Shown here: piece by piece, positions 1-64,000 of the stretch
Layout of the letters: every line of letters starts with the position of its first letter
How positions within the stretch are numbered: position 1 is the first letter of the stretch
From: an uncultured Eubacteriales bacterium
GTDB lineage: Bacteria > Bacillota > Clostridia > Peptostreptococcales > Anaerovoracaceae
Assembly (NCBI GenBank): GCA_902795135.1
Contig: CADBJW010000005.1
Span: 44,435-108,434, forward strand
Length of the DNA stretch: 64,000 nucleotides
Direction of reading: 5' to 3'
The notes under the pieces: model-generated
Seen by the model: the letters and a program-made list of their open reading frames with translations, nothing else
Database searches by the model: none
What the model was told of the DNA's origin: nothing
Position numbers and translations under genes: made by a program

Positions 1-220
1 GGACTTGAGAGAATCCGGCTCCATCGAACAGGATGCGGATATCGTCATCTTCCTGTACCGGGATGAGTATTATAACGAAGATACCGACGCGCCCGGAGAA
101 TGCGAAGTGATTCTGGCAAAACAAAGAAGCGGCCCGACGGGAGTGGTCAAAGTCGCTTGGCTGGATAAAATCACGAAATTCGTTGACAGTGCAGGTTCAG
201 GTGCCATTCCTATGTATTGA
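1..220 (+). CDS. dnaB: Replicative DNA helicase DnaB, C-terminal end (partial)
   Basis: This is the last ~73 codons of a RecA-fold replicative helicase; the start lies outside the window. The stretch DLRESGSIEQDADIV, then FLYRDEYY and the end motif KQRSGPTG with a basic/aromatic tail, is typical of the DnaB C-terminal ATPase core. DnaB is the hexameric ring that unwinds DNA ahead of the replisome. It is followed after 12 nt by a DnaD-type primosomal gene, which suggests co-transcription of helicase and loader functions. No anomaly is visible in this piece. Confidence 0.95.
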   Translation, partial: DLRESGSIEQDADIVIFLYRDEYYNEDTDAPGECEVILAKQRSGPTGVVKVAWLDKITKFVDSAGSGAIPMY

Positions 221-232
221 TAGGGAGAATAG

Positions 233-1507
233 ATGGATTTCAGACGAGAAAAGGTAAAGGATTATTTTCTACTGGACACCAACGTAGAAAATATGTTTAT
301 AAATGAATATATGGTATCAGCGCCGGGAGAATATGTGAAAGTATATCTCTTTGCTTTGATGTATGCAGATTTAGGGGACTCCATCTCTAACGAACTCATC
401 GCAAAGCATTTGAATATGGATCATGAAGATGTTCTCAAAGCCTGGACGTATTGGGAGAAAATGGGCATCATCCGAAAACTCTATCGTGATCCGGGCAACA
501 AATTCGATTACGGCGTTGAATTTGTTATGCTCAAAGAACAGCTCTACGGAGAGCAGATGCAACCGACTCCGACGGCAAGCCAAGGCATCAGCGCAATGAT
601 GGCAGACGAAGAAATCAAGACCATGTTCTCAGACATCGAAAAGATTCTGGGCAGGACATTGAACAGCTCGGAAGTTCGACAAATCAATGCCTGGACGTCG
701 GATTACCAGGCAACACCTGAGTTGGTCGCCTATTGCTTTGAATATTGCTACGACAAGAAAAAGTCATCGCTCAAACTCAATTACGTGGAAGCGGTGGTGA
801 AAAACTGGGTCGAGCAGGGGCTGCGCACCGCCATTGACGTAGAAAAGTATTTCAGCGAAATGGACAAAAAGCAGTATCTGCACAAGCGGGTGTTCAAGGC
901 CCTTGGATTTAACCGAAACGCCACCGAGGAAGAGAAGCGGATCATGAACCGGTGGTTTGGGGAAATGGGATTTACCATCGATACCGTTCTGGAGGCATGC
1001 AGCAGAACCTCTGGCATATCCAGTCCGAACATCAACTACGTGAACCGGGTGCTGGAAAACTGGAGAGAAGAAGGCAAGGTAGGAACGACACACAGCAGTA
1101 AAGAGGTTTCCACGAGCGAAATCAATCAATATTATGAAACCCTGCGGAATCTGGAATTTGCAGAAGCAGAAGCCAGACGGGAAACGGTATACGAACGGAT
1201 CCCGAGAATCCGTGAAATCGAAGAGGAACTCAACCGCCTGAATTCGGAGATCTCTAAGATCATCATTTCCAACGCGGTGAATAAAAAAGAAGCAATGAGT
1301 GAAATCAAGGAGACCATCAGCTCACTGAATGCAGAGCATGCCTTTCTGCTTACGGACAACGGGTTTGAACTTGATTACATGGATATACATTACACTTGCC
1401 CGGACTGTAAAGATACCGGCGTACTTGAAACAGGAGAAAAGTGTCAATGCTTTGGAGAAGTAACGAGGGAAAAGATCCAGCTATTAATGGAGAAGATCAA
1501 CAATTAA
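233..1507 (+). CDS. DnaD-domain primosomal protein with DnaI/DnaC-type N-terminal zinc domain at its C-terminus
   Basis: A 424-residue protein. Residues ~1-110 look like the DnaD winged-helix (DDBH1) domain. Two DDBH2-type domains follow, each ending in the NYV-x2-V-x2-NW signature (around residues 184 and 268). Residues ~310-424 hold a coiled region and four cysteines (C389, C392, C404, C406; CPDCKDTG then KCQC). This matches the helicase-binding N-terminal domain of DnaI/DnaC helicase loaders, but no AAA+ ATPase domain follows. DnaD proteins remodel origin DNA and recruit helicase. I infer that this protein merges the recruiter with the helicase-contacting part of the loader. Start: ATG after GGGAGA. 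The next gene starts inside its 3' end. Confidence 0.85.
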   Translation: MDFRREKVKDYFLLDTNVENMFINEYMVSAPGEYVKVYLFALMYADLGDSISNELIAKHLNMDHEDVLKAWTYWEKMGIIRKLYRDPGNKFDYGVEFVMLKEQLYGEQMQPTPTASQGISAMMADEEIKTMFSDIEKILGRTLNSSEVRQINAWTSDYQATPELVAYCFEYCYDKKKSSLKLNYVEAVVKNWVEQGLRTAIDVEKYFSEMDKKQYLHKRVFKALGFNRNATEEEKRIMNRWFGEMGFTIDTVLEACSRTSGISSPNINYVNRVLENWREEGKVGTTHSSKEVSTSEINQYYETLRNLEFAEAEARRETVYERIPRIREIEEELNRLNSEISKIIISNAVNKKEAMSEIKETISSLNAEHAFLLTDNGFELDYMDIHYTCPDCKDTGVLETGEKCQCFGEVTREKIQLLMEKINN

Positions 1508-3993
1508 ATACGACGCCCCAGGATCAGTCTGAAGCAGCCAAAAAAGCCCTCGATGAAGTGAAAGATCTGAAAGAAGTGATCGACTCACTGAAAGCCAAAC
1601 GAGAAGACATCGAGAGCTTGCCACAGAACATCCTGTCAAAGAGTGAAACAAAGGCAGCGCAGGGGCAGGCCGGAACAGACAAAGAGGCTGTTGAAGCGGC
1701 GCAGCAGGCGATTCTGAAACAAGCACTGAAAGACGCCCACGAACGGGAGATCGAAGAGGAAAAGCTGAAGCGGCGCGAAGAACAGTGGCTTTTGGACCAG
1801 AAAGAAGCCGAAGAGGCACAGCGCAGGCTAGCCGAAAAGAAACGGGAGACCCAAAGGCTCCGGCAGGTTCAGATCGAAGCTGAGCGAAAAGCGGCGGCAG
1901 TAAAGAGAAAGCAAAAGCTGAATGCCATCGAAGCCTCTAAGAGAGAAAAGAAAGACGAACTCCCGCCACAGATCATCGCGCAGAGAGAAGCGGAGATCAT
2001 GGAAAAGCGCCGGCTTGAGCTGGAAAAGAAACGGCAGAGCGGCAGGGAAAAGCTTTTGGCGCAGCAACGAAAGATTCTCGCCCAGCAGAGAAAAATGCTG
2101 CTGGAGGAACAGCGTAAGATCGAAGAGCAGAAGCGAAAAGAGCAGGAACTGCAGCGGAAGCGGGAGCGGCAGCTTTTGATCGAACAGGAGCGGCGCCTCC
2201 AGAGAGAGCGGCGCGAACAGGCAGACGCCGAAATCAGAAAGATCAAAGCCGAACAGGAAGCACAGCGAAGGGCGCAGAGAAGAGAAAAGGCGAAGAAGCT
2301 GAAAGAGGAGCGAGCACGCAAGTCAGAAATCCGACGACAGCGAAAGCTGGTTGACCACTCTGCAGAACTGGGCGGCGGCATCGTCAATGTCCATGGAGTG
2401 ACCGTCAAGACGGAAATCGAACCGGTCGCTGCTTTTTCATGGAAAGATTTGTTCGGAATCGTCACGAGAAAGGAAAAACGGGAAGTCAACTCCGAAGAAG
2501 AACTCCGGGAGCTTTTGGAAGAAAAAGAACGGGCGAAGGAAGAAGCACGGCAGGTTGCGGCCAGACTGTCACAGCTCAAACGGGTGCGGCGTGAAAACAG
2601 CGCCCTGGGCAGACGGTATCTGGCGTTTATGGAATTCTGCAACCGGAAGAAAAAGCCACTTCTCGTTGCGTTGGCAGGCGTACTGATGGCCGTTGTCGGA
2701 CTAGCCGGCGTCATCAACTACTTTACCGTATTTGAATACTCCTATAACGGACAGGCCCTTGGATATGTAAACGATAAGGATAACGTGATACAGATTACCG
2801 ATATCGTGCAAAGGGCTTTGACGGAAGACAAGAATCTAAGAGTCGTTATCGATGCGAGGAAGGATATTAGCTTCCGACGGATTACCGATTTTCATAAGGA
2901 ACACACCGTCGACACTTCCGATGACGTTTTGCGGCGGCTGACCTACATGGGAGATTTGAACGTTAAGGCATATGGAATCTACATCGATGGCAAGAAAGCC
3001 GGAACCGTCCGTGACAAGGAGACCGCGGCAAATGTATTGCAAGCCATCAAAGATAAATACAAAAGCGATAAAGAAGGAACCAAAATCGAAGAAGCGGTTA
3101 TCGTCGAAAACATTCAGGTCAAAAGAATCAACTCGGATCTGGGCGATATCAACTCCCAGGACGGCATGGTGAACATCCTTTGCACCAGCGGCCAGAAAGA
3201 ATCGGTTCATAAAGTTGTGGTCGGGGAGACGCTGGCGGATATTGCCACCGATTACGGAACGACAGAAAAAAATCTGTTGCGGGATAATCCGAACGTGGAT
3301 CCGAAGAAACTGGAAGTCGGCAGTTCTCTGATCATCAAAACCAACGGACCAATCATGACGGTCAAGATGACCGAGGTCCGGACTTATGAAGAAAAAATCA
3401 AATACGAGACAGAAACCATAAAAGACAAGGACATGTATGAGGATACCACTGAAATCGAGCAGAAAGGTAAGAACGGACGCATGTCACGGGTCGACCGAAC
3501 CGTTTCGGTAAATGGCGAAGTCATCGAAACAAAGAACCTGAAATCCGAAGTAACCAAAGAACCGGTCAAGAAAATCGTGCGCATCGGTACGAAGGAACGG
3601 CCGCCAACTGTCGGATCCGGCAAGTTTATCTGGCCGGCAAAGGAAGGCACATATACCGTCACTTCGGAATTCAAGTGGCGTTGGGGCAGACATCATGACG
3701 GCATCGACATGGGATGCAGACAAGGCAATGTCGTCATGGCAGCCGATGGAGGTACCGTAACCTATGCCGGATACATGGGCGGTTATGGAAATCTGGTCAT
3801 TATCGACCATCAAAACGGCATGGAGTCCTATTACGGACACAACAGCAGCCTGACCGTTAGCGTCGGCGATAAGGTTTTCCAGGGACAGCAGATCGCATAC
3901 TCCGGGAATACCGGACGAAGTACCGGCCCGCACATCCACTTTGGAATCAAGGTGAACGGTTCATTTGTAAATCCAAGAGAGTATTTGCCATAA
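1441..3993 (+). CDS. Membrane-anchored M23 metallopeptidase with cytoplasmic coiled coil, LysM and G5 domains
   Basis: An ~850-residue protein. Residues ~1-400 are a very K/E/R/Q-rich coiled coil with no signal peptide. A transmembrane segment lies at ~403-425. Outside follow a mixed region, a LysM domain (~590-637), a G5-like domain (~638-720) and a C-terminal peptidase M23 domain (~730-850). The zinc motifs are present: H752-x3-D756 and H831-x-H833. This predicts a peptidoglycan endopeptidase or EnvC-like activator whose long cytoplasmic arm could link wall cleavage to an internal partner. The start is uncertain: GTG 1441 and ATG 1447 both sit behind AGGAG at 1432-1436, and both overlap the upstream dnaD-like gene by about 60 nt in another frame. 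divIC follows, which fits a role in division. Confidence 0.85.
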   Translation: MSMLWRSNEGKDPAINGEDQQLNTTPQDQSEAAKKALDEVKDLKEVIDSLKAKREDIESLPQNILSKSETKAAQGQAGTDKEAVEAAQQAILKQALKDAHEREIEEEKLKRREEQWLLDQKEAEEAQRRLAEKKRETQRLRQVQIEAERKAAAVKRKQKLNAIEASKREKKDELPPQIIAQREAEIMEKRRLELEKKRQSGREKLLAQQRKILAQQRKMLLEEQRKIEEQKRKEQELQRKRERQLLIEQERRLQRERREQADAEIRKIKAEQEAQRRAQRREKAKKLKEERARKSEIRRQRKLVDHSAELGGGIVNVHGVTVKTEIEPVAAFSWKDLFGIVTRKEKREVNSEEELRELLEEKERAKEEARQVAARLSQLKRVRRENSALGRRYLAFMEFCNRKKKPLLVALAGVLMAVVGLAGVINYFTVFEYSYNGQALGYVNDKDNVIQITDIVQRALTEDKNLRVVIDARKDISFRRITDFHKEHTVDTSDDVLRRLTYMGDLNVKAYGIYIDGKKAGTVRDKETAANVLQAIKDKYKSDKEGTKIEEAVIVENIQVKRINSDLGDINSQDGMVNILCTSGQKESVHKVVVGETLADIATDYGTTEKNLLRDNPNVDPKKLEVGSSLIIKTNGPIMTVKMTEVRTYEEKIKYETETIKDKDMYEDTTEIEQKGKNGRMSRVDRTVSVNGEVIETKNLKSEVTKEPVKKIVRIGTKERPPTVGSGKFIWPAKEGTYTVTSEFKWRWGRHHDGIDMGCRQGNVVMAADGGTVTYAGYMGGYGNLVIIDHQNGMESYYGHNSSLTVSVGDKVFQGQQIAYSGNTGRSTGPHIHFGIKVNGSFVNPREYLP

Positions 3994-4005
3994 AGGGATT
4001 CGAGG

Positions 4006-4452
4006 ATGAAAAAGACAAGAAGAAGCAGGGAATTTAAGAACAACAGCAAAGTCATCGACATGGAAGACGCCCGCCGAGAGCGTCAGGAAAAACGTCAGGA
4101 GCAACGGGAAGAGGCCGAGCGGAAACAGTCCCAGGCCGAAGAACGGAAATTGAGACGCAAAAGAGCGCTGCGAAAAAAGCAGAGCCGCAGACGACTCACC
4201 GTCATCCTGATTGCGCTGGCTCTGATTGTGCTGCTCTGTTTCAGCCTTGTGGGCATTGCAAAACTCAAGGCCAAAGAGCACGAGATGCTGGAACAGCAGG
4301 AGCAGCTGAAGCAGGAAAAGGCCGACCTTGAGAAAGAGCTCAAGGATACGAACGACGAAGAAAACATTGAAGAAGAAGCCAGAAGCAAATTGAAACTGAT
4401 CAAACCGGGTGAGACGATTTATGTGCCGGAAGACGAGTCCCGCTATGAATAA
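4006..4452 (+). CDS. divIC: Septum formation initiator DivIC/FtsB-like protein
   Basis: A 148-residue bitopic protein. It has a basic, charged cytoplasmic N-terminus (~65 residues), one transmembrane helix (about residues 66-86, LTVILIALALIVLLCFSLVG), an extracellular coiled coil, and the family end signature EEEARSKLKLIKPGETIYV. DivIC/FtsB proteins form a trimer with FtsL and DivIB/FtsQ to activate septal wall synthesis. The gene lies 12 nt behind the M23 wall peptidase gene. Its stop overlaps the rnmV start by 8 nt, so translation is probably coupled. The highly charged N-terminal arm is longer than in many homologues. Confidence 0.9.
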   Translation: MKKTRRSREFKNNSKVIDMEDARRERQEKRQEQREEAERKQSQAEERKLRRKRALRKKQSRRRLTVILIALALIVLLCFSLVGIAKLKAKEHEMLEQQEQLKQEKADLEKELKDTNDEENIEEEARSKLKLIKPGETIYVPEDESRYE

Positions 4453-5011
4453 GATCAAAGAAACGATCATCGTCGAAGGAAGGGACGATACGGCAGCTAT
4501 CCGGAGAAGCGTGGATGCGCTGACCATCGAAACACACGGATATGGCATACGGCCGGAAACCTGGGATCTGATTGCCGCGGCCTATGAAAAGACAGGAATC
4601 ATCGTCTTTACCGATCCGGATCATGCAGGAGCGCAGATCCGAAGCCGGATCATGAAGCGGTTTCCACGGGCCGGGCAGGCCTTTCTGGATGTTGGTGATG
4701 CCGAAAAAGACGGCGATATCGGCATCGAGAATGCCACGCCGGAGAGCATCCAACGCGCTCTCGCAAAAGCACATGTCACACAGTGTGACAAGGAAGATGC
4801 AGAGCTAACCATGGAAGATATGGTTTTCTGGGGGCTTGCCGGATGCGATGGTGCATCGGAGCGGCGCCGCACCGTGGGGAAACATTTCGGCATCGGATAC
4901 GCCAACAGCAAAACCTTTCTGGCAAGGCTCAATAACTTTGGCATCAAGAGGAACGAGATAGATGAACTTACACTCACCATCAGCGATCAAAGACTTACAG
5001 AGAAAGCATGA
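4445..5011 (+). CDS. rnmV: Ribonuclease M5 (5S rRNA maturation)
   Basis: A 188-residue Toprim-domain nuclease. The start MNKIKETIIVEGRDD gives the Toprim glutamate (VEGRDD), and FTDPDHAGAQIR gives the DxD motif; the C-terminal part has the small RNase M5-specific domain. RNase M5 cuts double-stranded 5S rRNA precursor in Firmicutes, acting with ribosomal protein L18. I chose ATG 4445 over an in-frame upstream start at 4409 because homologues begin at this point. It overlaps divIC by 8 nt and ksgA by 50 nt. The rnmV-ksgA order is the classic Firmicute arrangement. Confidence 0.93.
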   Translation: MNKIKETIIVEGRDDTAAIRRSVDALTIETHGYGIRPETWDLIAAAYEKTGIIVFTDPDHAGAQIRSRIMKRFPRAGQAFLDVGDAEKDGDIGIENATPESIQRALAKAHVTQCDKEDAELTMEDMVFWGLAGCDGASERRRTVGKHFGIGYANSKTFLARLNNFGIKRNEIDELTLTISDQRLTEKA

Positions 5012-5846
5012 TTTCCAGCTATCCAAAAGCCTGGGACAGAATTTCATCACCGATCCGGGTGTAATCGACAGCATTGTGGAAGGGGCAGGAATCAAAGAGG
5101 ACGATCTGGTCATTGAGATCGGCCCGGGAATTGGCGTTCTGACGGCAGCCGCCGCAGAAGAAGCTGCGAAAGTCATTGCCATAGAAATCGACCGGAAACT
5201 CATTCCCGTGCTCAGAGAAACCCTGGGCGGATATGAGAATGTGGAAGTCATCAATCAGGATATCCTGAAAACGGACTTAAATGAAATCATAGAAGAACAA
5301 AGGGCGGCCGGAGCTTTTGCAGGAGCCGTTCGAATCATTGGCAATCTGCCTTATTACATTACAACACCAATCATCATGCAGATCCTGGAAAGCGGCGTGA
5401 AAGCAGACAGTGTGACGGTCATGATGCAAAAGGAAGTTGCCGACCGAATCAAGTCCGGACCGGGAACAAAAGCCTATGGCGCAATTTCTGTAGCCGTGCA
5501 GTATTACTGCGATGTGGAAAAAGTCGTAGATGTTCCGAAATCCGTATTTATACCGCAGCCAAAGGTTGATTCGGCCGTGCTGAATTTTATCATTCGAAAA
5601 GAAAAGGCAGCGGAATTAAAAGAAGAAAAACTGTTTTTCGCATGTATTCGAGCAGGATTTGGGAAACGACGCAAAACGCTTCTGAATTCACTGGCGGGAA
5701 CATGCGAACTGGATAAAGAGGGGATCCGGTGTGTGCTCGATGAAGCGGGAATCGATGCTTCAAGAAGGGCAGAGACACTTAGCATCAAGGAGTTTGCAGA
5801 TATCGCAAATATTATTGCAGACAAGGCAAAGAAAGCGGGGAAATAG
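4962..5846 (+). CDS. rsmA: 16S rRNA dimethyladenosine transferase KsgA/RsmA
   Basis: A 294-residue SAM-dependent methyltransferase that dimethylates two adjacent adenosines in helix 45 of 16S rRNA. Visible motifs are the N-terminal KSLGQNFITDP, the SAM-binding loop VIEIGPGIGVLT, the acidic end of strand beta-2 (AIEID), and the catalytic GNLPYYITTP. Length and motif order are standard. ATG 4962 is preceded by AGAGGA at 4947-4952, inside the rnmV reading frame. The stop codon touches the next start (TAGATG), so the following sulfatase gene is likely in the same transcript. Confidence 0.95.
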   Translation: MNLHSPSAIKDLQRKHDFQLSKSLGQNFITDPGVIDSIVEGAGIKEDDLVIEIGPGIGVLTAAAAEEAAKVIAIEIDRKLIPVLRETLGGYENVEVINQDILKTDLNEIIEEQRAAGAFAGAVRIIGNLPYYITTPIIMQILESGVKADSVTVMMQKEVADRIKSGPGTKAYGAISVAVQYYCDVEKVVDVPKSVFIPQPKVDSAVLNFIIRKEKAAELKEEKLFFACIRAGFGKRRKTLLNSLAGTCELDKEGIRCVLDEAGIDASRRAETLSIKEFADIANIIADKAKKAGK

Positions 5847-7835
5847 ATGGACAAACTGAAAGGTGCCTGTAAAAAAATAGCGAAACAGCACATACTGCTT
5901 CTGTTTATCATGGCAGTGCTTTTGAATTTGATTATAGAAACTCTTGGCAGACACTCACTCATTGAAAGTTGTCTGTTTCTGGTGCAGCATCCATTGGTCT
6001 ATTTCTGCAATACGATGCTGATCTTTGCGGTGCTTTCCATCGCGCTGTTTTTCCGGCGGCGGTTGTTTGCATCGATTATGCTTTCATTTTTATGGCTTGC
6101 TTTGGGAATCACCAATGGCGTGATTCTAGCAAACCGGATGACACCGTTCAACGTAAAGGATCTGAGCAATCTGAGCGAGGGTCTGTCGATTCTGACCAAT
6201 TACTTTACCAAAAAAACCCTGATCATTATCTGCGCGGCAATTGCCTTTCTGGTTCTGTTGATTATCTTCCTGTTCCGGAAACTGAAGCCGATGGAAGAAA
6301 AGGTCAAGTACGGGCGGACGATCGCGACCTTTGTGATCATTGTTATGATTACTTTGGGATCGATTACCGGCGGTATGCACAGCGGCGTACTGGATACGTT
6401 CTTCGGAAACCTGGCCTACGCGTACAGGGATAACGGGGTTCCATATTCCTTCCTCATTACCTGGGTAAAGACGGGAATCGATAAGCCAAAAGATTATTCG
6501 GACGAAATGATCACAGGACTGTTCTCGAAGGGAGAGCTTGGCAAGGATGGCATCTATACGCCGGGCGAAGACAAGGCGGACAGCAAAAAAGCGAAAAAGC
6601 CGAACATTGTCTTCCTCCAGCTGGAATCTTTCATTGATCCAACGATTGTAAAGGACGTTAAGTATTCCAAGGATCCGATGCCGTATTACAGGAAACTGAT
6701 GAAGGAATATTCCTCAGGATATATTACGGTACCGGCTGTTGGAGCGGGAACCGCAAACGTTGAATTTGAAGCAATCACAGGAATCAGCGCCAGGTTCTTT
6801 GGACCGGGCGAGTATCCTCATAAGAGCGTCCTGACCGAAAAGACCTGCGAAAGTTTACCGTACGATCTGAAGCAGATCGGATACACGACACACGCCATCC
6901 ACAATCACAGAGGCGCATTCTATAACAGAAATAAGGTATTCAGGAATTTGGGGTTTGACACCTTTACATGTCTGGAATACATGAACAATGTTATGAAGAC
7001 GCCAAAGAACTGGGCCAAGGATGCGCTGCTTACAGAGTGTATCCTCGACGCGCTGAACAGCAGTGAGGGTCCAGACTACATTTACACCATTTCCGTTCAG
7101 GGCCATGGCAAATACCCGACGGAAGAAGTTCTGACCAATCCGGAAATCAAGGTAACCGAGGCGCCAAATGAAGAAAAGAAGTGGGCCTATGAATATTACG
7201 CAAATCAGGTCTACGAAATGGATCTTTTCGTAAAGGAACTGACCGATACACTCAAGGACTACGATGAAGATGTGGTTTTGGTTATGTACGGAGACCACCT
7301 GCCGGCGCTGGATATGACTGAAGAAGAAATAAAGACAGGGGATCTGTATAAGACAGAATACATTGTCTGGAGTAACTTCGGCCTTAAGAAAAAGGATGGA
7401 GACACCTACGCTTATGAAGTCGGGCCGGAGCTTTTGAAGCGGCTGGGAATCAGTTCCGGTATGTTGACGAAGTATCATCAGAACCATAAGAAAGACAAAA
7501 ACTACAAAGCCAATTTGGAAGCATTATCTTACGATATGCTTTACGGCAAAGAATATATCTATGGAGGAAAGAACCCATATAAGCCATCGGATATGAAGAT
7601 GGGCGTCAAAGAAATCAAGATCGATGAAGTGGTTCAGATTGGTGAGAAATATTACATCAAGGGACAGAACTTCACGGAATTCAGTAAGATCTCTCTCGAT
7701 GGAAAAGTCCTGAACACTGTTTACCTGGGACCAACCATTCTGGTTCTCAACGAGGAAGTGGATCCGAACGATGTGGACAAGATGAAGGTCAGTCAGGTGG
7801 AAAAGAACAAAGAGATTCTCAGCACGACCGAATAG
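5847..7835 (+). CDS. LTA-synthase-family membrane sulfatase (phosphoglycerol transferase-like)
   Basis: A 662-residue protein. About five transmembrane segments fill residues ~15-190. An extracellular alkaline-phosphatase/sulfatase-fold domain follows (~245-560). Metal and nucleophile motifs are visible: NIVFLQLESFIDP, then GAGTANVEFEAITG with T302 at the position of the LtaS nucleophile threonine, and VLVMYGDHLPALD near the end of the fold. The last ~70 residues form a small beta-rich, IPT-like tail (EIKIDEVVQIGEKYYIKGQNF). The family makes the glycerol-phosphate chain of lipoteichoic acid or related polymers at the outer membrane face. The exact polymer cannot be told from sequence. Confidence 0.9.
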   Translation: MDKLKGACKKIAKQHILLLFIMAVLLNLIIETLGRHSLIESCLFLVQHPLVYFCNTMLIFAVLSIALFFRRRLFASIMLSFLWLALGITNGVILANRMTPFNVKDLSNLSEGLSILTNYFTKKTLIIICAAIAFLVLLIIFLFRKLKPMEEKVKYGRTIATFVIIVMITLGSITGGMHSGVLDTFFGNLAYAYRDNGVPYSFLITWVKTGIDKPKDYSDEMITGLFSKGELGKDGIYTPGEDKADSKKAKKPNIVFLQLESFIDPTIVKDVKYSKDPMPYYRKLMKEYSSGYITVPAVGAGTANVEFEAITGISARFFGPGEYPHKSVLTEKTCESLPYDLKQIGYTTHAIHNHRGAFYNRNKVFRNLGFDTFTCLEYMNNVMKTPKNWAKDALLTECILDALNSSEGPDYIYTISVQGHGKYPTEEVLTNPEIKVTEAPNEEKKWAYEYYANQVYEMDLFVKELTDTLKDYDEDVVLVMYGDHLPALDMTEEEIKTGDLYKTEYIVWSNFGLKKKDGDTYAYEVGPELLKRLGISSGMLTKYHQNHKKDKNYKANLEALSYDMLYGKEYIYGGKNPYKPSDMKMGVKEIKIDEVVQIGEKYYIKGQNFTEFSKISLDGKVLNTVYLGPTILVLNEEVDPNDVDKMKVSQVEKNKEILSTTE

Positions 7836-7856
7836 TACAAGACGAGGAATAGGGCT

Positions 7857-8417
7857 ATGCGAAAAGTCAAAGTACCAACATTGGAAACGGAGCGTCTGAC
7901 CCTCCGAATGTGGGAGAAAAAAGACGCCGCACAGTTATACGACTACGCGAAAGACCCGGATGTGGGACCGAATGCCGGTTGGAAGCCACATTCCAGCCCG
8001 GGGGAGTCTCGGCTGATCATCGATACGCTCTTTCGCGTGAATGAAACCTGGGCCATTGTTGAAAAAGAAACGGGAATCGTGATTGGCAGCATCGGACTGG
8101 AACCGGACAAGTACAGACCGGGCGTTGCCAGTCGGGAGATGGGCTATTCTCTGGCCAAAAGCAGATGGGGCAGAGGCTATATGACAGAGGCCGCAGCCAG
8201 GCTGATTCAGTATGCTTTTGAGACTTTGAAACTGGAGATTCTGATGATCCGGACCAGCGAGACGAACATCCGGAGCCAAAGGGTCATCGAAAAAAGCGGC
8301 TTTACCTATGAAGGGACCCTGCGCTACGCATATAGAATGTACAATGGCCAAATTCGGGAAGTCCGGTGTTACTCCATGCTGAGAGATGAATATTTCAAAA
8401 AGGGAGCATCTTGCTAG
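7857..8417 (+). CDS. GNAT N-acetyltransferase, RimJ/RimL type
   Basis: A 186-residue acetyltransferase. LETERLTLRMW at the N-terminus is the RimJ/RimL family signature. The acetyl-CoA loop region is GYSLAKSRWGRGYMTEA, and RSQRVIEKSGFTYEG is the usual C-terminal motif. Relatives acetylate ribosomal protein N-termini or small amines; the substrate here is unknown. It lies 21 nt behind the LTA-synthase-like gene, and its 3' end contains the -35 element of the tadA promoter. Confidence 0.88.
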   Translation: MRKVKVPTLETERLTLRMWEKKDAAQLYDYAKDPDVGPNAGWKPHSSPGESRLIIDTLFRVNETWAIVEKETGIVIGSIGLEPDKYRPGVASREMGYSLAKSRWGRGYMTEAAARLIQYAFETLKLEILMIRTSETNIRSQRVIEKSGFTYEGTLRYAYRMYNGQIREVRCYSMLRDEYFKKGASC

Positions 8418-8439
8418 GCACCCTAAAATGTGGTAACAT
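8411..8439 (+). promoter_or_regulatory. Predicted sigma-A promoter of tadA
   Basis: TTGCTA (8411-8416), a 17-nt spacer and TAACAT (8434-8439), with TGG directly before the -10 giving an extended -10. It overlaps the stop codon of the upstream acetyltransferase gene and lies 10 nt before the chosen tadA start. Confidence 0.6.
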
Positions 8440-8449
8440 TGTAAAGCGT

Positions 8450-8926
8450 ATGAAAAAATATATGGTTGAGGCCTTAAATGAGGCGAAAAAAGCCGCGGAA
8501 ATGGGAGAGGTTCCCATTGGCGCGGTGATTGTCCGGGACGGAGAAATCATCGCCCAGGGCCACAATATGACAGAAACCCTCAAGGACCCTACGGCCCACG
8601 CGGAGATGATTGCCATCCGGCAGGCATCGGCAAAGCTAGGCGGATGGCGACTGACGGGCTGCAGTATGTATGTGACCGCAGAACCCTGCAGCATGTGCGC
8701 AGGTGCGATCGTATGGTCGAGGATCGAGAAACTGATTATCGGGACGATGGATCCAAAAGCCGGAGCCTGCGGATCTGTGTTTAACATCCCGCAGGACGAA
8801 AGACTCAATCATTTCGTAGAAATAGAGACCGGTATGATGAAAGAGCAGTGCTCACTCATCATGAAAGATTTTTTCAGGAAACTACGAAGCAACAATAAAG
8901 ATCAATCGGAGGAAGAACAACAATGA
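8450..8926 (+). CDS. tadA: tRNA adenosine(34) deaminase TadA
   Basis: A 158-residue zinc deaminase that converts A34 of tRNA-Arg(ACG) to inosine. The catalytic HAE motif (TAHAEMIAI) and the zinc motif PCSMC are both present. GAVIVRDGEIIAQGHN is the family's substrate-pocket strand region. The ORF opens at 8411, but homologues begin at about MKKYMVEAL, and the promoter at 8411-8439 overlaps the extra codons, so ATG 8450 is preferred. The stop overlaps the next start (ATGA), indicating translational coupling with the secreted Ig-like protein gene. Confidence 0.93.
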   Translation: MKKYMVEALNEAKKAAEMGEVPIGAVIVRDGEIIAQGHNMTETLKDPTAHAEMIAIRQASAKLGGWRLTGCSMYVTAEPCSMCAGAIVWSRIEKLIIGTMDPKAGACGSVFNIPQDERLNHFVEIETGMMKEQCSLIMKDFFRKLRSNNKDQSEEEQQ

Positions 8927-9864
8927 AAAAAGTATGTGCACTGGTATGCATGATCTTGTTAACCGCAGCGATGTGCGCGCCGGCAGTTTTTGCGGCGGAT
9001 AAATACCAGGCTTCAGACAGTAAGAACAATCTGAAAGTCGTAAAGACATCGCCGGAAAACGGACAAGACGGCGTTGCAGTGGATAATTTCAGTGTAAAGA
9101 TCTATTTTAGTAAGGCCGTCAAGCCGGAAACAAAGAAGGCAAAAAAGGCCAATGAAAAACAGTTTGTTCTCAAGAGCGAGGAAGGAACCAGAATTCCAAT
9201 CAAAGTTTATTACAGCGACGATGAAGAAGGTCTCCTGATGGTTGCTGCGGACGTAGTGACGGCTGATAAAGATCACCAGATCAAAGGCGGCAAGGAATAT
9301 ACGCTGACCATCAAAAAGGGATTTACGGCAACGGATGGCACTGCCATGTTCAAACAGGAGAATATCAAACTTACGACACTCAACCAGCAGAGATCCATGG
9401 CCGTTTACATGATCTTAATGGTTCTCATGATGGGTGGTATGGTATTCTTCACATTAAGGAGCACGAAGAAAGCCCAGGAAAAGGAAAAAGAAGAAAAGAA
9501 AGCGGCAACCGTTAATCCATATAAGGAAGCCAAGAAAACCGGCAAATCGGTAGAAGAAATCGTTGCCAAAGACAACAAGAAAAAGAAGAAGAGAGAAGAG
9601 GCGGAGGCGAAGCAACGTGAAGCAGAGGCCGCCATCGAAGCCGAGATTCTGGAGAAGATAAGAAAAGAATCCAACAAGAGAGTCTCCAGACCGAAGCCGA
9701 TTTCGACCGTTGGTTCGACCTACAAAGTGACCGTCGTACACGATAGCGGCAAGAAGGTCGAAGAACCGAAAGAAAGCAAAGCCAAGACATCAAAGGGAAC
9801 AACAAATCCTAAGAATCAGTCCGGCAAAAAGAAAAATGCTAAGAAAAAAGGCAAGAAAAAATAA
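8923..9864 (+). CDS. Secreted/membrane Ig-like (Big_5 type) protein with Lys-rich tail
   Basis: A 313-residue protein. A signal peptide (residues 1-24, ending AVFAAD) is followed by a bacterial Ig-like domain of the SbsA/Big_5 kind (VVKTSPENGQDGVAVDNF ... IKVYFSK-type pattern, ~35-155). One transmembrane helix follows at ~162-182 (MAVYMILMVLMMGGMVFFTL). A long cytoplasmic tail is extremely rich in K and E and ends in poly-lysine. Topology is therefore Ig-like domain outside, charged tail inside. The function is unknown. The tail resembles the charged arms on other envelope proteins of this window (M23 protein, DivIC). A strong terminator follows directly. Confidence 0.75.
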   Translation: MKKVCALVCMILLTAAMCAPAVFAADKYQASDSKNNLKVVKTSPENGQDGVAVDNFSVKIYFSKAVKPETKKAKKANEKQFVLKSEEGTRIPIKVYYSDDEEGLLMVAADVVTADKDHQIKGGKEYTLTIKKGFTATDGTAMFKQENIKLTTLNQQRSMAVYMILMVLMMGGMVFFTLRSTKKAQEKEKEEKKAATVNPYKEAKKTGKSVEEIVAKDNKKKKKREEAEAKQREAEAAIEAEILEKIRKESNKRVSRPKPISTVGSTYKVTVVHDSGKKVEEPKESKAKTSKGTTNPKNQSGKKKNAKKKGKKK

Positions 9865-9872
9865 TCGCACGT

Positions 9873-9904
9873 AACAGGTGAGCCCTCCGGGCTTACCTGT
9901 TTTC
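9873..9904 (+). terminator. Intrinsic terminator after the Ig-like protein gene
   Basis: Stem AACAGGTGAGCCC / GGGCTTACCTGTT (13 pairs, one G-U) with a 3-nt loop, then TTTT. It ends the tadA transcript before ispE. Confidence 0.85.
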
Positions 9905-9922
9905 ATAAAACGGGAGAAGGCA

Positions 9923-10855
9923 ATGGATAAGATCGAATTAAAATCATACGCCAAAATCAATCTGTGCCTGGATGTAAAAGGTCTTTTGGAAGGTGGTTTT
10001 CATGAAGTGGAAATGGTCATGCAGCAGATTCTGCTCTGCGATGATGTGACGGTTTGCTGGGAACCATCCGTAGGCCGGGGTTTGGATATCTCTCTTTCGA
10101 CCAACCGGCCATACCTGCCGGTGGATGAACGAAATCTGGCCTACAAAGCGGCCCTGCTCATGAACGAGCAGTTCGGCACAGACATGCATGGGAAACTCGA
10201 CATCAAAATCAAGAAGCGGATTCCGGTGGCGGCGGGTCTTGCCGGCGGCAGCGGCAACGGCGCCATCGTATTGCACGCGATCAATGAGCTGTGGAAACTC
10301 GATCAGAGAGTTTCAGATCTTTGCGAACTCGGTGCAAAACTGGGTTCCGACGTTCCTTTCTGTGTCATGGGGCAGGCAGCGGAAAACCACCAGTTAAAAA
10401 AGAAGTTTGCAGAGGATCCTTTGGCTTGCCACTGTGCCCTTGCGACAGGCAGGGGAACGGAACTGAAACCCTTAAAAGGATTAAAAAGCCATCTCGTACT
10501 GTCCAAGCCGCCGATCAGCGTATCCACGGCAGAAGTCTACCGGGGCATCGATGAGGTGACGATCCCATCTCGTCCAAACACCCGGGAAATGATCGAAGGA
10601 TTGGAGAAGGGTGACTTAAAAACAGTCCAAAAAAATATGATCAATGTCCTTGAAAATTTCACCCTAAAGCGGTATCCTATTGTTGTGTATACAAAGAACA
10701 ATATACAAAGTACATGCAGTCCTGGAGCGGTACTCATGAGCGGCAGCGGGCCGACGGTGTTCGGATTATGTGGCAGCCGTGACGAGGCAAAAGCAATTTG
10801 TGAACAGCTCAGGAAAGTCAATAAAGAAAGCTTTTGGACAAGAACAACATTCTAG
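9923..10855 (+). CDS. ispE: 4-diphosphocytidyl-2-C-methyl-D-erythritol kinase IspE
   Basis: A 310-residue GHMP kinase that phosphorylates CDP-methylerythritol in the MEP isoprenoid pathway. Visible motifs are SYAKINLCLDV at the N-terminus, the ATP-binding GHMP motif PVAAGLAGGSGNGA (from residue 101), and the C-terminal motif GAVLMSGSGPTVFG. The usual GGGSSDAA is changed to AGGSGNGA, so the motif is somewhat divergent. ATG 9923 is behind GGGAGAAGG. An upstream in-frame start at 9878 is rejected because it lies inside the terminator hairpin. A FadR-type regulator follows 20 nt later. Confidence 0.9.
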   Translation: MDKIELKSYAKINLCLDVKGLLEGGFHEVEMVMQQILLCDDVTVCWEPSVGRGLDISLSTNRPYLPVDERNLAYKAALLMNEQFGTDMHGKLDIKIKKRIPVAAGLAGGSGNGAIVLHAINELWKLDQRVSDLCELGAKLGSDVPFCVMGQAAENHQLKKKFAEDPLACHCALATGRGTELKPLKGLKSHLVLSKPPISVSTAEVYRGIDEVTIPSRPNTREMIEGLEKGDLKTVQKNMINVLENFTLKRYPIVVYTKNNIQSTCSPGAVLMSGSGPTVFGLCGSRDEAKAICEQLRKVNKESFWTRTTF

Positions 10856-10875
10856 GTATGCAGTGAGGAAAGAAC

Positions 10876-11547
10876 ATGTTAAATTTCGATATTCAAAATC
10901 ATAAACCGTTGCGGGAAATGGTCTATGAAGAGTTGAAGATGCAGATTCTGACAGGCGCCATTATCCCGGGAACAAGAATGATGGAGGTTGAATTGGCCGA
11001 CGAGATGGGTGTCAGCAGAACCCCGATCCGTGAAGCGATTCGTAAGCTCGAGAAAGAGGGTCTGGTTACGATTGAACCAAGACGCGGAGCCTATGCCTCT
11101 ATGATCTCAACCGAAGACATGGTAGAGATTCTGGAAGTTAGACAGGACCTGGAGGGCCTTGCCGCTTATTTTGCTGCAGAAAGAATGCAGCCGGACAAAA
11201 TCGAAATCCTGAACGAGATCTCAGACAAATACAATGAAGCGGTAAGAAATGGCAGCATGAAAGACATGATCACTTATGATACGATGTTCCACAGAACGAT
11301 TGTAGATTCATGTCATAACAAGATTCTGGTGCAAATGATCGAGCAGCTGCAGGAACTGGTTCTGAGATTCCGCTACATTTATTATGACAATTTCAGAAGA
11401 GCTGAAAACATGCCGGAAGAACACAAGGCTATTATCGAAGCTATTAAAAGTGGAGATAAAGATGCGGCAAGATTTGCAGCGGACATACACATTGACCGTC
11501 TAAAAGAACTTGTAATCAAGGAAGGCGTTCAGCAAAGACACGTATAA
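10876..11547 (+). CDS. GntR/FadR-family transcriptional regulator
   Basis: A 223-residue regulator. The N-terminal winged helix (~15-75) shows the GntR signature ELADEMGVSRTPIREAIRKL. The C-terminal all-alpha FCD ligand domain (~85-215) has metal-ligand-like residues in VRQDLEGL and DTMFHRTIVDSCHN. FCD regulators normally sense carboxylate metabolites and repress nearby catabolic genes. No obvious target operon is adjacent; the closest partner is ispE upstream. The ligand is unknown. Confidence 0.9.
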   Translation: MLNFDIQNHKPLREMVYEELKMQILTGAIIPGTRMMEVELADEMGVSRTPIREAIRKLEKEGLVTIEPRRGAYASMISTEDMVEILEVRQDLEGLAAYFAAERMQPDKIEILNEISDKYNEAVRNGSMKDMITYDTMFHRTIVDSCHNKILVQMIEQLQELVLRFRYIYYDNFRRAENMPEEHKAIIEAIKSGDKDAARFAADIHIDRLKELVIKEGVQQRHV

Positions 11548-11562
11548 TTATAGAAATTAAAA

Positions 11563-11590
11563 GAGCCCTGACGCTTTTCGTCGGGGCTTA
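11563..11590 (+). terminator. Intrinsic terminator after the GntR gene
   Basis: Stem AGCCCTGACG / CGTCGGGGCT around a 6-nt loop CTTTTC, followed by TTATGTTATTAT. The U-tract is weak, so termination may be incomplete. Confidence 0.6.
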
Positions 11591-11630
11591 TGTTATTATA
11601 TAAAGAAAAACGACAAACAGAGGAGACAGG

Positions 11631-13850
11631 ATGATGGACAAGTATTTAAAGCTTCAAAACGGAAGTGACATCCGCGGCATAGCCATTGACGGAGTCGCGG
11701 GTGAAACACCCAACCTTACAAGCGTAGAAGCAGAATATATCGGCCAGAGCTTTGCCCTTTGGTTGAGCAAGAAACTGAACAAAGAGCCGAAGGCCCTGCG
11801 CCTGGCGGTTGGCAGAGACCCGCGCATTTCCGGACCGGAGCTTTTGCAGGGGCTTGCAAAAGGCTTTGGACGCTGTGGCGCTGTCTGCTATGATTTCGGA
11901 TTGGCATCCACACCGGCTATGTTCATGGCGACGGTCTTTCCGGAGCTTCGGTGTGACGGCACCATTATGATAACGGCAAGTCATCTGCCATTTAACCGGA
12001 ATGGATTTAAATTCTTTACTGCAGAAGGCGGTCTGGATAAAAAGGACATCAAAGAGATCCTGCAGCAGGCAGCACGTCTGCAGGAGGCCGGGCCGGAAAA
12101 GGACGACGCAGCGGAAGCCGAAGCATCCCAGCCAGAGCCGGCCGATGTGATGCGCCTGTATGCGGCTCATCTGCGGAAGCTGATCCAGGACGGAACCGGT
12201 GGCGGGGCAAAGCCTTTGGATGGGATGAAAATCGTGGTGGACGCAGGAAACGGAAGCGGCGGATTTTATGCGAAGGACGTTTTGGCTCCTCTAGGCGCAG
12301 ATATAAGTGGAAGCCAGTTTCTGGAACCGGACGGAACCTTCCCGAACCACGCGCCGAATCCAGAGAACAAAGAAGCCATGCATGCGATTTCCGAGCGGGT
12401 TTCTGAGACCCATGCAGATTTCGGCCTGATCTTTGATACGGATGTGGACCGGTCCGCAGCGGTTGACAGCAAGGGCAGAGAGATCGCCCGAAACGGCATC
12501 ATTGCCATGGCAGCAGCCCTCATTGCGGAGGATCACCCGGGTACGACCGTCGTAACAGACAGCATAACCAGCAAGCAGCTTTCGGCGTTTCTGGAAGAAA
12601 CCCTGGGACTGAAACACTTCCGATTCAAACGGGGATACAAGAATGTCATCAATAAATCCAAGGAACTCAATGCACAGGGCATCGATTCTCAGCTGGCCAT
12701 CGAAACGTCCGGCCATGCGGCCCTCAAAGAAAATTTTTTTCTCGATGACGGCGCCTATCTGGCCACAAAGATCGTGATCAAAGCCGCCCAGCTTTTTCAG
12801 GAAGGCAAGCACATCGACAGCGTCATTGAAACGCTGCAGGAACCGGCGGAAGAAGAGGAAATCCGGATCCCTGTTCTTTGCGAAGAATTCGGGCCATACG
12901 GGGACAAAGTCCTTGCGGAACTGGAAGACTTCGTACGGAATAGCGAAGTTGCAAAGAGCATTCCGCTGTCTCTGGAGGAGCCGAGCTACGAAGGCGTTCG
13001 GATCAATGATCCGAATGGATGGTGTCTGCTGAGAAAGTCACTGCACGACCCGATCCTGCCGCTGAATCTGGCGGCCGATGTTCCCGGCGGCATGATGCTG
13101 ATGAAGTCTCTTTTGAAGAACTTCCTGTCCACCTATGAGGAGTTGGACCTTACCAAAATGGAGACCGAAGACCCTTCCAGCAGCAGGCATTTTGTTACAT
13201 GCGGACAGATGAAACTGCTGGAGCGGAGAGCGGACGAAGACGGCCTTTCCTATTATCAGATGATGGAAAACGCCGGAACCGGAGCCTTTGAAATCATTCG
13301 GGAGGCAGCCCCTTCCGGCAAAGCCCTCGTGTTCTGCGGCAAGGGCAACAACGGTGGGGACGGCTACGTCGTAGCGAGAAAATTGAAAGAAACCGGCTAC
13401 GATGTTCAGATTCTTATGGCAGACGGCATGCCGAAGACCGAGGACGCCATTACAAATTACGAATTGATTCGGGACCAGATTCCGGTCATCGATCTGAGCG
13501 AGACGCCGGAGCGCCTTGCGGATATGGACGCAAACTGCGACTTTATCGTGGATGCCATTTACGGAACCGGCTTCCACGGAAACCTGCGGGGAAGCGGTCT
13601 TAAGGCGGTCGACTGGATCAATCAGGCAAAGGCTTCGGGTGCGAAAGTATTCGCTCTGGACATTCCGTCCGGCATGGGCGGCGATTTGAACGATGAGGCG
13701 CAGCTGGACAAGAAAACGGTACGGGCAGACAGGACGATCACGTTCCACGCCAGAAAACCGGTCCACCTGCAGGCATTTGCAGAACAATACTGCGGAGAAA
13801 TTATAGTTTGTGATATTGGAATTGACGAGCAAAAGCTCATGAAATGGTAA
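11631..13850 (+). CDS. Phosphohexomutase (PMM/PGM) fused to NAD(P)HX epimerase (NnrE/YjeF_N)
   Basis: A 739-residue two-enzyme fusion. Residues ~1-505 are an alpha-D-phosphohexomutase: nucleophile loop ITASHLP (T115-A-S117-H118, normally TASHNP), metal loop D269-T-D271-V-D273, and sugar loop ETSGHAA. Residues ~520-739 are a YjeF N-terminal domain: MKLLERRADEDGLSYYQMMENAG, nucleotide loop GKGNNGGDGYVVARKL (~570-585), and DIPSGMGGDLN. The mutase would interconvert hexose 1- and 6-phosphates. NnrE repairs damaged NAD(P)HX epimers and is usually fused to the NnrD dehydratase, not to a mutase. No frame break separates the halves. The stop overlaps the next fusion gene by 7 nt. Confidence 0.88.
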   Translation: MMDKYLKLQNGSDIRGIAIDGVAGETPNLTSVEAEYIGQSFALWLSKKLNKEPKALRLAVGRDPRISGPELLQGLAKGFGRCGAVCYDFGLASTPAMFMATVFPELRCDGTIMITASHLPFNRNGFKFFTAEGGLDKKDIKEILQQAARLQEAGPEKDDAAEAEASQPEPADVMRLYAAHLRKLIQDGTGGGAKPLDGMKIVVDAGNGSGGFYAKDVLAPLGADISGSQFLEPDGTFPNHAPNPENKEAMHAISERVSETHADFGLIFDTDVDRSAAVDSKGREIARNGIIAMAAALIAEDHPGTTVVTDSITSKQLSAFLEETLGLKHFRFKRGYKNVINKSKELNAQGIDSQLAIETSGHAALKENFFLDDGAYLATKIVIKAAQLFQEGKHIDSVIETLQEPAEEEEIRIPVLCEEFGPYGDKVLAELEDFVRNSEVAKSIPLSLEEPSYEGVRINDPNGWCLLRKSLHDPILPLNLAADVPGGMMLMKSLLKNFLSTYEELDLTKMETEDPSSSRHFVTCGQMKLLERRADEDGLSYYQMMENAGTGAFEIIREAAPSGKALVFCGKGNNGGDGYVVARKLKETGYDVQILMADGMPKTEDAITNYELIRDQIPVIDLSETPERLADMDANCDFIVDAIYGTGFHGNLRGSGLKAVDWINQAKASGAKVFALDIPSGMGGDLNDEAQLDKKTVRADRTITFHARKPVHLQAFAEQYCGEIIVCDIGIDEQKLMKW

Positions 13851-15235
13851 TGGAATTAAAGGATAAATTAAACCGATTAGAAGAAATATTAAATGGATAC
13901 GGGCAGATGATCGTCGCCTTTTCGGGCGGCGTGGACAGCACCTTTCTGCTGGCCTTTGCCTACAAACTCTGGGGCGATGACAGGATCGCGGCGATTACAG
14001 CGAAGGGTCCCCATTTCGCGCCGGATGAAGTGGAATACGCCGGTCAGGTATGCGACCGGCTGGGCATCAGTCACAAATATCTGGACGTCAGCTATGTTCT
14101 GAACATGATTAAACGAAATCCAGCAGACCGCTGTTATCACTGCAAGAGAGAGATCTTTTCCGGACTGAAGGAACGGGCGGATATGGTCGGAAGCGTTCTG
14201 GCAGACGGAACGAATATGGATGACATGCAGGACTATCGTCCGGGACACCGGGCCATTCGGGAGCTGGGTGTTGCGAGTCCTCTCAAAGAGGCGGGGCTGA
14301 CCAAACAGGAAATCCGGCAGGCCTTTCGGGAATTGGCGGAGCAGGACGAAGTCCTTGCGGCGGCGCTGGGAATGCCGGGCGGTGATCTGAAAATCTGGGA
14401 GAAACCGGCCTTTGCATGTCTGGCCTCCAGAGTGCCTTACGGCGAAACGATTACCGAAGAAAAACTTCACGCGATCTACAAAGGAGAAGTTTTTCTGCGC
14501 AGCTGCGGTTTTGATCAGGTGCGCGTACGATGTCACGAAATCGCAGGACGCGTTAGCGGTAATAACAGCCGGTTCATTGCCCGCATTGAATTGGATCCGG
14601 GGGACATTGACCGGTTTTGCAGAGAAATATCCTTTGGCGATGTTGAAGCGGCTCTGCAGGAGGCGGGTTTTGAATACGTGACCTTGGACCTGGGGGGATA
14701 TGCGAAAGGGAAGCTGAATGGCGATCTGCAGGATAAGGCCGCATTGCTGCCGGATCGCATTAAGGTTACGGAAACCGTTGCCAGAGGCCGGGCAGAGAAT
14801 GTGGAGACGGCCGACATCATGGCAGAAATCGACCGGTTTCTCCAGGAAACGAAGCAAAAGGATTATTCCTTTGATGATTTTATCGATATTATCAGGCAGC
14901 TGCGAGAACCAGGCGGATGTCCATGGGACAGAGCCCAGACCCACGAAAGCCTTAAGAAGCATATGGTCGAAGAGGCGAACGAGGTTCTGGACGCCATCGA
15001 TAGCGGCGATAGCGCCCACATCTGCGAGGAACTGGGGGATGTGCTTTTGCAAATCGTGCTGCACGCACAAATCGCCAGCGAGGCTGGCGACTTTGACATT
15101 CATGATGTTGTTCAGTGCGTTTCGGAGAAGATGGTGCGAAGGCATCCTCATGTATTCGGAAACATCGATGTCTCGTCCATCGATGAAGGTCTTGACCTCT
15201 GGGAAGAAATCAAGAAGCGCGAGAAGCAGTGCTGA
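13844..15235 (+). CDS. LarE-type sulfur transferase fused to MazG nucleotide pyrophosphohydrolase
   Basis: A 463-residue fusion. Residues ~1-275 match LarE: PP-loop SGGVDST (S27-S32) and the sacrificial-cysteine motif PAFACLASRVPYG with C192. LarE adenylates and sulfurates a nicotinate-derived dinucleotide to build the nickel-pincer cofactor of lactate racemase. Residues ~340-463 are a MazG domain: GGCPWDRAQTHESLKKHMVEEANE, then EELGDVLLQIVLHAQIA, with the acidic Mg-binding pattern EExxE/ExxD. MazG hydrolyses NTPs to NMP and PPi. The linker (~280-335) shows no family. LarA, LarB and LarC are not in the window. The 3' end overlaps the convergent eamA gene by 26 nt. Confidence 0.87.
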   Translation: MVMELKDKLNRLEEILNGYGQMIVAFSGGVDSTFLLAFAYKLWGDDRIAAITAKGPHFAPDEVEYAGQVCDRLGISHKYLDVSYVLNMIKRNPADRCYHCKREIFSGLKERADMVGSVLADGTNMDDMQDYRPGHRAIRELGVASPLKEAGLTKQEIRQAFRELAEQDEVLAAALGMPGGDLKIWEKPAFACLASRVPYGETITEEKLHAIYKGEVFLRSCGFDQVRVRCHEIAGRVSGNNSRFIARIELDPGDIDRFCREISFGDVEAALQEAGFEYVTLDLGGYAKGKLNGDLQDKAALLPDRIKVTETVARGRAENVETADIMAEIDRFLQETKQKDYSFDDFIDIIRQLREPGGCPWDRAQTHESLKKHMVEEANEVLDAIDSGDSAHICEELGDVLLQIVLHAQIASEAGDFDIHDVVQCVSEKMVRRHPHVFGNIDVSSIDEGLDLWEEIKKREKQC

Positions 15236-16118
15236 TCGGCAGGTTTGCGACGACGATGGCCGCGAACATGATCAGGCAGCCCAGAATTTCACGAAGCTGC
15301 ATAACTTCTCCTAAAATGATCATCCCTGCGATGACTGCAAATACGGATTCCAGGCAAAGAATCATAGCGGCGATTCCAGGATCCGTATATTTCTGGCCGA
15401 CGACCTGAAGTGTATAAGCAACGCCGCAGGACATAACACCGGCATACAGAAGCGTAAACCAGGAACCGGTCATGGTGGCCATGGTTGGCAGCGCGTGTCC
15501 CAGAGCCGGATCGACAAACGGCATGATGATTAGGGATACGGCACCGGCCACGAAGAACTGTATGCAGGAAAGTTTCACGCCATCGACTTTTGGTGAGAAA
15601 TGATCGATGACTAGAATATGTACGGCGAAACAGAAGGCGCAAATCAAAATGATGATGTCACCCTTGTTGACGCTGCCAAACCCTTCCGGCGGAATACTGA
15701 GGAGATACAGTCCCACGGCCGCAGCGGCAACGCAGCACCACATGATCGGGGTGACTTTCTTTTTCAGGAAGATTCCCATCAGCGGCACAATGACAACGTA
15801 AAGCGCAGTAATAAATCCCGTATGGGAAACCGATGTATAATAAAGGCCGATTTGCTGGACGTTTCCGGCGGCGCACAGGGCAAGCCCGCAAAAGATGCCG
15901 CCAAGGATCAACGTCTTGTTTACCGGTTCTTTTTCTTTTTTTGATTTATTGATGATCAAAATGACCGGAATCAGTGCAACGGCTCCAATCAGAGTACGGA
16001 TTCCGTTAAATGCGATCGGGCCAAGCTGATCCATGCCTGCTTTCTGGGCAACAAAGGCCGTTCCCCAAATGATGGCAGTTGTCATCAGGAGTGCGTTTCC
16101 TTTTAATTGTCCTCTCAT
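15210..16118 (-). CDS. EamA/DMT-family transporter
   Basis: A 302-residue membrane protein with about ten transmembrane helices arranged as two EamA repeats. The first repeat starts MTTAIIWGTAFVAQKAG, and the second includes YTLQVVGQKYTDPGIAAMILCLESVFAVIAG. The family mostly exports amino acids or metabolites. It starts 11 nt after the stop of the PucR regulator gene, so the two form one transcript. The regulator probably controls its own exporter and the divergent PLP enzyme. The substrate is unknown. Confidence 0.9.
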   Translation of the reverse strand: MRGQLKGNALLMTTAIIWGTAFVAQKAGMDQLGPIAFNGIRTLIGAVALIPVILIINKSKKEKEPVNKTLILGGIFCGLALCAAGNVQQIGLYYTSVSHTGFITALYVVIVPLMGIFLKKKVTPIMWCCVAAAAVGLYLLSIPPEGFGSVNKGDIIILICAFCFAVHILVIDHFSPKVDGVKLSCIQFFVAGAVSLIIMPFVDPALGHALPTMATMTGSWFTLLYAGVMSCGVAYTLQVVGQKYTDPGIAAMILCLESVFAVIAGMIILGEVMQLREILGCLIMFAAIVVANLPISTASRAS

Positions 16119-16129
16119 TACATACCTCC

Positions 16130-17308
16130 CTAAATTAGCGGTTCTTCATTTAGTATACTATATATTTTGTGCATTTTGGTAAACATATAGAGCTGAATGT
16201 AGGCGTCCGCGGAATTTGATATTCCGAGAACGTGTTTTATTTTGTCGATTCGGTAACGAATCGTGTTTCCGTGCTGAAAAAGCTTCTTCGCAGCAAGGGA
16301 GACGTCTCCGTTACAATCCATATAGCAAATCAGTGTTTCCAAAAGGTGGGACCCGTGTTTCTCGTCGTAGCCGGTGATTCGTTTCAAAGTCTTTTGATAA
16401 AACCCCACATGCGGTTTGCTGTCGATGTACGGAATGATCAGCCCGTCCGAACCAATCTGTGAAAAAAGCTTTTGCTCCGCTCCATCAATGAACGCGCTGA
16501 TCGCAGCACTGACGGCCTCTTTGACAGCTTCGCGCAAAAGCCCCAAACCGGATTTTGGATCGGAAGACCCAACGGAAAAACCGGTTAGATTCACATTGAA
16601 GCCCTTCAGAATAGTTACGAGGGCGTCCGGTTGTTGAGGGATCGGCTCCTCCGAGGTGTAGATGAGCATCAGACAGCGACTGCATTTTATAAAGGCATCT
16701 CCGCTTTTGTAAATATACAGATTGTACGTCAGTGTCCGGCGGTACTCATCGAGGGCACGATCCAAAGATGCAACGGCATCACTGGTCGGAATACAGCAGA
16801 AACAGACCAGATTGTCGTGAAACAGCGGATTCAGTTTTTTCGCAATGGAGAAGGCCATGTCGTCGTTGCTTTCCATGAGGAAACGAAGATAATCGAGAGA
16901 AACCCGATTGGCATCGTTGTAGAAGACAGCCGACCGGATGGCAAAAATCAGATCCTCCAGGTACGCCTCGGTATAGAGGAACAAGGGAATGCGGTGGGCA
17001 TTTGCCAAATCCAGAATCTCATCCGGCAGAGCGAAGTGTTCAGCGTCCGGAACTTTAATGCCAATCGCAGCAACGTTAACATTGATCAGGGCCTTGAACC
17101 GTTTGAGCATATTAGCGGGCGCAGGATCCATCATGTATAACGTAATAAAAACAAAGTCTCCCGGACGGAAATCCCGAGCGATGGAATCCGGCATCTCCCA
17201 ATCCAAAATGCTAGTGCCGGTCACATCGTTAAAAAGACCCCGCTGGTCCGATACCAATCGGAAGGATTCAAATTCATCCAAAGACAACAGATCGATTACC
17301 TTTAACAT
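16130..17308 (-). CDS. PucR-family transcriptional regulator (copy 1)
   Basis: A 392-residue regulator. The N-terminal PucR sensor domain (~1-125) is followed by a GGDEF-like linker region and a C-terminal HTH_30 domain (~325-385: LLETLICYMDCNGDVSLAAKKLFQHGNTIRYR and following). PucR regulators activate purine or amino-acid catabolism genes. The gene is divergent from a cysteine-desulfurase-like gene and upstream of an EamA exporter. The shared intergenic region carries a perfect 15-bp palindrome also found, with two arm mismatches, by the second PucR gene of this window (53780). Confidence 0.9.
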   Translation of the reverse strand: MLKVIDLLSLDEFESFRLVSDQRGLFNDVTGTSILDWEMPDSIARDFRPGDFVFITLYMMDPAPANMLKRFKALINVNVAAIGIKVPDAEHFALPDEILDLANAHRIPLFLYTEAYLEDLIFAIRSAVFYNDANRVSLDYLRFLMESNDDMAFSIAKKLNPLFHDNLVCFCCIPTSDAVASLDRALDEYRRTLTYNLYIYKSGDAFIKCSRCLMLIYTSEEPIPQQPDALVTILKGFNVNLTGFSVGSSDPKSGLGLLREAVKEAVSAAISAFIDGAEQKLFSQIGSDGLIIPYIDSKPHVGFYQKTLKRITGYDEKHGSHLLETLICYMDCNGDVSLAAKKLFQHGNTIRYRIDKIKHVLGISNSADAYIQLYMFTKMHKIYSILNEEPLI

Positions 17309-17379
17309 TGTATGAACCTCTTCTTAGGCACCGCTCTCATTTGGCGCCTGTTTTTGTAAATTCCACAACTGTTTTGAAA

Positions 17380-17408
17380 AGTATATCACTGAAATCCTTC
17401 TGATACAA
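17380..17408 (-). promoter_or_regulatory. Predicted promoter of pucR(1)-eamA
   Basis: Read on the minus strand: TTGTAT (17408-17403), 17-nt spacer, TATACT (17385-17380) with TGA just before the -10 (extended -10). It leaves a leader of ~65 nt before the pucR start. Confidence 0.6.
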
Positions 17409-17437
17409 GTAAACCATAGCCTATAAAGACTTGTCTA

Positions 17438-17452
17438 TTGTAATTATTACAA
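17438..17452. promoter_or_regulatory. Candidate PucR operator palindrome
   Basis: TTGTAATTATTACAA is a perfect 7-1-7 inverted repeat between the divergent pucR(1) and PLP-enzyme genes. It lies about 83 nt upstream of the predicted start point of the plus-strand gene, a typical activator position. A related site sits at 53721-53735 beside the second PucR gene. Confidence 0.5.
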
Positions 17453-17493
17453 AAGAATGGGATGAAAATAGTATGCGAAACAAGTGCATTCCG

Positions 17494-17521
17494 TTGAAAT
17501 CTATCATCAGGATGGTACAAT
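17494..17521 (+). promoter_or_regulatory. Predicted promoter of the cysteine-desulfurase-like gene
   Basis: TTGAAA (17494-17499), 16-nt spacer, TACAAT (17516-17521) with TGG before the -10. It is placed ~30 nt before ATG 17553 and rules out the longer ORF start at 17484. Confidence 0.65.
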
Positions 17522-17552
17522 CAAGGAAAGAATCAGAAAAGGAGGATCTGCA

Positions 17553-18836
17553 ATGAAGAAATTTGAGTTCGATGTACAGAAATTCAGAAGCAATTTCCCG
17601 GCGTGTTCACTGGAAGTGGCCGGAGCACCAATCGCATATCTCGATGGTCCGGGAGGAACCCAGGTACCCCAGCGCGTCGTAGATGCAATCACCGGATATT
17701 TGATCAACAGCAATGCGAATGAAGGCGGCAACTTCAAGGCCAGCTATAAAACGGATGAAGTGGAACAGGAAGCCTTCAAAGCAGCGGCGGATTTCCTGGG
17801 CTGTTCTCCGCAGGAAGTGGGATTCAGTGTGGGTTCGACCCAGCACAGCTATAATTTTTCGGTTAATATCGCCAAGACCCTGCAGCCAGGCGACGAGTTG
17901 ATCATTACCGAAATCGATCACCGCTGCAACAGCCAGCCGTGGAGAAGACTTGGCAAACTTGGGTTTAATGTCAAGCAGGTTCGGCTGGATACCGAAACCC
18001 AGCAGTTGGATTTTGATGATTTTAAGGCGAAACTTTCGGATAAAACAAAAGTCGTTGCAGTAAACTGGGCAAGCAATGCGATCGGAACGATCACCGATGT
18101 AAAGAAATACATCGATGCGGCCCACGAAGTGGGAGCGCTCACCGTGGTTGACGCGGTGCATTACGCAGCGCATCTGCCAATCGACGTTAAGGCAATCGGA
18201 ACAGACGTGCTTTTGTGCTCTCCGTATAAATTCTTCGGACCGCACATGGGACTTGCGTATATGAATACGGATCTGCTGGAAAGCCTTGAATTCAACAATG
18301 CCGGCGCAGAGGACATCGCGCACGGCAGCCGTAAATTCCACATGGCGACACCGCAATATGAATTCCTGGCAGGGATGACGGAAGCTATCAATCTGATCGC
18401 TGACACGGGGGCAGAGTATGCCGAGTATTTCGAAGAGGAACTGGCAGGTCTGGAAGGACGCAGACGGAATGTCGTCGCTGGCATGCTGGCCTTTGATGCT
18501 TATGAATCGCCTCTCTCAGAAAAACTGCGGGCAGGTCTCAGACGTCTTCCGGGCGTTAAGGTTTACGGCCCGGCGGAAGGCGAGCCAAGAACGCCGACGG
18601 TTGCGTTCACCATGGATGGTTACGCACCGGAATTCGTAACGAAGATTCTGGGTGACAAGGGCATTAACTCCTGGCATGGAGATTTTTATGCCATCGAAGT
18701 CATTTCGGCCTTTGGTCTGACCGAGTCCGGCGGATTGATCCGCGTTGGCATGGCGCCATACTGCACGGAAGCCGACATCGACCGCACACTGGCAACCATC
18801 ACCTCCATTGCATACGGAGAATACGATCCGAAATAA
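17553..18836 (+). CDS. Cysteine desulfurase-like PLP enzyme (class V aminotransferase)
   Basis: A 427-residue fold-type I PLP enzyme. The Schiff-base lysine is K226 in CSPYKFFGPHMG. Upstream are the phosphate-cup and cofactor motifs GSTQHSYNF, DHRCNSQPW and VVDAVHYAAH. The sequence pattern (YLDGPGGTQVPQRV start, SNANEGGNF) fits the cysteine-desulfurase-like subfamily that lacks the mobile catalytic-cysteine loop of SufS/IscS, so the real reaction may be an amino-acid lyase or aminotransferase. ATG 17553 follows AAGGAGG with good spacing. It is divergent from PucR(1), its likely regulator, and ends in a terminator. Confidence 0.87.
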   Translation: MKKFEFDVQKFRSNFPACSLEVAGAPIAYLDGPGGTQVPQRVVDAITGYLINSNANEGGNFKASYKTDEVEQEAFKAAADFLGCSPQEVGFSVGSTQHSYNFSVNIAKTLQPGDELIITEIDHRCNSQPWRRLGKLGFNVKQVRLDTETQQLDFDDFKAKLSDKTKVVAVNWASNAIGTITDVKKYIDAAHEVGALTVVDAVHYAAHLPIDVKAIGTDVLLCSPYKFFGPHMGLAYMNTDLLESLEFNNAGAEDIAHGSRKFHMATPQYEFLAGMTEAINLIADTGAEYAEYFEEELAGLEGRRRNVVAGMLAFDAYESPLSEKLRAGLRRLPGVKVYGPAEGEPRTPTVAFTMDGYAPEFVTKILGDKGINSWHGDFYAIEVISAFGLTESGGLIRVGMAPYCTEADIDRTLATITSIAYGEYDPK

Positions 18837-18878
18837 GCGCACTTAAAATGGAACAAAGGAATTGAAAAGACGATGCAC

Positions 18879-18908
18879 ATCCGCCTCTCCAAGGGGCGGA
18901 TTTTTATA
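18879..18908 (+). terminator. Intrinsic terminator after the PLP-enzyme gene
   Basis: Stem ATCCGCC / GGCGGAT with a 9-nt loop, followed by TTTTTAT. Confidence 0.8.
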
Positions 18909-18958
18909 TGGATGCATGGGTGGATCTGCGGCGAGTGCCCAGATGTAACGTAAGGGTA

Positions 18959-18987
18959 TTGATAACGGTGTAAAAATAATATAAAAT
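18959..18987 (+). promoter_or_regulatory. Predicted promoter of the first HTH-Uma2 gene
   Basis: TTGATA (18959-18964), 17-nt spacer, TAAAAT (18982-18987), in a locally AT-rich stretch ahead of ATG 19032. Confidence 0.6.
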
Positions 18988-19031
18988 AAGTATAGAAAAA
19001 ATATAATACACAGTAAATGGGGAATGACGAC

Positions 19032-19976
19032 ATGACGATCCAGGAAATGAAAGAGAAAAAACGGGAGTTGGGATACACCTATGAAATGATTGCCCGCATG
19101 GCAGGGGTATCGATTGCAACGGTAAAGAAAATATTCGGAGGGGAAGTTTCCAGTCCGCGGTTCGAGACTTTGCAAAAGCTCGAAAGCGTCTTTTTGCAAG
19201 AACCGCCAAAGGGAATTCGGAACGGATCGATCAGTGTTCGCGAACTTCCTTTTAAATATGATGCAAAGGATGATTCCTATACAACGGAAGACTATGAGAC
19301 CTTCCCGGAATATGCCAGCATCGAAATCGTAAACGGAAGGATCTATCCGAAATATCCGTCGGAAACGGAGAGCGAAAGTCGTTTTCGGAAAATGACCTTT
19401 GACGAATTGGTTCGGGATCCGAAGAACGGAAGCTATACCTGTGAGGATTACGAGAATTTCCCGGATGATATCCGGGTTGAAATCGTCAGAGGCCGAATAT
19501 ATGCCATGGCAGCGCCCACGCTGATCCATCAGCAAATCATGGGAGAAATCCACTATCAAATCAGAAACTATATACGTCGAAAGGGCGGTGGCTGCGTTCC
19601 GGGGATTGCGCCGACGGACGTGAAACTGCTGCCGGACAGTCTGACCAATGTTCAGCCGGACGTGTACGTCGTTTGCAACAAAGATATATTAAAAAGAAAG
19701 AAAATCGAAGGGGCGCCGGACCTTGTTGTGGAAGTGCTGTCACCGTCGACCGCAGCCTATGACCGGACGGTCAAAATGGATGACTACCGGGATGCTGGCG
19801 TGCGGGAGCTTTGGTTTGTAGATTACGACAAAGGCAGAGTGCTGGTCAATCACTTTGAACAGGAGACTGCGAGCATCTACGGAATCCGGGACAAGGTCCC
19901 GGTAGGAATCTTTCAGGGGGACCTTGAAATCGACTTTGCGGAAATCGATGATTACATCAAATCGCTGGTCGATTAA
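19032..19976 (+). CDS. HTH-Uma2 family protein with internal repeat (copy 1)
   Basis: About 314 residues. Residues ~1-50 are an XRE-like helix-turn-helix (YEMIARMAGVSIATVKKIFGG). The C-terminal ~180 residues form a Uma2 (DUF820) PD-(D/E)XK-like domain, with NVQPDVYVV, APDLVVEVLSPS and DYRDAGVRELWFVDYDKG. Uma2 proteins are abundant putative endonucleases of unknown role. Between the two domains the entry motif is doubled: YTTEDYETFPEYASIEIVNG and YTCEDYENFPDDIRVEIVRG, ~50 residues apart; only one copy exists in the paralogue downstream. ATG 19032 (after GGGGAATGACGAC) is preferred to ATG 19017, which has no ribosome binding site. Confidence 0.85.
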   Translation: MTIQEMKEKKRELGYTYEMIARMAGVSIATVKKIFGGEVSSPRFETLQKLESVFLQEPPKGIRNGSISVRELPFKYDAKDDSYTTEDYETFPEYASIEIVNGRIYPKYPSETESESRFRKMTFDELVRDPKNGSYTCEDYENFPDDIRVEIVRGRIYAMAAPTLIHQQIMGEIHYQIRNYIRRKGGGCVPGIAPTDVKLLPDSLTNVQPDVYVVCNKDILKRKKIEGAPDLVVEVLSPSTAAYDRTVKMDDYRDAGVRELWFVDYDKGRVLVNHFEQETASIYGIRDKVPVGIFQGDLEIDFAEIDDYIKSLVD

Positions 19977-20011
19977 ACCGGAAGCAGTAGGTTGCCTTAA
20001 ATCATCTTACA

Positions 20012-20040
20012 TTGACGGGCAAAAACAAGGGTGATAAAAT
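20012..20040 (+). promoter_or_regulatory. Predicted promoter of the second HTH-Uma2 gene
   Basis: TTGACG (20012-20017), 17-nt spacer, TAAAAT (20035-20040) with TGA before the -10 (extended -10). Confidence 0.65.
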
Positions 20041-20092
20041 AGGGATAATAAAAAGATAATTAAAGGATAACACTTAGGAGTGGAGGATAGAG

Positions 20093-20896
20093 ATGAAAAT
20101 TGAGGAAATGAAAGCAATCAAGGCAGAAATGGGACTGTCCTATGAGATGATTGCAAAAAGGTCAGGGGTCTCCCTGGGAACGGTCAAGAAGATTTTTGGC
20201 GGATACGTCAAGTCGCCAAGGTATGAAACCATGATGGCGCTGGAGAACTTCTTTTCCGGAGGGGCGATCAAAATGCAGGAAGAGGCCTTTGCTTATTATG
20301 CGGACAGTAAGAAGCAAGGCGAATTCACCATCGCGGATGTAGAAAGGATACCCGAAGAGATTCGGGTAGAACTGATTGATGGGAAGCTATACTATTTAGC
20401 GGCACCGTCGCCGATTCATCAGATTCTCACTTTGGAAATTGCCATGAAACTGCGCGCCTATATCGATGCTCATGGTGGTGAATGCGAAGCAGGCATTGCC
20501 GCAACGGACTTTAAGCTGGATTCTGCAGATGATAAAACCATGGTTCAACCGGACGTGTTTGTTATATGTGATACAGAGAAACTCGCTCTAAAGAGGATGA
20601 TCGGAGCACCGGATCTAGCCATTGAAATATTGTCACCGTCCAACAGTGAAACCTACCGGAACGCCAAATTGATCAAGTATCGCGACAGCGGGGTGCGTGA
20701 GTACTGGATGGTTGACTATGACAGGGCAACGATTACAACCATTGATTTTAATGACAAGGAACACATTCACCTTCAGTTCTATAGCACACGGGATCGTATT
20801 CCGGTTAGGATTTTTGAGGGATTTGAGATCGACTTTTCCAAAATCGATGATTATGTACAAAATTACATTGCAAAATGCGAAGGTCGTGAGGGATAA
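20093..20896 (+). CDS. HTH-Uma2 family protein (copy 2)
   Basis: A 267-residue paralogue of the preceding gene: N-terminal helix-turn-helix (YEMIAKRSGVSLGTVKKIFGG, ~14-34) and a C-terminal Uma2 nuclease-like domain (from ~80: FTIADVERIPEEIRVELIDG; then VQPDVFVI, APDLAIEILSPS, YRDSGVREYWMVDYD). The putative catalytic D/E residues are kept. It has a single copy of the linker motif. Each copy has its own promoter, so they are a tandem duplication rather than one operon. The HTH suggests DNA targeting or autoregulation; the biological role is not known. Confidence 0.87.
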   Translation: MKIEEMKAIKAEMGLSYEMIAKRSGVSLGTVKKIFGGYVKSPRYETMMALENFFSGGAIKMQEEAFAYYADSKKQGEFTIADVERIPEEIRVELIDGKLYYLAAPSPIHQILTLEIAMKLRAYIDAHGGECEAGIAATDFKLDSADDKTMVQPDVFVICDTEKLALKRMIGAPDLAIEILSPSNSETYRNAKLIKYRDSGVREYWMVDYDRATITTIDFNDKEHIHLQFYSTRDRIPVRIFEGFEIDFSKIDDYVQNYIAKCEGREG

Positions 20897-20909
20897 AATA
20901 AGAAAGTGC

Positions 20910-20918
20910 TGATATAAT
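20910..20918 (+). promoter_or_regulatory. Predicted extended -10 promoter of the flavoprotein gene
   Basis: TGATATAAT with a perfect TATAAT at 20913-20918; no good -35 is present at the usual distance. Confidence 0.5.
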
Positions 20919-20959
20919 AGAAACGGAACTCACAAAGAAAAATCAAGGAGGAGTATTTT

Positions 20960-21472
20960 ATGAAAATTACAGTTTTAAATGGAAGCCCGAGAAAAGAAAA
21001 TACCGCAGCTATGGTAGCTGCTTTTGTAGAAGGCGCAGAAGCTGCCGGCCACCAGGTCGAAGTGCTGCACGTAGGCAAAATGAAGATCGCTGGTTGCCTT
21101 GGCTGTGAATACTGCCACGGCAAGGGTGAAGGTCAGTGTGTCCAGAAGGACGACTGGCAGAAAGTTCAGCCAGCTTACGAAGACTGCGACATGGTCGTTT
21201 TCGCATCCCCGATCTATTACTTCACACTGACGGCGCAGATGCAAGCAGCAATCCAGAGAATCTACTGCATCGATCATCCGCCAAAAGCAACGAAGGCGGC
21301 CATGCTGCTGAGTTCCGGTTCTCCGGGAGTCTATGACGGACCAATGGGACAGTACAGAGGATATCTGGCTTACACCGGTCTTGAAGACGCCGGCGTAATC
21401 ACTGCAGTTGGTGAAGAAAACAAGTCAGAGGCAAAACTGGCAGAAATCCGCGAATTTGCGAAGAATCTGTAA
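20960..21472 (+). CDS. NAD(P)H-dependent FMN oxidoreductase, flavodoxin-fold
   Basis: A 170-residue flavodoxin-like protein. ITVLNGSPRKENTAAMV is the FMN-phosphate loop, and FASPIYYFTLTAQMQAAIQRI is the second FMN-contact region. The cysteine-rich stretch GCLGCEYCHGKGEGQC (around residues 45-61) is common in this subfamily and resembles the iron-sulfur flavoprotein cluster motif, although it is not the exact compact ISF spacing. Its likely role is electron transfer or quinone/azo/nitro reduction in the cytosol of an anaerobe. Start follows AAGGAGGAG. A strong terminator is shared with the convergent ABC operon. Confidence 0.88.
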   Translation: MKITVLNGSPRKENTAAMVAAFVEGAEAAGHQVEVLHVGKMKIAGCLGCEYCHGKGEGQCVQKDDWQKVQPAYEDCDMVVFASPIYYFTLTAQMQAAIQRIYCIDHPPKATKAAMLLSSGSPGVYDGPMGQYRGYLAYTGLEDAGVITAVGEENKSEAKLAEIREFAKNL

Positions 21473-21492
21473 GACGTATAAAATTAAAACCG

Positions 21493-21527
21493 AAGCCGCG
21501 ATTCATGTCTCGAATCGCGGCTTTTAT
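21493..21527. terminator. Bidirectional terminator between flavoprotein gene and opp operon
   Basis: Stem AAGCCGCGATTCG / CGAATCGCGGCTT (about 12-13 pairs) followed by TTTAT on the plus strand. It can also serve the minus-strand operon. Confidence 0.85.
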
Positions 21528-21557
21528 ATTGCGTTACAGATATTTGGCGCAATGGCG

Positions 21558-22520
21558 CTATAGATTCCCATGAATTCTTCCGCCGCCGCCCCGCAGGTAC
21601 TCACCGAGAGATGTGATGCACAAAAGGGTGATCACCAGGAAGACACCTGGAATCAAAATGATCCACCAGGAACCTGTGAGCAAAGCTTTTTCGGATAGGC
21701 TGAGCATGCTGCCCCAGGTGATGATGTCCACAGGCAGACCGATGCCCAGAAAACTCAGTGTCGATTCCGAAACGATGGCGGACCGGATGTTCATGACAAT
21801 CATAAACATAATGGTGCTAAAGAAATTCGGCGCCAGATGCTTTCGCAACACATGGGAAAAACTTCCGCCCATCATGCGGGAAATCAGGACGTAATCCGAT
21901 TCGCGGATTTTACGAACTTCCGTGCGGACCATTTTGGCAATGCTCATCCAACCGGTGATGCCGATGATGATGGAAATTCCGACCACATTGCGCTGTCCGA
22001 TCACCGCCTGCATGAAGACAATCAATAAAATCGAAGGAATGCTGAGTAGGATTTCCGTAAACCGCATCATAAGGCTGTCGATGGTTTTGTTTGCCAGGCC
22101 GCTCAAAGTTCCGTAAACCACCGCAATCAGCGTCGAAATCAGCGTCGCCAGCGCACCGATAAACAGGGACTTCCGGCCGCCAAACCAAATCAGAGACCAT
22201 ATGTCGCGGCCCAGAGTGTCCGTTCCAAACCAGTGGCTGGAGCAAGGCGCGACGTTGATCTGATCCAGTGCCATCCGTGACGGGTCCGAAGAAACAAAAG
22301 CACCGTAAAAGATGCATCCAAGCAGGATGACGAGCAGGACCGCCGCGGAAAACACAGGGAATCCTTTGCCTGCGCGGCCTTTGGAAAATCGTCCTTTCGC
22401 GAATCGGCTCTTTGATGCGGTAGAGGCGGTCTTTGGGATGGCGTCGGCAGCATAGCGTTTGCCGGCGCCGACGATGTCGAACCGGCGAGCCTCATTACGC
22501 AGATTCGTTGTGTTACGCAT
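21558..22520 (-). CDS. ABC transporter permease, OppC/DppC/NikC type
   Basis: A 320-residue permease. A basic cytoplasmic N-terminus is followed by a first helix (~50-72), then five more. The EAA loop is present near RMMGGSFSHVLRKHLAPN, and HWFGTDTLGRDIWS is a strong OppC-family motif. It pairs with the OppB-type permease, whose stop overlaps its start by 8 nt. It is the last gene of a four-gene importer operon read right to left: binding protein, double ATPase, OppB, OppC. The substrate (peptide, nickel or other) cannot be fixed. Confidence 0.92.
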   Translation of the reverse strand: MRNTTNLRNEARRFDIVGAGKRYAADAIPKTASTASKSRFAKGRFSKGRAGKGFPVFSAAVLLVILLGCIFYGAFVSSDPSRMALDQINVAPCSSHWFGTDTLGRDIWSLIWFGGRKSLFIGALATLISTLIAVVYGTLSGLANKTIDSLMMRFTEILLSIPSILLIVFMQAVIGQRNVVGISIIIGITGWMSIAKMVRTEVRKIRESDYVLISRMMGGSFSHVLRKHLAPNFFSTIMFMIVMNIRSAIVSESTLSFLGIGLPVDIITWGSMLSLSEKALLTGSWWIILIPGVFLVITLLCITSLGEYLRGGGGRIHGNL

Positions 22521-23508
22521 TGCGGCTCACCTCCTTTTCGTCGGCGAAAAGGTCGCCGTCCGATTCCGGCGCGCGCATCCGATAGTCGATCCGCTCGCTG
22601 ATAGTCTGTCCGAGTATATTTCCAACGATCACGATGATGCCCGTGATGATGACCAGAACCATGAGCATGTTGTAATCGTGATATTTCGCACTTTCGAAGG
22701 AGAGGGTGCCGATTCCCGGATAGGAGAACACCATTTCGATAATATAAGTTCCACCGAGAATGTGGTTGATGGAGATGGCCATAATGGCAATCATGGTCGG
22801 CAGCAGGTTGCGGACGCAATGTTTCCACATAACCTGCCGGCGGGTCAGTCCCTTAGCTCGTGCCAGAAGCACGTATTCCTGCCGGGTCTCATCCAAAAGC
22901 TTGTTTCGCAGCATGTAGGCGTAGTACCACAAATGGCTCAACACCACAACGGAAAGGGGCAGGATCAAATGGGTGATTCGGCTGGCAACACTGTGGGACA
23001 TGCCCAGAGCATAAGCCCCGCTGCTTGGCAGCAGATGCCAGGTCACTCCAAAGAGCAGAATCAGAACCAGAGACAGCCAGAATTCCGGAATGCAGCTGGT
23101 GATGGTCCCCACTTTGCAAATGGCCCGGTCCAGCAGGGTGTTTTCTTTGTAGGCGCACACCACAGCTAATAGCAATGCAAAAGCAAAGGTCAGAATAAAT
23201 CCGATCCCGCCGAGTAAAAGGGTATTGAGGAGTCTGCCGGAAATCACCGTCAGAACGTCCTGCTTGTATTTGAAGGAAATGCCAAAATCCCCGTGAAGGG
23301 CGGCTTTGAGCCAATCCACGTACTGCTCAAGAATCGGTCCGTCAAGACCAAGGCGCTCGATGGCGTGCTGTCGCTCGTCCATGCTCATCCGCTCAACACG
23401 GTCTCCGTAATAAGAAACGAGCGGATCTCCGGGAGCCAGCCTTGCCATAAAGAAGGTGATCAAGGAGAGCAAAAGCACCGATACGATAATCAGAATCAGT
23501 TTCTTCAT
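22513..23508 (-). CDS. ABC transporter permease, OppB/DppB/NikB type
   Basis: A 331-residue permease with the OppB N-terminal signature (helix 1 then FMARLAPGDPLVSYYGD). About six transmembrane segments are present, with the EAA-type cytoplasmic loop LLARAKGLTRRQVMWKHCVRN. It overlaps the ATPase gene by 4 nt at its start and oppC by 8 nt at its end, so the operon is tightly coupled. Confidence 0.92.
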   Translation of the reverse strand: MKKLILIIVSVLLLSLITFFMARLAPGDPLVSYYGDRVERMSMDERQHAIERLGLDGPILEQYVDWLKAALHGDFGISFKYKQDVLTVISGRLLNTLLLGGIGFILTFAFALLLAVVCAYKENTLLDRAICKVGTITSCIPEFWLSLVLILLFGVTWHLLPSSGAYALGMSHSVASRITHLILPLSVVVLSHLWYYAYMLRNKLLDETRQEYVLLARAKGLTRRQVMWKHCVRNLLPTMIAIMAISINHILGGTYIIEMVFSYPGIGTLSFESAKYHDYNMLMVLVIITGIIVIVGNILGQTISERIDYRMRAPESDGDLFADEKEVSRNA

Positions 23509-25352
23509 TTGCGCCGCCCCCTTTCAACGTCCGGGTCAGGGACGGGAACCGCCGAGAGCAAAGCTTTTGTATATGGGTGCTGTGGATTTGCAAACAGCTC
23601 TTTCGCAGACGCCGTTTCGACGAGCTGGCCGTGGTACATGACGCCGACCCGGTCGCTGAGAAATTCCACCATGGACAGATCGTGGGCGATAAAGAGGATC
23701 GCCGTGTCATGCTGCCGCCGCATTGCGTCAAACAGTTCGACGATCTGCGCCTGGATGGAAACGTCCAGGGAAGCCAGAGGCTCGTCGGCGACAATCAGGT
23801 TTGGCTCCATGCTATAAGCGCGGGCGATGGTGACCCGCTGTTTCTGACCTCCGGAAAGCTCCGCGGGATAACGGTTCCAAAGGTCCTGATCAAGACCCAC
23901 TTCGTCCATCAAGGCAGCAATGCGGGTCTCTATGTCCCGCTTGCTTCTGTAGAGGCGCAGGATCTCCATGGGCTCGGCAATCAAATCCCGAACGGTCATT
24001 TTTGGATCCAATGCGGCGCCCGGATCCTGGGAAACGAAACCAATGCGCCTCTGGTCAGGGATAAAACGCGCATCGTAATGAATCTGTCCCTGCTGCGGTT
24101 TGTGCAAACCGAGAATGCAGCGGGCCAGTGTCGATTTGCCGCTTCCGGATTCGCCCACCAGAGCGAACACTTCGCCTTTGTGAATGTCAAAGGAAACATC
24201 TTTGACCGCTTCCACGGAGGAGCGTCTGCCCAGCTTAAAAGTATGGGAAAGGTGGCGCACCTGCAGAATCGTCGGCAGAATGTCGGCTTTCGGAGCGCTT
24301 GCAGCCCCGTCTTCGCAGAACGGCGTCTGCACAGGATCCGGTGGCGTGTCCGGACGGTCCTTGCCGAACTGGATTTTCGGCGCCCGTGGGTCGGCCAGCC
24401 AGGTAGCGGCTTTGTGGGTCGGTGTGATTTCAAAGAACGGCGGTGCCTGTTCGTAATCGATTCTCAGTGCATGTTCGTTTCTTACTGCAAAGGCATCGGC
24501 TGCAAATCCTTCCGGAACGTTTGGCGGACTTCCCGGAATCGGAAAGAGCATGCCCTTTTCTGCAAAAGCAGGAAGCGCATGCAAAAGCCCCCAGGTGTAA
24601 GGGTGCACAGGGTTTTTATATATTTCAGAAGCCAGACCTTCTTCAACGATTTTGCCAGCATACATGATGGCGACGCGGTCTGCCACCCGGGCAACGACGC
24701 CCAGATCATGGGTGATGAAGAGGATGCTCATGTTCTTTTCGTCCCGCAGCTTCAGCAGCAGATCCAGGATTTCCGACTGGACTGTAACATCCAGTGCCGT
24801 GGTCGGTTCATCGGCAATGAGCAAAGCAGGCTCCTGCGATAACGCCATGGCAAGAACGCAGCGCTGCCGCATCCCCCCGGATAGCATCCATGGGTAGGAA
24901 TCAAATCGTTCTTTGGCCCGTTCAATGCCGACCGTATCCATGAGGGCAATGGCCTTTGCTTTTGCTTCGTTAGACGAAATGTTACGGTTGTGGACGCGGA
25001 TGGATTCGACGATTTGCGCGCCAATGGTGTAGGTAGGATCCAGAGAAGTCATCGGATCCTGAAAGACCATAGAAAGATCCACACCCCGAAGGTCTGCAAA
25101 CTGGCGGTCCGTGAGATGAACCGTTTCATGACCGCCAATGGCAATGCTGCCGCCGGTGATCTCTGCCACAGGAGGAAGCAGTCCCATGATGGTTTTGCAG
25201 AGCACGCTTTTGCCGCAGCCGGACTCTCCCACAACGGCAAGAATCTCTCCCTGGTCGATATGCAGGGAGAGATCGCGTAGGGCACATATCCGTCCTCGAT
25301 CGGTGTTGAATACTACCGAGAGGTTTTGTATCTCAAGGGTCTTATGGTTCAT
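23505..25352 (-). CDS. Double ATP-binding protein, fused OppD-OppF/DppD-DppF type
   Basis: A 615-residue protein with two complete nucleotide-binding domains. Domain 1 (~1-265) has Walker A GESGCGKS, signature LSGGMRQR and Walker [13 protein letters not shown], then the OppD/OppF C-terminal substrate-peptide region. Domain 2 (~340-615) has Walker A GESGSGKS, signature LSGGQKQR and [12 protein letters not shown]. The two halves are usually separate genes, but fused versions are known. It powers the adjacent OppB/OppC permeases. Its start lies 16 nt after the binding-protein stop. Confidence 0.92.
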
Positions 25353-25368
25353 GTAATCGATTCTCTAA

Positions 25369-26934
25369 TTATTCCGCGTTTAAGGTCCAGTCTTTGACGT
25401 TCCAGAAGATCCCAACGCCGTGGTGTCCGAGGATCGTGTCTTCGGTAATACCTTCGATTGGCAGGTTTGAGATGTAATTCACATCACAGTAACAGAAGAA
25501 GGTATATGCAGGGTCGTCCACCATGGCCTGCTGGAATTCAGAATAATATTTCTGACGTTCTGCCTTATCGTTTGTCTGCCGGGCCTTTGTCAGAGCTTCG
25601 TCCACGGCCGCATCGCTGTAGGCGCTGTAGTTGTTGCCTTTGTCCGTTCCAAAGACTTTGTAAGTATGGTCATCGGCGTCAAATGGACTGCCCCATCCAA
25701 TCAGGAAGGCTTCCTGTCCTTCCCAGTCGATTTCAGACTTGACTTCGTACTTGGCGTCGACACCAACGTCCTTTAGGTTCTGGCAGGCAATAGCAGCCAG
25801 ATCGGCCCGGACCTGATCGCCTTCTTTACAGGTGATGGTGAAGCCTAGCTTTTGGCCGTCTTTTTCGTAAATGCCGTCGCTGCCCAGCGTCCAGCCGTTT
25901 TCCTCGATGATGGATTTTGCTTTATCCGGATCGTAAGCTTCCTGCTTGATGCTGTCGTCGTTGAACTCGTTTCTGGCTAAAGGTCCGTATGCCGGAATGC
26001 CTTCACCCAGAAGGACGCTCTTTACCATGGCATCCCGGTCAACGGCGCAGTTGAACGCATGGATCAGCTCTTTGTTTTCCTGCCAAAGGGGATTGTTGAA
26101 GTTGTACATGATGCCCCGGTAATCGGAGGTCTTCATGTGATAAATGGTGAAGGCTTCATTGTCTTTGAAGTTTTCCGTATCTTTCGGCGTAATCTGTGCG
26201 AGGTTCAGCTCGCCGGATTCCAGCTGCAAAGCCTTTGCGTTATCATCCGGAACGATCTTAAAGATAATCGTTCCGATGCTCGGCGCGCCGCCCCAGTAAT
26301 TTTCATTGGCGGTCAGCGTAATGCTCTGGCCCTCGTCCCAGGCTTCGAATTTGTATGGACCGGTGCCGACGGGAGCCTTGAAGTACTCGTCGGACTGCAT
26401 GTCCTTGCCGTCTAGGAGATGTTTCGGCAGAATGCCGATGGTCATATATTCTGGAAAGGCTACGTTCGGAGCCTTCAGCTGGAAGTCGATGGTGTAGTCG
26501 TCTTTTACGGTTATTTTTTCGACGTCTTCATAGTTGGAGAAAATCTCAGATTCATTGTCAGGATTCATGATCGCATCGATCGTGAATTTGACATCGTCCG
26601 CCGTGAAGGCTTCTCCATCGTGCCACGTAACGCCCTCTCGCAGGTGGAAGGTGTAGGTGTTGGTGGCCTCATCCAGGTCAAAACTCTCGGCCAAAGCAGG
26701 GACAACCTCGTTTTTTTCGTTATGCCCCATCAGACCGTCAAATATGAGAAGGTTGATTTCGCCATGTTCATCGATGGCAGGATTGATGCGGGTATAATCA
26801 TTGCTGCCGTAAATCAATGTATTGCCGTCTCCCCCGCCGGACTCGCCAGAGTCACCGCACGCCGTGAAACAGAACACCATTGTCATGGCGGCAAGTATGG
26901 CTATTATTCGTTTCGTTATGGATTTTGATTTCAT
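25369..26934 (-). CDS. ABC transporter substrate-binding lipoprotein, SBP family 5
   Basis: A ~521-residue lipoprotein. The signal peptide ends in the lipobox FTAC, so the mature protein begins with a lipidated cysteine. The body is a family 5 extracellular solute-binding protein: EHGEINLLIFDGLMGHNEKN, then AESFDLDEATNTYTFHLREGVTWHDGEAFTADDV, the classic peptide/nickel-binding motif. ATG 26934 (MKSKSITKR) with GGAGTGAAGG upstream is preferred over the longer ORF start at 26961. First gene of the importer operon. It likely feeds peptides to an amino-acid-fermenting metabolism, together with the M18 aminopeptidase of this window; nickel or other ligands remain possible. Confidence 0.92.
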   Translation of the reverse strand: MKSKSITKRIIAILAAMTMVFCFTACGDSGESGGGDGNTLIYGSNDYTRINPAIDEHGEINLLIFDGLMGHNEKNEVVPALAESFDLDEATNTYTFHLREGVTWHDGEAFTADDVKFTIDAIMNPDNESEIFSNYEDVEKITVKDDYTIDFQLKAPNVAFPEYMTIGILPKHLLDGKDMQSDEYFKAPVGTGPYKFEAWDEGQSITLTANENYWGGAPSIGTIIFKIVPDDNAKALQLESGELNLAQITPKDTENFKDNEAFTIYHMKTSDYRGIMYNFNNPLWQENKELIHAFNCAVDRDAMVKSVLLGEGIPAYGPLARNEFNDDSIKQEAYDPDKAKSIIEENGWTLGSDGIYEKDGQKLGFTITCKEGDQVRADLAAIACQNLKDVGVDAKYEVKSEIDWEGQEAFLIGWGSPFDADDHTYKVFGTDKGNNYSAYSDAAVDEALTKARQTNDKAERQKYYSEFQQAMVDDPAYTFFCYCDVNYISNLPIEGITEDTILGHHGVGIFWNVKDWTLNAE

Positions 26935-27007
26935 CGCCTTCACTCCTCTCAACGCTATCACGGGAAATCACTTCATCTCGATAAAGCGATTTGGAATCGT
27001 TGAAGCC

Positions 27008-27036
27008 ATTTTAATAGCTGTAAATGGCCTCCGCAA
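27008..27036 (-). promoter_or_regulatory. Predicted promoter of the opp-type operon
   Basis: Minus strand: TTGCGG (27036-27031), 17-nt spacer, TAAAAT (27013-27008). It lies ~75 nt before the substrate-binding protein start. Confidence 0.45.
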
Positions 27037-27066
27037 GCCTCCATGGGGGATGAAATTTGAAAAAAA

Positions 27067-27324
27067 TTAGAAAAAACCGAGCATAAGCAGCCTGGCAATC
27101 AACCGGTCAAGGGCATCTTTATCCTGAAGATCGGATTCAAAGGACCAGGTAAATTCACTGCTTTTGACAGGCCGCCCCGGAATTTCCACGACGGGAAAGT
27201 TATGATAATCATTCAATCGTTTCAGGGCATCGCCGGAGTACTGTTCCAATTGAAAACTACCGAAGTGCTCATGGCAGTACTTACAACAGATTTTTAGAAA
27301 TAATTCTAAAATAATAACAGGTGA
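27067..27324 (-). pseudogene. Unidentified gene remnant in the opp-Nudix intergenic region
   Basis: A minus-strand open frame of up to ~84 codons ending at 27067, with no ATG. The readable protein has a CCKYC cysteine cluster, then FGSFQLEQYSGDALKRL and ends in LIARLLMLGFF. A TTG at 27249 could start a 60-residue piece, but no good ribosome binding site precedes it. The amino-acid content looks protein-like, so this may be the tail of a decayed gene; I cannot assign a family. Apart from the promoters at each end, the rest of 26935-27426 shows nothing I recognise. Confidence 0.25.
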
Positions 27325-27391
27325 ACGTTATTTGTTAGAATCCTTTCTGAAGCCACTTGCACTGAGGGCCGCAGAGAGACAGGTTTCTAGT

Positions 27392-27420
27392 TTGAAATCC
27401 CAACGGGCCAATGGTAAACT
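27392..27420 (+). promoter_or_regulatory. Predicted promoter of the Nudix gene (possibly leaderless)
   Basis: TTGAAA (27392-27397), 17-nt spacer, TAAACT (27415-27420) with TGG before the -10. The expected transcription start falls at ATG 27427 itself. Confidence 0.55.
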
Positions 27421-27426
27421 AGATGC

Positions 27427-27933
27427 ATGATTCAATCCACACTTTGTTACATCGAAAAAGACGATCAATACCTGATGATGCACCGCGGCAAAAAGCCCGA
27501 TGACCCGAACGCCGGCAAGTGGATCGGCATCGGCGGCAAATTTGAAGCCGGGGAAACGGCGGAGGAATGCATGCTGCGGGAAGTCCGCGAAGAAACCGGG
27601 ATCGAGCTGACGGAGTATCACTTTCACGGCGTGATCCGGTTCCGCTCGGACGCGTGGGAATACGAAGATATGTATCTGTATTCCGCAAAGGCACCGGAGG
27701 CAAAGGCACCGGAAGCAAAAACACCGGCCGGCGCAGCCGGACAGGGTCCGTTAGAACACGATGCGCTGCCGGACTGCAGGGAAGGCGATTTGCAGTGGAT
27801 CCCGAAAGAAGACATTCTGGACCTTCCCCTTTGGGAGGGGGATAAGCTCTTTCTCCGGGAACTGATCGCGGGGAAAGAAAAAATTGAAATGACATTAATC
27901 TACGAGGAGGAGAAATTAGTTGGACATTATTAA
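27427..27933 (+). CDS. Nudix hydrolase, MutT/8-oxo-dGTPase-like
   Basis: A 168-residue Nudix protein. The Nudix box runs from G37 (GKFEAGETAEECMLREVREETGI), with all catalytic glutamates of the REVREE core. LCYIEKDDQYLMMHRGKK at the N-terminus is typical of MutT-type nucleotide-pool enzymes. A low-complexity insert of repeated APEAK units (around residues 85-105) interrupts the fold before the last strand and differs from normal family members. No ribosome binding site precedes ATG 27427, and the promoter sits directly upstream, so translation may be leaderless. The 3' end overlaps the tex start by 14 nt. Confidence 0.88.
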   Translation: MIQSTLCYIEKDDQYLMMHRGKKPDDPNAGKWIGIGGKFEAGETAEECMLREVREETGIELTEYHFHGVIRFRSDAWEYEDMYLYSAKAPEAKAPEAKTPAGAAGQGPLEHDALPDCREGDLQWIPKEDILDLPLWEGDKLFLRELIAGKEKIEMTLIYEEEKLVGHY

Positions 27934-30190
27934 AACACTAGCAGCCGAATTCAAAATCAAAAACACCCAGGTCGAACAGACCGTGGCGCTCATAGATGAA
28001 GGAAACACCATACCGTTCATTGCCCGTTACAGAAAGGAAGCAACGGGCGGTTTGAGCGATGTCGTTCTCCGCGACATGGACGAACGGCTCACCTATTTAC
28101 GGGGGCTGGAAGAACGCAAAGAAGATGTCATCCGGCTCATTGACGAGCAGGGCAAGTTGACCGAGGAACTGCGGGAGCAGATTCTGGAGGCCGATGTGCT
28201 GCAGAGAGTCGAAGATCTGTACAAGCCATTTAAGAAGAAGAAAGCCACCCGCGCCTCCAAGGCGAAGGAAAAGGGACTGGAACCTTTGGCAGATATAATC
28301 TGGAGCCAGGAATGTACCGATGCAAAAGCCGAGGCCGAGGCTTTTGTGGATCCGGAAAAAGAAGTCGCATCCCCGGACGAGGCAATCAAAGGAGCCTGCG
28401 ATATTATCGCAGAACGCATTGCCGAAGATCCGGAAATCACGGCGGCGGTTCGGGAAAAGACATCGAGTGCGGGAGTCATCTTAAGCGAAGCCGTGGATGC
28501 AGAGGATAAAAACGTGTACGAAATGTACTACGACTACAGTGAGGGCATTGCCAATATTCCGAACCACCGGGTTTTGGCCATTAATCGTGGAGAGAAAGAA
28601 AAGAAGCTCAAGGTCAAAGTGTCCACGGACACAGAAGCTATGGAAAAACTCATTGCAGATCAGGCAGGCATCAAAGATGGAACGGCGGTCGAGGAGCTTT
28701 TGCGGGAGACCGTGGCCGATGCGTACAAACGTCTGATGGCGCCGTCCATTGAGCGGGAAATGCGAAACATGCTGACGGAACGTGCGGAAGCAGATGCCGT
28801 GAAAGTTTTTGCGAAAAATACGGAAAAGCTGCTGATGGTTCCGCCGGTCAAGGGCGCGCGGATCATCGCCATCGACCCGGGGTACCGGACCGGCTGTAAG
28901 GTTGCGGTTTTAGACGAGACCGGAAAGCTCAAGGCCTACACCACCGTTTATCCAACAGAGCCGCGAAAAGAAATTGCGAAAACACAGGCAACGCTCAAGA
29001 AAATCGTAGAAAAATACAACATCAATACCATCGTTATTGGGAACGGCACCGCGTCCCGTGAGACGGAAGAAGTCGTTGCGGATTTCATCAGAAAAAGCGC
29101 ACCGAATGTAAAATATACCATCGTCAATGAAGCGGGTGCCTCGGTCTATTCGGCATCCAAACTGGCCACAGAAGAATACCCGGATCTGGACGTTACCGTT
29201 CGAGGAGCCATGTCTCTCGGACGGAGGCTGCAGGATCCGCTGGCCGAGCTGGTCAAGATCCCGACCAAAAGCATTGGTGTCGGCCAGTACCAGCACGATA
29301 TCAATCAGACCATTCTCGAGAAGGCACTGGATGGCGTCGTAGAAGACTGCGTAAACAAAGTCGGCGTGGAACTGAACACTGCATCACCGTCCCTGCTTTC
29401 CCATGTTGCCGGAATCAATATGGGCATCGCTCGGAACATCGTCGCCTACCGGGAAGCCAACGGCGTTTTCACCAGCCGGGCGCAGCTCAAGAAAGTCCCA
29501 AAGCTGGGAGAAAAAACCTTTGGCCAGTGCGCGGGATTTATTCGCATCGCAGGAGGGAAAAATCCGCTGGACAATACGGCCGTGCATCCGGAAAGCTACA
29601 AGGCAGCAGAGCTTTTGCTTGAGAAATTAGGGTATGACAAAAAGTCTCTTGGCAGCGAAGGATTTGCGGATATCGAAGAACGGCTTTGGGAGAAATATGG
29701 CGAGGAAGAGAAACCCGCAAAGGCCCAGTTAAAGGGTGGACGGGTCAAGGGTTTTGCGGCTCTTAATGAGATTGCAAAGGCCCAGGACAAGACCGAGAAA
29801 AAGCCGAAACGGAACCTGAAAAAAGCCATCGAGAAACTGGCCGCAGAACTGGGCATCGGCGTGCCGACACTGACCGATATCATCGAGGAAATGAAGAAAC
29901 CCGGCCGGGATCCCCGTGAGGATGCACCGGAAGTCATTTTCCGCAACGATGTAAAATCCTTTGAAGACCTGAAAATCGACATGGTGCTGGAGGGCACCGT
30001 CCGAAACGTGGTCGACTTTGGAGCCTTTGTGGATATCGGCGTGAAAAACGACGGTCTGGTACACATCAGCGAAATGTCAAATCGGTTCATCAAACATCCG
30101 ATGGAAGTCGTCTCCGTCGGCGATACGGTCAAGGTTCGAATCATCAAAATCGACTACGACAAACAAAGAGTTGGACTCAGTATGAAATAG
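27920..30190 (+). CDS. tex: Tex family RNA-binding transcription accessory protein
   Basis: A 756-residue protein of the conserved Tex/Spt6-like family. In order: an N-terminal helical/HTH region with NTIPFIARYRKEATGG, a YqgF-like RNase H fold (IIAIDPGYRTGCKVAVLD), helix-hairpin-helix domains (VVEDCVNKVGVELNTAS, then FGQCAGFIRIAGG), and a C-terminal S1 RNA-binding domain (EGTVRNVVDFGAFVDIGVKN). It acts in the cytosol on RNA or transcription complexes. The start is TTG 27920 with a strong GAGGAGG at 27904-27910. It is coupled to the Nudix gene and ends at a terminator. Confidence 0.95.
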   Translation: MDIIKTLAAEFKIKNTQVEQTVALIDEGNTIPFIARYRKEATGGLSDVVLRDMDERLTYLRGLEERKEDVIRLIDEQGKLTEELREQILEADVLQRVEDLYKPFKKKKATRASKAKEKGLEPLADIIWSQECTDAKAEAEAFVDPEKEVASPDEAIKGACDIIAERIAEDPEITAAVREKTSSAGVILSEAVDAEDKNVYEMYYDYSEGIANIPNHRVLAINRGEKEKKLKVKVSTDTEAMEKLIADQAGIKDGTAVEELLRETVADAYKRLMAPSIEREMRNMLTERAEADAVKVFAKNTEKLLMVPPVKGARIIAIDPGYRTGCKVAVLDETGKLKAYTTVYPTEPRKEIAKTQATLKKIVEKYNINTIVIGNGTASRETEEVVADFIRKSAPNVKYTIVNEAGASVYSASKLATEEYPDLDVTVRGAMSLGRRLQDPLAELVKIPTKSIGVGQYQHDINQTILEKALDGVVEDCVNKVGVELNTASPSLLSHVAGINMGIARNIVAYREANGVFTSRAQLKKVPKLGEKTFGQCAGFIRIAGGKNPLDNTAVHPESYKAAELLLEKLGYDKKSLGSEGFADIEERLWEKYGEEEKPAKAQLKGGRVKGFAALNEIAKAQDKTEKKPKRNLKKAIEKLAAELGIGVPTLTDIIEEMKKPGRDPREDAPEVIFRNDVKSFEDLKIDMVLEGTVRNVVDFGAFVDIGVKNDGLVHISEMSNRFIKHPMEVVSVGDTVKVRIIKIDYDKQRVGLSMK

Positions 30191-30201
30191 GCAACCACTT
30201 C

Positions 30202-30236
30202 CGCTCCTCATCCATCCGGTGGGGAGCGATTTTATT
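30202..30236 (+). terminator. Intrinsic terminator after tex
   Basis: Stem CGCTCCTCA / TGGGGAGCG (one G-U) with a 9-nt loop, then ATTTTATT. Confidence 0.8.
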
Positions 30237-30241
30237 GTGGG

Positions 30242-30661
30242 TCAGCGCGAGTCAGCAGGGACCGATTCCTTCTTCACGACAAACCGGTCCAGAAGGGACA
30301 GAATGGCTGGAAGAAGGAAGATGACCAAAAGCGTCGCAATCAGGCAGCCCAGAGAAAGAATGCGGCAAATCTGCCGGGTGGCAGGCTCACTGAAGGCAAA
30401 GCTCAACACGCCCACAGCCGCGATGAGAATCGTGGCGGAGGTCAGAATCGTTTGAAGGGAGCCTTTGTAAGACGCGCGGATCGCCTCCTGCGGAGGCATG
30501 GTCAGACGGTTTTCGATGTAGTAGGTCGAGTAAATAATGGCATAATCGATGGTGGCGCCCATCATAATGCTCTGTACGATGAGCAACGCCAGATAGTACA
30601 TATTTTTGCGGACTAAAATGTCAGCGAGTTTCTGTTTCATTTTTTTAGCGAACGAAAACAC
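30242..30661 (-). pseudogene. C-terminal fragment of an MMPL/RND-family transporter
   Basis: 139 codons that match only the last membrane block of an MMPL-type exporter: SIMMGATIDYAIIYSTYY (the conserved GAT-x-DY motif of the second RND half), then QEAIRASYKGSLQTILTSATILIAAV and final helices. Complete family members are several times longer. The fragment opens with a GTG only 6 nt after the stop of the glycoside hydrolase gene, with no N-terminal half upstream. It is therefore most likely a 5'-deleted remnant, though it might still be translated as a 4-TM stub. Confidence 0.8.
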
Positions 30662-30667
30662 CGCCGC

Positions 30668-32275
30668 TTATTCGCTCCAAATTCGGATATATTGTTCGTA
30701 TTTACGGAATTCGCATTTGCTGTTCCATGGTATAAAACCACCATCAAGGCCCCTCACCTGATCGTGGAGTTTTTCATAATCGTAGCTGACCGTTGGATTC
30801 CAGTGCGGCGTATTGTAGCCGGTGATCCAGGTGCGGGCAACGGCCGGGGTAGGAATATGCGCCTGCATGTCGGCGCTTCGTTTTGCCCACTGGTTGAGGC
30901 AGCTGTAAGGCTCGGTCCAGGTGTCTTCCTCGCCAAAATGGTCGGTGTACGGCATGGCGCTGATGGCATCCACCACATTGGAAATGGCCGGCCAGTATTG
31001 CCCGTAGGCGGTCACGTATCCATTGGAACATTCGCCAAAAACGTCGATGGAGACGTAGGCGCCGGCTTCATGGATCTGATCTGCGGCATACAGGCAGAAG
31101 TTCTGGATGGCCTGTGCCTTTGTTTCGTCATACTGGTTGCGAAAATCCGTGTCGCCGGAGATGGACATTTCGTAGGAACCTTCCGGGAAGCGCACGTAAT
31201 CAAATTGGATCTCGTTGAAGCCCATGGTTTCAACGGCTTCGATTGCCACGGAAACCTTGTATTCCCAGGCACTCCGGCTGTAGGCGCTGACCCATTTGGT
31301 TTTTTTGCCACCGGAAAGAATGCAGGCGTCCTCGTGGTCCGCCGCGAAATGTTCATCGTTGAAGGCCACGATTCGGCCAATCGTATAGAACCCGGCGTCC
31401 TTGTAACGCTGCACGGCCTTTTGGTAATCCTCCACGGAATGCTGCGCGTCCTTGTATGCGGACGGACACAGTTTTTCGGCCACCGGTGAGCGGTAGGCCA
31501 GTGTACCGCCATCGATGTTGATGACTGCCACGTTGGCGCCGCTGCTTTTGGCCAGTTCAAAATATTTATCGCTAACGGCGGCACCCGCATGCAGATAGAT
31601 ACCGCGCGCTTTATCGCAAAATTCGTTGCCCTTGATCGGGGTAAATGGACAAGGGTAATAATCAAGGCCGGTTGCCTCCCCACCGTGAAGATCCGTTGAG
31701 AAGGTGGCGTCCTTTGCCATATCATAAGCCCCGTTTTTATTGCAGTTTTTCTTGGCCGACGCTTCGTCGCCGGTCAGGTATTTGCCGTAGACATAGCCAG
31801 TCGTATCGCCATATTTGACCTGATACAACTTGACCGTACCGTCTCCGCGGACCTTCGTATGTCCAGTCACCTGCAGTTCGCTGCCCTTTGGTGCGAAGCC
31901 TGCAATCTGCGGGCTGTTCGTATCTTTGTAAATCGTTGCCGGCGTCCGGACAAAGAGCTGCTGTTCCTGAACGGACTCCTCTTCCGACGGTGCCAGATTA
32001 GTCGGCGAAACATAGTAGGTCTCATCGCCGATGTCCACCGCCATGTACCCATCGATGGTATCCGATCGTGCCATGCATTCCGTCCCGCGCACTAGCGGCT
32101 CGGTTTCCTGGAGAGTCCCCGTTTCATCTGCAACATAAGCCTGGACCGTCGGCTGATCGGACGCAATATAATTCGGCTCCCCGCCCTGACAGGCAGTGAG
32201 CAATGCCGCGGTCGCAATCAGGACCAAAAGTCCAGTAAAAGCCATTATGAAATTGTTGGTTTTTTTTCTTTTCAT
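30668..32275 (-). CDS. Lipoprotein putative glycoside hydrolase (DUF4015/GH-like) with SH3-like domains
   Basis: A 535-residue lipoprotein (lipobox LTAC near residue 29). Two SH3-like beta domains follow: a degenerate one (~45-95) and a clear one (~105-165, IYKDTNSPQIAGFAPKG ... GYVYGKYL). The C-terminal ~330 residues form a TIM-barrel family of putative glycoside hydrolases: ARGIYLHAGAA, VAVINIDGG, then IQFDYVRFPEG with the likely catalytic acid, and SIDVFGECSNG. It probably binds and trims cell-wall or extracellular glycans. The truncated MMPL fragment follows downstream. Confidence 0.85.
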   Translation of the reverse strand: MKRKKTNNFIMAFTGLLVLIATAALLTACQGGEPNYIASDQPTVQAYVADETGTLQETEPLVRGTECMARSDTIDGYMAVDIGDETYYVSPTNLAPSEEESVQEQQLFVRTPATIYKDTNSPQIAGFAPKGSELQVTGHTKVRGDGTVKLYQVKYGDTTGYVYGKYLTGDEASAKKNCNKNGAYDMAKDATFSTDLHGGEATGLDYYPCPFTPIKGNEFCDKARGIYLHAGAAVSDKYFELAKSSGANVAVINIDGGTLAYRSPVAEKLCPSAYKDAQHSVEDYQKAVQRYKDAGFYTIGRIVAFNDEHFAADHEDACILSGGKKTKWVSAYSRSAWEYKVSVAIEAVETMGFNEIQFDYVRFPEGSYEMSISGDTDFRNQYDETKAQAIQNFCLYAADQIHEAGAYVSIDVFGECSNGYVTAYGQYWPAISNVVDAISAMPYTDHFGEEDTWTEPYSCLNQWAKRSADMQAHIPTPAVARTWITGYNTPHWNPTVSYDYEKLHDQVRGLDGGFIPWNSKCEFRKYEQYIRIWSE

Positions 32276-32315
32276 AGAAAAAACGTATCAGATTTTTTGT
32301 AAGATGGCAATATGT

Positions 32316-32321
32316 TATAAT
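32316..32321 (+). promoter_or_regulatory. Predicted -10 element of the FN3 protein gene
   Basis: TGTTATAAT (extended -10; TATAAT at 32316-32321) 27 nt before ATG 32349; the -35 position is only a T-tract. Confidence 0.45.
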
Positions 32322-32348
32322 GAATAAAAAAGAAAAGGCAGCAAAGGA

Positions 32349-33792
32349 ATGAAAGCAAAAAAAATTACAGCACTCCTTGCCGTAATGGCAATGATGACAA
32401 CGGTGTTTGCGGGGAACGTTTTCGCGGAGGACGGCGTTTCTGCAGAAATACGAGAGCTATCGGGAGTTGCCGCGGCTTTGACGGACGAAAGAAGCGTGCA
32501 GGTTTCCTGGGAACCCCTGGTTCCGGACGTGACGCAAAGGAATGCGGGAGCGCAGGCGGAGACGGAAACCGCCCCGGCTGCGGAGCAAGACGCAGAGATC
32601 GTGGAGCAAGAAACAAAGACTGCGGAGCAAGAGACAAGGACCGTGCAGGCAGAAGCAGAGACCGCAGCAACAGACGCAAAGAATGCGGAGACAGAAGCAG
32701 AACCGGCCGCCTCTCTGGATGCGATGGAGTACCGTGTGTACCGGACCTGCGGAGATGGGGACGCGCAGCTCATAGGAACGACGGAGGAAACATCTTTGGT
32801 CGATAAAGATGTGACAGCGGGCAAAACCTATTGGTACAGCGTCAACGCCTTTTACAACGGCGAGAAATATGCCGAATCCGGCGCAGTACGCGTAGCGGTG
32901 CCTTTGCAGGAGACTCTGAAGAGTGGGCAAATGGGAACGGAGACCCGTCTGGCGGCGGCCAAGCCGGCTACATCTGCGAGAAAACCAGCAAAGACCAAGC
33001 GGCAGACCATCGCGAACATGACGCTGATCAAGAAGGGCTCGAGAGTTTTTGATTACCGCATTGCGGCAGGTCAGAAGCTGTATCAGTACGACACGCTGCA
33101 GGGTGCCTGCGCGAATAAAGGCTTTGCCTATTTGACGTTATACAACCGGACCGTGGAAAAATGCAAAATCGTGAAGGTCAACCTCAAGACACTGGCCATT
33201 GTAAAAGTGTCAAAACCGCTTCGGGTATACCATGCAAACAACCTGACGTACAATACCAGGAAGAACCTGCTGGTTGCCACTTGCTGTCAGGTCAAGAAAA
33301 AGCGGGTGGTTATGATCAACCCGAATACACTCAAGGTTGTCTCAAAGAAAACCATTAAGCTTTCGAAAAAAAGGCTTTACGGCCATCGCCTACAACGAGA
33401 AGCACAACTGCTACGTGGGACGGCTGCGGTATAGCAATAACGTTGTGATTATGAACAGCAAACTGAAGCCGATTCGCTACGTGGTGCTGCAGGGCAAACG
33501 GCCCTACCTGCTGAATCAGGGAATGGAGAGCGTCGGCGACTATATTTACGACGTTCGGAGCTTTAAGGGCAAGAACAAATACTGTATGGTGACGATCCAT
33601 ACCATGTCCGGTAAGTTCGTGCGAGAGGTCAAGTTCCCATACGGAGCGGCACCTGGCAACGAACTCCAGTGCATCTTTCACGATGGGAAACAGTATTACG
33701 CCGGCATCTACTATTCCACCAGCCAGTATAACGACACAAAAAAGAATCATGTCAAACGGTACAACCGGCTGTACCGCCTGAAAAGTCTATAA
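32349..33792 (+). pseudogene. Secreted FN3-domain protein split by a frameshift at a poly-A tract
   Basis: Frame 1 (32349-33434) encodes a signal peptide (ends FAGNVFAED), a fibronectin-III-like domain interrupted by a long A/E/T/Q repeat insert (~60-125), and then a beta-propeller-like region. The frame goes out at a run of seven A's (33366-33372) after KLSKK. The continuation GFTAIAYNEKHNCYVGRL lies in the next frame and runs to a stop at 33792, including YYAGIYYSTSQYND. Removing one A would join both into a ~480-residue secreted protein. It is a real frameshift, a slippage (phase-variable) site or a sequencing error. The function is unknown; an extracellular adhesive role is only a guess. 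Confidence 0.8.
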
Positions 33793-33839
33793 ACAAGACG
33801 GCAGCCTCGTCGTTTTATTCGAATTATTCCAACCGCAGA

Positions 33840-35246
33840 CTACAGTCTTTCGGCGTGTTTGAGGAAGGCCACGTAGCCCCGTTTGGTTTCAAAAACATCC
33901 GCCTTGCTGGTGGCTTCGTACGGTGCGTGCATGTTCAGCACCGCCACGCCGCTGTCAATCACATTCATGCCGTAAAGAGCCAGAATGTAGGCAATGGTAC
34001 CGCCGCCGCCAAGATCGACCCGTCCCAGTTCTGCCGTCTGGAAATTCACATCTTCCTTCGCGAAAATCTGCCGCAGGTGGGCCAGATATTCTGCATTGGC
34101 ATCGTTGGAACCGGACTTGCCCCGGGCACCGGTGAACTTGTTGAACACCATACCATTTCCGAGAAACGCCGCGTTCTTTTTATCGAAACTGGAAGCGTAG
34201 GTCGGGTCAAAGGCACTGCTTACGTCAGAAGACAGCATGGTGCAGTTGGACAAACACCGCTTGAGTTTGAGTTCGCTGTAATCGCCGCTAAGGGCAATGA
34301 CCTCCGCGACGGTATTTTCAAAGAACTTCGACTGCATTCCGGTGGCGCCGACGCTGCCGATTTCTTCCTTGTCAACAAGGATGCAGCAAGCCGTGCGCGA
34401 AACCGTTGGAACTTCCAGCATGGCCTGATAAGACGTGTAGGCGCAAACACGGTCGTCTTGCCCGTAAGACAGAATCATGCTGCGGTCCAGACCTGCCTCC
34501 CGCGCTTTTCCTGCCGGAACGACTTCCAGCTCTGCAGAGACAAAATCGTCTTCTTCGATTCCGTATTTCTCCTTCAGAATCCGGAGAACGCCGGCTTTCA
34601 CCGGGTCTTTCGCCGTTTCTTCGCCGTCTTCACCGACCTTGAGCGGTTTGTTTCCGACGATAATGTCCAGGGCCTCGCCTTCAATGACCTTCGCGGCCTT
34701 TTTATCCAGCTGTTCTGCAGCTAGATGGATCAGCAGGTCGGAAACGAAGAAGACCGGTTCCTCTTCCTTCTCACCGATGCTGATGACGATCCTTTCGCCG
34801 TCTTTTTTCACAACGACACCGTGCAGCGCCAGGGGAATCGTGACCCACTGATACTTCTTAATGCCGCCATAATAGTGTGTGTCCAGAAGGGCGAAGCCGC
34901 CGTCTTCATACAAAGGCTGCTGCTTCACGTCCATACGAGGGGAGTCGATGTGCGCGCCCAGAATGTTCATGCCGTCCTCGAGAGGTTCGTCGCCGATGTT
35001 GAACATGACAACGGATTTGTTCATATTGATCCGGTAGATCTTATCGCCCTTTTGCAAAGGCTTTTGCGCGGCGATATAGTCGTCCAACGGTCGGTAACCG
35101 GCGGCTTCAATGTCGCTTTTTATGAGTTCGACGCACTCCCGTTCTGTCTTTCCTTTTGACAGGAAATCCATATATTTCAGGCAAAAGCTGTCGCATGCAG
35201 CGGCCTGTTCTTCAGAATATTTTGTCCAGGTATTGTCCTTTTGCAT
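33840..35246 (-). CDS. M18-family aminopeptidase
   Basis: A 468-residue cytosolic zinc aminopeptidase. Family signatures are ILGAHIDSPRMDVK (first metal histidine and aspartate), DKEEIGSVGATGMQSKF (catalytic glutamate pair), and the C-terminal metal ligand region YILALYGMNVIDSGVAVLNMHAPYE. M18 enzymes release N-terminal residues, often acidic, from short peptides. This fits with the peptide importer at 21.5-26.9 kb. Start ATG is preceded by AAGGAGGA; the promoter region is shared with the divergent radical SAM gene. Confidence 0.93.
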   Translation of the reverse strand: MQKDNTWTKYSEEQAAACDSFCLKYMDFLSKGKTERECVELIKSDIEAAGYRPLDDYIAAQKPLQKGDKIYRINMNKSVVMFNIGDEPLEDGMNILGAHIDSPRMDVKQQPLYEDGGFALLDTHYYGGIKKYQWVTIPLALHGVVVKKDGERIVISIGEKEEEPVFFVSDLLIHLAAEQLDKKAAKVIEGEALDIIVGNKPLKVGEDGEETAKDPVKAGVLRILKEKYGIEEDDFVSAELEVVPAGKAREAGLDRSMILSYGQDDRVCAYTSYQAMLEVPTVSRTACCILVDKEEIGSVGATGMQSKFFENTVAEVIALSGDYSELKLKRCLSNCTMLSSDVSSAFDPTYASSFDKKNAAFLGNGMVFNKFTGARGKSGSNDANAEYLAHLRQIFAKEDVNFQTAELGRVDLGGGGTIAYILALYGMNVIDSGVAVLNMHAPYEATSKADVFETKRGYVAFLKHAERL

Positions 35247-35320
35247 CTTAATCCTCCTTGTGATAAATATGATTTATTATACCATCTTTTGTGATAGAAT
35301 ACACCAAAGGAGGGACACCA
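35247..35320. promoter_or_regulatory. Divergent promoter region, aminopeptidase / radical SAM
   Basis: Minus strand: TGGTATAAT (TATAAT at 35281-35276). Plus strand: TGATAGAAT (TAGAAT at 35294-35299). Both are extended -10 elements with poor -35s and lie only ~13 bp apart, so the two promoters likely compete. Confidence 0.4.
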
Positions 35321-36484
35321 ATGGATGCATTTCGAATCGGGCCGATCCGGCCGCCAAGTGAAGCGGACAGCCTTTTGCTGCAGGTGACACAGGGCTGCAC
35401 CTGGAACAAGTGCCTGTTTTGTACCGTATATAAAGACACAAAGTTCAAAGCCTTCAGCGCAGACAGCATTAAACGTGATATCGACGCCATTGCGGCCTAC
35501 GCCGAGCAGGTCAAGCAGTATCGCAAAGGGGATCTCTGGGACATTCAGGGTCTGAACCACCATTTAAGCACCTTGGTGGATGACGATGAGCGCCAGTGTT
35601 TTTACATGGTTGCGAACTGGATTCTCAAAGGCGGTGAAAACGTATTCCTGCAGGATGGCAACACGACGGCACTGAGCAGCGGACGGCTAACCGATGTTTT
35701 GATTTATCTCAAAGAAACCTTTCCCCAGATCAAACGGATTACGTCCTATGGCAGGGCGGAAAATTTGTCCCGCCACGATGCAGATTACTTCGCGGAACTC
35801 AAAGACGCGGGACTGGACCGGATCCACTCGGGCTATGAATCGGGCAGCGATGACGTGCTGCTGCTGATTCACAAAGGCGCAACGAGCCAGCAGGAAATCA
35901 CCGCAGGCAAGAACATCAAAGCCGGCGGCATCGAACTGAGCATCTATTTCATGCCAGGAATCGGCGGCAAAGGTCTGACCAAGGAAAACGCAGAGGGAAC
36001 GGCCCACGTGATCAATGAAGTCGACCCGGATTTTTTGCGTGTCCGAACGGCGGCGATCAAGCCGGGAACGGGAATGTATGATCTCTACACCAGTGGCACG
36101 TATGAGCTATGCAGTGACGACGACAAGGTTCGGGAAATCCGCCGTGTCATTGAATTGGCAGATGGAATATCAACGAGGATCGTCAGTGACCACATGGTCA
36201 ATTTGCTGCAGGAGGTCGAAGGACAGATGGCCGAGGGGGATTCGGAATGCGGAGCCGGATCAGAGAGGCAGTATCTGCTGGACGTGATTGACGGGTATCT
36301 GGCGCTTCCGAAGGACGAGCGGCGGGTCTTCCAGCTTTTGCGTAGAACCCTCCGGGCCTTTGCGCCGGAAGACATGGCAAATCTATCGGCAACCGAAAAA
36401 GCACAGCTTTTGGAAGCTGTGCATCGTGATTCGGACGCAGATTGGGATCGCAAAATGAACGATTATATCTGCAGATATATTTAG
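35321..36484 (+). CDS. Radical SAM protein
   Basis: A 387-residue radical SAM enzyme. The 4Fe-4S motif is CTWNKCLFC (C-x4-C-x2-C spacing). Downstream are LQDGNTTALSSG, RITSYGRAENLSR, and the SAM-contact region GLDRIHSGYESGSDDVL, followed by FMPGIGGKGLTKEN. The reaction is not known; close relatives are annotated only as radical SAM proteins. ATG 35321 after AAAGGAGGG is preferred over an upstream in-frame ATG at 35291, which overlaps the -10 region. Confidence 0.9.
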   Translation: MDAFRIGPIRPPSEADSLLLQVTQGCTWNKCLFCTVYKDTKFKAFSADSIKRDIDAIAAYAEQVKQYRKGDLWDIQGLNHHLSTLVDDDERQCFYMVANWILKGGENVFLQDGNTTALSSGRLTDVLIYLKETFPQIKRITSYGRAENLSRHDADYFAELKDAGLDRIHSGYESGSDDVLLLIHKGATSQQEITAGKNIKAGGIELSIYFMPGIGGKGLTKENAEGTAHVINEVDPDFLRVRTAAIKPGTGMYDLYTSGTYELCSDDDKVREIRRVIELADGISTRIVSDHMVNLLQEVEGQMAEGDSECGAGSERQYLLDVIDGYLALPKDERRVFQLLRRTLRAFAPEDMANLSATEKAQLLEAVHRDSDADWDRKMNDYICRYI

Positions 36485-36514
36485 CGCAAACCATTAGCTT
36501 TCAGGGAAGGCGCA

Positions 36515-37315
36515 TTAGTAATACAGTTCCTGAGGCCCTTTGTATTCCTGAAGGGTGTTGCCGCCATCGATGACGAGGGCCTCGCCGGTAATGTAGGAAG
36601 CCTCTCTGGAGGCGAGAAATACAATGCCGTTGGCAACTTCGCCCACGTCGGCGCTTCGCTGCAATGGTGTGTTTAATCCGCCTGCGGCTTCTGCTTCTGT
36701 CTGGGAATCCGACGCGATCCAGCCAGGCAATACGCAGTTGACCGTAATGTGATCGGCACCAAATTCGATGGCCAAAGACCGGCTCATGCCGACGACACCG
36801 GATTTGGCCGCGCTGTAGGAACTTTCGCCCGGATTGCTTACGACCGGGCCGGTAACGCTGGAAACGTTTACGATTCTGCCGTATTGCTGCTGTATCATTC
36901 CGGGTAGAACTTCTTTCGTGACATTAAACGGAATGTTTAGATTCCGGTTGATGGAGTCGTCCCAGCTTTCGTAAGTCATATTGAGAAACCCGGAGAAATC
37001 TTCGGGAACTCCGACCTGGGTCATGCCGGCGTTGTTGACCAGCACGTCGATACGCCCAAAATCCTTCAACACAGCCTGAACCATGCTTTTGACCTGGGCG
37101 CGGTCCATCAGATCTGCGATGTAGCCTTTTGCGTCTATGCCCAGTGCCTGTAGCTCTTCTGCCCGGGTGTAAATGCGGTCGGTCGTTGCTGCGATGGCGA
37201 CTTTCGCGCCCCGTTCTCCCAAAAGCTTTGCGGTGGCGAACCCAATGCCCCTATCGCTTCCGGCACCGGTGACCAGACAGATTTGATCCGTGAAATCAGC
37301 AAATTGTTTCTTCAT
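36515..37315 (-). CDS. Short-chain dehydrogenase/reductase (3-oxoacyl reductase-like)
   Basis: A 266-residue classical SDR. NAD(P)-binding motif CLVTGAGSDRGIGFATA, NNAG motif in VLVNNAGMTQVG, catalytic S...SYSAAKSG (Tyr-x3-Lys), and PGWI after the active site. It would reduce a 3-oxoacyl, acetoacetyl or similar ketone in the cytosol. It stands alone, convergent with the radical SAM gene, with its own promoter and a possible operator in its leader. Confidence 0.92.
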   Translation of the reverse strand: MKKQFADFTDQICLVTGAGSDRGIGFATAKLLGERGAKVAIAATTDRIYTRAEELQALGIDAKGYIADLMDRAQVKSMVQAVLKDFGRIDVLVNNAGMTQVGVPEDFSGFLNMTYESWDDSINRNLNIPFNVTKEVLPGMIQQQYGRIVNVSSVTGPVVSNPGESSYSAAKSGVVGMSRSLAIEFGADHITVNCVLPGWIASDSQTEAEAAGGLNTPLQRSADVGEVANGIVFLASREASYITGEALVIDGGNTLQEYKGPQELYY

Positions 37316-37338
37316 TGTAGTAACCCATCCTTTTTCGA

Positions 37339-37395
37339 ACGTGACTCGTGTTCGTTGTTTTGATTCATTATACTCTGTTAAACTGGACAGGGCAA
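37339..37395 (-). promoter_or_regulatory. Predicted SDR promoter with an imperfect palindrome downstream
   Basis: Minus strand: TTGCCC (37395-37390), 17-nt spacer, TATAAT (37372-37367). Ten nt further on, 37339-37357 holds an imperfect inverted repeat with CGAAC/GTTCG arms, which could be a regulator site. Confidence 0.5.
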
Positions 37396-37451
37396 TTCAA
37401 TCCATCCCTTCGGTGTAAAAACGGCACTGTGGAGCTGGGGGAGAGAACGCG

Positions 37452-39365
37452 TTATCCGAGAGGGATCTCCACGACCTCAGCCATCTTGACAAGCGTATTT
37501 TGAATTTGGGAGGAGATTTCCTCTACCATACGCGTTCGGATTTCGTCGTTCTTTTCCTGCTCTAAACTCTCATAGAATGACTCTTTGATGCTGGCGCTGA
37601 TGTTGTCCATTCGCGAACTGAAGGCGCTCTTCGGCACGAGCCGTCGCATAGCCTTTGGAATATCTGCCGTCAGCATCTTTTCTTGCATTTTGTCTTTGCC
37701 TAAAAACAGCAGAACGACGGACGTAATGATGCCGACCATGATTCCGCTGGGATCCGCAAAGAACGGAATGAAGCTAAAGGTAGACATGAGAATCGCGAGA
37801 AGCGCAGTCACGATCGAGTCGATCAGAAGCGTCATCTCGTTAATAGCAAACAACTCTTTGGCATCCACTTTGATGTCAATATCCGAAACGGACAAGTAAG
37901 ATTTCAGACTTAATGCCGTATAGGGTACACGGTGTTTGATGCAAATCGGCACCGTGTATTCTTCTAATTCGTCAATAACTGGCCGCAGCCAGGAGGTGAT
38001 CGGACCGGCCAGCAATTCCCGGGTCGCGTCTTCGCTGAGGAACGCGGCGATCTCCTGCTGCAAAAGCACATCGGTTTCGGAGAGCTTGCCGATCTCTCCC
38101 GAACGCCATTGATCAAAAATCGGCAGGGCAACTTTAGAGACGATTGGGTCCACCAGACAATCGACCGCATCTTTGTAAAGACGGGTGATATGTTTGCTGA
38201 CAATGTCTTCAATCGTGTTAGAGTGAACCAGTTTGTCCAGATCTTCTTTGAATTCTTTCAGATCCTCATCGATGCGCCCACAGTAAGCCAGGCCCCGGGC
38301 AACGGAAAATTCCGGATCGGATGCCGTAATGATGACCGCATCGGTAAAGACTTCACTGCACCAATCGCGTATCTGCGAAAGTTTGCTGACGCCGCCGGTC
38401 AGGAAAACCAGTTCCGGCTGTTTGTCCGTGATGCTGCCCTTAACGTCCATAAGGGCAGCCGTAAACACTTCGCGGAAAGAACGACCGCCGAGTTTGGCCA
38501 TTTTCTTGTTGATGAGCTTGTCCGCAATATCTTTATCGATTTTCAGAGTTAACTTCAGAGGGAGACTGTAGTGGAGCATGATGCTTTCCACACATTTGTT
38601 ATGGCTCCAGTACTCCTCGTCAGAGAAATACTTTTCTTTGAGCCGGCGCGCTGCGAACTCGGCATAGGCGTGCCATGGCTCGCTTTCATCCAGTACAGAC
38701 TGGATTTTTTTTCGCAAAAGCCCGGAGGATGCCACGGACTCTTCCAACAGGATCTCGTCCATCAGACCGCCGCCGAGAGCCACTTCACCAGCCGTGCGCA
38801 TCTCGACTTCCTTGCCGCCCATGATATATGCAAAATCTGTCGTCGAGGAACCGATGTCAATGACGAGGACCGGTTTGGACAGAATATCCACGCCGATTTG
38901 CAAATGTTTCGATTGGCAGGCGCTGACCATGGCCGCTCTGGATTCAGAAATGATCTTGACCGGTGGATAACCCACCCGTTCGAAAATCTCCCGGTAGTGT
39001 TCCCGGGCATTACGATCCCAGCCGGCAGGACAGCCAATGTAAACGCTAGTGTCTTCGCTTTTGACCAGATCGCCGCTGCCATAAAGCTGACCTAAAACAC
39101 CGGCGGCGAAGCTTTTGATGTGGTCGGCACTGGCGCGGTCAGTCAGAAATCGGCTTTTGAAGCGGATCTGCCGCCTTGTGACGTTATCAGCATAGCAAGC
39201 CTTTTCGCCAATCAAAAGCTCTCCGGAGTTCAATTGCGCGTAAGCCGTAATAAAGCTTTGCTCCCCGGCAACAGGGATCATCTCAGGTACGACCTGGTCC
39301 TCTTTATAAAGTCTGGCAATGGCGCTTTCTGCATCGCCCAGATCAAATCCAAAAAAACGATCCAT
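37452..39365 (-). CDS. Membrane-anchored Hsp70-like (actin-fold) ATPase
   Basis: A 637-residue protein. Residues ~1-360 form an Hsp70/actin ATPase: phosphate-1 FFGFDLGDAES, phosphate-2 VLVIDIGSSTTDFAY around D170, adenosine motif LVFLTGGVSKLSQ. There is no recognisable DnaK substrate-binding domain. Instead, a helical region (~365-505) is followed by a transmembrane hairpin (~511-555) and a charged amphipathic tail. It would be cytosolic but tethered to the membrane. It lies 15 nt behind a two-TM protein gene with a GrpE-like tail, so the two probably work together. The function is unknown. Confidence 0.8.
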   Translation of the reverse strand: MDRFFGFDLGDAESAIARLYKEDQVVPEMIPVAGEQSFITAYAQLNSGELLIGEKACYADNVTRRQIRFKSRFLTDRASADHIKSFAAGVLGQLYGSGDLVKSEDTSVYIGCPAGWDRNAREHYREIFERVGYPPVKIISESRAAMVSACQSKHLQIGVDILSKPVLVIDIGSSTTDFAYIMGGKEVEMRTAGEVALGGGLMDEILLEESVASSGLLRKKIQSVLDESEPWHAYAEFAARRLKEKYFSDEEYWSHNKCVESIMLHYSLPLKLTLKIDKDIADKLINKKMAKLGGRSFREVFTAALMDVKGSITDKQPELVFLTGGVSKLSQIRDWCSEVFTDAVIITASDPEFSVARGLAYCGRIDEDLKEFKEDLDKLVHSNTIEDIVSKHITRLYKDAVDCLVDPIVSKVALPIFDQWRSGEIGKLSETDVLLQQEIAAFLSEDATRELLAGPITSWLRPVIDELEEYTVPICIKHRVPYTALSLKSYLSVSDIDIKVDAKELFAINEMTLLIDSIVTALLAILMSTFSFIPFFADPSGIMVGIITSVVLLFLGKDKMQEKMLTADIPKAMRRLVPKSAFSSRMDNISASIKESFYESLEQEKNDEIRTRMVEEISSQIQNTLVKMAEVVEIPLG

Positions 39366-39380
39366 CGGTTCGAGTCCTCC

Positions 39381-40289
39381 TTACTTCGTTCCCTTCGAAG
39401 CAATTCCCTTCCTCATTAACGTGCCGTCCGCCACAAGAGCAGGCCGAATCGTACCGGCAAACTGTCCCGGCATCATATCAAAGAAGGCTGCGGTTTCATC
39501 GCTGTAGTCAACGACTTCGATTTGCTGTTTGTGGAGATAATATTTGATTTCTTCGATTTTTTCGAGGGCATAGTCCGGATCCCGGCTGTAAGACGCAGCA
39601 AGCAAGTCGGAGAAAATGTCCAGTTCCGAAGAAGAAACGGTATGGCCATCGATCTGGCCCGCTGTATCACGCTCGTTCCAGCGTTCCATGGACCGGATTT
39701 CGTCCAGGTTCTGATCCACAGCCAGAATGGCGTTTCGGAAATTCCGGTATATTTTACCGGCATCAACCTGGGTTTCCACGCGTTGGGTACGCTTCGCAGG
39801 TTTCGGCCCGGACCGTCTGGACAAGAGACCAGCAACAAATCCGGCGGCCAGTCCGCCGAGTTCAAACCCAGCCAACTTCAGCCAGTCCACTTCTTTTCCG
39901 GCATCCGTTGCAAGGTCCAGCAAAGGCAGAAGTCCGATGCCGCACAGCACAATGCCCGCTGCCAAAAGGATCAATACCAGAGGATTGAGTCGGCCTTTGC
40001 TTTTGTTTGCAGTGCCGGTTTCCCAGACTTTCGTTTCGCCGGCCGAATCGATCAAAGGCAGGGACAGCCGGATCGACTGGGTCATGTATGCGGCAGCGTC
40101 CCGTTCCCTCTCGCTGCTGCAATGCTCGTTGTATTGTAGGAGAAGCTTATCCAGTTCGTTCTCCAGGGCCCGAATGGCCTTGTCTGCTGACTTGGAAGCG
40201 GCAAGCTCCGTGAGCAGATTTTCTTTGTCTTTTTCTAATAAATCAATGAATTTCATAACACTATTATTATAAAGGATTATTGCGGACAA
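39381..40289 (-). CDS. Two-TM coiled-coil protein, predicted partner of the Hsp70-like ATPase
   Basis: About 302 residues. A helical N-terminus (~12-75) is followed by two transmembrane segments (~100-124 and ~133-155), a basic linker, and a C-terminal domain that ends GTIRPALVADGTLMRKGIA. That ending resembles the beta tail of GrpE nucleotide-exchange factors (GTI...rPA.V), which is suggestive only. TTG 40289 has GAGGA upstream and lies 5 nt after the acetyltransferase stop; ATG 40256 (MKFIDLL) is an alternative but has no ribosome binding site. I infer a membrane-bound exchange factor or adaptor. Confidence 0.65.
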   Translation of the reverse strand: MSAIILYNNSVMKFIDLLEKDKENLLTELAASKSADKAIRALENELDKLLLQYNEHCSSERERDAAAYMTQSIRLSLPLIDSAGETKVWETGTANKSKGRLNPLVLILLAAGIVLCGIGLLPLLDLATDAGKEVDWLKLAGFELGGLAAGFVAGLLSRRSGPKPAKRTQRVETQVDAGKIYRNFRNAILAVDQNLDEIRSMERWNERDTAGQIDGHTVSSSELDIFSDLLAASYSRDPDYALEKIEEIKYYLHKQQIEVVDYSDETAAFFDMMPGQFAGTIRPALVADGTLMRKGIASKGTK

Positions 40290-40294
40290 GTGAA

Positions 40295-40789
40295 TTATTC
40301 CTCATGCATCTGCAATGAAACTTTGATTTCGCCGCCCCGGATCACTTGCTGGCCGACTTCTGCAAAGCCCATGGCCTCATGGAATTTCAGACTTGACGCG
40401 TTGTATGGGATGATGTCCACTTCTGCAGTGACTTTGTCGATGCCGCACTGACGGGCCCGCTGGAAAACGCCTTCATAAAGCTTTTGGCCCAGACCCAGAC
40501 GGCGGGCCGTTTCATCGATGACGATGCGGTCCACGTACAGAAACTTGTCATACTGCCCGGAAAACCAGATGTAGTTTTCGCTGGTGTAATCCGGCAGTCC
40601 TTCCCGCAGCGCAATGAGGAAGGCAACGGGCGTTCCGTCTGCTTCCACGACCTGGAACAGATCGCTGACTCTGACAAAATATCGGAACCGGTCTTCGTCC
40701 ATGGGTGACAGAACTTCGACGTTGACCCGGTTCAATTCCAGAACAAAGGCCATATCTTTTTCTTCCACGTTTCTGATTTGTAGATCCAT
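40295..40789 (-). CDS. GNAT N-acetyltransferase
   Basis: A 164-residue acetyltransferase. The acetyl-CoA motif A region is VDRIVIDETARRLGLGQKLY, and the C-terminal NASSLKFHEAMGFAEVG is the usual motif B. The substrate is unknown. It is first in a three-gene transcript with the two-TM protein and the Hsp70-like ATPase. Ribosome binding site AAAGGAGGT. Confidence 0.88.
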   Translation of the reverse strand: MDLQIRNVEEKDMAFVLELNRVNVEVLSPMDEDRFRYFVRVSDLFQVVEADGTPVAFLIALREGLPDYTSENYIWFSGQYDKFLYVDRIVIDETARRLGLGQKLYEGVFQRARQCGIDKVTAEVDIIPYNASSLKFHEAMGFAEVGQQVIRGGEIKVSLQMHEE

Positions 40790-40853
40790 TTTACGCAGAC
40801 CTCCTTTACTGCCTATAGTGTAACACGAAATAGTATTTGTGGGCAGTCTTTGC

Positions 40854-40859
40854 TATAAT
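40854..40859 (+). promoter_or_regulatory. Predicted extended -10 of the ElaA-like gene
   Basis: TGCTATAAT with TATAAT at 40854-40859; no consensus -35 at 17 nt. It lies ~49 nt before ATG 40908. Confidence 0.5.
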
Positions 40860-40907
40860 AATAGAACGATCGAAGCCGAAGGCCGGACCAAATGGGAGGA
40901 GAGCCAT

Positions 40908-41474
40908 ATGAAATTTGAACGTAGGAAATTCGAGGAACTAACCGCAGAAGAACTCTACGAAATCCTGAAATCAAGAAATGAGATTTTCGTGATCGAACAG
41001 GAATGTATTTTTCAGGACTGTGATGACTGCGACTTTGGCTATCACGTATTCTGCCGCGATGAAGCGGGCCGTGTCGCCGCCTATATGAGAATCTACGAAA
41101 TCGAGCAGGAGCCGGATGTTTACCTGATCGACGGGCAGGCTATTTGGTCCGGCAATCTTACCGCAGAGCAGATCCGGACCGGCACGAAGATGGCGGATTA
41201 TCAGGATCCTGATCGAGGAACCATGCCGAAGGAAAATGCGCGCATGGTCCAGATGGGCCGCGTGCTTACCTTGGAACACGGCAAAGGCCTCGGCGGCGAG
41301 CTCCTGAAGGAGGGAATCCGAACCGCCTGGGATCAAATGGGCGCGGACATGATTTTCATCGAAGCCGAGGACTATGTCGAAGGATATTATACAAAAGCAG
41401 GATTCGTCACCACCTCCGATGTGTTCCTAAAGGACGACATCCCACACGTTCACATGGAGCTTTGGAAGAGCTGA
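40908..41474 (+). CDS. GNAT acetyltransferase, ElaA-like
   Basis: A 188-residue acetyltransferase. FEELTAEELYEILKSRNEIFVIEQEC is the ElaA family N-terminal signature. The CoA loop region is MGRVLTLEHGKGLGGELL, and AEDYVEGYYTKAGF follows. ATG 40908 after GGGAGGAG is chosen over an upstream in-frame ATG at 40839 that would include the promoter. Its 3' end overlaps the convergent bioAB fusion gene by 25 nt. The substrate is unknown. Confidence 0.88.
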   Translation: MKFERRKFEELTAEELYEILKSRNEIFVIEQECIFQDCDDCDFGYHVFCRDEAGRVAAYMRIYEIEQEPDVYLIDGQAIWSGNLTAEQIRTGTKMADYQDPDRGTMPKENARMVQMGRVLTLEHGKGLGGELLKEGIRTAWDQMGADMIFIEAEDYVEGYYTKAGFVTTSDVFLKDDIPHVHMELWKS

Positions 41475-43615
41475 CGGAGCATTTCCTGATCGCTCTTTAT
41501 GGTGGATCCCGTCGTCGTCAGCATGTTGCCGGTGATGGCCGAGCTGAAACCGCTCCGGAAAGCATTCTCGCCAGCGTTTTCGCAAAGGCTTCGGCCTGCG
41601 GCAAATCGCAGGTCTGCTTCCGGATTGATAAACTTAAACATGGCGCCGGTCCGCAGGATTTCCGCTTCGCTGAGCCGCGGCAGATCCTGCAGCGGCGTGC
41701 CCGGAATCGGAATCAATACGTTGAGCGGGATGGAGCTGACTTCCAGGTCTGCAAGCCAGTGGGCCATATCAAAACGGTCTTCCCAGCTTTCTCCCATGCC
41801 AATGATGCCGCCGGAGCAAATTTCCAGACCGGCTTCCTTGGCGATTCCAATGGTGTGAATCTTATCTTCAAAAGTATGGGTCGTGCAGATTTCCGGGAAG
41901 AAGTCCTTGGAGGTTTCTAAATTTATGTGGTAGCGGGTAATGCCCGCTTCTTTTAATTGTTCAAACTGTTCCCGGTTCAAAAGTCCCATGGACGCGCAAA
42001 GGCCTAGGCCGCAGGACTCGTGGATCATGCGGAAGGACTGCAAGGCTTTTGCGAAATCACTTCCCTGCAGCTTGCGGCAGGCCGTCACGATGGCGAAACG
42101 GTCAACGCCTTCCTCCGCGTTGCTAAGGGCAGCCTCCAGAATTTCTTCCGGGTCCAGAAAACCGTGGACCTCGCAGGTCGTATCGTAAAAGGACGATTGG
42201 TTGCAGAACTTGCAGTCTTCGGAACATCTGCCGGATTTGCCGTTGATGATCGTGCAAAGGTTAATGCGGTCGCCCTGAAAAGCCTGCCGGAGCATGTCCG
42301 CTCCGCGGCAGAGATCGTCCAGATCTGCCGTCAGAAACAAGCGAACGCCCTCGTCTCGGGTCAGCCGGCGACCGTCGATGATCTCCTTTGCCAGCTTTTG
42401 CATGGTGTCAGAGCCGCCTCTGCGGAACCAGTCTTTCATGGTGGTGAGCACCTGCACCAGCTGCTCTTCGCTGATCACGTATGGAACCATGGTGTACATG
42501 TATTTCAGGAACGGGCGGTTAAACACGCCGCGCTTCCGCGCGAATTCGGCGAATCCCTGCAGGTCTTTTCCGTCGTAAACTTCGATGCACATGCAGGCAC
42601 CCATGATGCGGATTTCTTTAATGCGCGGGTCTGTAAACCCGTCCATTTCCCGGCGGGTGATTTCCTCGATGCGACGGACTTTGCCCATGTAGTCGTCACG
42701 ATCAAAGAGTTCGATCATTTTCAGCGCGACGCTGCAGGCCAGGGGATTGCCCATGAAGGTCGGCCCGTGCATCAACGCGTGATCCGGGTCATCATCGTAG
42801 AAGGCGTCAAAGACTTTTCCCGTCGCAACGGTGACCGCATGACCGATGTATCCGCCGGTCAGCGCCTTGCCCAAAACCAGAATGTCCGGCAGCACCACGT
42901 CAGAAACGAACCGGTATCCCGTCCTGCCGAATCCGACGGCGACTTCATCAAAAATCAAAAGCACGTCGTATTGGTCGCACAATTCTCTGGCACGCTTCAG
43001 AAAGGTTAGGTCGTACATCTGCATTCCGGCAGCGCCTTGAATCAGCGGCTCAACGATAAATGCGTTCAGTTGGTCGTGATACTTCGCAAAGGCTTCCTCC
43101 AACGCATTAATGTCCGTCGGGATGTGCAGGAAATTGGAGTCTTCGCCGTAAGCTTCCAAAACAAAGTGGTAATCCTCGTCATCTCCCACCTTCATAGCCT
43201 GGAAGGTGTCTCCGTGGTACGCGTTGTCCAGTGACAGGACCATTGTTCTTCCGGATATGCCGCGGTTCATGTAATATTGCAAAGCCATTTTCAGGGCTAC
43301 TTCGACGGCCACGCTTCCGGAATCCGAGAAAAAGCAGTGATTCAGATCGCCCGGGAGCCAGTCTTTTAGCTTTTGCGCCAGCTTTTGCACCGGTTCGTGG
43401 GTCAGCCCGCCCAGCATAACGTGGGAAAATTTCGCTGCTTGCGATTGGATTGCCGCGGTCAGTTCCGGGTGTTTATAGCCAGCGTCGTTGCTCCACCAGG
43501 ACGCGATGGAGTCGATGAGTGGTCCTTCATCGGTGTAAAGCAGCACGCCCTCCGCGTCCCGGACGTGAATCGGTTCTTCCATGGTTTTCATCTGTGCGTA
43601 TGGATACCAGATCAT
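41450..43615 (-). CDS. Fused DAPA aminotransferase-biotin synthase (BioA-BioB)
   Basis: A 721-residue fusion of two consecutive biotin enzymes. Residues ~1-400 are BioA: IWYPYAQMK, SWWSNDAGYKHPEL, DNAYHGDTFQAMKVG and the PLP lysine in LVLGKALTGGYIG. From residue ~405 (MQKLAKEIIDGRRLT) to the end is BioB: radical SAM motif C464-x3-C468-x2-C471 (GRCSEDCKFC), NLETSKDFFPEICTTHTFEDK and SGGIIGMGE. The product would turn KAPA to DAPA and dethiobiotin to biotin, with the BioD step between. There is no stop or frame break at the junction. Last gene of bioY-bioD-bioAB. Confidence 0.93.
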   Translation of the reverse strand: MIWYPYAQMKTMEEPIHVRDAEGVLLYTDEGPLIDSIASWWSNDAGYKHPELTAAIQSQAAKFSHVMLGGLTHEPVQKLAQKLKDWLPGDLNHCFFSDSGSVAVEVALKMALQYYMNRGISGRTMVLSLDNAYHGDTFQAMKVGDDEDYHFVLEAYGEDSNFLHIPTDINALEEAFAKYHDQLNAFIVEPLIQGAAGMQMYDLTFLKRARELCDQYDVLLIFDEVAVGFGRTGYRFVSDVVLPDILVLGKALTGGYIGHAVTVATGKVFDAFYDDDPDHALMHGPTFMGNPLACSVALKMIELFDRDDYMGKVRRIEEITRREMDGFTDPRIKEIRIMGACMCIEVYDGKDLQGFAEFARKRGVFNRPFLKYMYTMVPYVISEEQLVQVLTTMKDWFRRGGSDTMQKLAKEIIDGRRLTRDEGVRLFLTADLDDLCRGADMLRQAFQGDRINLCTIINGKSGRCSEDCKFCNQSSFYDTTCEVHGFLDPEEILEAALSNAEEGVDRFAIVTACRKLQGSDFAKALQSFRMIHESCGLGLCASMGLLNREQFEQLKEAGITRYHINLETSKDFFPEICTTHTFEDKIHTIGIAKEAGLEICSGGIIGMGESWEDRFDMAHWLADLEVSSIPLNVLIPIPGTPLQDLPRLSEAEILRTGAMFKFINPEADLRFAAGRSLCENAGENAFRSGFSSAITGNMLTTTGSTIKSDQEMLRQLFQSSM

Positions 43616-43634
43616 AGTTCCTCCTCGTGATGGT

Positions 43635-44324
43635 TTATTCGTACAACGCCGCTAGGTCAGCGGCTGCGATGTCTAAGTCGTCGGCGCCCCAAGGGACACA
43701 GGCGATGACTTTGATGCCGGTCAGGGCTTCGCACATGTACCGGTTGTCTTCTTCCATAACGTTTCCCGGGTGCCAGTTGTTAAAGATGATGCCTTTAATC
43801 GGCAGGTCCCGGTGCTTCATGTATTCGGCCGTCAGGACCACGTTATTAATGGTTCCCAGGCCCGCGTCGGCGACCAGGAGACTGCTCAGTCCCAGCTCGC
43901 GGACGATGTCTTCCAGCAAAATTTTAGGACCGTTTGGCTCGAAACGGATCGGGCAGAGGATGCCGCCGCTGCCTTCGACGGTGACCAAATCGTAGTTCTC
44001 GCATACATCTTCAAATCCGGCACGAACGCGTTCCATGTCCACCAATCCGCCCTCGATGCGGGATGCCAGATGCGGGGAATAGGCCCGTTCGTAAACGTAA
44101 GGGCACATTTCTTCCAGCGGCTGGGGAATTCCAGACGCAGTCTTTACATGCAGTGCGTCGCCTGGAATCAGCGAGCCGTCGTCTCGCTTGTCGTTGCCGC
44201 TCATGGCGGCTTTGTAGTAGGCCGGATGCATCCCGGCTTCCTGCAGTTTCTTTGTGATCAGTCCTGCAATATATGTTTTGCCGATATCCGTTCCGGTACC
44301 GGTCAGAAAGATGTTCTTACTCAT
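43635..44324 (-). CDS. bioD: Dethiobiotin synthetase BioD
   Basis: A 229-residue ATP-dependent carboxylase that closes the ureido ring of dethiobiotin. P-loop FLTGTGTDIGKTY at the N-terminus, substrate-lysine region AYYKAAMSG, VEGSGGILCPI and the nucleotide-binding GIIFNNW. ATG 44324 matches the family start; the longer ORF start at 44498 lies inside bioY. It begins 11 nt after the bioY stop and is followed 19 nt later by bioAB with an AGGAGG site. Confidence 0.94.
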   Translation of the reverse strand: MSKNIFLTGTGTDIGKTYIAGLITKKLQEAGMHPAYYKAAMSGNDKRDDGSLIPGDALHVKTASGIPQPLEEMCPYVYERAYSPHLASRIEGGLVDMERVRAGFEDVCENYDLVTVEGSGGILCPIRFEPNGPKILLEDIVRELGLSSLLVADAGLGTINNVVLTAEYMKHRDLPIKGIIFNNWHPGNVMEEDNRYMCEALTGIKVIACVPWGADDLDIAAADLAALYE

Positions 44325-44335
44325 GTGTGATCCTC

Positions 44336-44908
44336 CTAGCGAAGCTGGTTTTGAAGCGCTGGTTTTAGGCGTTTTGTTAAGAATGCGGAAACGAAGCAAA
44401 TGCAGATGTCTCCCGGGACAGCCAGAATGAAGCAGTAGAGCACCAAAGGCCACAGTCCGAGAGGCGTTCCCAATACATAGTTGGTAATGAAATAGCAATA
44501 AATCATGCCCATGAGATAGACGATCGCCAGGCCTGTAAAATTGGCGACCAAAAGCTTCGGCACGGTGAGCTTTTGCATGCGCTCGGTCATGAGACCGGTG
44601 ACGAAGGTGCCGGCGGCGAAGCCGAGCAGATAGCCGAAGGTCGGTTTCACCACATACCAGATGCCGCCGCCTTCAGCGAAAATTGGCAGGCCCACCAGCC
44701 CGAGGGCAATGTAAACCAGCACGCTGATCAGTCCCCGTTTGCTGCCGAGAAGATTTCCGGCGAGGCAGGTAAACAGGAACTGTAATGTAAACGGCACGAC
44801 GGGTACGGGGATTCGGATGAAGGCCCCGACCGCGATCATGGTAGTAAAAAGCGCACACAAAACCAGATTTCCTGTACGCGTTGTAGATAGAGATTTCTGC
44901 ATATCCAT
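44336..44908 (-). CDS. bioY: Biotin transporter substrate-binding protein BioY
   Basis: A 190-residue S-component of the ECF-type biotin importer, with about six membrane helices. Family motifs are GAFIRIPVPVVPFTLQFLFTCLAG (the biotin-site region), YIALGLVGLPIFAEGGG and PTFGYLLGFAAG. ATG 44908 has AAGGA at suitable spacing; a TTG 30 nt upstream is less likely. It heads the operon, so uptake and the last synthesis steps share control. The energising EcfA/EcfT genes are not in the window. Confidence 0.93.
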   Translation of the reverse strand: MDMQKSLSTTRTGNLVLCALFTTMIAVGAFIRIPVPVVPFTLQFLFTCLAGNLLGSKRGLISVLVYIALGLVGLPIFAEGGGIWYVVKPTFGYLLGFAAGTFVTGLMTERMQKLTVPKLLVANFTGLAIVYLMGMIYCYFITNYVLGTPLGLWPLVLYCFILAVPGDICICFVSAFLTKRLKPALQNQLR

Positions 44909-44926
44909 GGTCGTTTTCCTTGTTGA

Positions 44927-44998
44927 TGTAAACTGCAATTGTAAACCTTGGTTTATTAATTGTAAACAGATTGTAAACTATGCTTCAGGAAATGTCAA
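44927..44998 (-). promoter_or_regulatory. Biotin operon promoter with four TGTAAAC boxes
   Basis: Minus strand: TTGACA (44998-44993), 17-nt spacer, TACAAT (44975-44970), a near-consensus promoter. On the plus strand TGTAAAC occurs at 44927, 44940, 44961 and 44972; the last overlaps the -10. The box at 44940-44947 faces GGTTTATT at 44950-44957 as an imperfect inverted repeat. The layout suggests repression, probably by a BirA-type biotin repressor, although spacing differs from the usual single long BirA palindrome. Confidence 0.6.
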
Positions 44999-45003
44999 CT
45001 TTA

Positions 45004-45210
45004 TTTGATTCGCATGGGGACGCCTGGCCACTGCCCCGGCTTTTGTCCTCGTCGCGGGCAGCTGTCCGTTCCTCTCTCGCGGGCCGCCTGCTCGTTCGTC
45101 GGAACCTCCCGACGAACTCCCCACGGCGCCGCCCCTCGTGCCGTCACACAGCTGCAACCGCTTCTGCGGATCAAGCCTCGGGCAGCGGCCAGGCACCCAC
45201 GCGGATCAAA
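45004..45210. repeat. GC-rich ~207-bp near-palindromic element
   Basis: Outer arms TTTGATTCG (45004-45012) and CGGATCAAA (45202-45210) begin two imperfectly complementary ~100-bp arms that meet at TCGTCGG-AACCTC-CCGACGA (45096-45115). The element is far richer in G+C than the AT-rich DNA on both sides. Inner matches include CGCCTGGCCACTGCCC with its partner near 45178-45195, and CAGCTGT with ACAGCTG. It could be a MITE/REP-like insertion or a giant hairpin RNA. Open frames across it are probably chance. Confidence 0.6.
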
Positions 45211-45244
45211 AAATGGACATGAAAAACGACAGGTTATACGATAG

Positions 45245-45274
45245 ATTAAAAAATGGAAGAAGTTAAACTTCTTC
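45245..45274 (-). terminator. Terminator overlapping the stop of the XRE gene
   Basis: Minus strand: GAAGAAG-TTTAA-CTTCTTC then CATTTTTTAA. The loop contains the TAA stop codon. Confidence 0.75.
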
Positions 45275-45472
45275 AGAAGGGATGTATTCCATGATGTCTT
45301 CGACTGGACAATGAAGGATATCACACAACAAGTTTATAGTGTGAGTGCTGACATTTTGGTTTCGTTTCAGCCTTGTGATCTGACCGGGGCTGACTTTGTA
45401 TTCGTGGATCAGTTTGTATTGGGTAACGTTTTGCTTTTTCATGGTTTCCCATAGTTTGTTATAAACGATCAT
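45263..45472 (-). CDS. Small XRE/Cro-family transcriptional regulator
   Basis: A 69-residue protein that is essentially a lone helix-turn-helix: VTQYKLIHEYKVSPGQITRLKRNQNVSTHTINLLCDILHCP, ending in VEDIMEYIPSEEV. Such proteins commonly repress their own gene and regulate mobile or accessory modules. ATG follows GAGGAACC. A perfect 22-bp palindrome lies 26 nt upstream and a larger inverted repeat further up, both good candidates for its operator. It is divergent from a broken zinc-ribbon gene. Confidence 0.9.
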   Translation of the reverse strand: MIVYNKLWETMKKQNVTQYKLIHEYKVSPGQITRLKRNQNVSTHTINLLCDILHCPVEDIMEYIPSEEV

Positions 45473-45497
45473 TGGTTCCTCATTTCTAAAAAATTAA

Positions 45498-45519
45498 GGA
45501 TGCAGATATATCTGCATCC
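45498..45519. promoter_or_regulatory. Perfect 22-bp palindrome upstream of the XRE gene
   Basis: GGATGCAGATA followed directly by its reverse complement. On the minus strand it is trailed by TTAATTTTTT, so it could be an operator, a leader hairpin or a terminator. Confidence 0.55.
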
Positions 45520-45551
45520 CTCCCCCAAAACATATTTAACGTTCTTAATTG

Positions 45552-45603
45552 AATGATAGCCATTAACGGTATATAATCATATTGACCGTAAATGGTTATC
45601 ATT
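45552..45603. repeat. 19-bp inverted repeat with 14-nt spacer
   Basis: Left arm 45552-45570 (AATGATAGCCATTAACGGT) and right arm 45585-45603 are complementary at 17 of 19 positions. A plus-strand promoter-like pair, TTGACC (45582-45587), 17 nt, TATGTT, overlaps the right arm. Likely a regulatory site for the divergent XRE gene and the 45671 gene. Confidence 0.5.
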
Positions 45604-45670
45604 TTATGTTTTCTTTGTGATTTATTCTGGATTATTCGAGGATGAAAAGAGTCTATTGAGGGGAGAGAAG

Positions 45671-45888
45671 ATGATAAAAAGAAAGTGTCCAAATTGTGGA
45701 GAAATAGATGTATATCTATATGGGGTCTAAAGATTGTCAGTAGCTCTATCAGTACATCATGTGATGAGGAACCGATACAAGAAGGTGAATGCTATTCGGG
45801 GATGCAAGGGTTTGCAGATGAGTTGCGGCTGCTGGAGTTGAAGACTTTGAGAACGTGTTTTTCACGATTATTGCATAAATCAGTATAA
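45671..45888 (+). pseudogene. Broken small zinc-ribbon gene
   Basis: ATG 45671 follows a good site (GAGGGGAGAG) and starts MIKRKCPNCGEIDVYLYGV, a zinc-ribbon beginning, but meets a stop after 19 codons. A different frame (from 45685) stays open to 45888 and carries CDEEPIQEGECYSG and a helical end. The good start signal with an early stop, and protein-like content in the next frame, suggest a frameshifted gene. No family can be named, and chance is possible. Confidence 0.3.
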
Positions 45889-45910
45889 ATTTTTTGCGCA
45901 ATCAAAATGA

Positions 45911-46618
45911 ATGGAATTCAAAATGATATTTACTGATAAAGAAAAAATAAGATTGTTCGACAAAATAGAAGAATTATATTTCAAAAGAAATTTTGGTAGT
46001 ACATCAAAATCGGATATTGAAACGTTACTTTTCTCTGAATATATAGAGTGCTGTATTAGTCACGATCAACCGTTCGATGATTATTCGTTATCGAAAGAGT
46101 TAGGCATCACACAGGCAAGAGTACGGTCCTTAAAAGAACGAAAAGAACTAAAATATCCACATAACGAAGCCGACTTAGATTGGTGGAAGAAACCATTTGC
46201 GGAAGCAGTCAAGAACGCCAAGTATAATGAAAAAGATCACAGCATAAAATTCATAATACAAGACATAAACGTGATGAATGAAGTTAGACACTTCATTGAA
46301 GAAGTGGGCTGGTATGATGAGTGTTCACTCAATAAAAAGCTGTTGGTTCTCCCATTAGATTGTTTTACAGAAATATGCCTTGAACAAGACTCTTTAACAG
46401 ATTTATTCGCAGATAACGAAAAGAAAAGAATAAAGAAACTTGCAAATAATTATGATGGCGTTATAGAGTTTGCAAAGGATTTTAGTGCGGATGGATTAAA
46501 GAAGTTATTGATGGTAGCGTCAAAGGATGTTATCAATATTGTTCTTCAGACTCTTCCATTTGGGGGCATTGCAAAAACAGCGTTTGATAATCTTGCAAAC
46601 GCTGTTATGAAAACATAA
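45911..46618 (+). CDS. Hypothetical protein with HTH-like N-terminal region
   Basis: A 235-residue protein of no recognised family. Residues ~1-75 are helical with an HTH-like stretch (YSLSKELGITQARVRSLKER). The middle (~85-150) is mixed; the C-terminus (~185-235) is helical and hydrophobic (LMVASKDVINIVLQTLPFGGIAKTAFDNLANAV) and could associate with a membrane. Codon use is AT-rich, unlike the flanking core genes, as expected for an acquired gene. No clear ribosome binding site precedes ATG 45911. Its stop codon is inside a terminator stem. Confidence 0.6.
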   Translation: MEFKMIFTDKEKIRLFDKIEELYFKRNFGSTSKSDIETLLFSEYIECCISHDQPFDDYSLSKELGITQARVRSLKERKELKYPHNEADLDWWKKPFAEAVKNAKYNEKDHSIKFIIQDINVMNEVRHFIEEVGWYDECSLNKKLLVLPLDCFTEICLEQDSLTDLFADNEKKRIKKLANNYDGVIEFAKDFSADGLKKLLMVASKDVINIVLQTLPFGGIAKTAFDNLANAVMKT

Positions 46619-46628
46619 TGGCTTTTTT
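46601..46628 (+). terminator. Terminator overlapping the end of the 235-aa gene
   Basis: GCTGTTATG-AAAA-CATAATGGC (two G-U pairs) followed by TTTTTT; the TAA stop is in the 3' arm. Confidence 0.7.
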
Positions 46629-46739
46629 GTTATTATAGATTTTTACTTATAGGCATTAAATAAGAAAAGTGATTCTCTTTAGAAGATCGACGAGATGTAA
46701 TGATTATTTGCTGCCTGATAAAAGAGAGGGAGGGAAAAT

Positions 46740-47144
46740 ATGTCTGTATTAAAGTACGAGTTGAAAGGAAATCGAGGAAGAAGTATTAGGGTATATGACA
46801 GAAAAGTTGAAATCAACGTATCAGTAACTGTCGGTTCCGTGCTTACCGGGAATGCGACTGATGGAGAGAAAACAATCTACTACACAGATGTAATCGGGTT
46901 GCAGCACAAGAAACCCGGAGGAACGATAGGATACTTACAGTTTGAAACCGCAAGCGGGCAGATGAATAATGAGAAAAGTGGATTTTGGTCAGAAAACACG
47001 TTTACTTATACAGAAAAAGATGTGAAGCCCGCAGTTATGCAGGAGGTCGTTAATTTCATTAAAGACACCCTTGAAATACTGAAATTTGGATCAATTTCGA
47101 CAGAAAGTGTGACCGCAATTACAGATGACCTTCCAGATCTTTAA
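46740..47144 (+). CDS. Hypothetical protein, possibly PH-like (DUF4429-type)
   Basis: A 134-residue protein without signal peptide or membrane helix. The start LKYELKGNRGRSIRVYDRKVEINV and the later TIYYTDVIGLQHKKPGGTIGYLQFET give a strand pattern like bacterial PH/DUF4429 domains, ending in a helix (VVNFIKDTLEIL). This match is tentative. AGGGAGGG gives a strong translation start. A membrane protein gene follows 28 nt later, so they are probably one operon. Confidence 0.55.
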   Translation: MSVLKYELKGNRGRSIRVYDRKVEINVSVTVGSVLTGNATDGEKTIYYTDVIGLQHKKPGGTIGYLQFETASGQMNNEKSGFWSENTFTYTEKDVKPAVMQEVVNFIKDTLEILKFGSISTESVTAITDDLPDL

Positions 47145-47172
47145 GAATATAAACTTGACATGAGGTGATAAG

Positions 47173-48852
47173 ATGAGCAGATATGAGCAAGTGGCGAAGA
47201 ACGAGTATGTATTAGAAAACTTTCAAGAACCAGTGCATATTGTTGCAAGTGCTTTACTGAAAGATACTGTTACGTTGAATTATCTGGCGCAGATCAAATT
47301 ACAGAATGTTTCGGAGTTTACTATTCAAAAGGTGTCTATTGTAATTGTTCCTTATGATGCAGAAAACAATAAAGTGGGGAGTGAAATAACATACATATAT
47401 GATGGCTTGGAGATTTCACCCGATGAAGAGTTCGGGTCAAATGAGGCGATACCGTTTATTGATATTAAAAGCATGTCCTCTTTCCAAGCAACTGTAAAGC
47501 AGGTTATCTTTAAGGAAGGATTAGAATGGACGATTGGACAGACTATTGATGATGTAAAATCAGAAAAGAATAGCACAATCTTAAGTGCAATCGATTCTTC
47601 AATTAAACGAGAAGATTTTAAGAAGGCTATCGATGCAGTGGATGATGTTTTTGATTCCAATGCAAAAAAAGAAGAAATCCGGAATGATATTTATAGACAA
47701 TGCATAGAGTTTGCAGAAAAAGTAGTATCATCTAACGGTTCTGTCACTAGGGCAAAGAAAGTTCTCGAGGTTGTTCCAGACGAATACGTGGGGAAGAAAG
47801 AACTGCAAGAACGCATAAAAGGGAAAAAACAGAAAAAGAGGCGAATCATTGCGATTGTTTGTGCTTCCGTGGTTGCTGTCCTTTTGTGTGCGTTGATTGG
47901 CAATTCGGTACACAAATATTTAATGTATAAGGATGCAATTAAACTGGGCGAAAGCGGACATTACGCTGAGGCTATCGACAAGTTAACCGAACTGGATGAC
48001 TATAAGGATAGCCATTCCTATATTGAAAAGTATCAAACAGAAATATTTGAAAAAGAAAAAGAAGAACTCACGCAATCAATCAGAGAGACCTACGCAAAAA
48101 GAAATGAGTATATCGCTGATATGGATACTGTCGGTTTATGCCAGGGAATTATTCGTCCAGATGGAGATTATTATAAGTGGGAGGAAGAAAAATACGAAGC
48201 TGAAACTAATCTTACAGCAGATGAAATTAGCAAACTAGTGAAGGTACATTCTATATGTGATGATTTGAGTTACATGGTACTGGATATAGATAAAGAGTGG
48301 TTCATACCGTTTCAGTTTGCCGATTTACACTATAAAACTGGGGCAAACCGCGCCAAAGATAATTACGACTTCATTCCAGAGTTAAAAGAAGCTGATATGC
48401 CAGTTGCTACTGAAATCGTTAAGCAGTTTGAAAAGTATAAAAAGGACTACGTTGGTAAAACATATGTCTTTCAGGCAACAAGTGGAGATGGATATGGCTT
48501 GGACGGTGATGAGAAGGTTTTAATCACAACGCTTGCTTTTCAGAAAAAAGATAAGAACAAAAAACTTACTGCTGATAATTTAGAGCCAATCGTGATAGTG
48601 GCCGTAGGTGAAGAAGGCCAAAACTATATGCAAGGATACGGGACTATACAGGACGTAAAGGAAGGGAAGAAGATATACGATGGCTTTAGTGAATACAGGT
48701 ATAACGAGGATACAAACGAGTCAGAGGCAGATTCGCATTATGAAGTTCAAAAAGATCAATATGTTGTATTCTCCGGAGATAGTGCAATTTGGCATTATGC
48801 CGGAGAAGACCACCTAATGAAACAAAAGAAATGGAAATACTATGGGGATTAG
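47173..48852 (+). CDS. Hypothetical membrane protein with TPR-like segment
   Basis: A 559-residue protein. Residues ~1-120 are beta-rich (LNYLAQIKLQNVSEFTIQKVSIVIVPYD), Ig-like in feel. A helical linker and a basic KKQKKRR stop precede one transmembrane helix (~224-246). Directly after it is a TPR/SEL1-like repeat (LGESGHYAEAIDKLTELDDYKDS), a coiled stretch, and a large C-terminal domain (~330-559) with no family that I recognise. With no signal peptide, the N-terminal part is likely cytosolic and the C-terminal part outside. A strong terminator follows. Confidence 0.6.
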   Translation: MSRYEQVAKNEYVLENFQEPVHIVASALLKDTVTLNYLAQIKLQNVSEFTIQKVSIVIVPYDAENNKVGSEITYIYDGLEISPDEEFGSNEAIPFIDIKSMSSFQATVKQVIFKEGLEWTIGQTIDDVKSEKNSTILSAIDSSIKREDFKKAIDAVDDVFDSNAKKEEIRNDIYRQCIEFAEKVVSSNGSVTRAKKVLEVVPDEYVGKKELQERIKGKKQKKRRIIAIVCASVVAVLLCALIGNSVHKYLMYKDAIKLGESGHYAEAIDKLTELDDYKDSHSYIEKYQTEIFEKEKEELTQSIRETYAKRNEYIADMDTVGLCQGIIRPDGDYYKWEEEKYEAETNLTADEISKLVKVHSICDDLSYMVLDIDKEWFIPFQFADLHYKTGANRAKDNYDFIPELKEADMPVATEIVKQFEKYKKDYVGKTYVFQATSGDGYGLDGDEKVLITTLAFQKKDKNKKLTADNLEPIVIVAVGEEGQNYMQGYGTIQDVKEGKKIYDGFSEYRYNEDTNESEADSHYEVQKDQYVVFSGDSAIWHYAGEDHLMKQKKWKYYGD

Positions 48853-48881
48853 GCTTGTACATACGTATTCACTAAGCACCC

Positions 48882-48918
48882 GGCTGTTACACGAAGTAAT
48901 TCGAGTAACAGCCCTTTT
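48882..48918 (+). terminator. Intrinsic terminator after the 559-aa gene
   Basis: GGCTGTTAC-A-CGAA-GTAA-TTCG-A-GTAACAGCC, then CTTTTAT. Its centre resembles the hairpin at 50824-50855. Confidence 0.85.
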
Positions 48919-48960
48919 ATATATTTGACCGAATACAGAGCCGGCGTAAAGGAAGCAACG

Positions 48961-48989
48961 TTGACAATATCACGATATAGTGATAACAT
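48961..48989 (+). promoter_or_regulatory. Promoter with built-in operator for the DUF4160-DUF2442 pair
   Basis: TTGACA (48961-48966), 17-nt spacer, TAACAT (48984-48989) with TGA before the -10. The spacer contains TATCAC-GATATA-GTGATA (48968-48985), a perfect inverted repeat between -35 and -10, as expected for autorepression. Confidence 0.7.
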
Positions 48990-49018
48990 CAAACTGGGAA
49001 GGGGAAAGGAGATTAATA

Positions 49019-49273
49019 ATGCCAATAATATCTGTTTTTTACGGCATTACTATACGTATTTATTTTCGACAAGGGGAGCATAATCCACCGCATATTCACG
49101 CGGTATATGGTGAGCATGTAGCTGCAGTTTCCATACAGACTGGGACTATACTAGATGGGTATTTGCCGCCCAAGGCCTTTGCAATGGTTAAAGAATGGTC
49201 CCAAAAGCATAGAAGCGCGCTGATGGAAATGTGGGAAACCCAAAACTTCTACAGGCTGCCACCTTTGGAATAG
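49019..49273 (+). CDS. DUF4160 domain protein (putative toxin-antitoxin component)
   Basis: An 84-residue protein that is one DUF4160 domain: MPIISVFYGITIRIYFRQGEHNPPHIHAVYGE and LPPKAFAMVKEWSQKHRSALMEMW. ATG 49019 follows AAGGGGAAAGGAG; the ORF upstream to 48980 covers the promoter and is rejected. DUF4160 genes are very often paired with DUF2442 genes, and the pair is considered toxin-antitoxin-like. The biochemical target is unknown. Confidence 0.85.
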   Translation: MPIISVFYGITIRIYFRQGEHNPPHIHAVYGEHVAAVSIQTGTILDGYLPPKAFAMVKEWSQKHRSALMEMWETQNFYRLPPLE

Positions 49274-49286
49274 AGAGGAACTTAAA

Positions 49287-49721
49287 ATGTTTCACAAAAT
49301 CAAATCGATCAACATCCTTCCGGACTATTGCTTAACGGTTCACTTTTCTGAGGGAATAACGAAGGAATATGATGTAAAGCCAGTGATGGAGCGTTTTCCG
49401 GTGTTTAGACATCTAACGGAACAACCGGAGCTGTTTGAAGCGGCCAAAGTCGATGTCGGTGGGTATGGCGTTGTATGGAATGATGACCTGGATCTTTCCT
49501 GTGATGAGCTCTTTGCAAATGGAAAAGAAGTCAAGACGCCATTTGATGGGTTGATTGCTTTTTCGGATGCAACTGAAATCTGGGGGCTGAATGAAAGCAC
49601 CCTTCGCAAAGCGATCGCCTACGGGAAATTGATCAACGGCGTTGACGTCTGCAAGTATGGGAAGCAATGGGTGATTTCCAGCGATGCTATGAGACGTGAG
49701 TATGGCGATCCAGATGATTGA
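49287..49721 (+). CDS. DUF2442 domain protein with C-terminal HTH-like domain
   Basis: A 144-residue protein. Residues ~1-75 are DUF2442 (ILPDYCLTVHFSEGITKEYDVKPV ... DDLDLSCDELFANG). The rest (~90-144) is an excisionase-like helix-turn-helix: EIWGLNESTLRKAIAYGKLINGV, then QWVISSDAMRREYG. The DNA-binding tail suggests that this partner binds the palindrome in the shared promoter and represses the pair, as antitoxins do. 13 nt separate it from the DUF4160 gene. Confidence 0.85.
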   Translation: MFHKIKSINILPDYCLTVHFSEGITKEYDVKPVMERFPVFRHLTEQPELFEAAKVDVGGYGVVWNDDLDLSCDELFANGKEVKTPFDGLIAFSDATEIWGLNESTLRKAIAYGKLINGVDVCKYGKQWVISSDAMRREYGDPDD

Positions 49722-49787
49722 GCGCCAGAATCGTGCACGGGATTGAGATGTATGTTATAATTTCCGTGCAATTATTCCGAAAGGTAG

Positions 49788-49967
49788 CTGCAAACAGGCA
49801 AGCTTAACTTCATCGGCGCGATCGTCTTCTGCAGCTTCGGATTCGCTTTCCTTAAGTTCGGTCAGAAGAAAAAGGTTGCGTCAAAGGTCGTAGAGGGACT
49901 GCGTCTGCAGCCGGAAAGGGTAGAAACGAAAGAAGATACGGAAACAGGAGAAGATCAGAATGAATGA
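49788..49967 (+). pseudogene. Remnant of a membrane protein gene upstream of mscS
   Basis: An open frame of ~60 codons with no start codon, preceded by a stop. It encodes one clear helix (KLNFIGAIVFCSFGFAFLKFG) and a charged tail ending EDTETGEDQNE. Its stop overlaps the mscS start by 8 nt in the manner of a coupled operon. The upstream part of the gene is gone. A TGTTATAAT -10 (TATAAT at 49756-49761) lies ahead and may now drive mscS. I cannot name the family. Confidence 0.5.
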
Positions 49968-50817
49968 TATGATGAATGTAAACAATGAGTTCACCATGTT
50001 TGGGGTGCATTTCGCTGATCCATGGGCAACGCTGATCCGATTGGCCTTGATTATTGTGATCGGGATGATCGTGATTCAAATCCTGCTGGCAGTGATCCGG
50101 CGTATCCTGAAGAAAATCGACAGTCTGGACGAGATGCTGAGTTCGTTTGTAATCAATGCAGTTCGAATCATTTGTATCATCATGCTGATTGCCATTTGTC
50201 TGGATACATTAGGCGTTAATGTCGGGACCATCGTAGCGGTACTCGGCGCGGCTGGCGCGGCAATCGCATTGGCGTTAAAAGACAGTTTGGCCAACATCGC
50301 CGGCGGTCTGATGATCATCATTACACGGCCGTTTAAGAAAGGCGATTTGATCAACCTCGGCGAATACCGGGGCCGCGTGCAGGAGATCGACCTGTTTCTG
50401 ACCACGCTGCGAACCTTGAACTATCAAGTCATCACGATTCCCAACGGACTTGTCAACACATCGATCCTCGTCAATGAAAGCCGCGAGGAGATCCGCCGTG
50501 TGGACCTGACCTTTGGCATTAGTTACGACAGCGATGTGGTTCGGGCCAAAGAGATCTTGCGGGAGGTATGCCGCAAAAGCGATCTGGTGCTGGATGACCG
50601 CGAACCGAGTATCGGAGTGCGCAGCAACGACGATAGTGCGATCGTGCTGGAGCTTTTGGCATGGTGCCGCACAGAGGATTATTTTAAAACCCAGTACTAT
50701 TTGCTCGAACAGGTCAAACTGGCCTTCGACGCGGGCGGTATCCACATTCCATATCCACACATGGTGGTGCAGATGAATCAGGCAGAAAAGGCGCGCCAAG
50801 AAGAGGATCAAGATTAA
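49960..50817 (+). CDS. MscS-family mechanosensitive ion channel
   Basis: A 285-residue channel. Three transmembrane helices (~24-48, ~63-85, ~88-125) are present; the last is the glycine/alanine pore helix GAAGAAIALALKDSLANIAGG. The cytosolic MscS beta domain follows (RPFKKGDLINLGEYRGRVQEIDLFLTTLRTL, IPNGLVNTSILVNES). It opens under membrane tension to release solutes during hypo-osmotic shock. Length is that of a minimal MscS. ATG 49960 has GGAGAAGATCAGA upstream. Confidence 0.95.
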   Translation: MNDMMNVNNEFTMFGVHFADPWATLIRLALIIVIGMIVIQILLAVIRRILKKIDSLDEMLSSFVINAVRIICIIMLIAICLDTLGVNVGTIVAVLGAAGAAIALALKDSLANIAGGLMIIITRPFKKGDLINLGEYRGRVQEIDLFLTTLRTLNYQVITIPNGLVNTSILVNESREEIRRVDLTFGISYDSDVVRAKEILREVCRKSDLVLDDREPSIGVRSNDDSAIVLELLAWCRTEDYFKTQYYLLEQVKLAFDAGGIHIPYPHMVVQMNQAEKARQEEDQD

Positions 50818-50823
50818 TACAAA

Positions 50824-50863
50824 AGCCGTTGCACGAGGTAATTCGTACAGCGGCTATTATATT
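50824..50863. terminator. Terminator between mscS and the aminotransferase operon
   Basis: AGCCGTTGCACGA / TTCGTACAGCGGCT stem with a short GGTAA loop and minor mismatches, then ATTATATTTTTT. Confidence 0.75.
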
Positions 50864-50897
50864 TTTTGGGTGTCTATGACGGCCGGGTGCTTGTCCT

Positions 50898-52025
50898 CTA
50901 GTCGATGGTCTTGAGGAAGTCTGCGAAGAGGTCCAGGCCTTTCTGCAGGACTTTGGAATCAAAGGCATAGCCGATGCGTACGGCGCCTTCCATTTCAAAG
51001 CACTCACCCGGGGTGAACAGTACGCCGGTTTCTTTGATCAGCCGGTCGCAGAGTTCACGGGACGGGATGTCTTTCTTATAGTATACCAGGGCGGTGGTTC
51101 CCGCTTCCGGTCTCTGATAGTAAACTTCCGGAGTTGCGTTGACCCAATCGTCCAGAATCTGGCGGTTCGTGTTCAGGATCGTGCGGTTCCGTTCGATGAT
51201 TATATCCTTGTTGGCCAGAGCCAGAGCAGCCAGTTTGTCGTCGATGACGGCGCAGCTGATGGTGTCGTAGTCCCTGCGTTCATGACAGCGGTGGATCAGA
51301 TCCATGTCTCTGGTGACGATCCAGCCAAGGCGCACGCCGGCCATGGACCAGCATTTGGACATGCTGCCGACGGAGATGCCTTTTTCGTAAAGATCGGCAA
51401 CGGAATACATGTAGCTGCCATCTTCGGAAATGCCGCGGTAAACTTCATCACAAAGGACATAGGCGCCCACGCTTTTCGCGACTTCGATGACCTGTTCCAT
51501 AACGTCCTTTGGAATCAAGGAACCGGATGGATTGTTCGGGCTGTTCATCGTGATCATCTTGGTGTTTTCGTCCACCAGTTCTTTTAGCTTTTCGATGTCC
51601 GGCAGGAAGTGGTTTTCCAGATTCAGGTTCAGGATTCTGACTTCCGCGCCGATGGATTCCGGAATGGAATAGTGCTGCTGGTAGGTCGGCATAACGGAGA
51701 CCATGTTGTCGCTCGGGTCAATCAAGGTCATCAGGATGTGATGATTGGCTCCGATGGCGCCGTGCATTGGGATGATGTGTTCCGGTTTGATCACATCGCT
51801 ATACAGGCTGGCGATTCCGTTCAGCAGTTCCGGAGACCCGCCGATGTGGCTGTAAGTTAATCGGGTATCCGCGAGGGCATTCATATATTCCGCAACATCC
51901 AAACCGGCCATTTCCACGATTTCTCTGACCGTCAGAGAATCGATGCAGGTTTCTGCCAGGTTGTATTTGCACTTGGTTTCATAATCGTCCATCCAACGTT
52001 CAACCTTAAAAGTTTTGATATCCAT
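50898..52025 (-). CDS. PLP-dependent aminotransferase, class I/II
   Basis: A 375-residue fold-type I enzyme. The PLP-lysine motif is VGSMSKCWSMAGVRLGW, with MNSPNNPSGSLIPKD (NPSG motif) and YVLCDEVYRGI upstream of it. Relatives include class I/II transaminases of uncertain substrate. It is the last gene of a three-gene operon with an ornithine-cyclodeaminase-like enzyme (11 nt gap) and a YgjV membrane protein. The divergent PucR(2) regulator is the likely activator. The operon probably handles an amino acid or amine. Confidence 0.9.
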   Translation of the reverse strand: MDIKTFKVERWMDDYETKCKYNLAETCIDSLTVREIVEMAGLDVAEYMNALADTRLTYSHIGGSPELLNGIASLYSDVIKPEHIIPMHGAIGANHHILMTLIDPSDNMVSVMPTYQQHYSIPESIGAEVRILNLNLENHFLPDIEKLKELVDENTKMITMNSPNNPSGSLIPKDVMEQVIEVAKSVGAYVLCDEVYRGISEDGSYMYSVADLYEKGISVGSMSKCWSMAGVRLGWIVTRDMDLIHRCHERRDYDTISCAVIDDKLAALALANKDIIIERNRTILNTNRQILDDWVNATPEVYYQRPEAGTTALVYYKKDIPSRELCDRLIKETGVLFTPGECFEMEGAVRIGYAFDSKVLQKGLDLFADFLKTID

Positions 52026-52036
52026 TCTATTTCCTC

Positions 52037-53047
52037 CTATAATTCCACAACGGTACCGAGATTCTTTTCTTCCGCCAGATCCAATGCGACTTTTGCGGCG
52101 GCGATGTCCAGCAAAGCCATTCCTGCTGGATCGTAAATGGTAATGTCATCGTCTGACGTTCTGCCTTCGCAGTTTCCGAGGATCAGCTCGCCGATTTCAT
52201 GGATGTCTGTTTCCTTCACAATGCCTTTCTTGACCGGGATTTCAACTTCACCGGCTTCAATGCAGTGTTCCATATCATCGACAAAGACTTTGGCCTTTGC
52301 GAAGATTTCCGGATCCAGCTCTTCCTTGCCTTCCATGTCGGAGCCGACCGTTGAGAAATGCATGCCCGGACGGATCCACTCTTTTTTGATAACGGGCTGC
52401 CTGGAAGGCGTTACTGTAATGATTATATCACTTTGCGGAACCGTTTCTTCCGGTTTATTGGTCGCTTCGAAAGATATTCCGGAAGCATCGATGCCCAGTT
52501 CGTCCTGAAGTCTTGCCTGGATTCCTGCCACGAAATTTTCCGCGTTCTCAGGGAAAAGCAGGTCTGCCACATAGACTTTCTTCAGATTCGGGAAGCATAC
52601 GATCGTCGCAGCGATCTGGTAGGCGGCCTGGTTTCCGGCACCGAGAATGAACAGCGTCTCAGAATCTTTTCTTGCCAGATACTTGGCACCAATGGCACCC
52701 GCAGCGCCGGTACGAACGCCTGTGATATAGGCACCTTCCAGAATTCCAATAGGCGCTCCGGTAAATTCGTCGAACACATTGATGGTTGCCATCAGATTTG
52801 GAAGACCTTTTTCCGTATTGCCGGCAAAGAAGCCGATGGTTTTATGTCCGAAAATCTTTTCGCCCGGCAGATACCCGGAACGGATATCCATATCTCTCTG
52901 CCCTTCCTCAAAGATGTGGAATACAGTCGGCCAGGCAACTGCCTCACCGTTGCTCTTCATTGTGTATACGTTTTCGACAGCCTGAATGGTCGGCGCCATC
53001 TCAATAACCAGCATGATATCGCTTTTGTTCATTATTCTTGTAGCCAT
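52037..53047 (-). CDS. Ornithine cyclodeaminase / mu-crystallin family protein
   Basis: A 336-residue NAD(P)-binding protein. The Rossmann motif is LFILGAGNQAAYQIAA, preceded by GILEGAYITGVRTGAAGAIGAKYLA, the family's signature stretch, and followed by DIIITVTPSRQPVI. Members act as ornithine cyclodeaminases, imino-acid reductases or alanine dehydrogenases; which one applies is open. Neighbouring aminotransferase and PucR genes support amino-acid metabolism. Confidence 0.9.
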   Translation of the reverse strand: MATRIMNKSDIMLVIEMAPTIQAVENVYTMKSNGEAVAWPTVFHIFEEGQRDMDIRSGYLPGEKIFGHKTIGFFAGNTEKGLPNLMATINVFDEFTGAPIGILEGAYITGVRTGAAGAIGAKYLARKDSETLFILGAGNQAAYQIAATIVCFPNLKKVYVADLLFPENAENFVAGIQARLQDELGIDASGISFEATNKPEETVPQSDIIITVTPSRQPVIKKEWIRPGMHFSTVGSDMEGKEELDPEIFAKAKVFVDDMEHCIEAGEVEIPVKKGIVKETDIHEIGELILGNCEGRTSDDDITIYDPAGMALLDIAAAKVALDLAEEKNLGTVVEL

Positions 53048-53065
53048 GTTGTACCTTCCTTTCTA

Positions 53066-53614
53066 TTATTGCTTTTGAAATTCGGATTCTGTATCAAGCA
53101 TCTGCCTCCATCCGAATCTGACGATGGAGGAGACGACAACTGCCATTACCAGGACTTCCGTGACGATGGCGGAGTAGGCGCCGGTCACACAGTCATAGAT
53201 GATCCAAGGCGGGGAAATGAACGTGAGTCCTACCAACCGGATCAGTCCGGCGTTATTCGTCCACATTCCAATGGTTCCGGCGATCATGACCAGCAGTGGA
53301 ATCAAGCTGATCGGCCCGCTCCATGTAAGGCGGGTAATGATCAATGCGAATGCGATGAAGACTGGCACCCAGCTTTTGCATCGGACCCAAGGCCATTGAT
53401 TGTACCGGCTCAGCATCAGGTTCCGAAGGATGACGAACAGCTGGCTGAGACATCCACTGTATGCCCCAAGCAGTAAGTATTGGATCGCAAAGGTTCCGCA
53501 CCCTGCCGCCTGAATCAGATACAAGGCCTTATTGGATTTCACCTGATACGAAAGGAGGAAGAAAATCGTCGAGATTATTCCGAAACTCTGTATGATTACA
53601 AATGCCATACTCAT
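53066..53614 (-). CDS. YgjV-family membrane protein
   Basis: A 182-residue membrane protein with about six helices. IISTIFFLLSYQVKSNKALYLIQAAGCGTFAIQYLLLGAYSG contains the YgjV/Imp family signature, then LRNLMLSRY. Probably a small-molecule transporter or membrane partner; the function is not known. First gene of the aminotransferase operon. Confidence 0.85.
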   Translation of the reverse strand: MSMAFVIIQSFGIISTIFFLLSYQVKSNKALYLIQAAGCGTFAIQYLLLGAYSGCLSQLFVILRNLMLSRYNQWPWVRCKSWVPVFIAFALIITRLTWSGPISLIPLLVMIAGTIGMWTNNAGLIRLVGLTFISPPWIIYDCVTGAYSAIVTEVLVMAVVVSSIVRFGWRQMLDTESEFQKQ

Positions 53615-53661
53615 TCAATCTTCATCCTCCTTTCATCGTTTGTTTGCGTTTCTGTGATGTA

Positions 53662-53757
53662 AGTATAGCAAAAGCTGCGCTTCTGATATTTGTAGATAAT
53701 AAAAGAATTGCTGAAATTTCTTGTGATATTTACAAAATAGCGTGCGAATAGTAAAAT
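53662..53757. promoter_or_regulatory. Divergent PucR(2) control region
   Basis: Minus strand: TATACT (53667-53662) without a -35, for the ygjV operon. Plus strand: TTTACA (53729-53734), 17 nt, TAAAAT (53752-53757) for pucR(2). The 15-bp box TTGTGATATTTACAA (53721-53735) overlaps the pucR(2) -35 and lies ~66-80 nt upstream of the ygjV start point. This suits autorepression with activation of the divergent operon. Confidence 0.55.
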
Positions 53758-53779
53758 GAACCCGTATGGAGGTGTCTAT

Positions 53780-54967
53780 ATGGCGTTAACTGTGAAAGAC
53801 ATATTGGAACTCCCCTGCGGACAGAAGATGACGCTGCTTGCGGGAGAACGGGGACTGGCCCGCCCGGTCGTTACCGTCGAAATCGCCGATTACGAATTTG
53901 ACCCGGACGTGGAATACGATACATCTGCGGAAATGGAACCAAACGGGTTTATCATAACCAGTTTTCTCTTTGCGAAAGATGATTCGGCGCTCATTTTGGA
54001 GTCTGTAAAACAAATGTATGAAATCGGCATGGCCTGTGTCGCTTTTAAGAAAATCATTTATGAAGACCTTCCGCCGGAAGTCATGGCTTTTGCAGATGAG
54101 AAGGGATTTCCGGTTTTGTCCATGGAGAAAGATCTGTGGTTTGAAAAAATCACCTTTGAAATCATGTACGCCGTACAATTCGATGACAAAGTCTATTTAT
54201 CGGAAGAAAAAATCGAATCCATGCTTTCCGGCAGCATGTCCCGTTCCGAACTGGGCATCATCCTAAAAGGCATTTCACTAAAACTGCAGCCTTTCGTTAC
54301 GGTGGTATACATCCCCGGAAGCAATCTGGACGCAGACCGCCTTCTGCGCAGCTTTTACTTGCTTAAAGGCTTTCACAGCAAAGGGTTGATGATTCGTTAC
54401 GGAAACAGCCTGTTTCTTATCATTACGTCCCAACGGAGTGATTTCAAAAGCCACGACTTGATCCGGCAGGAAGCAATGGAGCTTCTCGGAATGGGGCCAG
54501 ATCTTCTCATGGGAATGAGCGACGTACATCCGTACAACGAGCTGGACCAGGCGTTCCGCGAAAGTTGGCAGTGCGGCATTGCGTCTGCCGCCGAGAGAAA
54601 GCCCTTTGACCGGTTCGGGCAGATTGGGATGTATCGCGTGCTCCTGCCGGCTCTGGAAAACAGCGAGACCGTGGCCTTTGCAAAAGCCCTTCTGGATCCG
54701 CTGGAAGAGAGCGCCGATTTGCGGGAAACGGCACATGCGTACGTTGACGCGGGAGGCGATATCGCAAAAGCCGCAGCCGCGGTTCACGTGCACCAGAACA
54801 CTGTTCGTTACCGCCTCGGCAGAATCCGTGAGCGGACCGGACTGGTGGGACAGACGGACAGCGAGTTGTTTATGCAGCTCAAAACCGCCATCGCCATTGA
54901 ACGTGCAAACGCTGCTTCTTACAAGAACGACCATCGTAAAATACGAAAAGAAAAAGATTTACACTGA
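53780..54967 (+). CDS. PucR-family transcriptional regulator (copy 2)
   Basis: A ~395-residue regulator. The PucR sensor domain (~1-120: LTVKDILELPCGQKMTLLAGERGLARPV) is followed by a middle region and C-terminal HTH_30 (~325-380: AHAYVDAGGDIAKAAAAVHVHQNTVRYRLGRI). ATG 53780 after GGAGGTGTC is chosen over ATG 53756, which overlaps the -10. Divergent from the ygjV-OCD-aminotransferase operon. It shares a box motif and architecture with copy 1 (16130-17308). Confidence 0.9.
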   Translation: MALTVKDILELPCGQKMTLLAGERGLARPVVTVEIADYEFDPDVEYDTSAEMEPNGFIITSFLFAKDDSALILESVKQMYEIGMACVAFKKIIYEDLPPEVMAFADEKGFPVLSMEKDLWFEKITFEIMYAVQFDDKVYLSEEKIESMLSGSMSRSELGIILKGISLKLQPFVTVVYIPGSNLDADRLLRSFYLLKGFHSKGLMIRYGNSLFLIITSQRSDFKSHDLIRQEAMELLGMGPDLLMGMSDVHPYNELDQAFRESWQCGIASAAERKPFDRFGQIGMYRVLLPALENSETVAFAKALLDPLEESADLRETAHAYVDAGGDIAKAAAAVHVHQNTVRYRLGRIRERTGLVGQTDSELFMQLKTAIAIERANAASYKNDHRKIRKEKDLH

Positions 54968-55050
54968 TTTTACAATCCTACGATTATCGTTTTTACAGAA
55001 ATCCTTCATGATAGTTTTGGTATATACAGAATTTTCATGGAGGTTTTTTG

Positions 55051-55287
55051 ATGACAATATTTGATGTTTTGACGTTAGCTGGGGGATTATGTCTTTTCCT
55101 CTTCGGAATGAACGTGATGGGTCAGGCTCTGGAGCGGGTTTCCGACCACTGCTCGAATATTGCCGGATGCATACTGGACCTTCAGGCTCACAATATGAAC
55201 ATCCATGAGAACCTGCGCTACCAGAGAAAATACGACGCCGGATTCAAAGAGATGTTCCGCGATTACCAGACGAAATACGCACTTTAA
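55051..55287 (+). pseudogene. Na/Pi cotransporter gene collapsed by an internal in-frame deletion
   Basis: 78 codons. Residues 1-~29 (TIFDVLTLAGGLCLFLFGMNVMGQALERV) are the N-terminus of a Na/Pi-cotransporter of the NptA/PhoU-domain type. Residues ~30-78 (SDHCSNIAGCILDLQAHNMNIHENLRYQ ...) match the C-terminal PhoU-like helices of the same family. The whole membrane core, about 450-500 codons, is missing, yet the frame is intact. Start ATG follows GGAGG. Either a dead remnant or a short residual protein. Confidence 0.75.
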
Positions 55288-55307
55288 AATCAGCACACAA
55301 TGATGCT

Positions 55308-55376
55308 TGCGAGATCCTTCCCCCCCTCAGGGTCTTGCGTTAAGGGCACTGGACTGGATTCCAGTGCCTTTTCTAT
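55308..55376 (+). terminator. Two consecutive hairpins after the collapsed Na/Pi gene
   Basis: First hairpin GCGAGATCC / GGGTCTTGC (loop TTCCCCCCTCA-like, 55308-55338) has no U-tract. The second, GGCACTGGA / TCCAGTGCC (55345-55367), is followed by TTTTCTATT and looks like a terminator. Confidence 0.7.
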
Positions 55377-55399
55377 TAAAATCATGCTAAAATATAATG
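55356..55399 (+). repeat. 44-bp direct repeat, copy A (terminator arm plus -10)
   Basis: Runs from the 3' arm of the terminator through TTTTCTATTAA and ends in CATGCTAAAATATAATG, which holds a TATAAT at 55393-55398. Nearly the same sequence is at 62968-63011. It places a promoter-like -10 ahead of the RyR-domain gene. Confidence 0.7.
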
Positions 55400-55434
55400 C
55401 AGATAGAAACCGGTTCTTATGAAAGGATATGCGA

Positions 55435-56946
55435 ATGGTTAAAAAAACATGGGCCATCGTCGCTCCATTTGTAATCATTTTACTGGGACTCATTGGATTT
55501 GTATGGGGTGAAGGGTTAGGCTTCTACGATGCTCTTCTTAACAGCTTAAAACTTCCGAAAGGTTATTTGGATCCGCTTCCTTTTAACATCGCCCTTGAAT
55601 TGGCAAGATGGTTGGGGATTGCCTATATTCTTTCTATGTTTTATGCCGCCATTATTGCGCTGATCAATAGCGGTGCAGTATTCATCCGGTCCAGTAGAGA
55701 GGATACCGTAGCCGTACATGGCGATAGTGTTTACGCGAATATGCTTGCGTCCGGTTTGGGGAAACGGGCATTACAGACAGATTCAAAGCGGGCATTTAAA
55801 GCTCCAACACAAGTGATCTTTTTTAGTAATGACAAAGAGACCTTGGAGTTTTACCAGCGCCATTCGGAGCTGTTTAAGACTGCGAAAAAGGTTCATTTAT
55901 GTCTGAATGACACCCACAGAAGTGCCAGTGTAATAGATAATGTTTATGTAATCAATATATCAGAGTCGAAGGCAATCTATTATTGGCAGAAAAATTACAT
56001 TCATGAGCATAAAAAAATCGTACTCATAGGCAGTGGGGATTTGGCCGAAAAGATTCTCTCCTGGGGACTTCAAATGAATGTTTTTGATCCGGGAAAGAAC
56101 GTTGACTATCTGATTTACGGAGATTTTAACAAGTTTAACAAGCTGCATCCTCAGATTGTAAACAATATGCTGGAATATGGCGGAGACAGGATTTCATTTG
56201 GAAGCGACTGGTTTGAACACGTAGAAGAAATCAAAGGCGCCGACCGAATCATACTCTGTGGGAAAACGAATGAAAACATAGAAATTGCGACGCTGATGAG
56301 TGAGGCCGGAATCGATACAGAAATCCATGTATTTATTGAAGGGGCTAGCGCAAGAACGATATTCGACGCATCCAATATACATTTTGTTGGTGATTTAAGC
56401 CCTCAGGATGCCAAAGATCTGATCCTGATGGATAAGATCCATGAAGGGGGAAAGGTGTGTAACGTTGCCTATGATTTATACGAACACGCACAATCAACGG
56501 ATGAGGACCTTACCTTTGAAACCGTTCGGAGAAAGATGCAAGACAAATCAGCGACAGAAAGCTGGGCAAAACTGGATTCTTTCACGAAGGGATCCAATTA
56601 TTCCAGTGCTATGCATGACATACAGAAGTATGGCCTTTTGAAAAAGGCAGGGTTAGACGTCTCGGGATTAACGGTTCGCGAAAACGAGCAGGAGTACAAC
56701 GAATTGAGTCAGGACGTGAAAGATTTCCTGCAGGAAATTGAACATATCCGTTGGGCTCGTTATCATTTCCTGCACAATTGGAAACATCCGGAGGAACCGA
56801 TCATAATGGACGGTATTGAGAAGAAAAAGGATTCTCAAAAGAGGCTGCACGTTGATTTGGTGCCATACTGTGACCTGTCAAAAGAAGACCAGGAGAAGGA
56901 CAGTTATTTTTACAAGACGCTGTCGTTGAGATTTAAGAGTCATTGA
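55435..56946 (+). CDS. Two-TM protein with TrkA-N-like Rossmann folds and RyR-like domain
   Basis: A ~503-residue protein. Two transmembrane helices (~3-24 and ~57-80) are followed by a region with two nucleotide-binding-like loops: TVAVHGDSVYANMLASGLGKRA and KIVLIGSGDLAEKILSWGL, like TrkA-N/RCK NAD(P)-binding domains. The C-terminus (~425-500: EIEHIRWARYHFLHNW ... HVDLVPYCDLSKEDQEKD) resembles the ryanodine-receptor RyR domain. This predicts a membrane sensor of a nucleotide ligand. ATG 55435 has GAAAGGA 7 nt upstream, better spaced than ATG 55429. No adjacent partner is obvious. Confidence 0.7.
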   Translation: MVKKTWAIVAPFVIILLGLIGFVWGEGLGFYDALLNSLKLPKGYLDPLPFNIALELARWLGIAYILSMFYAAIIALINSGAVFIRSSREDTVAVHGDSVYANMLASGLGKRALQTDSKRAFKAPTQVIFFSNDKETLEFYQRHSELFKTAKKVHLCLNDTHRSASVIDNVYVINISESKAIYYWQKNYIHEHKKIVLIGSGDLAEKILSWGLQMNVFDPGKNVDYLIYGDFNKFNKLHPQIVNNMLEYGGDRISFGSDWFEHVEEIKGADRIILCGKTNENIEIATLMSEAGIDTEIHVFIEGASARTIFDASNIHFVGDLSPQDAKDLILMDKIHEGGKVCNVAYDLYEHAQSTDEDLTFETVRRKMQDKSATESWAKLDSFTKGSNYSSAMHDIQKYGLLKKAGLDVSGLTVRENEQEYNELSQDVKDFLQEIEHIRWARYHFLHNWKHPEEPIIMDGIEKKKDSQKRLHVDLVPYCDLSKEDQEKDSYFYKTLSLRFKSH

Positions 56947-57055
56947 AGCTGCTTTAGGGATCTGTAGGACTAAAATTCTGCAGGCTTTTTATGATTTTCT
57001 ATCTTTTTTCGCTTTATAATGCTAAACTAATAGAGAGCATAGCAGTGTAGATGAT

Positions 57056-57108
57056 AGCCGGAAAGTTGTGACAGCAAAGTGCCTCACGAGTTCCCGGCTG
57101 TTTGTTTT
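57056..57108 (+). promoter_or_regulatory. Terminator-like leader hairpin before the sigma factor gene
   Basis: AGCCGG...GTTGTG pairs imperfectly with CTCACGAGTT...CCGGCT (57056-57099), followed by TTTGTTTT, ending 3-6 nt before the start codon. A TATAAT is at 57015-57020. The hairpin may attenuate the sigma operon or be the terminator of the upstream gene. Confidence 0.45.
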
Positions 57109-57110
57109 AA

Positions 57111-57680
57111 GTGATGAGCAATACAGCAGTGAATGACGGAACGCTGTACAGGCGTTTCCTTGCAGGTGAACAAGCGGCATATGATCAATTGATGATCCGT
57201 TACGGCGACAGCCTGACGTTCTATTTGTATGGCTATCTTCACGATTGGCATGATGCGGAGGATTTGATGATCGAAGCCTTTGCCAGAATCATGGTGAAAC
57301 GGCCGCAGATCAGCGACGGTGCATTTAAGGCATACCTGTTTAAGACAGGACGAAATCTGGCGGCAAGGTTCTATAGCAAACGGACACGGATCGTGCAGTT
57401 CTCTTTGGATGAGTGGGGCGGCGATATCGAGGACACAGAGATACTGGAAGAAAAGGTCCTGGACGAAGAGAAGAAAGAAGTCCTGCAGCTTTGCCTCGAA
57501 AAAATCGACCCCCAGGTGCGGGAAGCGCTGTGGCTCGTATACATGGAAGAGATGACTTATGCCGAGGTGGCAACAGTCATGAAGTTGAAGGTCAAAAAAG
57601 TCGATTACCTGCTGCAGAAAGGCAAGAAACAGATGCGTCAGGAGTTGGAAAAAGAGAGGATCACAGATGCGGACAGATGA
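57111..57680 (+). CDS. RNA polymerase sigma factor, sigma-70 family (ECF-like)
   Basis: A 189-residue factor with only regions 2 and 4. Region 2 (~20-90): AYDQLMIRYGDSLTFYLYGYLHDWHDAEDLMIEAFARIM, with the ECF DAEDL/F motif. Region 4 (~125-180): LQLCLEKIDPQVREALWLVYMEEMTYAEVATVMKLKVKKVDYLLQKGKKQM. The start may be GTG 57111 or ATG 57114; neither has a clear ribosome binding site. It overlaps the next gene (a small two-TM protein, possible anti-sigma) by 14 nt and heads a run with a PrsW-type protease, which in Bacillus cleaves an anti-sigma factor. Confidence 0.88.
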   Translation: MMSNTAVNDGTLYRRFLAGEQAAYDQLMIRYGDSLTFYLYGYLHDWHDAEDLMIEAFARIMVKRPQISDGAFKAYLFKTGRNLAARFYSKRTRIVQFSLDEWGGDIEDTEILEEKVLDEEKKEVLQLCLEKIDPQVREALWLVYMEEMTYAEVATVMKLKVKKVDYLLQKGKKQMRQELEKERITDADR

Positions 57681-58008
57681 AGAAAGAATCAACAGGATGC
57701 ATGCGCGGGCGGCACAGCTGAACAGGCAAAAGCGCACAAATAAAGTGAAGCTCATGCAGGCTGCAGGCGCAGTGGTTTCTTTTGCTGCAGTCATCATGCT
57801 TGCCATTTTTGTGCCGCAAAGCGCAGACCTGGATTCGGGAAGCCAAACAGGTCAGACAGGCGGCATGCACGCCAGCATCTTTGGTGACAGTGCAGCATTA
57901 GGGTATATCGTGGTTGCAATTATCGCATTCCTGCTGGGAATCGCAGTGACCATATTCTGTTTTCGCCTGCGGAAATGGCAGGAAGAGAAGGACAGACAGG
58001 ATCTGTAG
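57667..58008 (+). CDS. Small two-TM protein, possible anti-sigma factor (paralogue A)
   Basis: A 113-residue protein. A charged N-terminus (MRTDEERINRMHARAAQLNRQKR) is followed by TM1 (~30-48), a short Gly/Ser/Gln extracellular loop (~50-72), TM2 (~75-97) and a basic tail. The frame overlaps the sigma gene, which is typical of sigma/anti-sigma pairs. No zinc anti-sigma motif is present, so the anti-sigma role is inferred from position only. A paralogue with the same N-terminal pattern lies at 62451. Confidence 0.7.
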   Translation: MRTDEERINRMHARAAQLNRQKRTNKVKLMQAAGAVVSFAAVIMLAIFVPQSADLDSGSQTGQTGGMHASIFGDSAALGYIVVAIIAFLLGIAVTIFCFRLRKWQEEKDRQDL

Positions 58009-58025
58009 GGGGAAGAACCAGCGAA

Positions 58026-58667
58026 ATGATTGAGGTTACCGAAAATGCAATACAGTTGGTAGTGACGGGGCTGTGCGCATTGAGCGCCCTGTGGTACGCA
58101 GCGCGTTCAAAAGAACGTGCCTGGGTTTTGCTTGGTCTGTTTGCGGGAATCTTTTTTCTCGGAGATCTGTACTGGCAACTTTATCTGGCCTTCTATGATG
58201 AAACGCCGATGTTCTATATTTCAGAATTCAGTTGGTACACCTCGTACCTGTTTTTGTTGCTTTTGCTGATCTACATCAACGTGGAGAATTCGCGAGACTG
58301 GAAGTTCCGCCTGCGGCCGAGGTATCTATGCATTCCGGCGTTCACCTTCGGCATGTGCGCCTTCTACATGACTCGTGGCGATTATCTCAGCAATATCGTT
58401 GTGGCTCTGCTGATGACTGGGTTGATCTGGCACGCGTGCTATGGTCTGCAGATGACGCAAAAGCAAAAGGAAGGAGGATCGTCAGACTGTGGAAGAATGC
58501 TTTTTATCCTGACGCTTGTTTTCTGCGCGGCGGAGTATGGCATGTGGACGTCGTCTTGTTTCTGGACCGGAGACACCATTTCAAACGTTTACTTCTGGTT
58601 CGATTTTCTGCTTTCCATCACGATCATTCTGTTCCTGCCGGCACTCAGAAAGGCGGTGAGCAGATGA
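58026..58667 (+). CDS. Multi-TM protein of the sigma/PrsW locus
   Basis: A 213-residue membrane protein with about six or seven helices (for example AIQLVVTGLCALSALWYAA, AWVLLGLFAGIFFLGDLYWQLYLAFY, YTSYLFLLLLLIYI). The pattern of aromatic-rich loops resembles sensor-type membrane domains, but no family can be named. ATG 58026 follows GGGGGAAG at a somewhat long spacing. Its stop overlaps the prsW-like start by 4 nt (ATGA), so the two are translationally coupled and may form a complex. Confidence 0.75.
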   Translation: MIEVTENAIQLVVTGLCALSALWYAARSKERAWVLLGLFAGIFFLGDLYWQLYLAFYDETPMFYISEFSWYTSYLFLLLLLIYINVENSRDWKFRLRPRYLCIPAFTFGMCAFYMTRGDYLSNIVVALLMTGLIWHACYGLQMTQKQKEGGSSDCGRMLFILTLVFCAAEYGMWTSSCFWTGDTISNVYFWFDFLLSITIILFLPALRKAVSR

Positions 58668-59314
58668 ACTATATAGAAAACATCTACATATGTCTGGCTG
58701 CACCGCTTCTGATTGCAGTTTTATGCATGCAGGGCAGAGGCAGGGCAATGAATCTATTCGTTCTTGCGGGCATGACCGTATGTCTGTTGTCGTCTTACAT
58801 CAATACTTTTATTGCGACAGCGTTGGGCGTAAGTGCATTGACCGCGTCACTGGAAATCGCGCCGCTTATAGAAGAAATCATGAAATTCCTGCCGATTCTG
58901 TTCTTCCTGCTGGTGTTTGAACCGGGACGAGAGGAAACCCGCAGCGGAATCCTCATGACAGCCATTGGGTTTGCGACATTCGAAAATGCCTGCTATCTGG
59001 CGAGCAATGGCGCAGCGCATATCATCCAACTGATGATCCGGGGTTTCGGTACCGGCGCGATGCATGTGGTCTGTGCGTTTCTGATCGCTGTCGGTTTCCT
59101 GTATCTTTGGGACAGGACCTGGCTGCGTCTAGCAGGAACGATCGGGCTTATCGCAGTTGCGATTACGTACCATGGAATCTATAACATTCTGGTCTCTCAG
59201 ACAGGAACTGCTTCGATGATCGGGTATCTGATTCCGATGTTGACTGTCGCGTTGACGCTGATTTTTAGGCGTAAACTGCCGGAAGCGGATGTACCAGGGC
59301 AAACCCGAAGTTAG
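58664..59314 (+). CDS. PrsW-family intramembrane metalloprotease
   Basis: A 216-residue membrane protein with about seven helices. The conserved PrsW/CAAX-protease-superfamily residues are all present: E70-E71-x2-K74 (LIEEIMKFLP), F106-E107 (FATFENACYL), H134 (GAMHVVCAF), and H170-x3-N174 (YHGIYN). In Bacillus subtilis, PrsW makes the first cut in the anti-sigma factor RsiW. Here it follows an ECF-like sigma gene and a small two-TM protein, a likely substrate. ATG 58664 is the real start; the long upstream frame to 58232 is a shadow of the previous gene. Confidence 0.88.
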   Translation: MNYIENIYICLAAPLLIAVLCMQGRGRAMNLFVLAGMTVCLLSSYINTFIATALGVSALTASLEIAPLIEEIMKFLPILFFLLVFEPGREETRSGILMTAIGFATFENACYLASNGAAHIIQLMIRGFGTGAMHVVCAFLIAVGFLYLWDRTWLRLAGTIGLIAVAITYHGIYNILVSQTGTASMIGYLIPMLTVALTLIFRRKLPEADVPGQTRS

Positions 59315-59404
59315 TTTTGCAATCAAACAATAAAACTTTTTTTCAAAATGGATGGGGAAACCTGTCCTTTTTTGTATCTCTATAAGTAGAAGGATGTTCT
59401 GCAT

Positions 59405-59436
59405 CTGTGGAAACAAACATATCTCTGAGACAGAGG
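59405..59436 (+). promoter_or_regulatory. Conserved leader element, copy A
   Basis: TGTGGAAACAAACATATCTC followed by a hairpin CTCTG-AGA-CAGAG (59423-59435) whose 3' arm carries the ribosome binding site GAGGAA. It matches 62405-62436 at all but five positions. Confidence 0.55.
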
Positions 59437-59444
59437 AAACTACC

Positions 59445-62381
59445 ATGAATACCATAAAGAAACGGGGGAAACGAAACGATAACAAAAGCAGGATCGCGTG
59501 TTTTGCATGGCTTTTGCTTTTGCTGTTTGCCTTAACGATCGGGGCAGTCTATGCAGAGGACGGCGCTGAGACGAGCGGATCAGGAAACGAAAACAGCATT
59601 TCTTTTCTGACGCACGATGACAGCCATAAGGAAGGAAATTACTGTGGGCTCAATGAGAGCGTTGGAACGAATTATACGACGCTGGAAGCATACTGCACAT
59701 ATAAGAATGGCGAGAGTGTGTGCGACTACTACTATTCTCCTACAATATATTTTTATGTCGATATGTTTAATGGGACCTATAACGGCAATTCCTATGGAAC
59801 ACACTTCGCCTGGAAGTATATGGCGGGGCCGGACACATCGCTCCACGAGGGATTCCCGAAATACTATGAGGTCTACAACTGCACGCTGTGGAGCCGGGCG
59901 TATGAGGGCAAAACGGACGCCGGGGACACCTATTACAGTCAGGATCCGCCGACTCTTCCTGGGCAATACCGGGCCTATGCCCACATCCAATTTGGCAGGC
60001 TGGGAGATAAAATCCTGTACAGTTATGAGTATACGATCAAGCCAAAGACAATCACTTTGGAATGGGGTGACGAAACGGAATTTCTATATGACGGAAAGCC
60101 CCATGCGCCAACGGTAGAGATTGCGTCGGATCAGATCCTTAAGGGGGATGAAGTACGTGTCACGAGGACGATGGAAGCGGAAGCCGGAGCGCATACCGCA
60201 ACGGCAGAACTGACAGGAAAAGACAGTTGGAAATACAAGATCGATAACGATTCAGCCAGCAAAGATTACGCCATTGGCTGTCCGTACGAGGTGCAGTTCG
60301 ATTCCAATGTGCCGAAAGACGCATCTACAAAAGACATGTTCAGCGGTGAGATGCCAAAGGAGTCTTTCGATTACGATGAGACGAAAGCGCTGACAAAGAA
60401 CGCATACGTTCTGCCAGGTTACGATTTCAAAGGCTGGAACACGAAGGCGGACGGTTCCGGGACTGCCTACGCCGACGAGGAAGACGTGAAGAACCTGACT
60501 GATAAGGGCGGAACGGTCGTACTCTACGCGCAGTGGAGTGCCAAGGCGTACAAAATCGTATTCAACCCGGACGAAATTGGCGGCGATGAGCATATACAGA
60601 CAGCCTACTTCGATCAGCCGGGAACCCTTGATGTGTATTCGGATGAAGCATTCGGCTGGAACTCGGGCGGCAAAGCGCTGCACGGATGGGCCGGCACCGG
60701 ATTTGGTTCATTATACGAAGACGGCGCGACCTTCCTCAATCTCTGCGGTAAGCCCCGCTCGGACGGCAGCCTTGCAGAAGGGGATCTGGTCGCCCAATGG
60801 GTAGAGACGGGCCAGATCGTCGTCACGGTGACGAAGGATAACGTTCCGCAGGATGGCCTGGCGGACGAACTCACTCTGGTCGACGGGTCCGGGACAGAAT
60901 TCAGTGTCCATGTCTCGTATGAACGCGGGCAATACATCTTCGACCCGTCGCAGGCGTCCTGGCAGGGAAGTGGAACGGCGCAGCTGCCGCCTGGTGAGTA
61001 CGACTTGTCGTTCGAATACAAAGACCGCGGCTATCCGAAGGCGACCGCACATATCGTGTACGGGAGCGACAGCGTTGCCAGCGCTGTGTTCTCTTACTAC
61101 ACTGTAACGTATAAAGTAGAGAACGGCACCTGGGAGGACGGCACCACGACGAACAAGACAGAAACCGTTTTAAGTGGGAAATCTCCCGAACATATCCCAA
61201 CAGGTATGATCGCCGAGGAAGGTTTTGCAGGTGGCACATGGGATGCGGATCCAGGCACCGCGGCTATCACCAAACCGACTGTTTTTACCTATGTCTTTAA
61301 GCCAGAACTGATCATAACAGCCAATGATCAGTCCTATGAATATAACGATCAGCTCCAGGGTCCGGGAGATGTAGCTTATGAAGATCCGGCGGAGATCGCA
61401 GAAATGGTCACAGTCAGCGGCCTGCAGGATGGCGATGCGCTGACTAGCATTATCCTGGATGGACAGGGCAAAGAAGTAGGGAAGTATGACTTGATACCTT
61501 CCGACGCTACGGTCAACGGAGAAAGCGCAGCAAATAAATACGATGTCACGTACGTGAACGGCACGCTCACGATTACGCCGAAGCCAGTGACTGTATACAC
61601 CGTCACTTTCGTGGACGGGCAAGGCAAAACACTGAAGATACAGAAGGTGCAGAGCGGCAAATCAGCGACGGCCCCAGCTGCTCCAAAGAGATCCGGTTAC
61701 ACCTTCGCAGGTTGGGACAAGGATTTCAGCAAAGTCACCGCGAACATGACCGTGACTGCCAAGTGGAAGAAGAATCCTGCGCCAGCAACACAGGTTAGCG
61801 GCACGCTTCTGGTCAAGATGACATCCAAAGGAAAGAGAAGTCTGGTTCTCACATGGAACAAGGTGAATGGCGTGGACGGCTATGACGTTTTCTTCTCCAT
61901 GTGCAACCACCATGGAAAGGAAATACAACTGAAAAAGGTCAGAACCATCAAAGGCAATCAGACCTTCAAGTGGACCAAGAAAAGTTTGAAGAAAAAGAAA
62001 CCATACAAGGCGGTTGTCAAGGCATATGTCATGAAGAACGGCAAAAAGAGTTATGTAAGAACCAGCCCAATGGTACATGCCTACACGTCAGGCAGTACCA
62101 AGAACTATACCAATATCAAGAGCGTGACGGTCGAGAAGACAAGCATCTCCCTGAGCAAGGGCAGGACGTACAAAATCAAGGCCAAGGTCAATAAACTCAA
62201 GAAGGGCAAGAAACTCATGTCGACAGGCCATGCACCAAAGCTGCGCTACGTCAGCAGCAATGAGAAAATTGCAACCGTCAGCAGTTCCGGCAAGATCATA
62301 GCCAAAAGCAAAGGCAACTGCAAAGTCTATGTGATTGCCGTCAATGGCGCTTCAAAGGCCGTTCTTGTTACGGTCAAATAA
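59445..62381 (+). CDS. Large secreted repeat protein (MBG, InlB-type, FN3 and Big_2 domains)
   Basis: A 978-residue secreted protein. Signal peptide ~1-42 (hydrophobic WLLLLLFALTIGAVYA). Then: an N-terminal region with many Tyr/Cys; an MBG-type domain (EYTIKPKTITLEWGDETEF); InlB B-repeat/Listeria-Bacteroides repeats (NAYVLPGYDFKGWNTKADGS ... LYAQW, further degenerate copies, and SGYTFAGWDKDFSKV); a second MBG (YDVTYVNGTLTITPKPV); an FN3-like domain (~790-880); and a C-terminal Big_2-like domain (KSVTVEKTSISLSKGRTYKIK). There is no LPXTG anchor. ATG 59445 follows GAGGAAACTACC. Likely an adhesin and the probable output of the sigma locus upstream. Confidence 0.85.
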   Translation: MNTIKKRGKRNDNKSRIACFAWLLLLLFALTIGAVYAEDGAETSGSGNENSISFLTHDDSHKEGNYCGLNESVGTNYTTLEAYCTYKNGESVCDYYYSPTIYFYVDMFNGTYNGNSYGTHFAWKYMAGPDTSLHEGFPKYYEVYNCTLWSRAYEGKTDAGDTYYSQDPPTLPGQYRAYAHIQFGRLGDKILYSYEYTIKPKTITLEWGDETEFLYDGKPHAPTVEIASDQILKGDEVRVTRTMEAEAGAHTATAELTGKDSWKYKIDNDSASKDYAIGCPYEVQFDSNVPKDASTKDMFSGEMPKESFDYDETKALTKNAYVLPGYDFKGWNTKADGSGTAYADEEDVKNLTDKGGTVVLYAQWSAKAYKIVFNPDEIGGDEHIQTAYFDQPGTLDVYSDEAFGWNSGGKALHGWAGTGFGSLYEDGATFLNLCGKPRSDGSLAEGDLVAQWVETGQIVVTVTKDNVPQDGLADELTLVDGSGTEFSVHVSYERGQYIFDPSQASWQGSGTAQLPPGEYDLSFEYKDRGYPKATAHIVYGSDSVASAVFSYYTVTYKVENGTWEDGTTTNKTETVLSGKSPEHIPTGMIAEEGFAGGTWDADPGTAAITKPTVFTYVFKPELIITANDQSYEYNDQLQGPGDVAYEDPAEIAEMVTVSGLQDGDALTSIILDGQGKEVGKYDLIPSDATVNGESAANKYDVTYVNGTLTITPKPVTVYTVTFVDGQGKTLKIQKVQSGKSATAPAAPKRSGYTFAGWDKDFSKVTANMTVTAKWKKNPAPATQVSGTLLVKMTSKGKRSLVLTWNKVNGVDGYDVFFSMCNHHGKEIQLKKVRTIKGNQTFKWTKKSLKKKKPYKAVVKAYVMKNGKKSYVRTSPMVHAYTSGSTKNYTNIKSVTVEKTSISLSKGRTYKIKAKVNKLKKGKKLMSTGHAPKLRYVSSNEKIATVSSSGKIIAKSKGNCKVYVIAVNGASKAVLVTVK

Positions 62382-62404
62382 AAAATGTTTTCAAATTATC
62401 TCAA

Positions 62405-62436
62405 ATGTGGGAGCAAACATATCTTTGAGACGAAGG
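62405..62436 (+). promoter_or_regulatory. Conserved leader element, copy B
   Basis: TGTGGGAGCAAACATATCTT followed by hairpin CTTTG-AGA-CGAAG. Compared with copy A, one stem pair covaries (C-G to U-A) and another goes from U-A to U-G. It lies between the surface protein stop and ATG 62451. Confidence 0.55.
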
Positions 62437-62450
62437 GAGTTGACATCCTG

Positions 62451-62771
62451 ATGAGAAGTACGGAAGACAGACTCGCAAGGATGCATGAAAGAGCTACGAT
62501 GATCAAGAGACAGGAGGACAAGTCCAGACTAAGAATGCTGGGCTCCTTATCAGCGGGGCTGATGGTCTGTCTTGTTATTGTCATGCAGCAGCTTCAGAGT
62601 ATGCATCATGAGATATATGAGGGCCAAACAACAGGGACATCCCTGCTAGATGACAGCACGGGAGGGTACGTTCTCGCAGCGGTGCTGGCGTTTATTGCCG
62701 GGGTGATCGTAACAGCTGTGATATACAGATTCAGAAGAAAAAAGGGAGACGATGGATATCATGAACAGTAA
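62451..62771 (+). CDS. Small two-TM protein (paralogue B)
   Basis: A 106-residue protein: charged N-terminus MRSTEDRLARMHERATMIKRQ, TM1 (~27-44), a Thr/Ser/Asp loop, TM2 (~68-90) and a basic tail. The N-terminus, topology and size match the protein at 57667. ATG 62451 is chosen over the ORF start at 62385 because it aligns with the paralogue and follows GAAGGGAG. It lies behind the large secreted protein gene and is trailed by a short signal-peptide-like ORF and a terminator. Confidence 0.75.
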   Translation: MRSTEDRLARMHERATMIKRQEDKSRLRMLGSLSAGLMVCLVIVMQQLQSMHHEIYEGQTTGTSLLDDSTGGYVLAAVLAFIAGVIVTAVIYRFRRKKGDDGYHEQ

Positions 62772-62907
62772 GAAAACCATTTTGACAGTATGCTTGTCAT
62801 TGGCCATGCTGATTACTCCCGACATCATTAAAGAGGATGTGCGTTTTTTCAAAAAACACATCCTCTTTTTTTCATACCCCAAAAGAAGACGTGCGAGTTT
62901 TCGTTGA
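62761..62907 (+). pseudogene. Signal-peptide-like gene start running into a terminator
   Basis: 48 codons starting MNSKKTILTVCLSLAMLITPD, a good signal peptide. The frame then reads straight through the terminator hairpin (RFFKKHILFF) and stops soon after. It overlaps the paralogue B stop by 11 nt. It looks like the 5' end of a secreted-protein gene whose body has been lost. Confidence 0.45.
62830..62873 (+). terminator. Strong intrinsic terminator at the end of the sigma/PrsW locus
   Basis: AAAGAGGATGTG / CACATCCTCTTT with an inner T6/A6 pairing, then TTTTC. Confidence 0.9.
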
Positions 62908-62967
62908 AACGGCACGTCCCTGCAAGTAGGAGGTTTCAGCCACGCCGAGCACGAGTGAAGTGAGAAT

Positions 62968-63011
62968 GGAATCCAGTGCCCTTTTCTATTAAGGCATGCT
63001 AAAATATAATG
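62968..63011 (+). repeat. 44-bp direct repeat, copy B
   Basis: Matches 55356-55399 with small indels: ATCCAGTGCC, TTTTCTATTAA, then GCATGCTAAAATATAATG with TATAAT at 63005-63010. Here the 5' arm of the terminator is missing (GAGAATGG instead of GGCACTGG), so only the promoter half remains useful. The 62908-62967 stretch before it shows nothing that I recognise. Confidence 0.7.
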
Positions 63012-63086
63012 AGTGATTCTACGGGGTTGGCTCTCATGGATATCCGAGCCTTGGGACAGATATTGAATTGTAAGGAGAAGAATATC

Positions 63087-64000
63087 ATGAAACAGTATAC
63101 ATTCGATTATAGTGAAGTAAAAGAAGCTTATGACCGAATCAAACCATATTTGAAGGATACGCCGCTGGAACCATCCTTTTATCTTGGCGGTGATGACAGG
63201 AATTATTATTTCAAGCTTGAGTCCTTCCAGCCGGTCAAAAGCTTTAAGGTCCGCGGCGCATTGAACAAAATACTCACCCTGACCGAAGAAGAAAGGGAAA
63301 AGGGCGTTTGCACCATCAGCTCCGGCAATCACGGCAGCTCCGTTAGCTATGCCGCCAGCCTGCTCGGAATTGAGAAGGCGGAGATCATCGTGCCGGAGAC
63401 AGCTCCGAAAAGCAAGGTCGAGCGCATCGAGTACTTTGGCGGACATGTGCTGCAGATGGGCGCCAATTACGATGAAGCCCATGCACAGGGGATGAAATAC
63501 ATCGAGGAAAGCGGCATGACTTTTATCGACGCCTATTATGATGATCCGAAGATCTACGGTGGGCAGGGGACCATCGCCATTGAGATACTGGATCAGAATC
63601 CGGACATCGACACCATCGTGATTCCGGTGGGCGGCGGCGGACTGTCTACAGGAATCGCGGTAGCAGCAAAAGCAATCAAGCCTGACATCCGCATCATTGG
63701 CGTCCAGACCGAAGCCTGTCCGGCTATGATCAAATCCTATGAAGACGGAGTATGTTATGAAGAATACCCGATTGGCGAGACCATTTGCGATGCCGTTGTC
63801 GGAGGCGTGGGCGCGCTGTCCTATGCGCTTTTGAAAGATTACTGCGATGATCTGATTGAGATTCGTGAAGAAACCGCAGCTCGCGCGGTCAGTTTCATGG
63901 CCAAGCAGGAAAAGTACATCGTGGAGCCATCTAGTGCGCTGACGGTTGCGGCGGTTATGGATCACGCGGAACGAATCGGCGGCACAAACATCGCACTGGT
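63087..64000 (+). CDS. Threonine dehydratase-like PLP enzyme (partial)
   Basis: 304 codons of a fold-type II PLP enzyme cut by the window end. The Schiff-base lysine is in SFQPVKSFKVRGALN, the substrate loop SSGNHGSSVSYAA, and the phosphate loop VGGGGLSTGIA. This is the threonine ammonia-lyase/serine dehydratase family, with related racemases possible. It would deaminate threonine or serine to a 2-oxo acid and ammonia, fitting amino-acid fermentation. ATG 63087 follows TAAGGAGAAG. The ~70-nt leader from the -10 at 63005 contains a small hairpin GGCTC/GAGCC (63029-63052). Confidence 0.9.
   Translation, partial: MKQYTFDYSEVKEAYDRIKPYLKDTPLEPSFYLGGDDRNYYFKLESFQPVKSFKVRGALNKILTLTEEEREKGVCTISSGNHGSSVSYAASLLGIEKAEIIVPETAPKSKVERIEYFGGHVLQMGANYDEAHAQGMKYIEESGMTFIDAYYDDPKIYGGQGTIAIEILDQNPDIDTIVIPVGGGGLSTGIAVAAKAIKPDIRIIGVQTEACPAMIKSYEDGVCYEEYPIGETICDAVVGGVGALSYALLKDYCDDLIEIREETAARAVSFMAKQEKYIVEPSSALTVAAVMDHAERIGGTNIAL

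Follow-up and report, generated by a model that had tools for sequence, protein, structure and literature searches.

A candidate sigma factor-PrsW membrane signalling module associated with large secreted proteins in Clostridia

A cluster of genes from an uncultured Eubacteriales bacterium probably encodes a membrane signalling module that is complete in itself and serves one or a few large secreted proteins. The cluster lies in a 64,000-nucleotide stretch of DNA (hereafter the window), and its module comprises a sigma factor, a protein with two transmembrane (TM) helices (2TMa), a seven-TM protein (7TM), a PrsW protease and a second two-TM protein (2TMb), together with a large secreted protein (Table 1). 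Each of the six genes lies on the plus strand, in the order and at the positions originally predicted, including the overlap between the sigma and 2TMa genes, which share 14 bp. The five-gene membrane signalling module is apparently undescribed so far, as searches of PMC full text, which do not cover subscription papers, listed no description of it.

Table 1. Features of the module in the window
Feature	Position	Strand	Remarks
ECF-type sigma factor	57111 (GTG) or 57114 (ATG)..57680	+	Pfam Sigma70_r2, Sigma70_r4_2, TIGR02937
2TMa, small two-TM protein, putative anti-sigma	57667..58008	+	overlaps sigma gene; in 70/79 loci
7TM, receptor-like seven-TM protein	58026..58667	+	AF2 pLDDT 93, seven helices
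PrsW-type intramembrane protease	58664..59314	+	PF13367 4.8e-16, 59.3 bits vs cut-off 23.5
Terminator-like hairpin and T tract, 3' of PrsW, overlapping promoter	59350..59373	+	GGATGGGGAAACCTGTCC then TTTTTT, 7 pairs
ECF-type promoter	59352..59395	+	GGGAA at 59355, GTATCT at 59374; PWM 33.4 bits, exact genus pattern
26-nt leader copy 1, 5' of repeat protein	59406..59431	+	
Secreted repeat protein, 978 aa	59445..62381	+	signal-peptide-like N-terminus; List_Bact_rpt, MBG_2, Big_2
26-nt leader copy 2, 5' of 2TMb	62406..62431	+	
2TMb, paralogue of 2TMa	62451..62771	+	31% identity, E 4e-17; 58/79 loci

Using the 7TM profile alone, we gathered 79 comparison loci, and the conserved synteny that had been proposed as a check was found in them. 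Among these loci the sigma factor is present in 72, 2TMa in 70, PrsW in 78 and 2TMb in 58, and all five module genes occur together in 52. Dozens of other genomes have these families in almost unchanged order, and the arrangement is thus beyond chance. The module is distributed over many Clostridia, often from gut or rumen, and one carrier, Acetivibrio mesophilus N2K1, is in culture. Two loci of the 79 (L087 and L114) contain the sigma factor but no 2TMa that matches the profile, and 2TMb was not found in 16, while five more are contig edges. In five genomes the 7TM-PrsW locus carries neither the sigma factor nor 2TMa, and four of the five have an overlapping sigma-2TM pair elsewhere; the four genes behave as two pairs, sigma with 2TMa and 7TM with PrsW. 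In the alignments that follow, the rows of L117 and L139 were omitted from A6 (72 of 74 used, plus the window) and that of L117 from A7 (68 of 69) and from A8, the 2TMb alignment (54 of 55).

The predicted ECF-like sigma factor has both expected domains, region 2 and region 4 each matching Pfam above cut-off (Sigma70_r2, 5e-11, 42.6 bits; Sigma70_r4_2, 2e-12, 46.8 bits), and it matches TIGR02937 at 1e-22 (80.4 bits). Its neighbour 2TMa had been described as lacking any known anti-sigma domain, and the window protein indeed gave no Pfam or NCBIfam match above cut-off; with two helices and no such domain, it differs from RsiW-type proteins, which combine a ZAS/ASD domain with a single TM helix. 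For 69 2TMa members, the best 25 of 100 families included neither a YxlC-type family nor, DUF4179 aside, any anti-sigma family. DUF4179, which we take to be linked to anti-sigma factors, was matched by four of the 69 (best E 0.025), and the sequences of solved structures gave two weak matches to the 2TM profile (E 0.07 and 0.56). The 2TMa model consists of two long helices and is of low confidence (pLDDT 68.6). We infer that 2TMa is a putative anti-sigma factor, on the grounds that the overlapping sigma-2TMa pair is kept even when unlinked from 7TM-PrsW, and that it would be cut by PrsW, given the intact active site of the protease. RsiW is reportedly cleaved between Ala and Ser, a detail that passages of PMC5358783 and PMC3498285 do not confirm, and an A-S pair occurs at 2TMa positions 69-70 in 57 of 69 sequences; as a predicted PrsW cut this is only a hint.

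The second two-TM gene does encode a paralogue of 2TMa, which is all that was foreseen for it; across the family it most often stands directly after the sigma promoter, ahead of any other gene. In the window it is placed 3' of the repeat-protein gene and has no PWM match to itself, and the Pfam scan of 2TMb, which covered the window's own protein only, gave no convincing match. In an alternative reading the promoter link is right but neither small protein is an anti-sigma factor, 2TMa being an anchor or subunit of a 7TM-PrsW complex and 2TMb a partner in surface-protein assembly. We regard this alternative as doubtful, with some points in its favour: 2TMa lacks a known anti-sigma domain above cut-off, and the gene after 2TMb is often large and signal-bearing, with frequent translational coupling between the two (a 4-bp overlap in a number of loci). 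Mutual information is compatible both with it and with an anti-sigma role: of the 60 highest-ranking pairs of the 2TMa N-terminus, 25 are with sigma columns, against about 18 expected from column numbers, and 2TMb shows no excess of pairs with sigma. The alternative accounts poorly, however, for the 2TMa gene usually overlapping or abutting the sigma gene, for the overlapping sigma-2TM pair lying away from 7TM-PrsW in all four split genomes that have such a pair, and for the cytoplasmic N-terminal motif common to 2TMa and 2TMb. The A-S-I-F stretch of 2TMa is missing from 2TMb.

PrsW had been predicted to carry all its catalytic residues, which is borne out by the alignment: E70, E71, K74, E107 and H134 are conserved in 74 of 74 sequences and H170 in 73. 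The EExxK motif and conserved histidine of the family are present, and the score against NF033739, the NCBIfam PrsW equivalog, is 32.4 bits, below the cut-off of 225; the window protease is a member of the PrsW family and not the NCBIfam equivalog. The genome contains one match to an M50 site-2 protease.

The multi-TM protein of the original prediction has seven helices in its AF2 model, and loop charges suggest an N-out/C-in orientation. Invariant polar and aromatic residues occupy its outer half, with an outward conserved cluster of N7, Q10, Y49, W50, W70, E170, W174, N187, Y189, W191 and D193. We found no convincing Pfam match, no match to PDB sequences up to E 1 and, with Foldseek, no structural match at E <= 0.001, to rhodopsins or GPCRs included. 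The protein resembles microbial rhodopsins and GPCR-like bundles in its seven helices, its orientation and a TM-score of about 0.6 to sensory rhodopsin II, but it lacks the mid-helix-7 lysine that binds retinal in the former, and the likeness is an analogy only.

The repeat protein of about 980 residues has the predicted character (Table 1). At that length the term giant fits the window protein only modestly; in one relative the frame is longer than 3,000 aa. Complete proteins encoded after 2TMb have a median length of 1,504 aa (n=25), and 42 of 52 first frames after 2TMb begin with a signal-like sequence. PrsW adjoins a large secreted protein in many loci, which would fit a different role for the protease: together with 7TM it might process, export or anchor the surface protein, no anti-sigma factor being cut and the sigma factor only timing production. 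A myxobacterial intramembrane protease that sorts surface proteins is presumably kin of PrsW. This sorting is described in PMC11980579, and PrsW domains are proposed as processors of secreted toxins in part of PMC3482391. We nevertheless consider this role unlikely. No common C-terminal tag was seen among the 25 complete downstream proteins, given that a hydrophobic C-terminal stretch occurs in only eight, two of which are LPXTG-like, while the other 17 show neither feature; moreover, in the window the terminator and promoter come after PrsW, which leaves the protease gene outside the unit controlled by sigma, and 7TM-PrsW is separate from sigma-2TM in the split genomes.

The link between the sigma factor and the secreted proteins comes from the promoter. 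A conserved two-box ECF-like element follows PrsW, and by computation the sigma factor matches this promoter, which lies 5' of the surface-protein gene or of the 2TMb-surface-protein pair. The promoter set comprised 54 of 57 intergenic stretches (L101, L117 and L127 were omitted as near-identical), and the window promoter reached its PWM score although absent from the training set. Across 2.27 Mb (both strands) there were 56 PWM matches of at least 24 bits, 46 of them preceding 2TMb, and the reversed PWM gave none at this threshold. The other ten, with the single exception of the match in L146, are located either 3' of PrsW or 5' of a large secreted frame. The exact genus pattern matched 18 times genus-wide against 7 for the reversed control, 11 of the 18 lying inside cassettes, and in the window's own genome the pattern matched 6 times with at most one mismatch against 3 for the control; with controls this high, single unlinked sites are credible only with context. 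A second exact promoter in the same genome stands 5' of the gene for a secreted protein of 2,221 residues that contains List_Bact and Big_2 repeats. Outside these counts, a site at G004:C3 (L064) also lies 5' of a large secreted protein.

The promoter boxes covary with the DNA-binding residues of the sigma factor (numbered from the ATG at 57114) in the set examined, 52 of the 62 loci that have a promoter of at least 12 bits. The -35 box covaries with residues 164 and 165, residue 164 being in the region-4 recognition helix: D164 goes with GGGA/AGGA in 23 of 23 loci, T164 with GAGAG/GAGAT in 13 of 13, A164 with GCGTAG in 6 of 6 and E164 with CGGGT/TAGTG in 8 of 9. The GCGTAG and GAGAG types are interleaved, and the columns that separate them number 5 of 214 in sigma (149, 164, 165, 172 and 177), 0 of 212 in PrsW and 0 of 236 in 7TM. 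Position 25 of the -10 box covaries with sigma residues 58 and 82 in region 2, and for -10 positions 23 and 24 the top-ranked column comes from PrsW, not sigma. Tests on independent pairs had 2 to 5 pairs only, numbers at which p 0.05 is unreachable. Judged by covariation only, the factor would read separate -35 and -10 boxes through regions 4 and 2, as ECF sigma factors do. Since the promoter covaries with sigma in this way, the proposal that sigma drives the surface protein is well supported by computation, unrelated transcription is unlikely, and the sigma factor very probably switches on the large secreted proteins.

To see in the 44-nt element with its GTATCTATA box nothing more than a conserved terminator or leader RNA, and no promoter of this sigma factor, is a highly improbable reading: the window element does overlap a terminator-like hairpin, as in several genus relatives by eye, but L048 and L050 keep the box spacing with no hairpin evident by eye, the same element precedes unlinked secreted-protein genes, and the -35 box and one -10 position covary with sigma regions 4 and 2. 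Terminator-like sites number 13 in the region, against 5.2 expected. A GGRARCAAACATATCTYTGAGAC repeat was also considered as the sigma promoter and rejected, being absent from 12 scanned stretches of relatives at up to 8 mismatches in 26 positions and lying downstream of the conserved element. The 21-nt core of this leader has two matches in the whole genome at up to 3 mismatches, and a more likely account of the repeat is that the leader of 2TMb was duplicated, presumably as a trace of the insertion of the repeat-protein gene.

In the full relay model, which we hold to be probable rather than secure, 2TMa would hold the sigma factor at the membrane when the signal is absent, through its conserved arginine-rich cytoplasmic N-terminal helix. 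An outside stimulus may be sensed by the conserved outward residues of 7TM, which would then control PrsW, and PrsW would cut the short external loop of 2TMa at the conserved A-S-I-F stretch. Degradation of the remainder by the M50 site-2 protease and cytoplasmic proteases would free the sigma factor to transcribe the surface-protein gene or genes and 2TMb. Having the N-terminal motif of 2TMa and not the A-S-I-F stretch, 2TMb may restore the brake as negative feedback, although the case for such an element is weak. The most specific version, in which a seven-helix receptor gates PrsW, PrsW cuts a two-TM anti-sigma factor that belongs to a new family, and the relay governs giant surface proteins of both Clostridia and Erysipelotrichia (in many cases bacteria from gut or rumen) with 2TMb closing the loop, is put forward tentatively.

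Clostridia of the gut and rumen commonly have large secreted repeat proteins, and to our knowledge little is known of how they are switched on. With this module the proteins gain a dedicated sigma factor, a promoter code that can be read and a candidate sensor, and the sequences of many genomes should therefore allow target genes to be predicted. Two of the module's families have no convincing Pfam-A match; one may be a minimal anti-sigma factor and the other a receptor that acts on an intramembrane protease. The matched sigma factors and promoters also form a natural series of specificity switches, with D, T, A or E at residue 164.

Among known systems, Bacillus subtilis SigY-YxlC/YxlD and SigM-YhdL/YhdK have small membrane anti-sigma factors without a classical anti-sigma domain, a description that would also fit the two-TM proteins. 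We know of no PrsW or 7TM partner and no surface-protein target in the SigY and SigM operons. In Clostridioides difficile, the ECF sigma factors CsfT and CsfU are tied to PrsW, as is proposed for the one described here, and their expression reportedly depends on it (a finding ascribed to Ho and Ellermeier in 2011). Promoters of the CsfT/CsfU type are described, in a passage of PMC7438776, as having a consensus still to be identified. The B. subtilis SigW-RsiW-PrsW-RasP pathway is alike in its ECF sigma factor, a membrane protein encoded beside it, a PrsW with EExxK and a further conserved His, and a genomic site-2 protease. PrsW is named as the site-1 protease of RsiW in PMC5358783 and PMC3498285, and the former describes RsiW as having a single TM helix and a zinc-binding cytoplasmic ZAS domain, whereas 2TMa has two TM helices and no ZAS match. 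The HxxxD motif given for B. subtilis PrsW in part of PMC4602095 is replaced here by HxxxN (N174 in 74 of 74 sequences), the prsW gene belongs to the sigma operon, where it adjoins that of a 7TM partner, and the targets identified so far are secreted proteins. We read the module as a new variant of ECF/PrsW signalling.

All six genes of the original prediction, which had run from an ECF-like sigma factor to a second two-TM paralogue, were present on the + strand and placed as claimed in the 2.08-Mb draft genome that contains the window. Pfam and NCBIfam scans found ECF regions 2 and 4 in the window's sigma factor and matched its PrsW to PF13367 at 59.3 bits, and a domain scan assigned List_Bact_rpt, MBG_2 and Big_2 repeats to the 978-aa protein. 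For the seven-TM protein (7TM) and the two two-TM proteins, 2TMa (overlapping the sigma gene) and 2TMb, no match to Pfam or NCBIfam reached the cut-off; 2TMa and 2TMb are paralogous (E 4e-17, 31% identity). The repeat protein and 2TMb have a 26-nt leader in common, the 21-nt core of which matched twice genome-wide with up to 3 mismatches allowed. The probable explanation is that the 2TMb leader was duplicated and marks where the repeat-protein gene inserted; a translational control element is a lesser possibility. Next to the second PrsW-family protein of the same genome (L002, G000:C14) we noticed no sigma or two-TM neighbour within a 3.5-kb stretch.

Positions of the features discussed (L, loci read; G, genomes; C, contigs; G000, the window's own genome)
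Feature	Location	Position	Strand
Six-gene cassette	window	57111-62771	+
Sigma factor, ATG	window	57114	+
Seven-TM protein	window	58026-58667	+
Two-box promoter	window	59352-59395	+
26-nt leader, repeat protein	window	59406-59431	
26-nt leader, 2TMb	window	62406-62431	
2TMb	window	62451-62771	+
2,221-aa secreted protein	L167 (G000:C23)	3897-10562	
Divergent promoter	L146	~9667	-
Two-component-system-like fragments (presumed)	L156	8080-9769	

Profile searches of 100 genomes at E <= 0.01 gave the two-TM family in 13 genomes and the seven-TM protein in 12, weak matches and the genome of the window being counted. The genus supplied strong seven-TM matches in nine genomes, counting the one that holds the window, and G090, a genome from another family of the order, supplied a further one. 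The genus stretches that we read carry sigma, 2TMa, 7TM, PrsW and 2TMb. Large secreted proteins adjoin these in most, and some contigs stop within the module; sigma lies 3' of PrsW in two genomes (G004, G035). The large protein is a different gene in different genomes and stands between PrsW and 2TMb in some only (the window, G004).

By computation, the module is a conserved one. Scanning GTDB-based contigs with the seven-TM profile yielded 79 loci, by record name mostly from Clostridia plus Erysipelotrichaceae/Solobacterium, and the carriers include Acetivibrio mesophilus N2K1, Negativibacillus massiliensis and Oscillibacter sp. MSJ-31. Because these loci were fetched by the seven-TM profile alone, the co-occurrence of the other genes is an independent observation. 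PrsW was found in 78 (one contig edge), sigma upstream in 70 and after PrsW in 2 (5 without, 2 contig edges), 2TMa in 70 (7 without, 2 contig edges) and 2TMb in 58 (16 without, 5 contig edges), with the full five-gene set in 52. In a 2TMa profile search L087 and L114 had sigma without an adjoining 2TMa, and in G019, the genome matching this case, 2TMa was found as a C-terminal piece only; a frameshift, an assembly error or a true loss may lie behind this.

A frame of at least 100 aa follows 2TMb at 52 places, the window included. At 42 of them the N-terminus of the first such frame is signal-like, and 38 of these frames are also at least 400 aa or run off the contig; at the other 10, the window among them, it is not. 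Complete first-frame proteins (n=25) have a median of 1,504 aa. In a number of loci this large-protein frame overlaps 2TMb by 4 bp. In L151 the second frame after 2TMb is a phage-tail-sheath-like gene, in the place of the secreted protein of other loci.

The PrsW-2TMb stretches have in common a 44-nt two-box element (consensus GTGGGGAgTTTT....TTTTaTGTAtCTATATAAGTGAAAGG), located 61-115 nt 5' of 2TMb in 53 of 54 stretches and at 167 nt in the exception, L140; L084, counted among the 53 at 81 nt, scores below 0 and has no convincing site. Scanning 2.27 Mb on both strands with a matrix of this promoter gave 56 matches at or above 24 bits, 46 of them 5' of 2TMb, and the reversed matrix gave 0 over the same sequence and threshold. 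Nearly all of the 46 had served to train the matrix, and the 10 remaining matches are therefore the fairer test. These comprise the window's repeat gene, six sites following PrsW (L124, L126, L129, L143, L153, L155), two preceding large secreted genes (L087, L093) and a divergent 41.3-bit site in L146, which faces away from 7TM-PrsW in a locus lacking sigma and is followed by a gene that we take, from its appearance, to be a LytTR-type response regulator. None of the 56 lies directly 5' of the sigma gene.

Within the genus, the exact pattern occurred in all 9 strong-cassette genomes and in 4 of 40 others, with 18 matches in total versus 7 for the reversed control. Eleven of the 18 are within cassettes; six of the other seven lie up to about 130 nt 5' of a gene whose start looks signal-like on visual inspection, and one is inside a coding frame. 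The window's own genome has 2 exact sites (control 0), and 6 in all with up to one mismatch, 4 beyond the exact ones (control 3). The second of these exact sites stands before the gene for a secreted protein of 2,221 aa, likely a second target of sigma, which has List_Bact, Big_2 and carbohydrate-binding Cthe_2159 domains. A related pattern matched 6 times in ten genomes of other groups, versus 2 for the control, and 5 of these are cassette promoters by coordinate; L161 (G104:C15) holds a promoter-like match off the contig of the same genome's cassette (L155).

In 52 loci holding the promoter together with sigma, PrsW and 7TM, we sought the protein column that best predicts each promoter base (sigma residues numbered from the ATG at 57114). 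At -35 positions 3, 5, 6 and 7 the top column of the three proteins lies in the recognition helix of sigma region 4, at residue 164 or 165, and at the variable -10 position 25 sigma 58 came first and 82 next. D164 accompanies GGGA/AGGA (23/23), T164 GAGAG/GAGAT (13/13), A164 GCGTAG (6/6) and E164 CGGGT or TAGTG (8/9), while R58 accompanies GTATCT or GTATTT (21/23), Y58 GTACCT or GTCCCT (18/18) and V58 ACAC boxes (6/6). PrsW L176 ranked first at -10 positions 23 and 24, and PrsW or 7TM columns did so at several other positions, as shared ancestry would give. On the 7TM+PrsW tree the GCGTAG and GAGAG lineages are interleaved, and the 19 rows bearing these boxes are split perfectly by five of 214 sigma columns (149, 164, 165, 172, 177) and by none of 212 PrsW or 236 7TM columns. 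Differing independent pairs were concordant for A164 (5/5), D164 (3/3), T164 (3/3) and E164 (1/1, one tie), in numbers too few for significance. Computationally, the sigma factor matches the promoter and its target genes are identified; that it controls the surface protein, as originally predicted, we hold with high confidence.

Five loci have sigma and 2TMa away from 7TM-PrsW. Whole-genome searches recovered two-TM proteins in four of the five and sigma in the same four; neither was found in the fifth, G113. Since the overlapping sigma and two-TM genes persist in 4/4 split genomes having both, sigma-2TMa and 7TM-PrsW appear to be two pairs, kept in one genome even when unlinked, and this pairing is the best evidence here on which proteins work together. 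A second two-TM gene with the same promoter occurs in G110, G111 and G112 (37.7, 34.0 and 17.8 bits), and none was found in G114 in the same scan. Extra sigma copies in L182 (G112) and L183 (G111) have a strong copy of the promoter nearby (44.8 and 42.3 bits), 5' of a gene encoding about 470 aa; members of this sigma family may serve further functions. In L156, fragments that we assume to be of a two-component system lie 5' of a partial 7TM-PrsW pair, and searches of that genome, at the thresholds applied, gave neither sigma nor a two-TM protein.

The seven-TM protein was modelled confidently, with a pLDDT of 93.4 and a pTM of 0.90. Loop charges over 73 sequences (inner K/R 343 versus D/E 128; outer 56 versus 197) indicate an N-out/C-in topology, and those polar and aromatic residues that are invariant, or almost so, are in the outer half. 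The best 50 of 527 Foldseek matches were nearly all rhodopsins and GPCRs, none of the 50 at E <= 0.001, and "receptor-like" is therefore an analogy. Among 25 of 34 Pfam families listed for the 73 sequences, none occurred in more than two, the best single match being Acyl_transf_3 (E 5.6e-5); for 2TMa, 25 of 100 families listed included DUF2207_C in 23/69 (best E 0.007) and ThrE in 6/69 (best E 9e-5). We take these weak, scattered matches as chance between hydrophobic proteins. The EExxK motif of PrsW is retained, as are E107 and the two His residues; HxxxN stands where HxxxD is described in excerpts of PMC4602095. A basic N-terminus and an A-S-I-F stretch N-terminal to TM2 are conserved in 2TMa; 2TMb has the same N-terminal pattern but G-x-x-L-L in place of A-S-I-F.

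Taken with the gene pairing, 2TMa is probably the anti-sigma factor, and it is a reasonable candidate, on slightly less firm ground, for cleavage by PrsW. The seven-TM protein may be a signal receptor, a tentative assignment in which it would act as a sensor on PrsW, and it is somewhat more speculative that 2TMb could serve as a feedback inhibitor. We found no description of the module in the open-licence literature searched. The nearest experimentally known pathway, as presented in excerpts of PMC5358783 and PMC3498285, is SigW-RsiW-PrsW-RasP, from which the module differs in its inhibitor, its partner, its gene layout and its targets.
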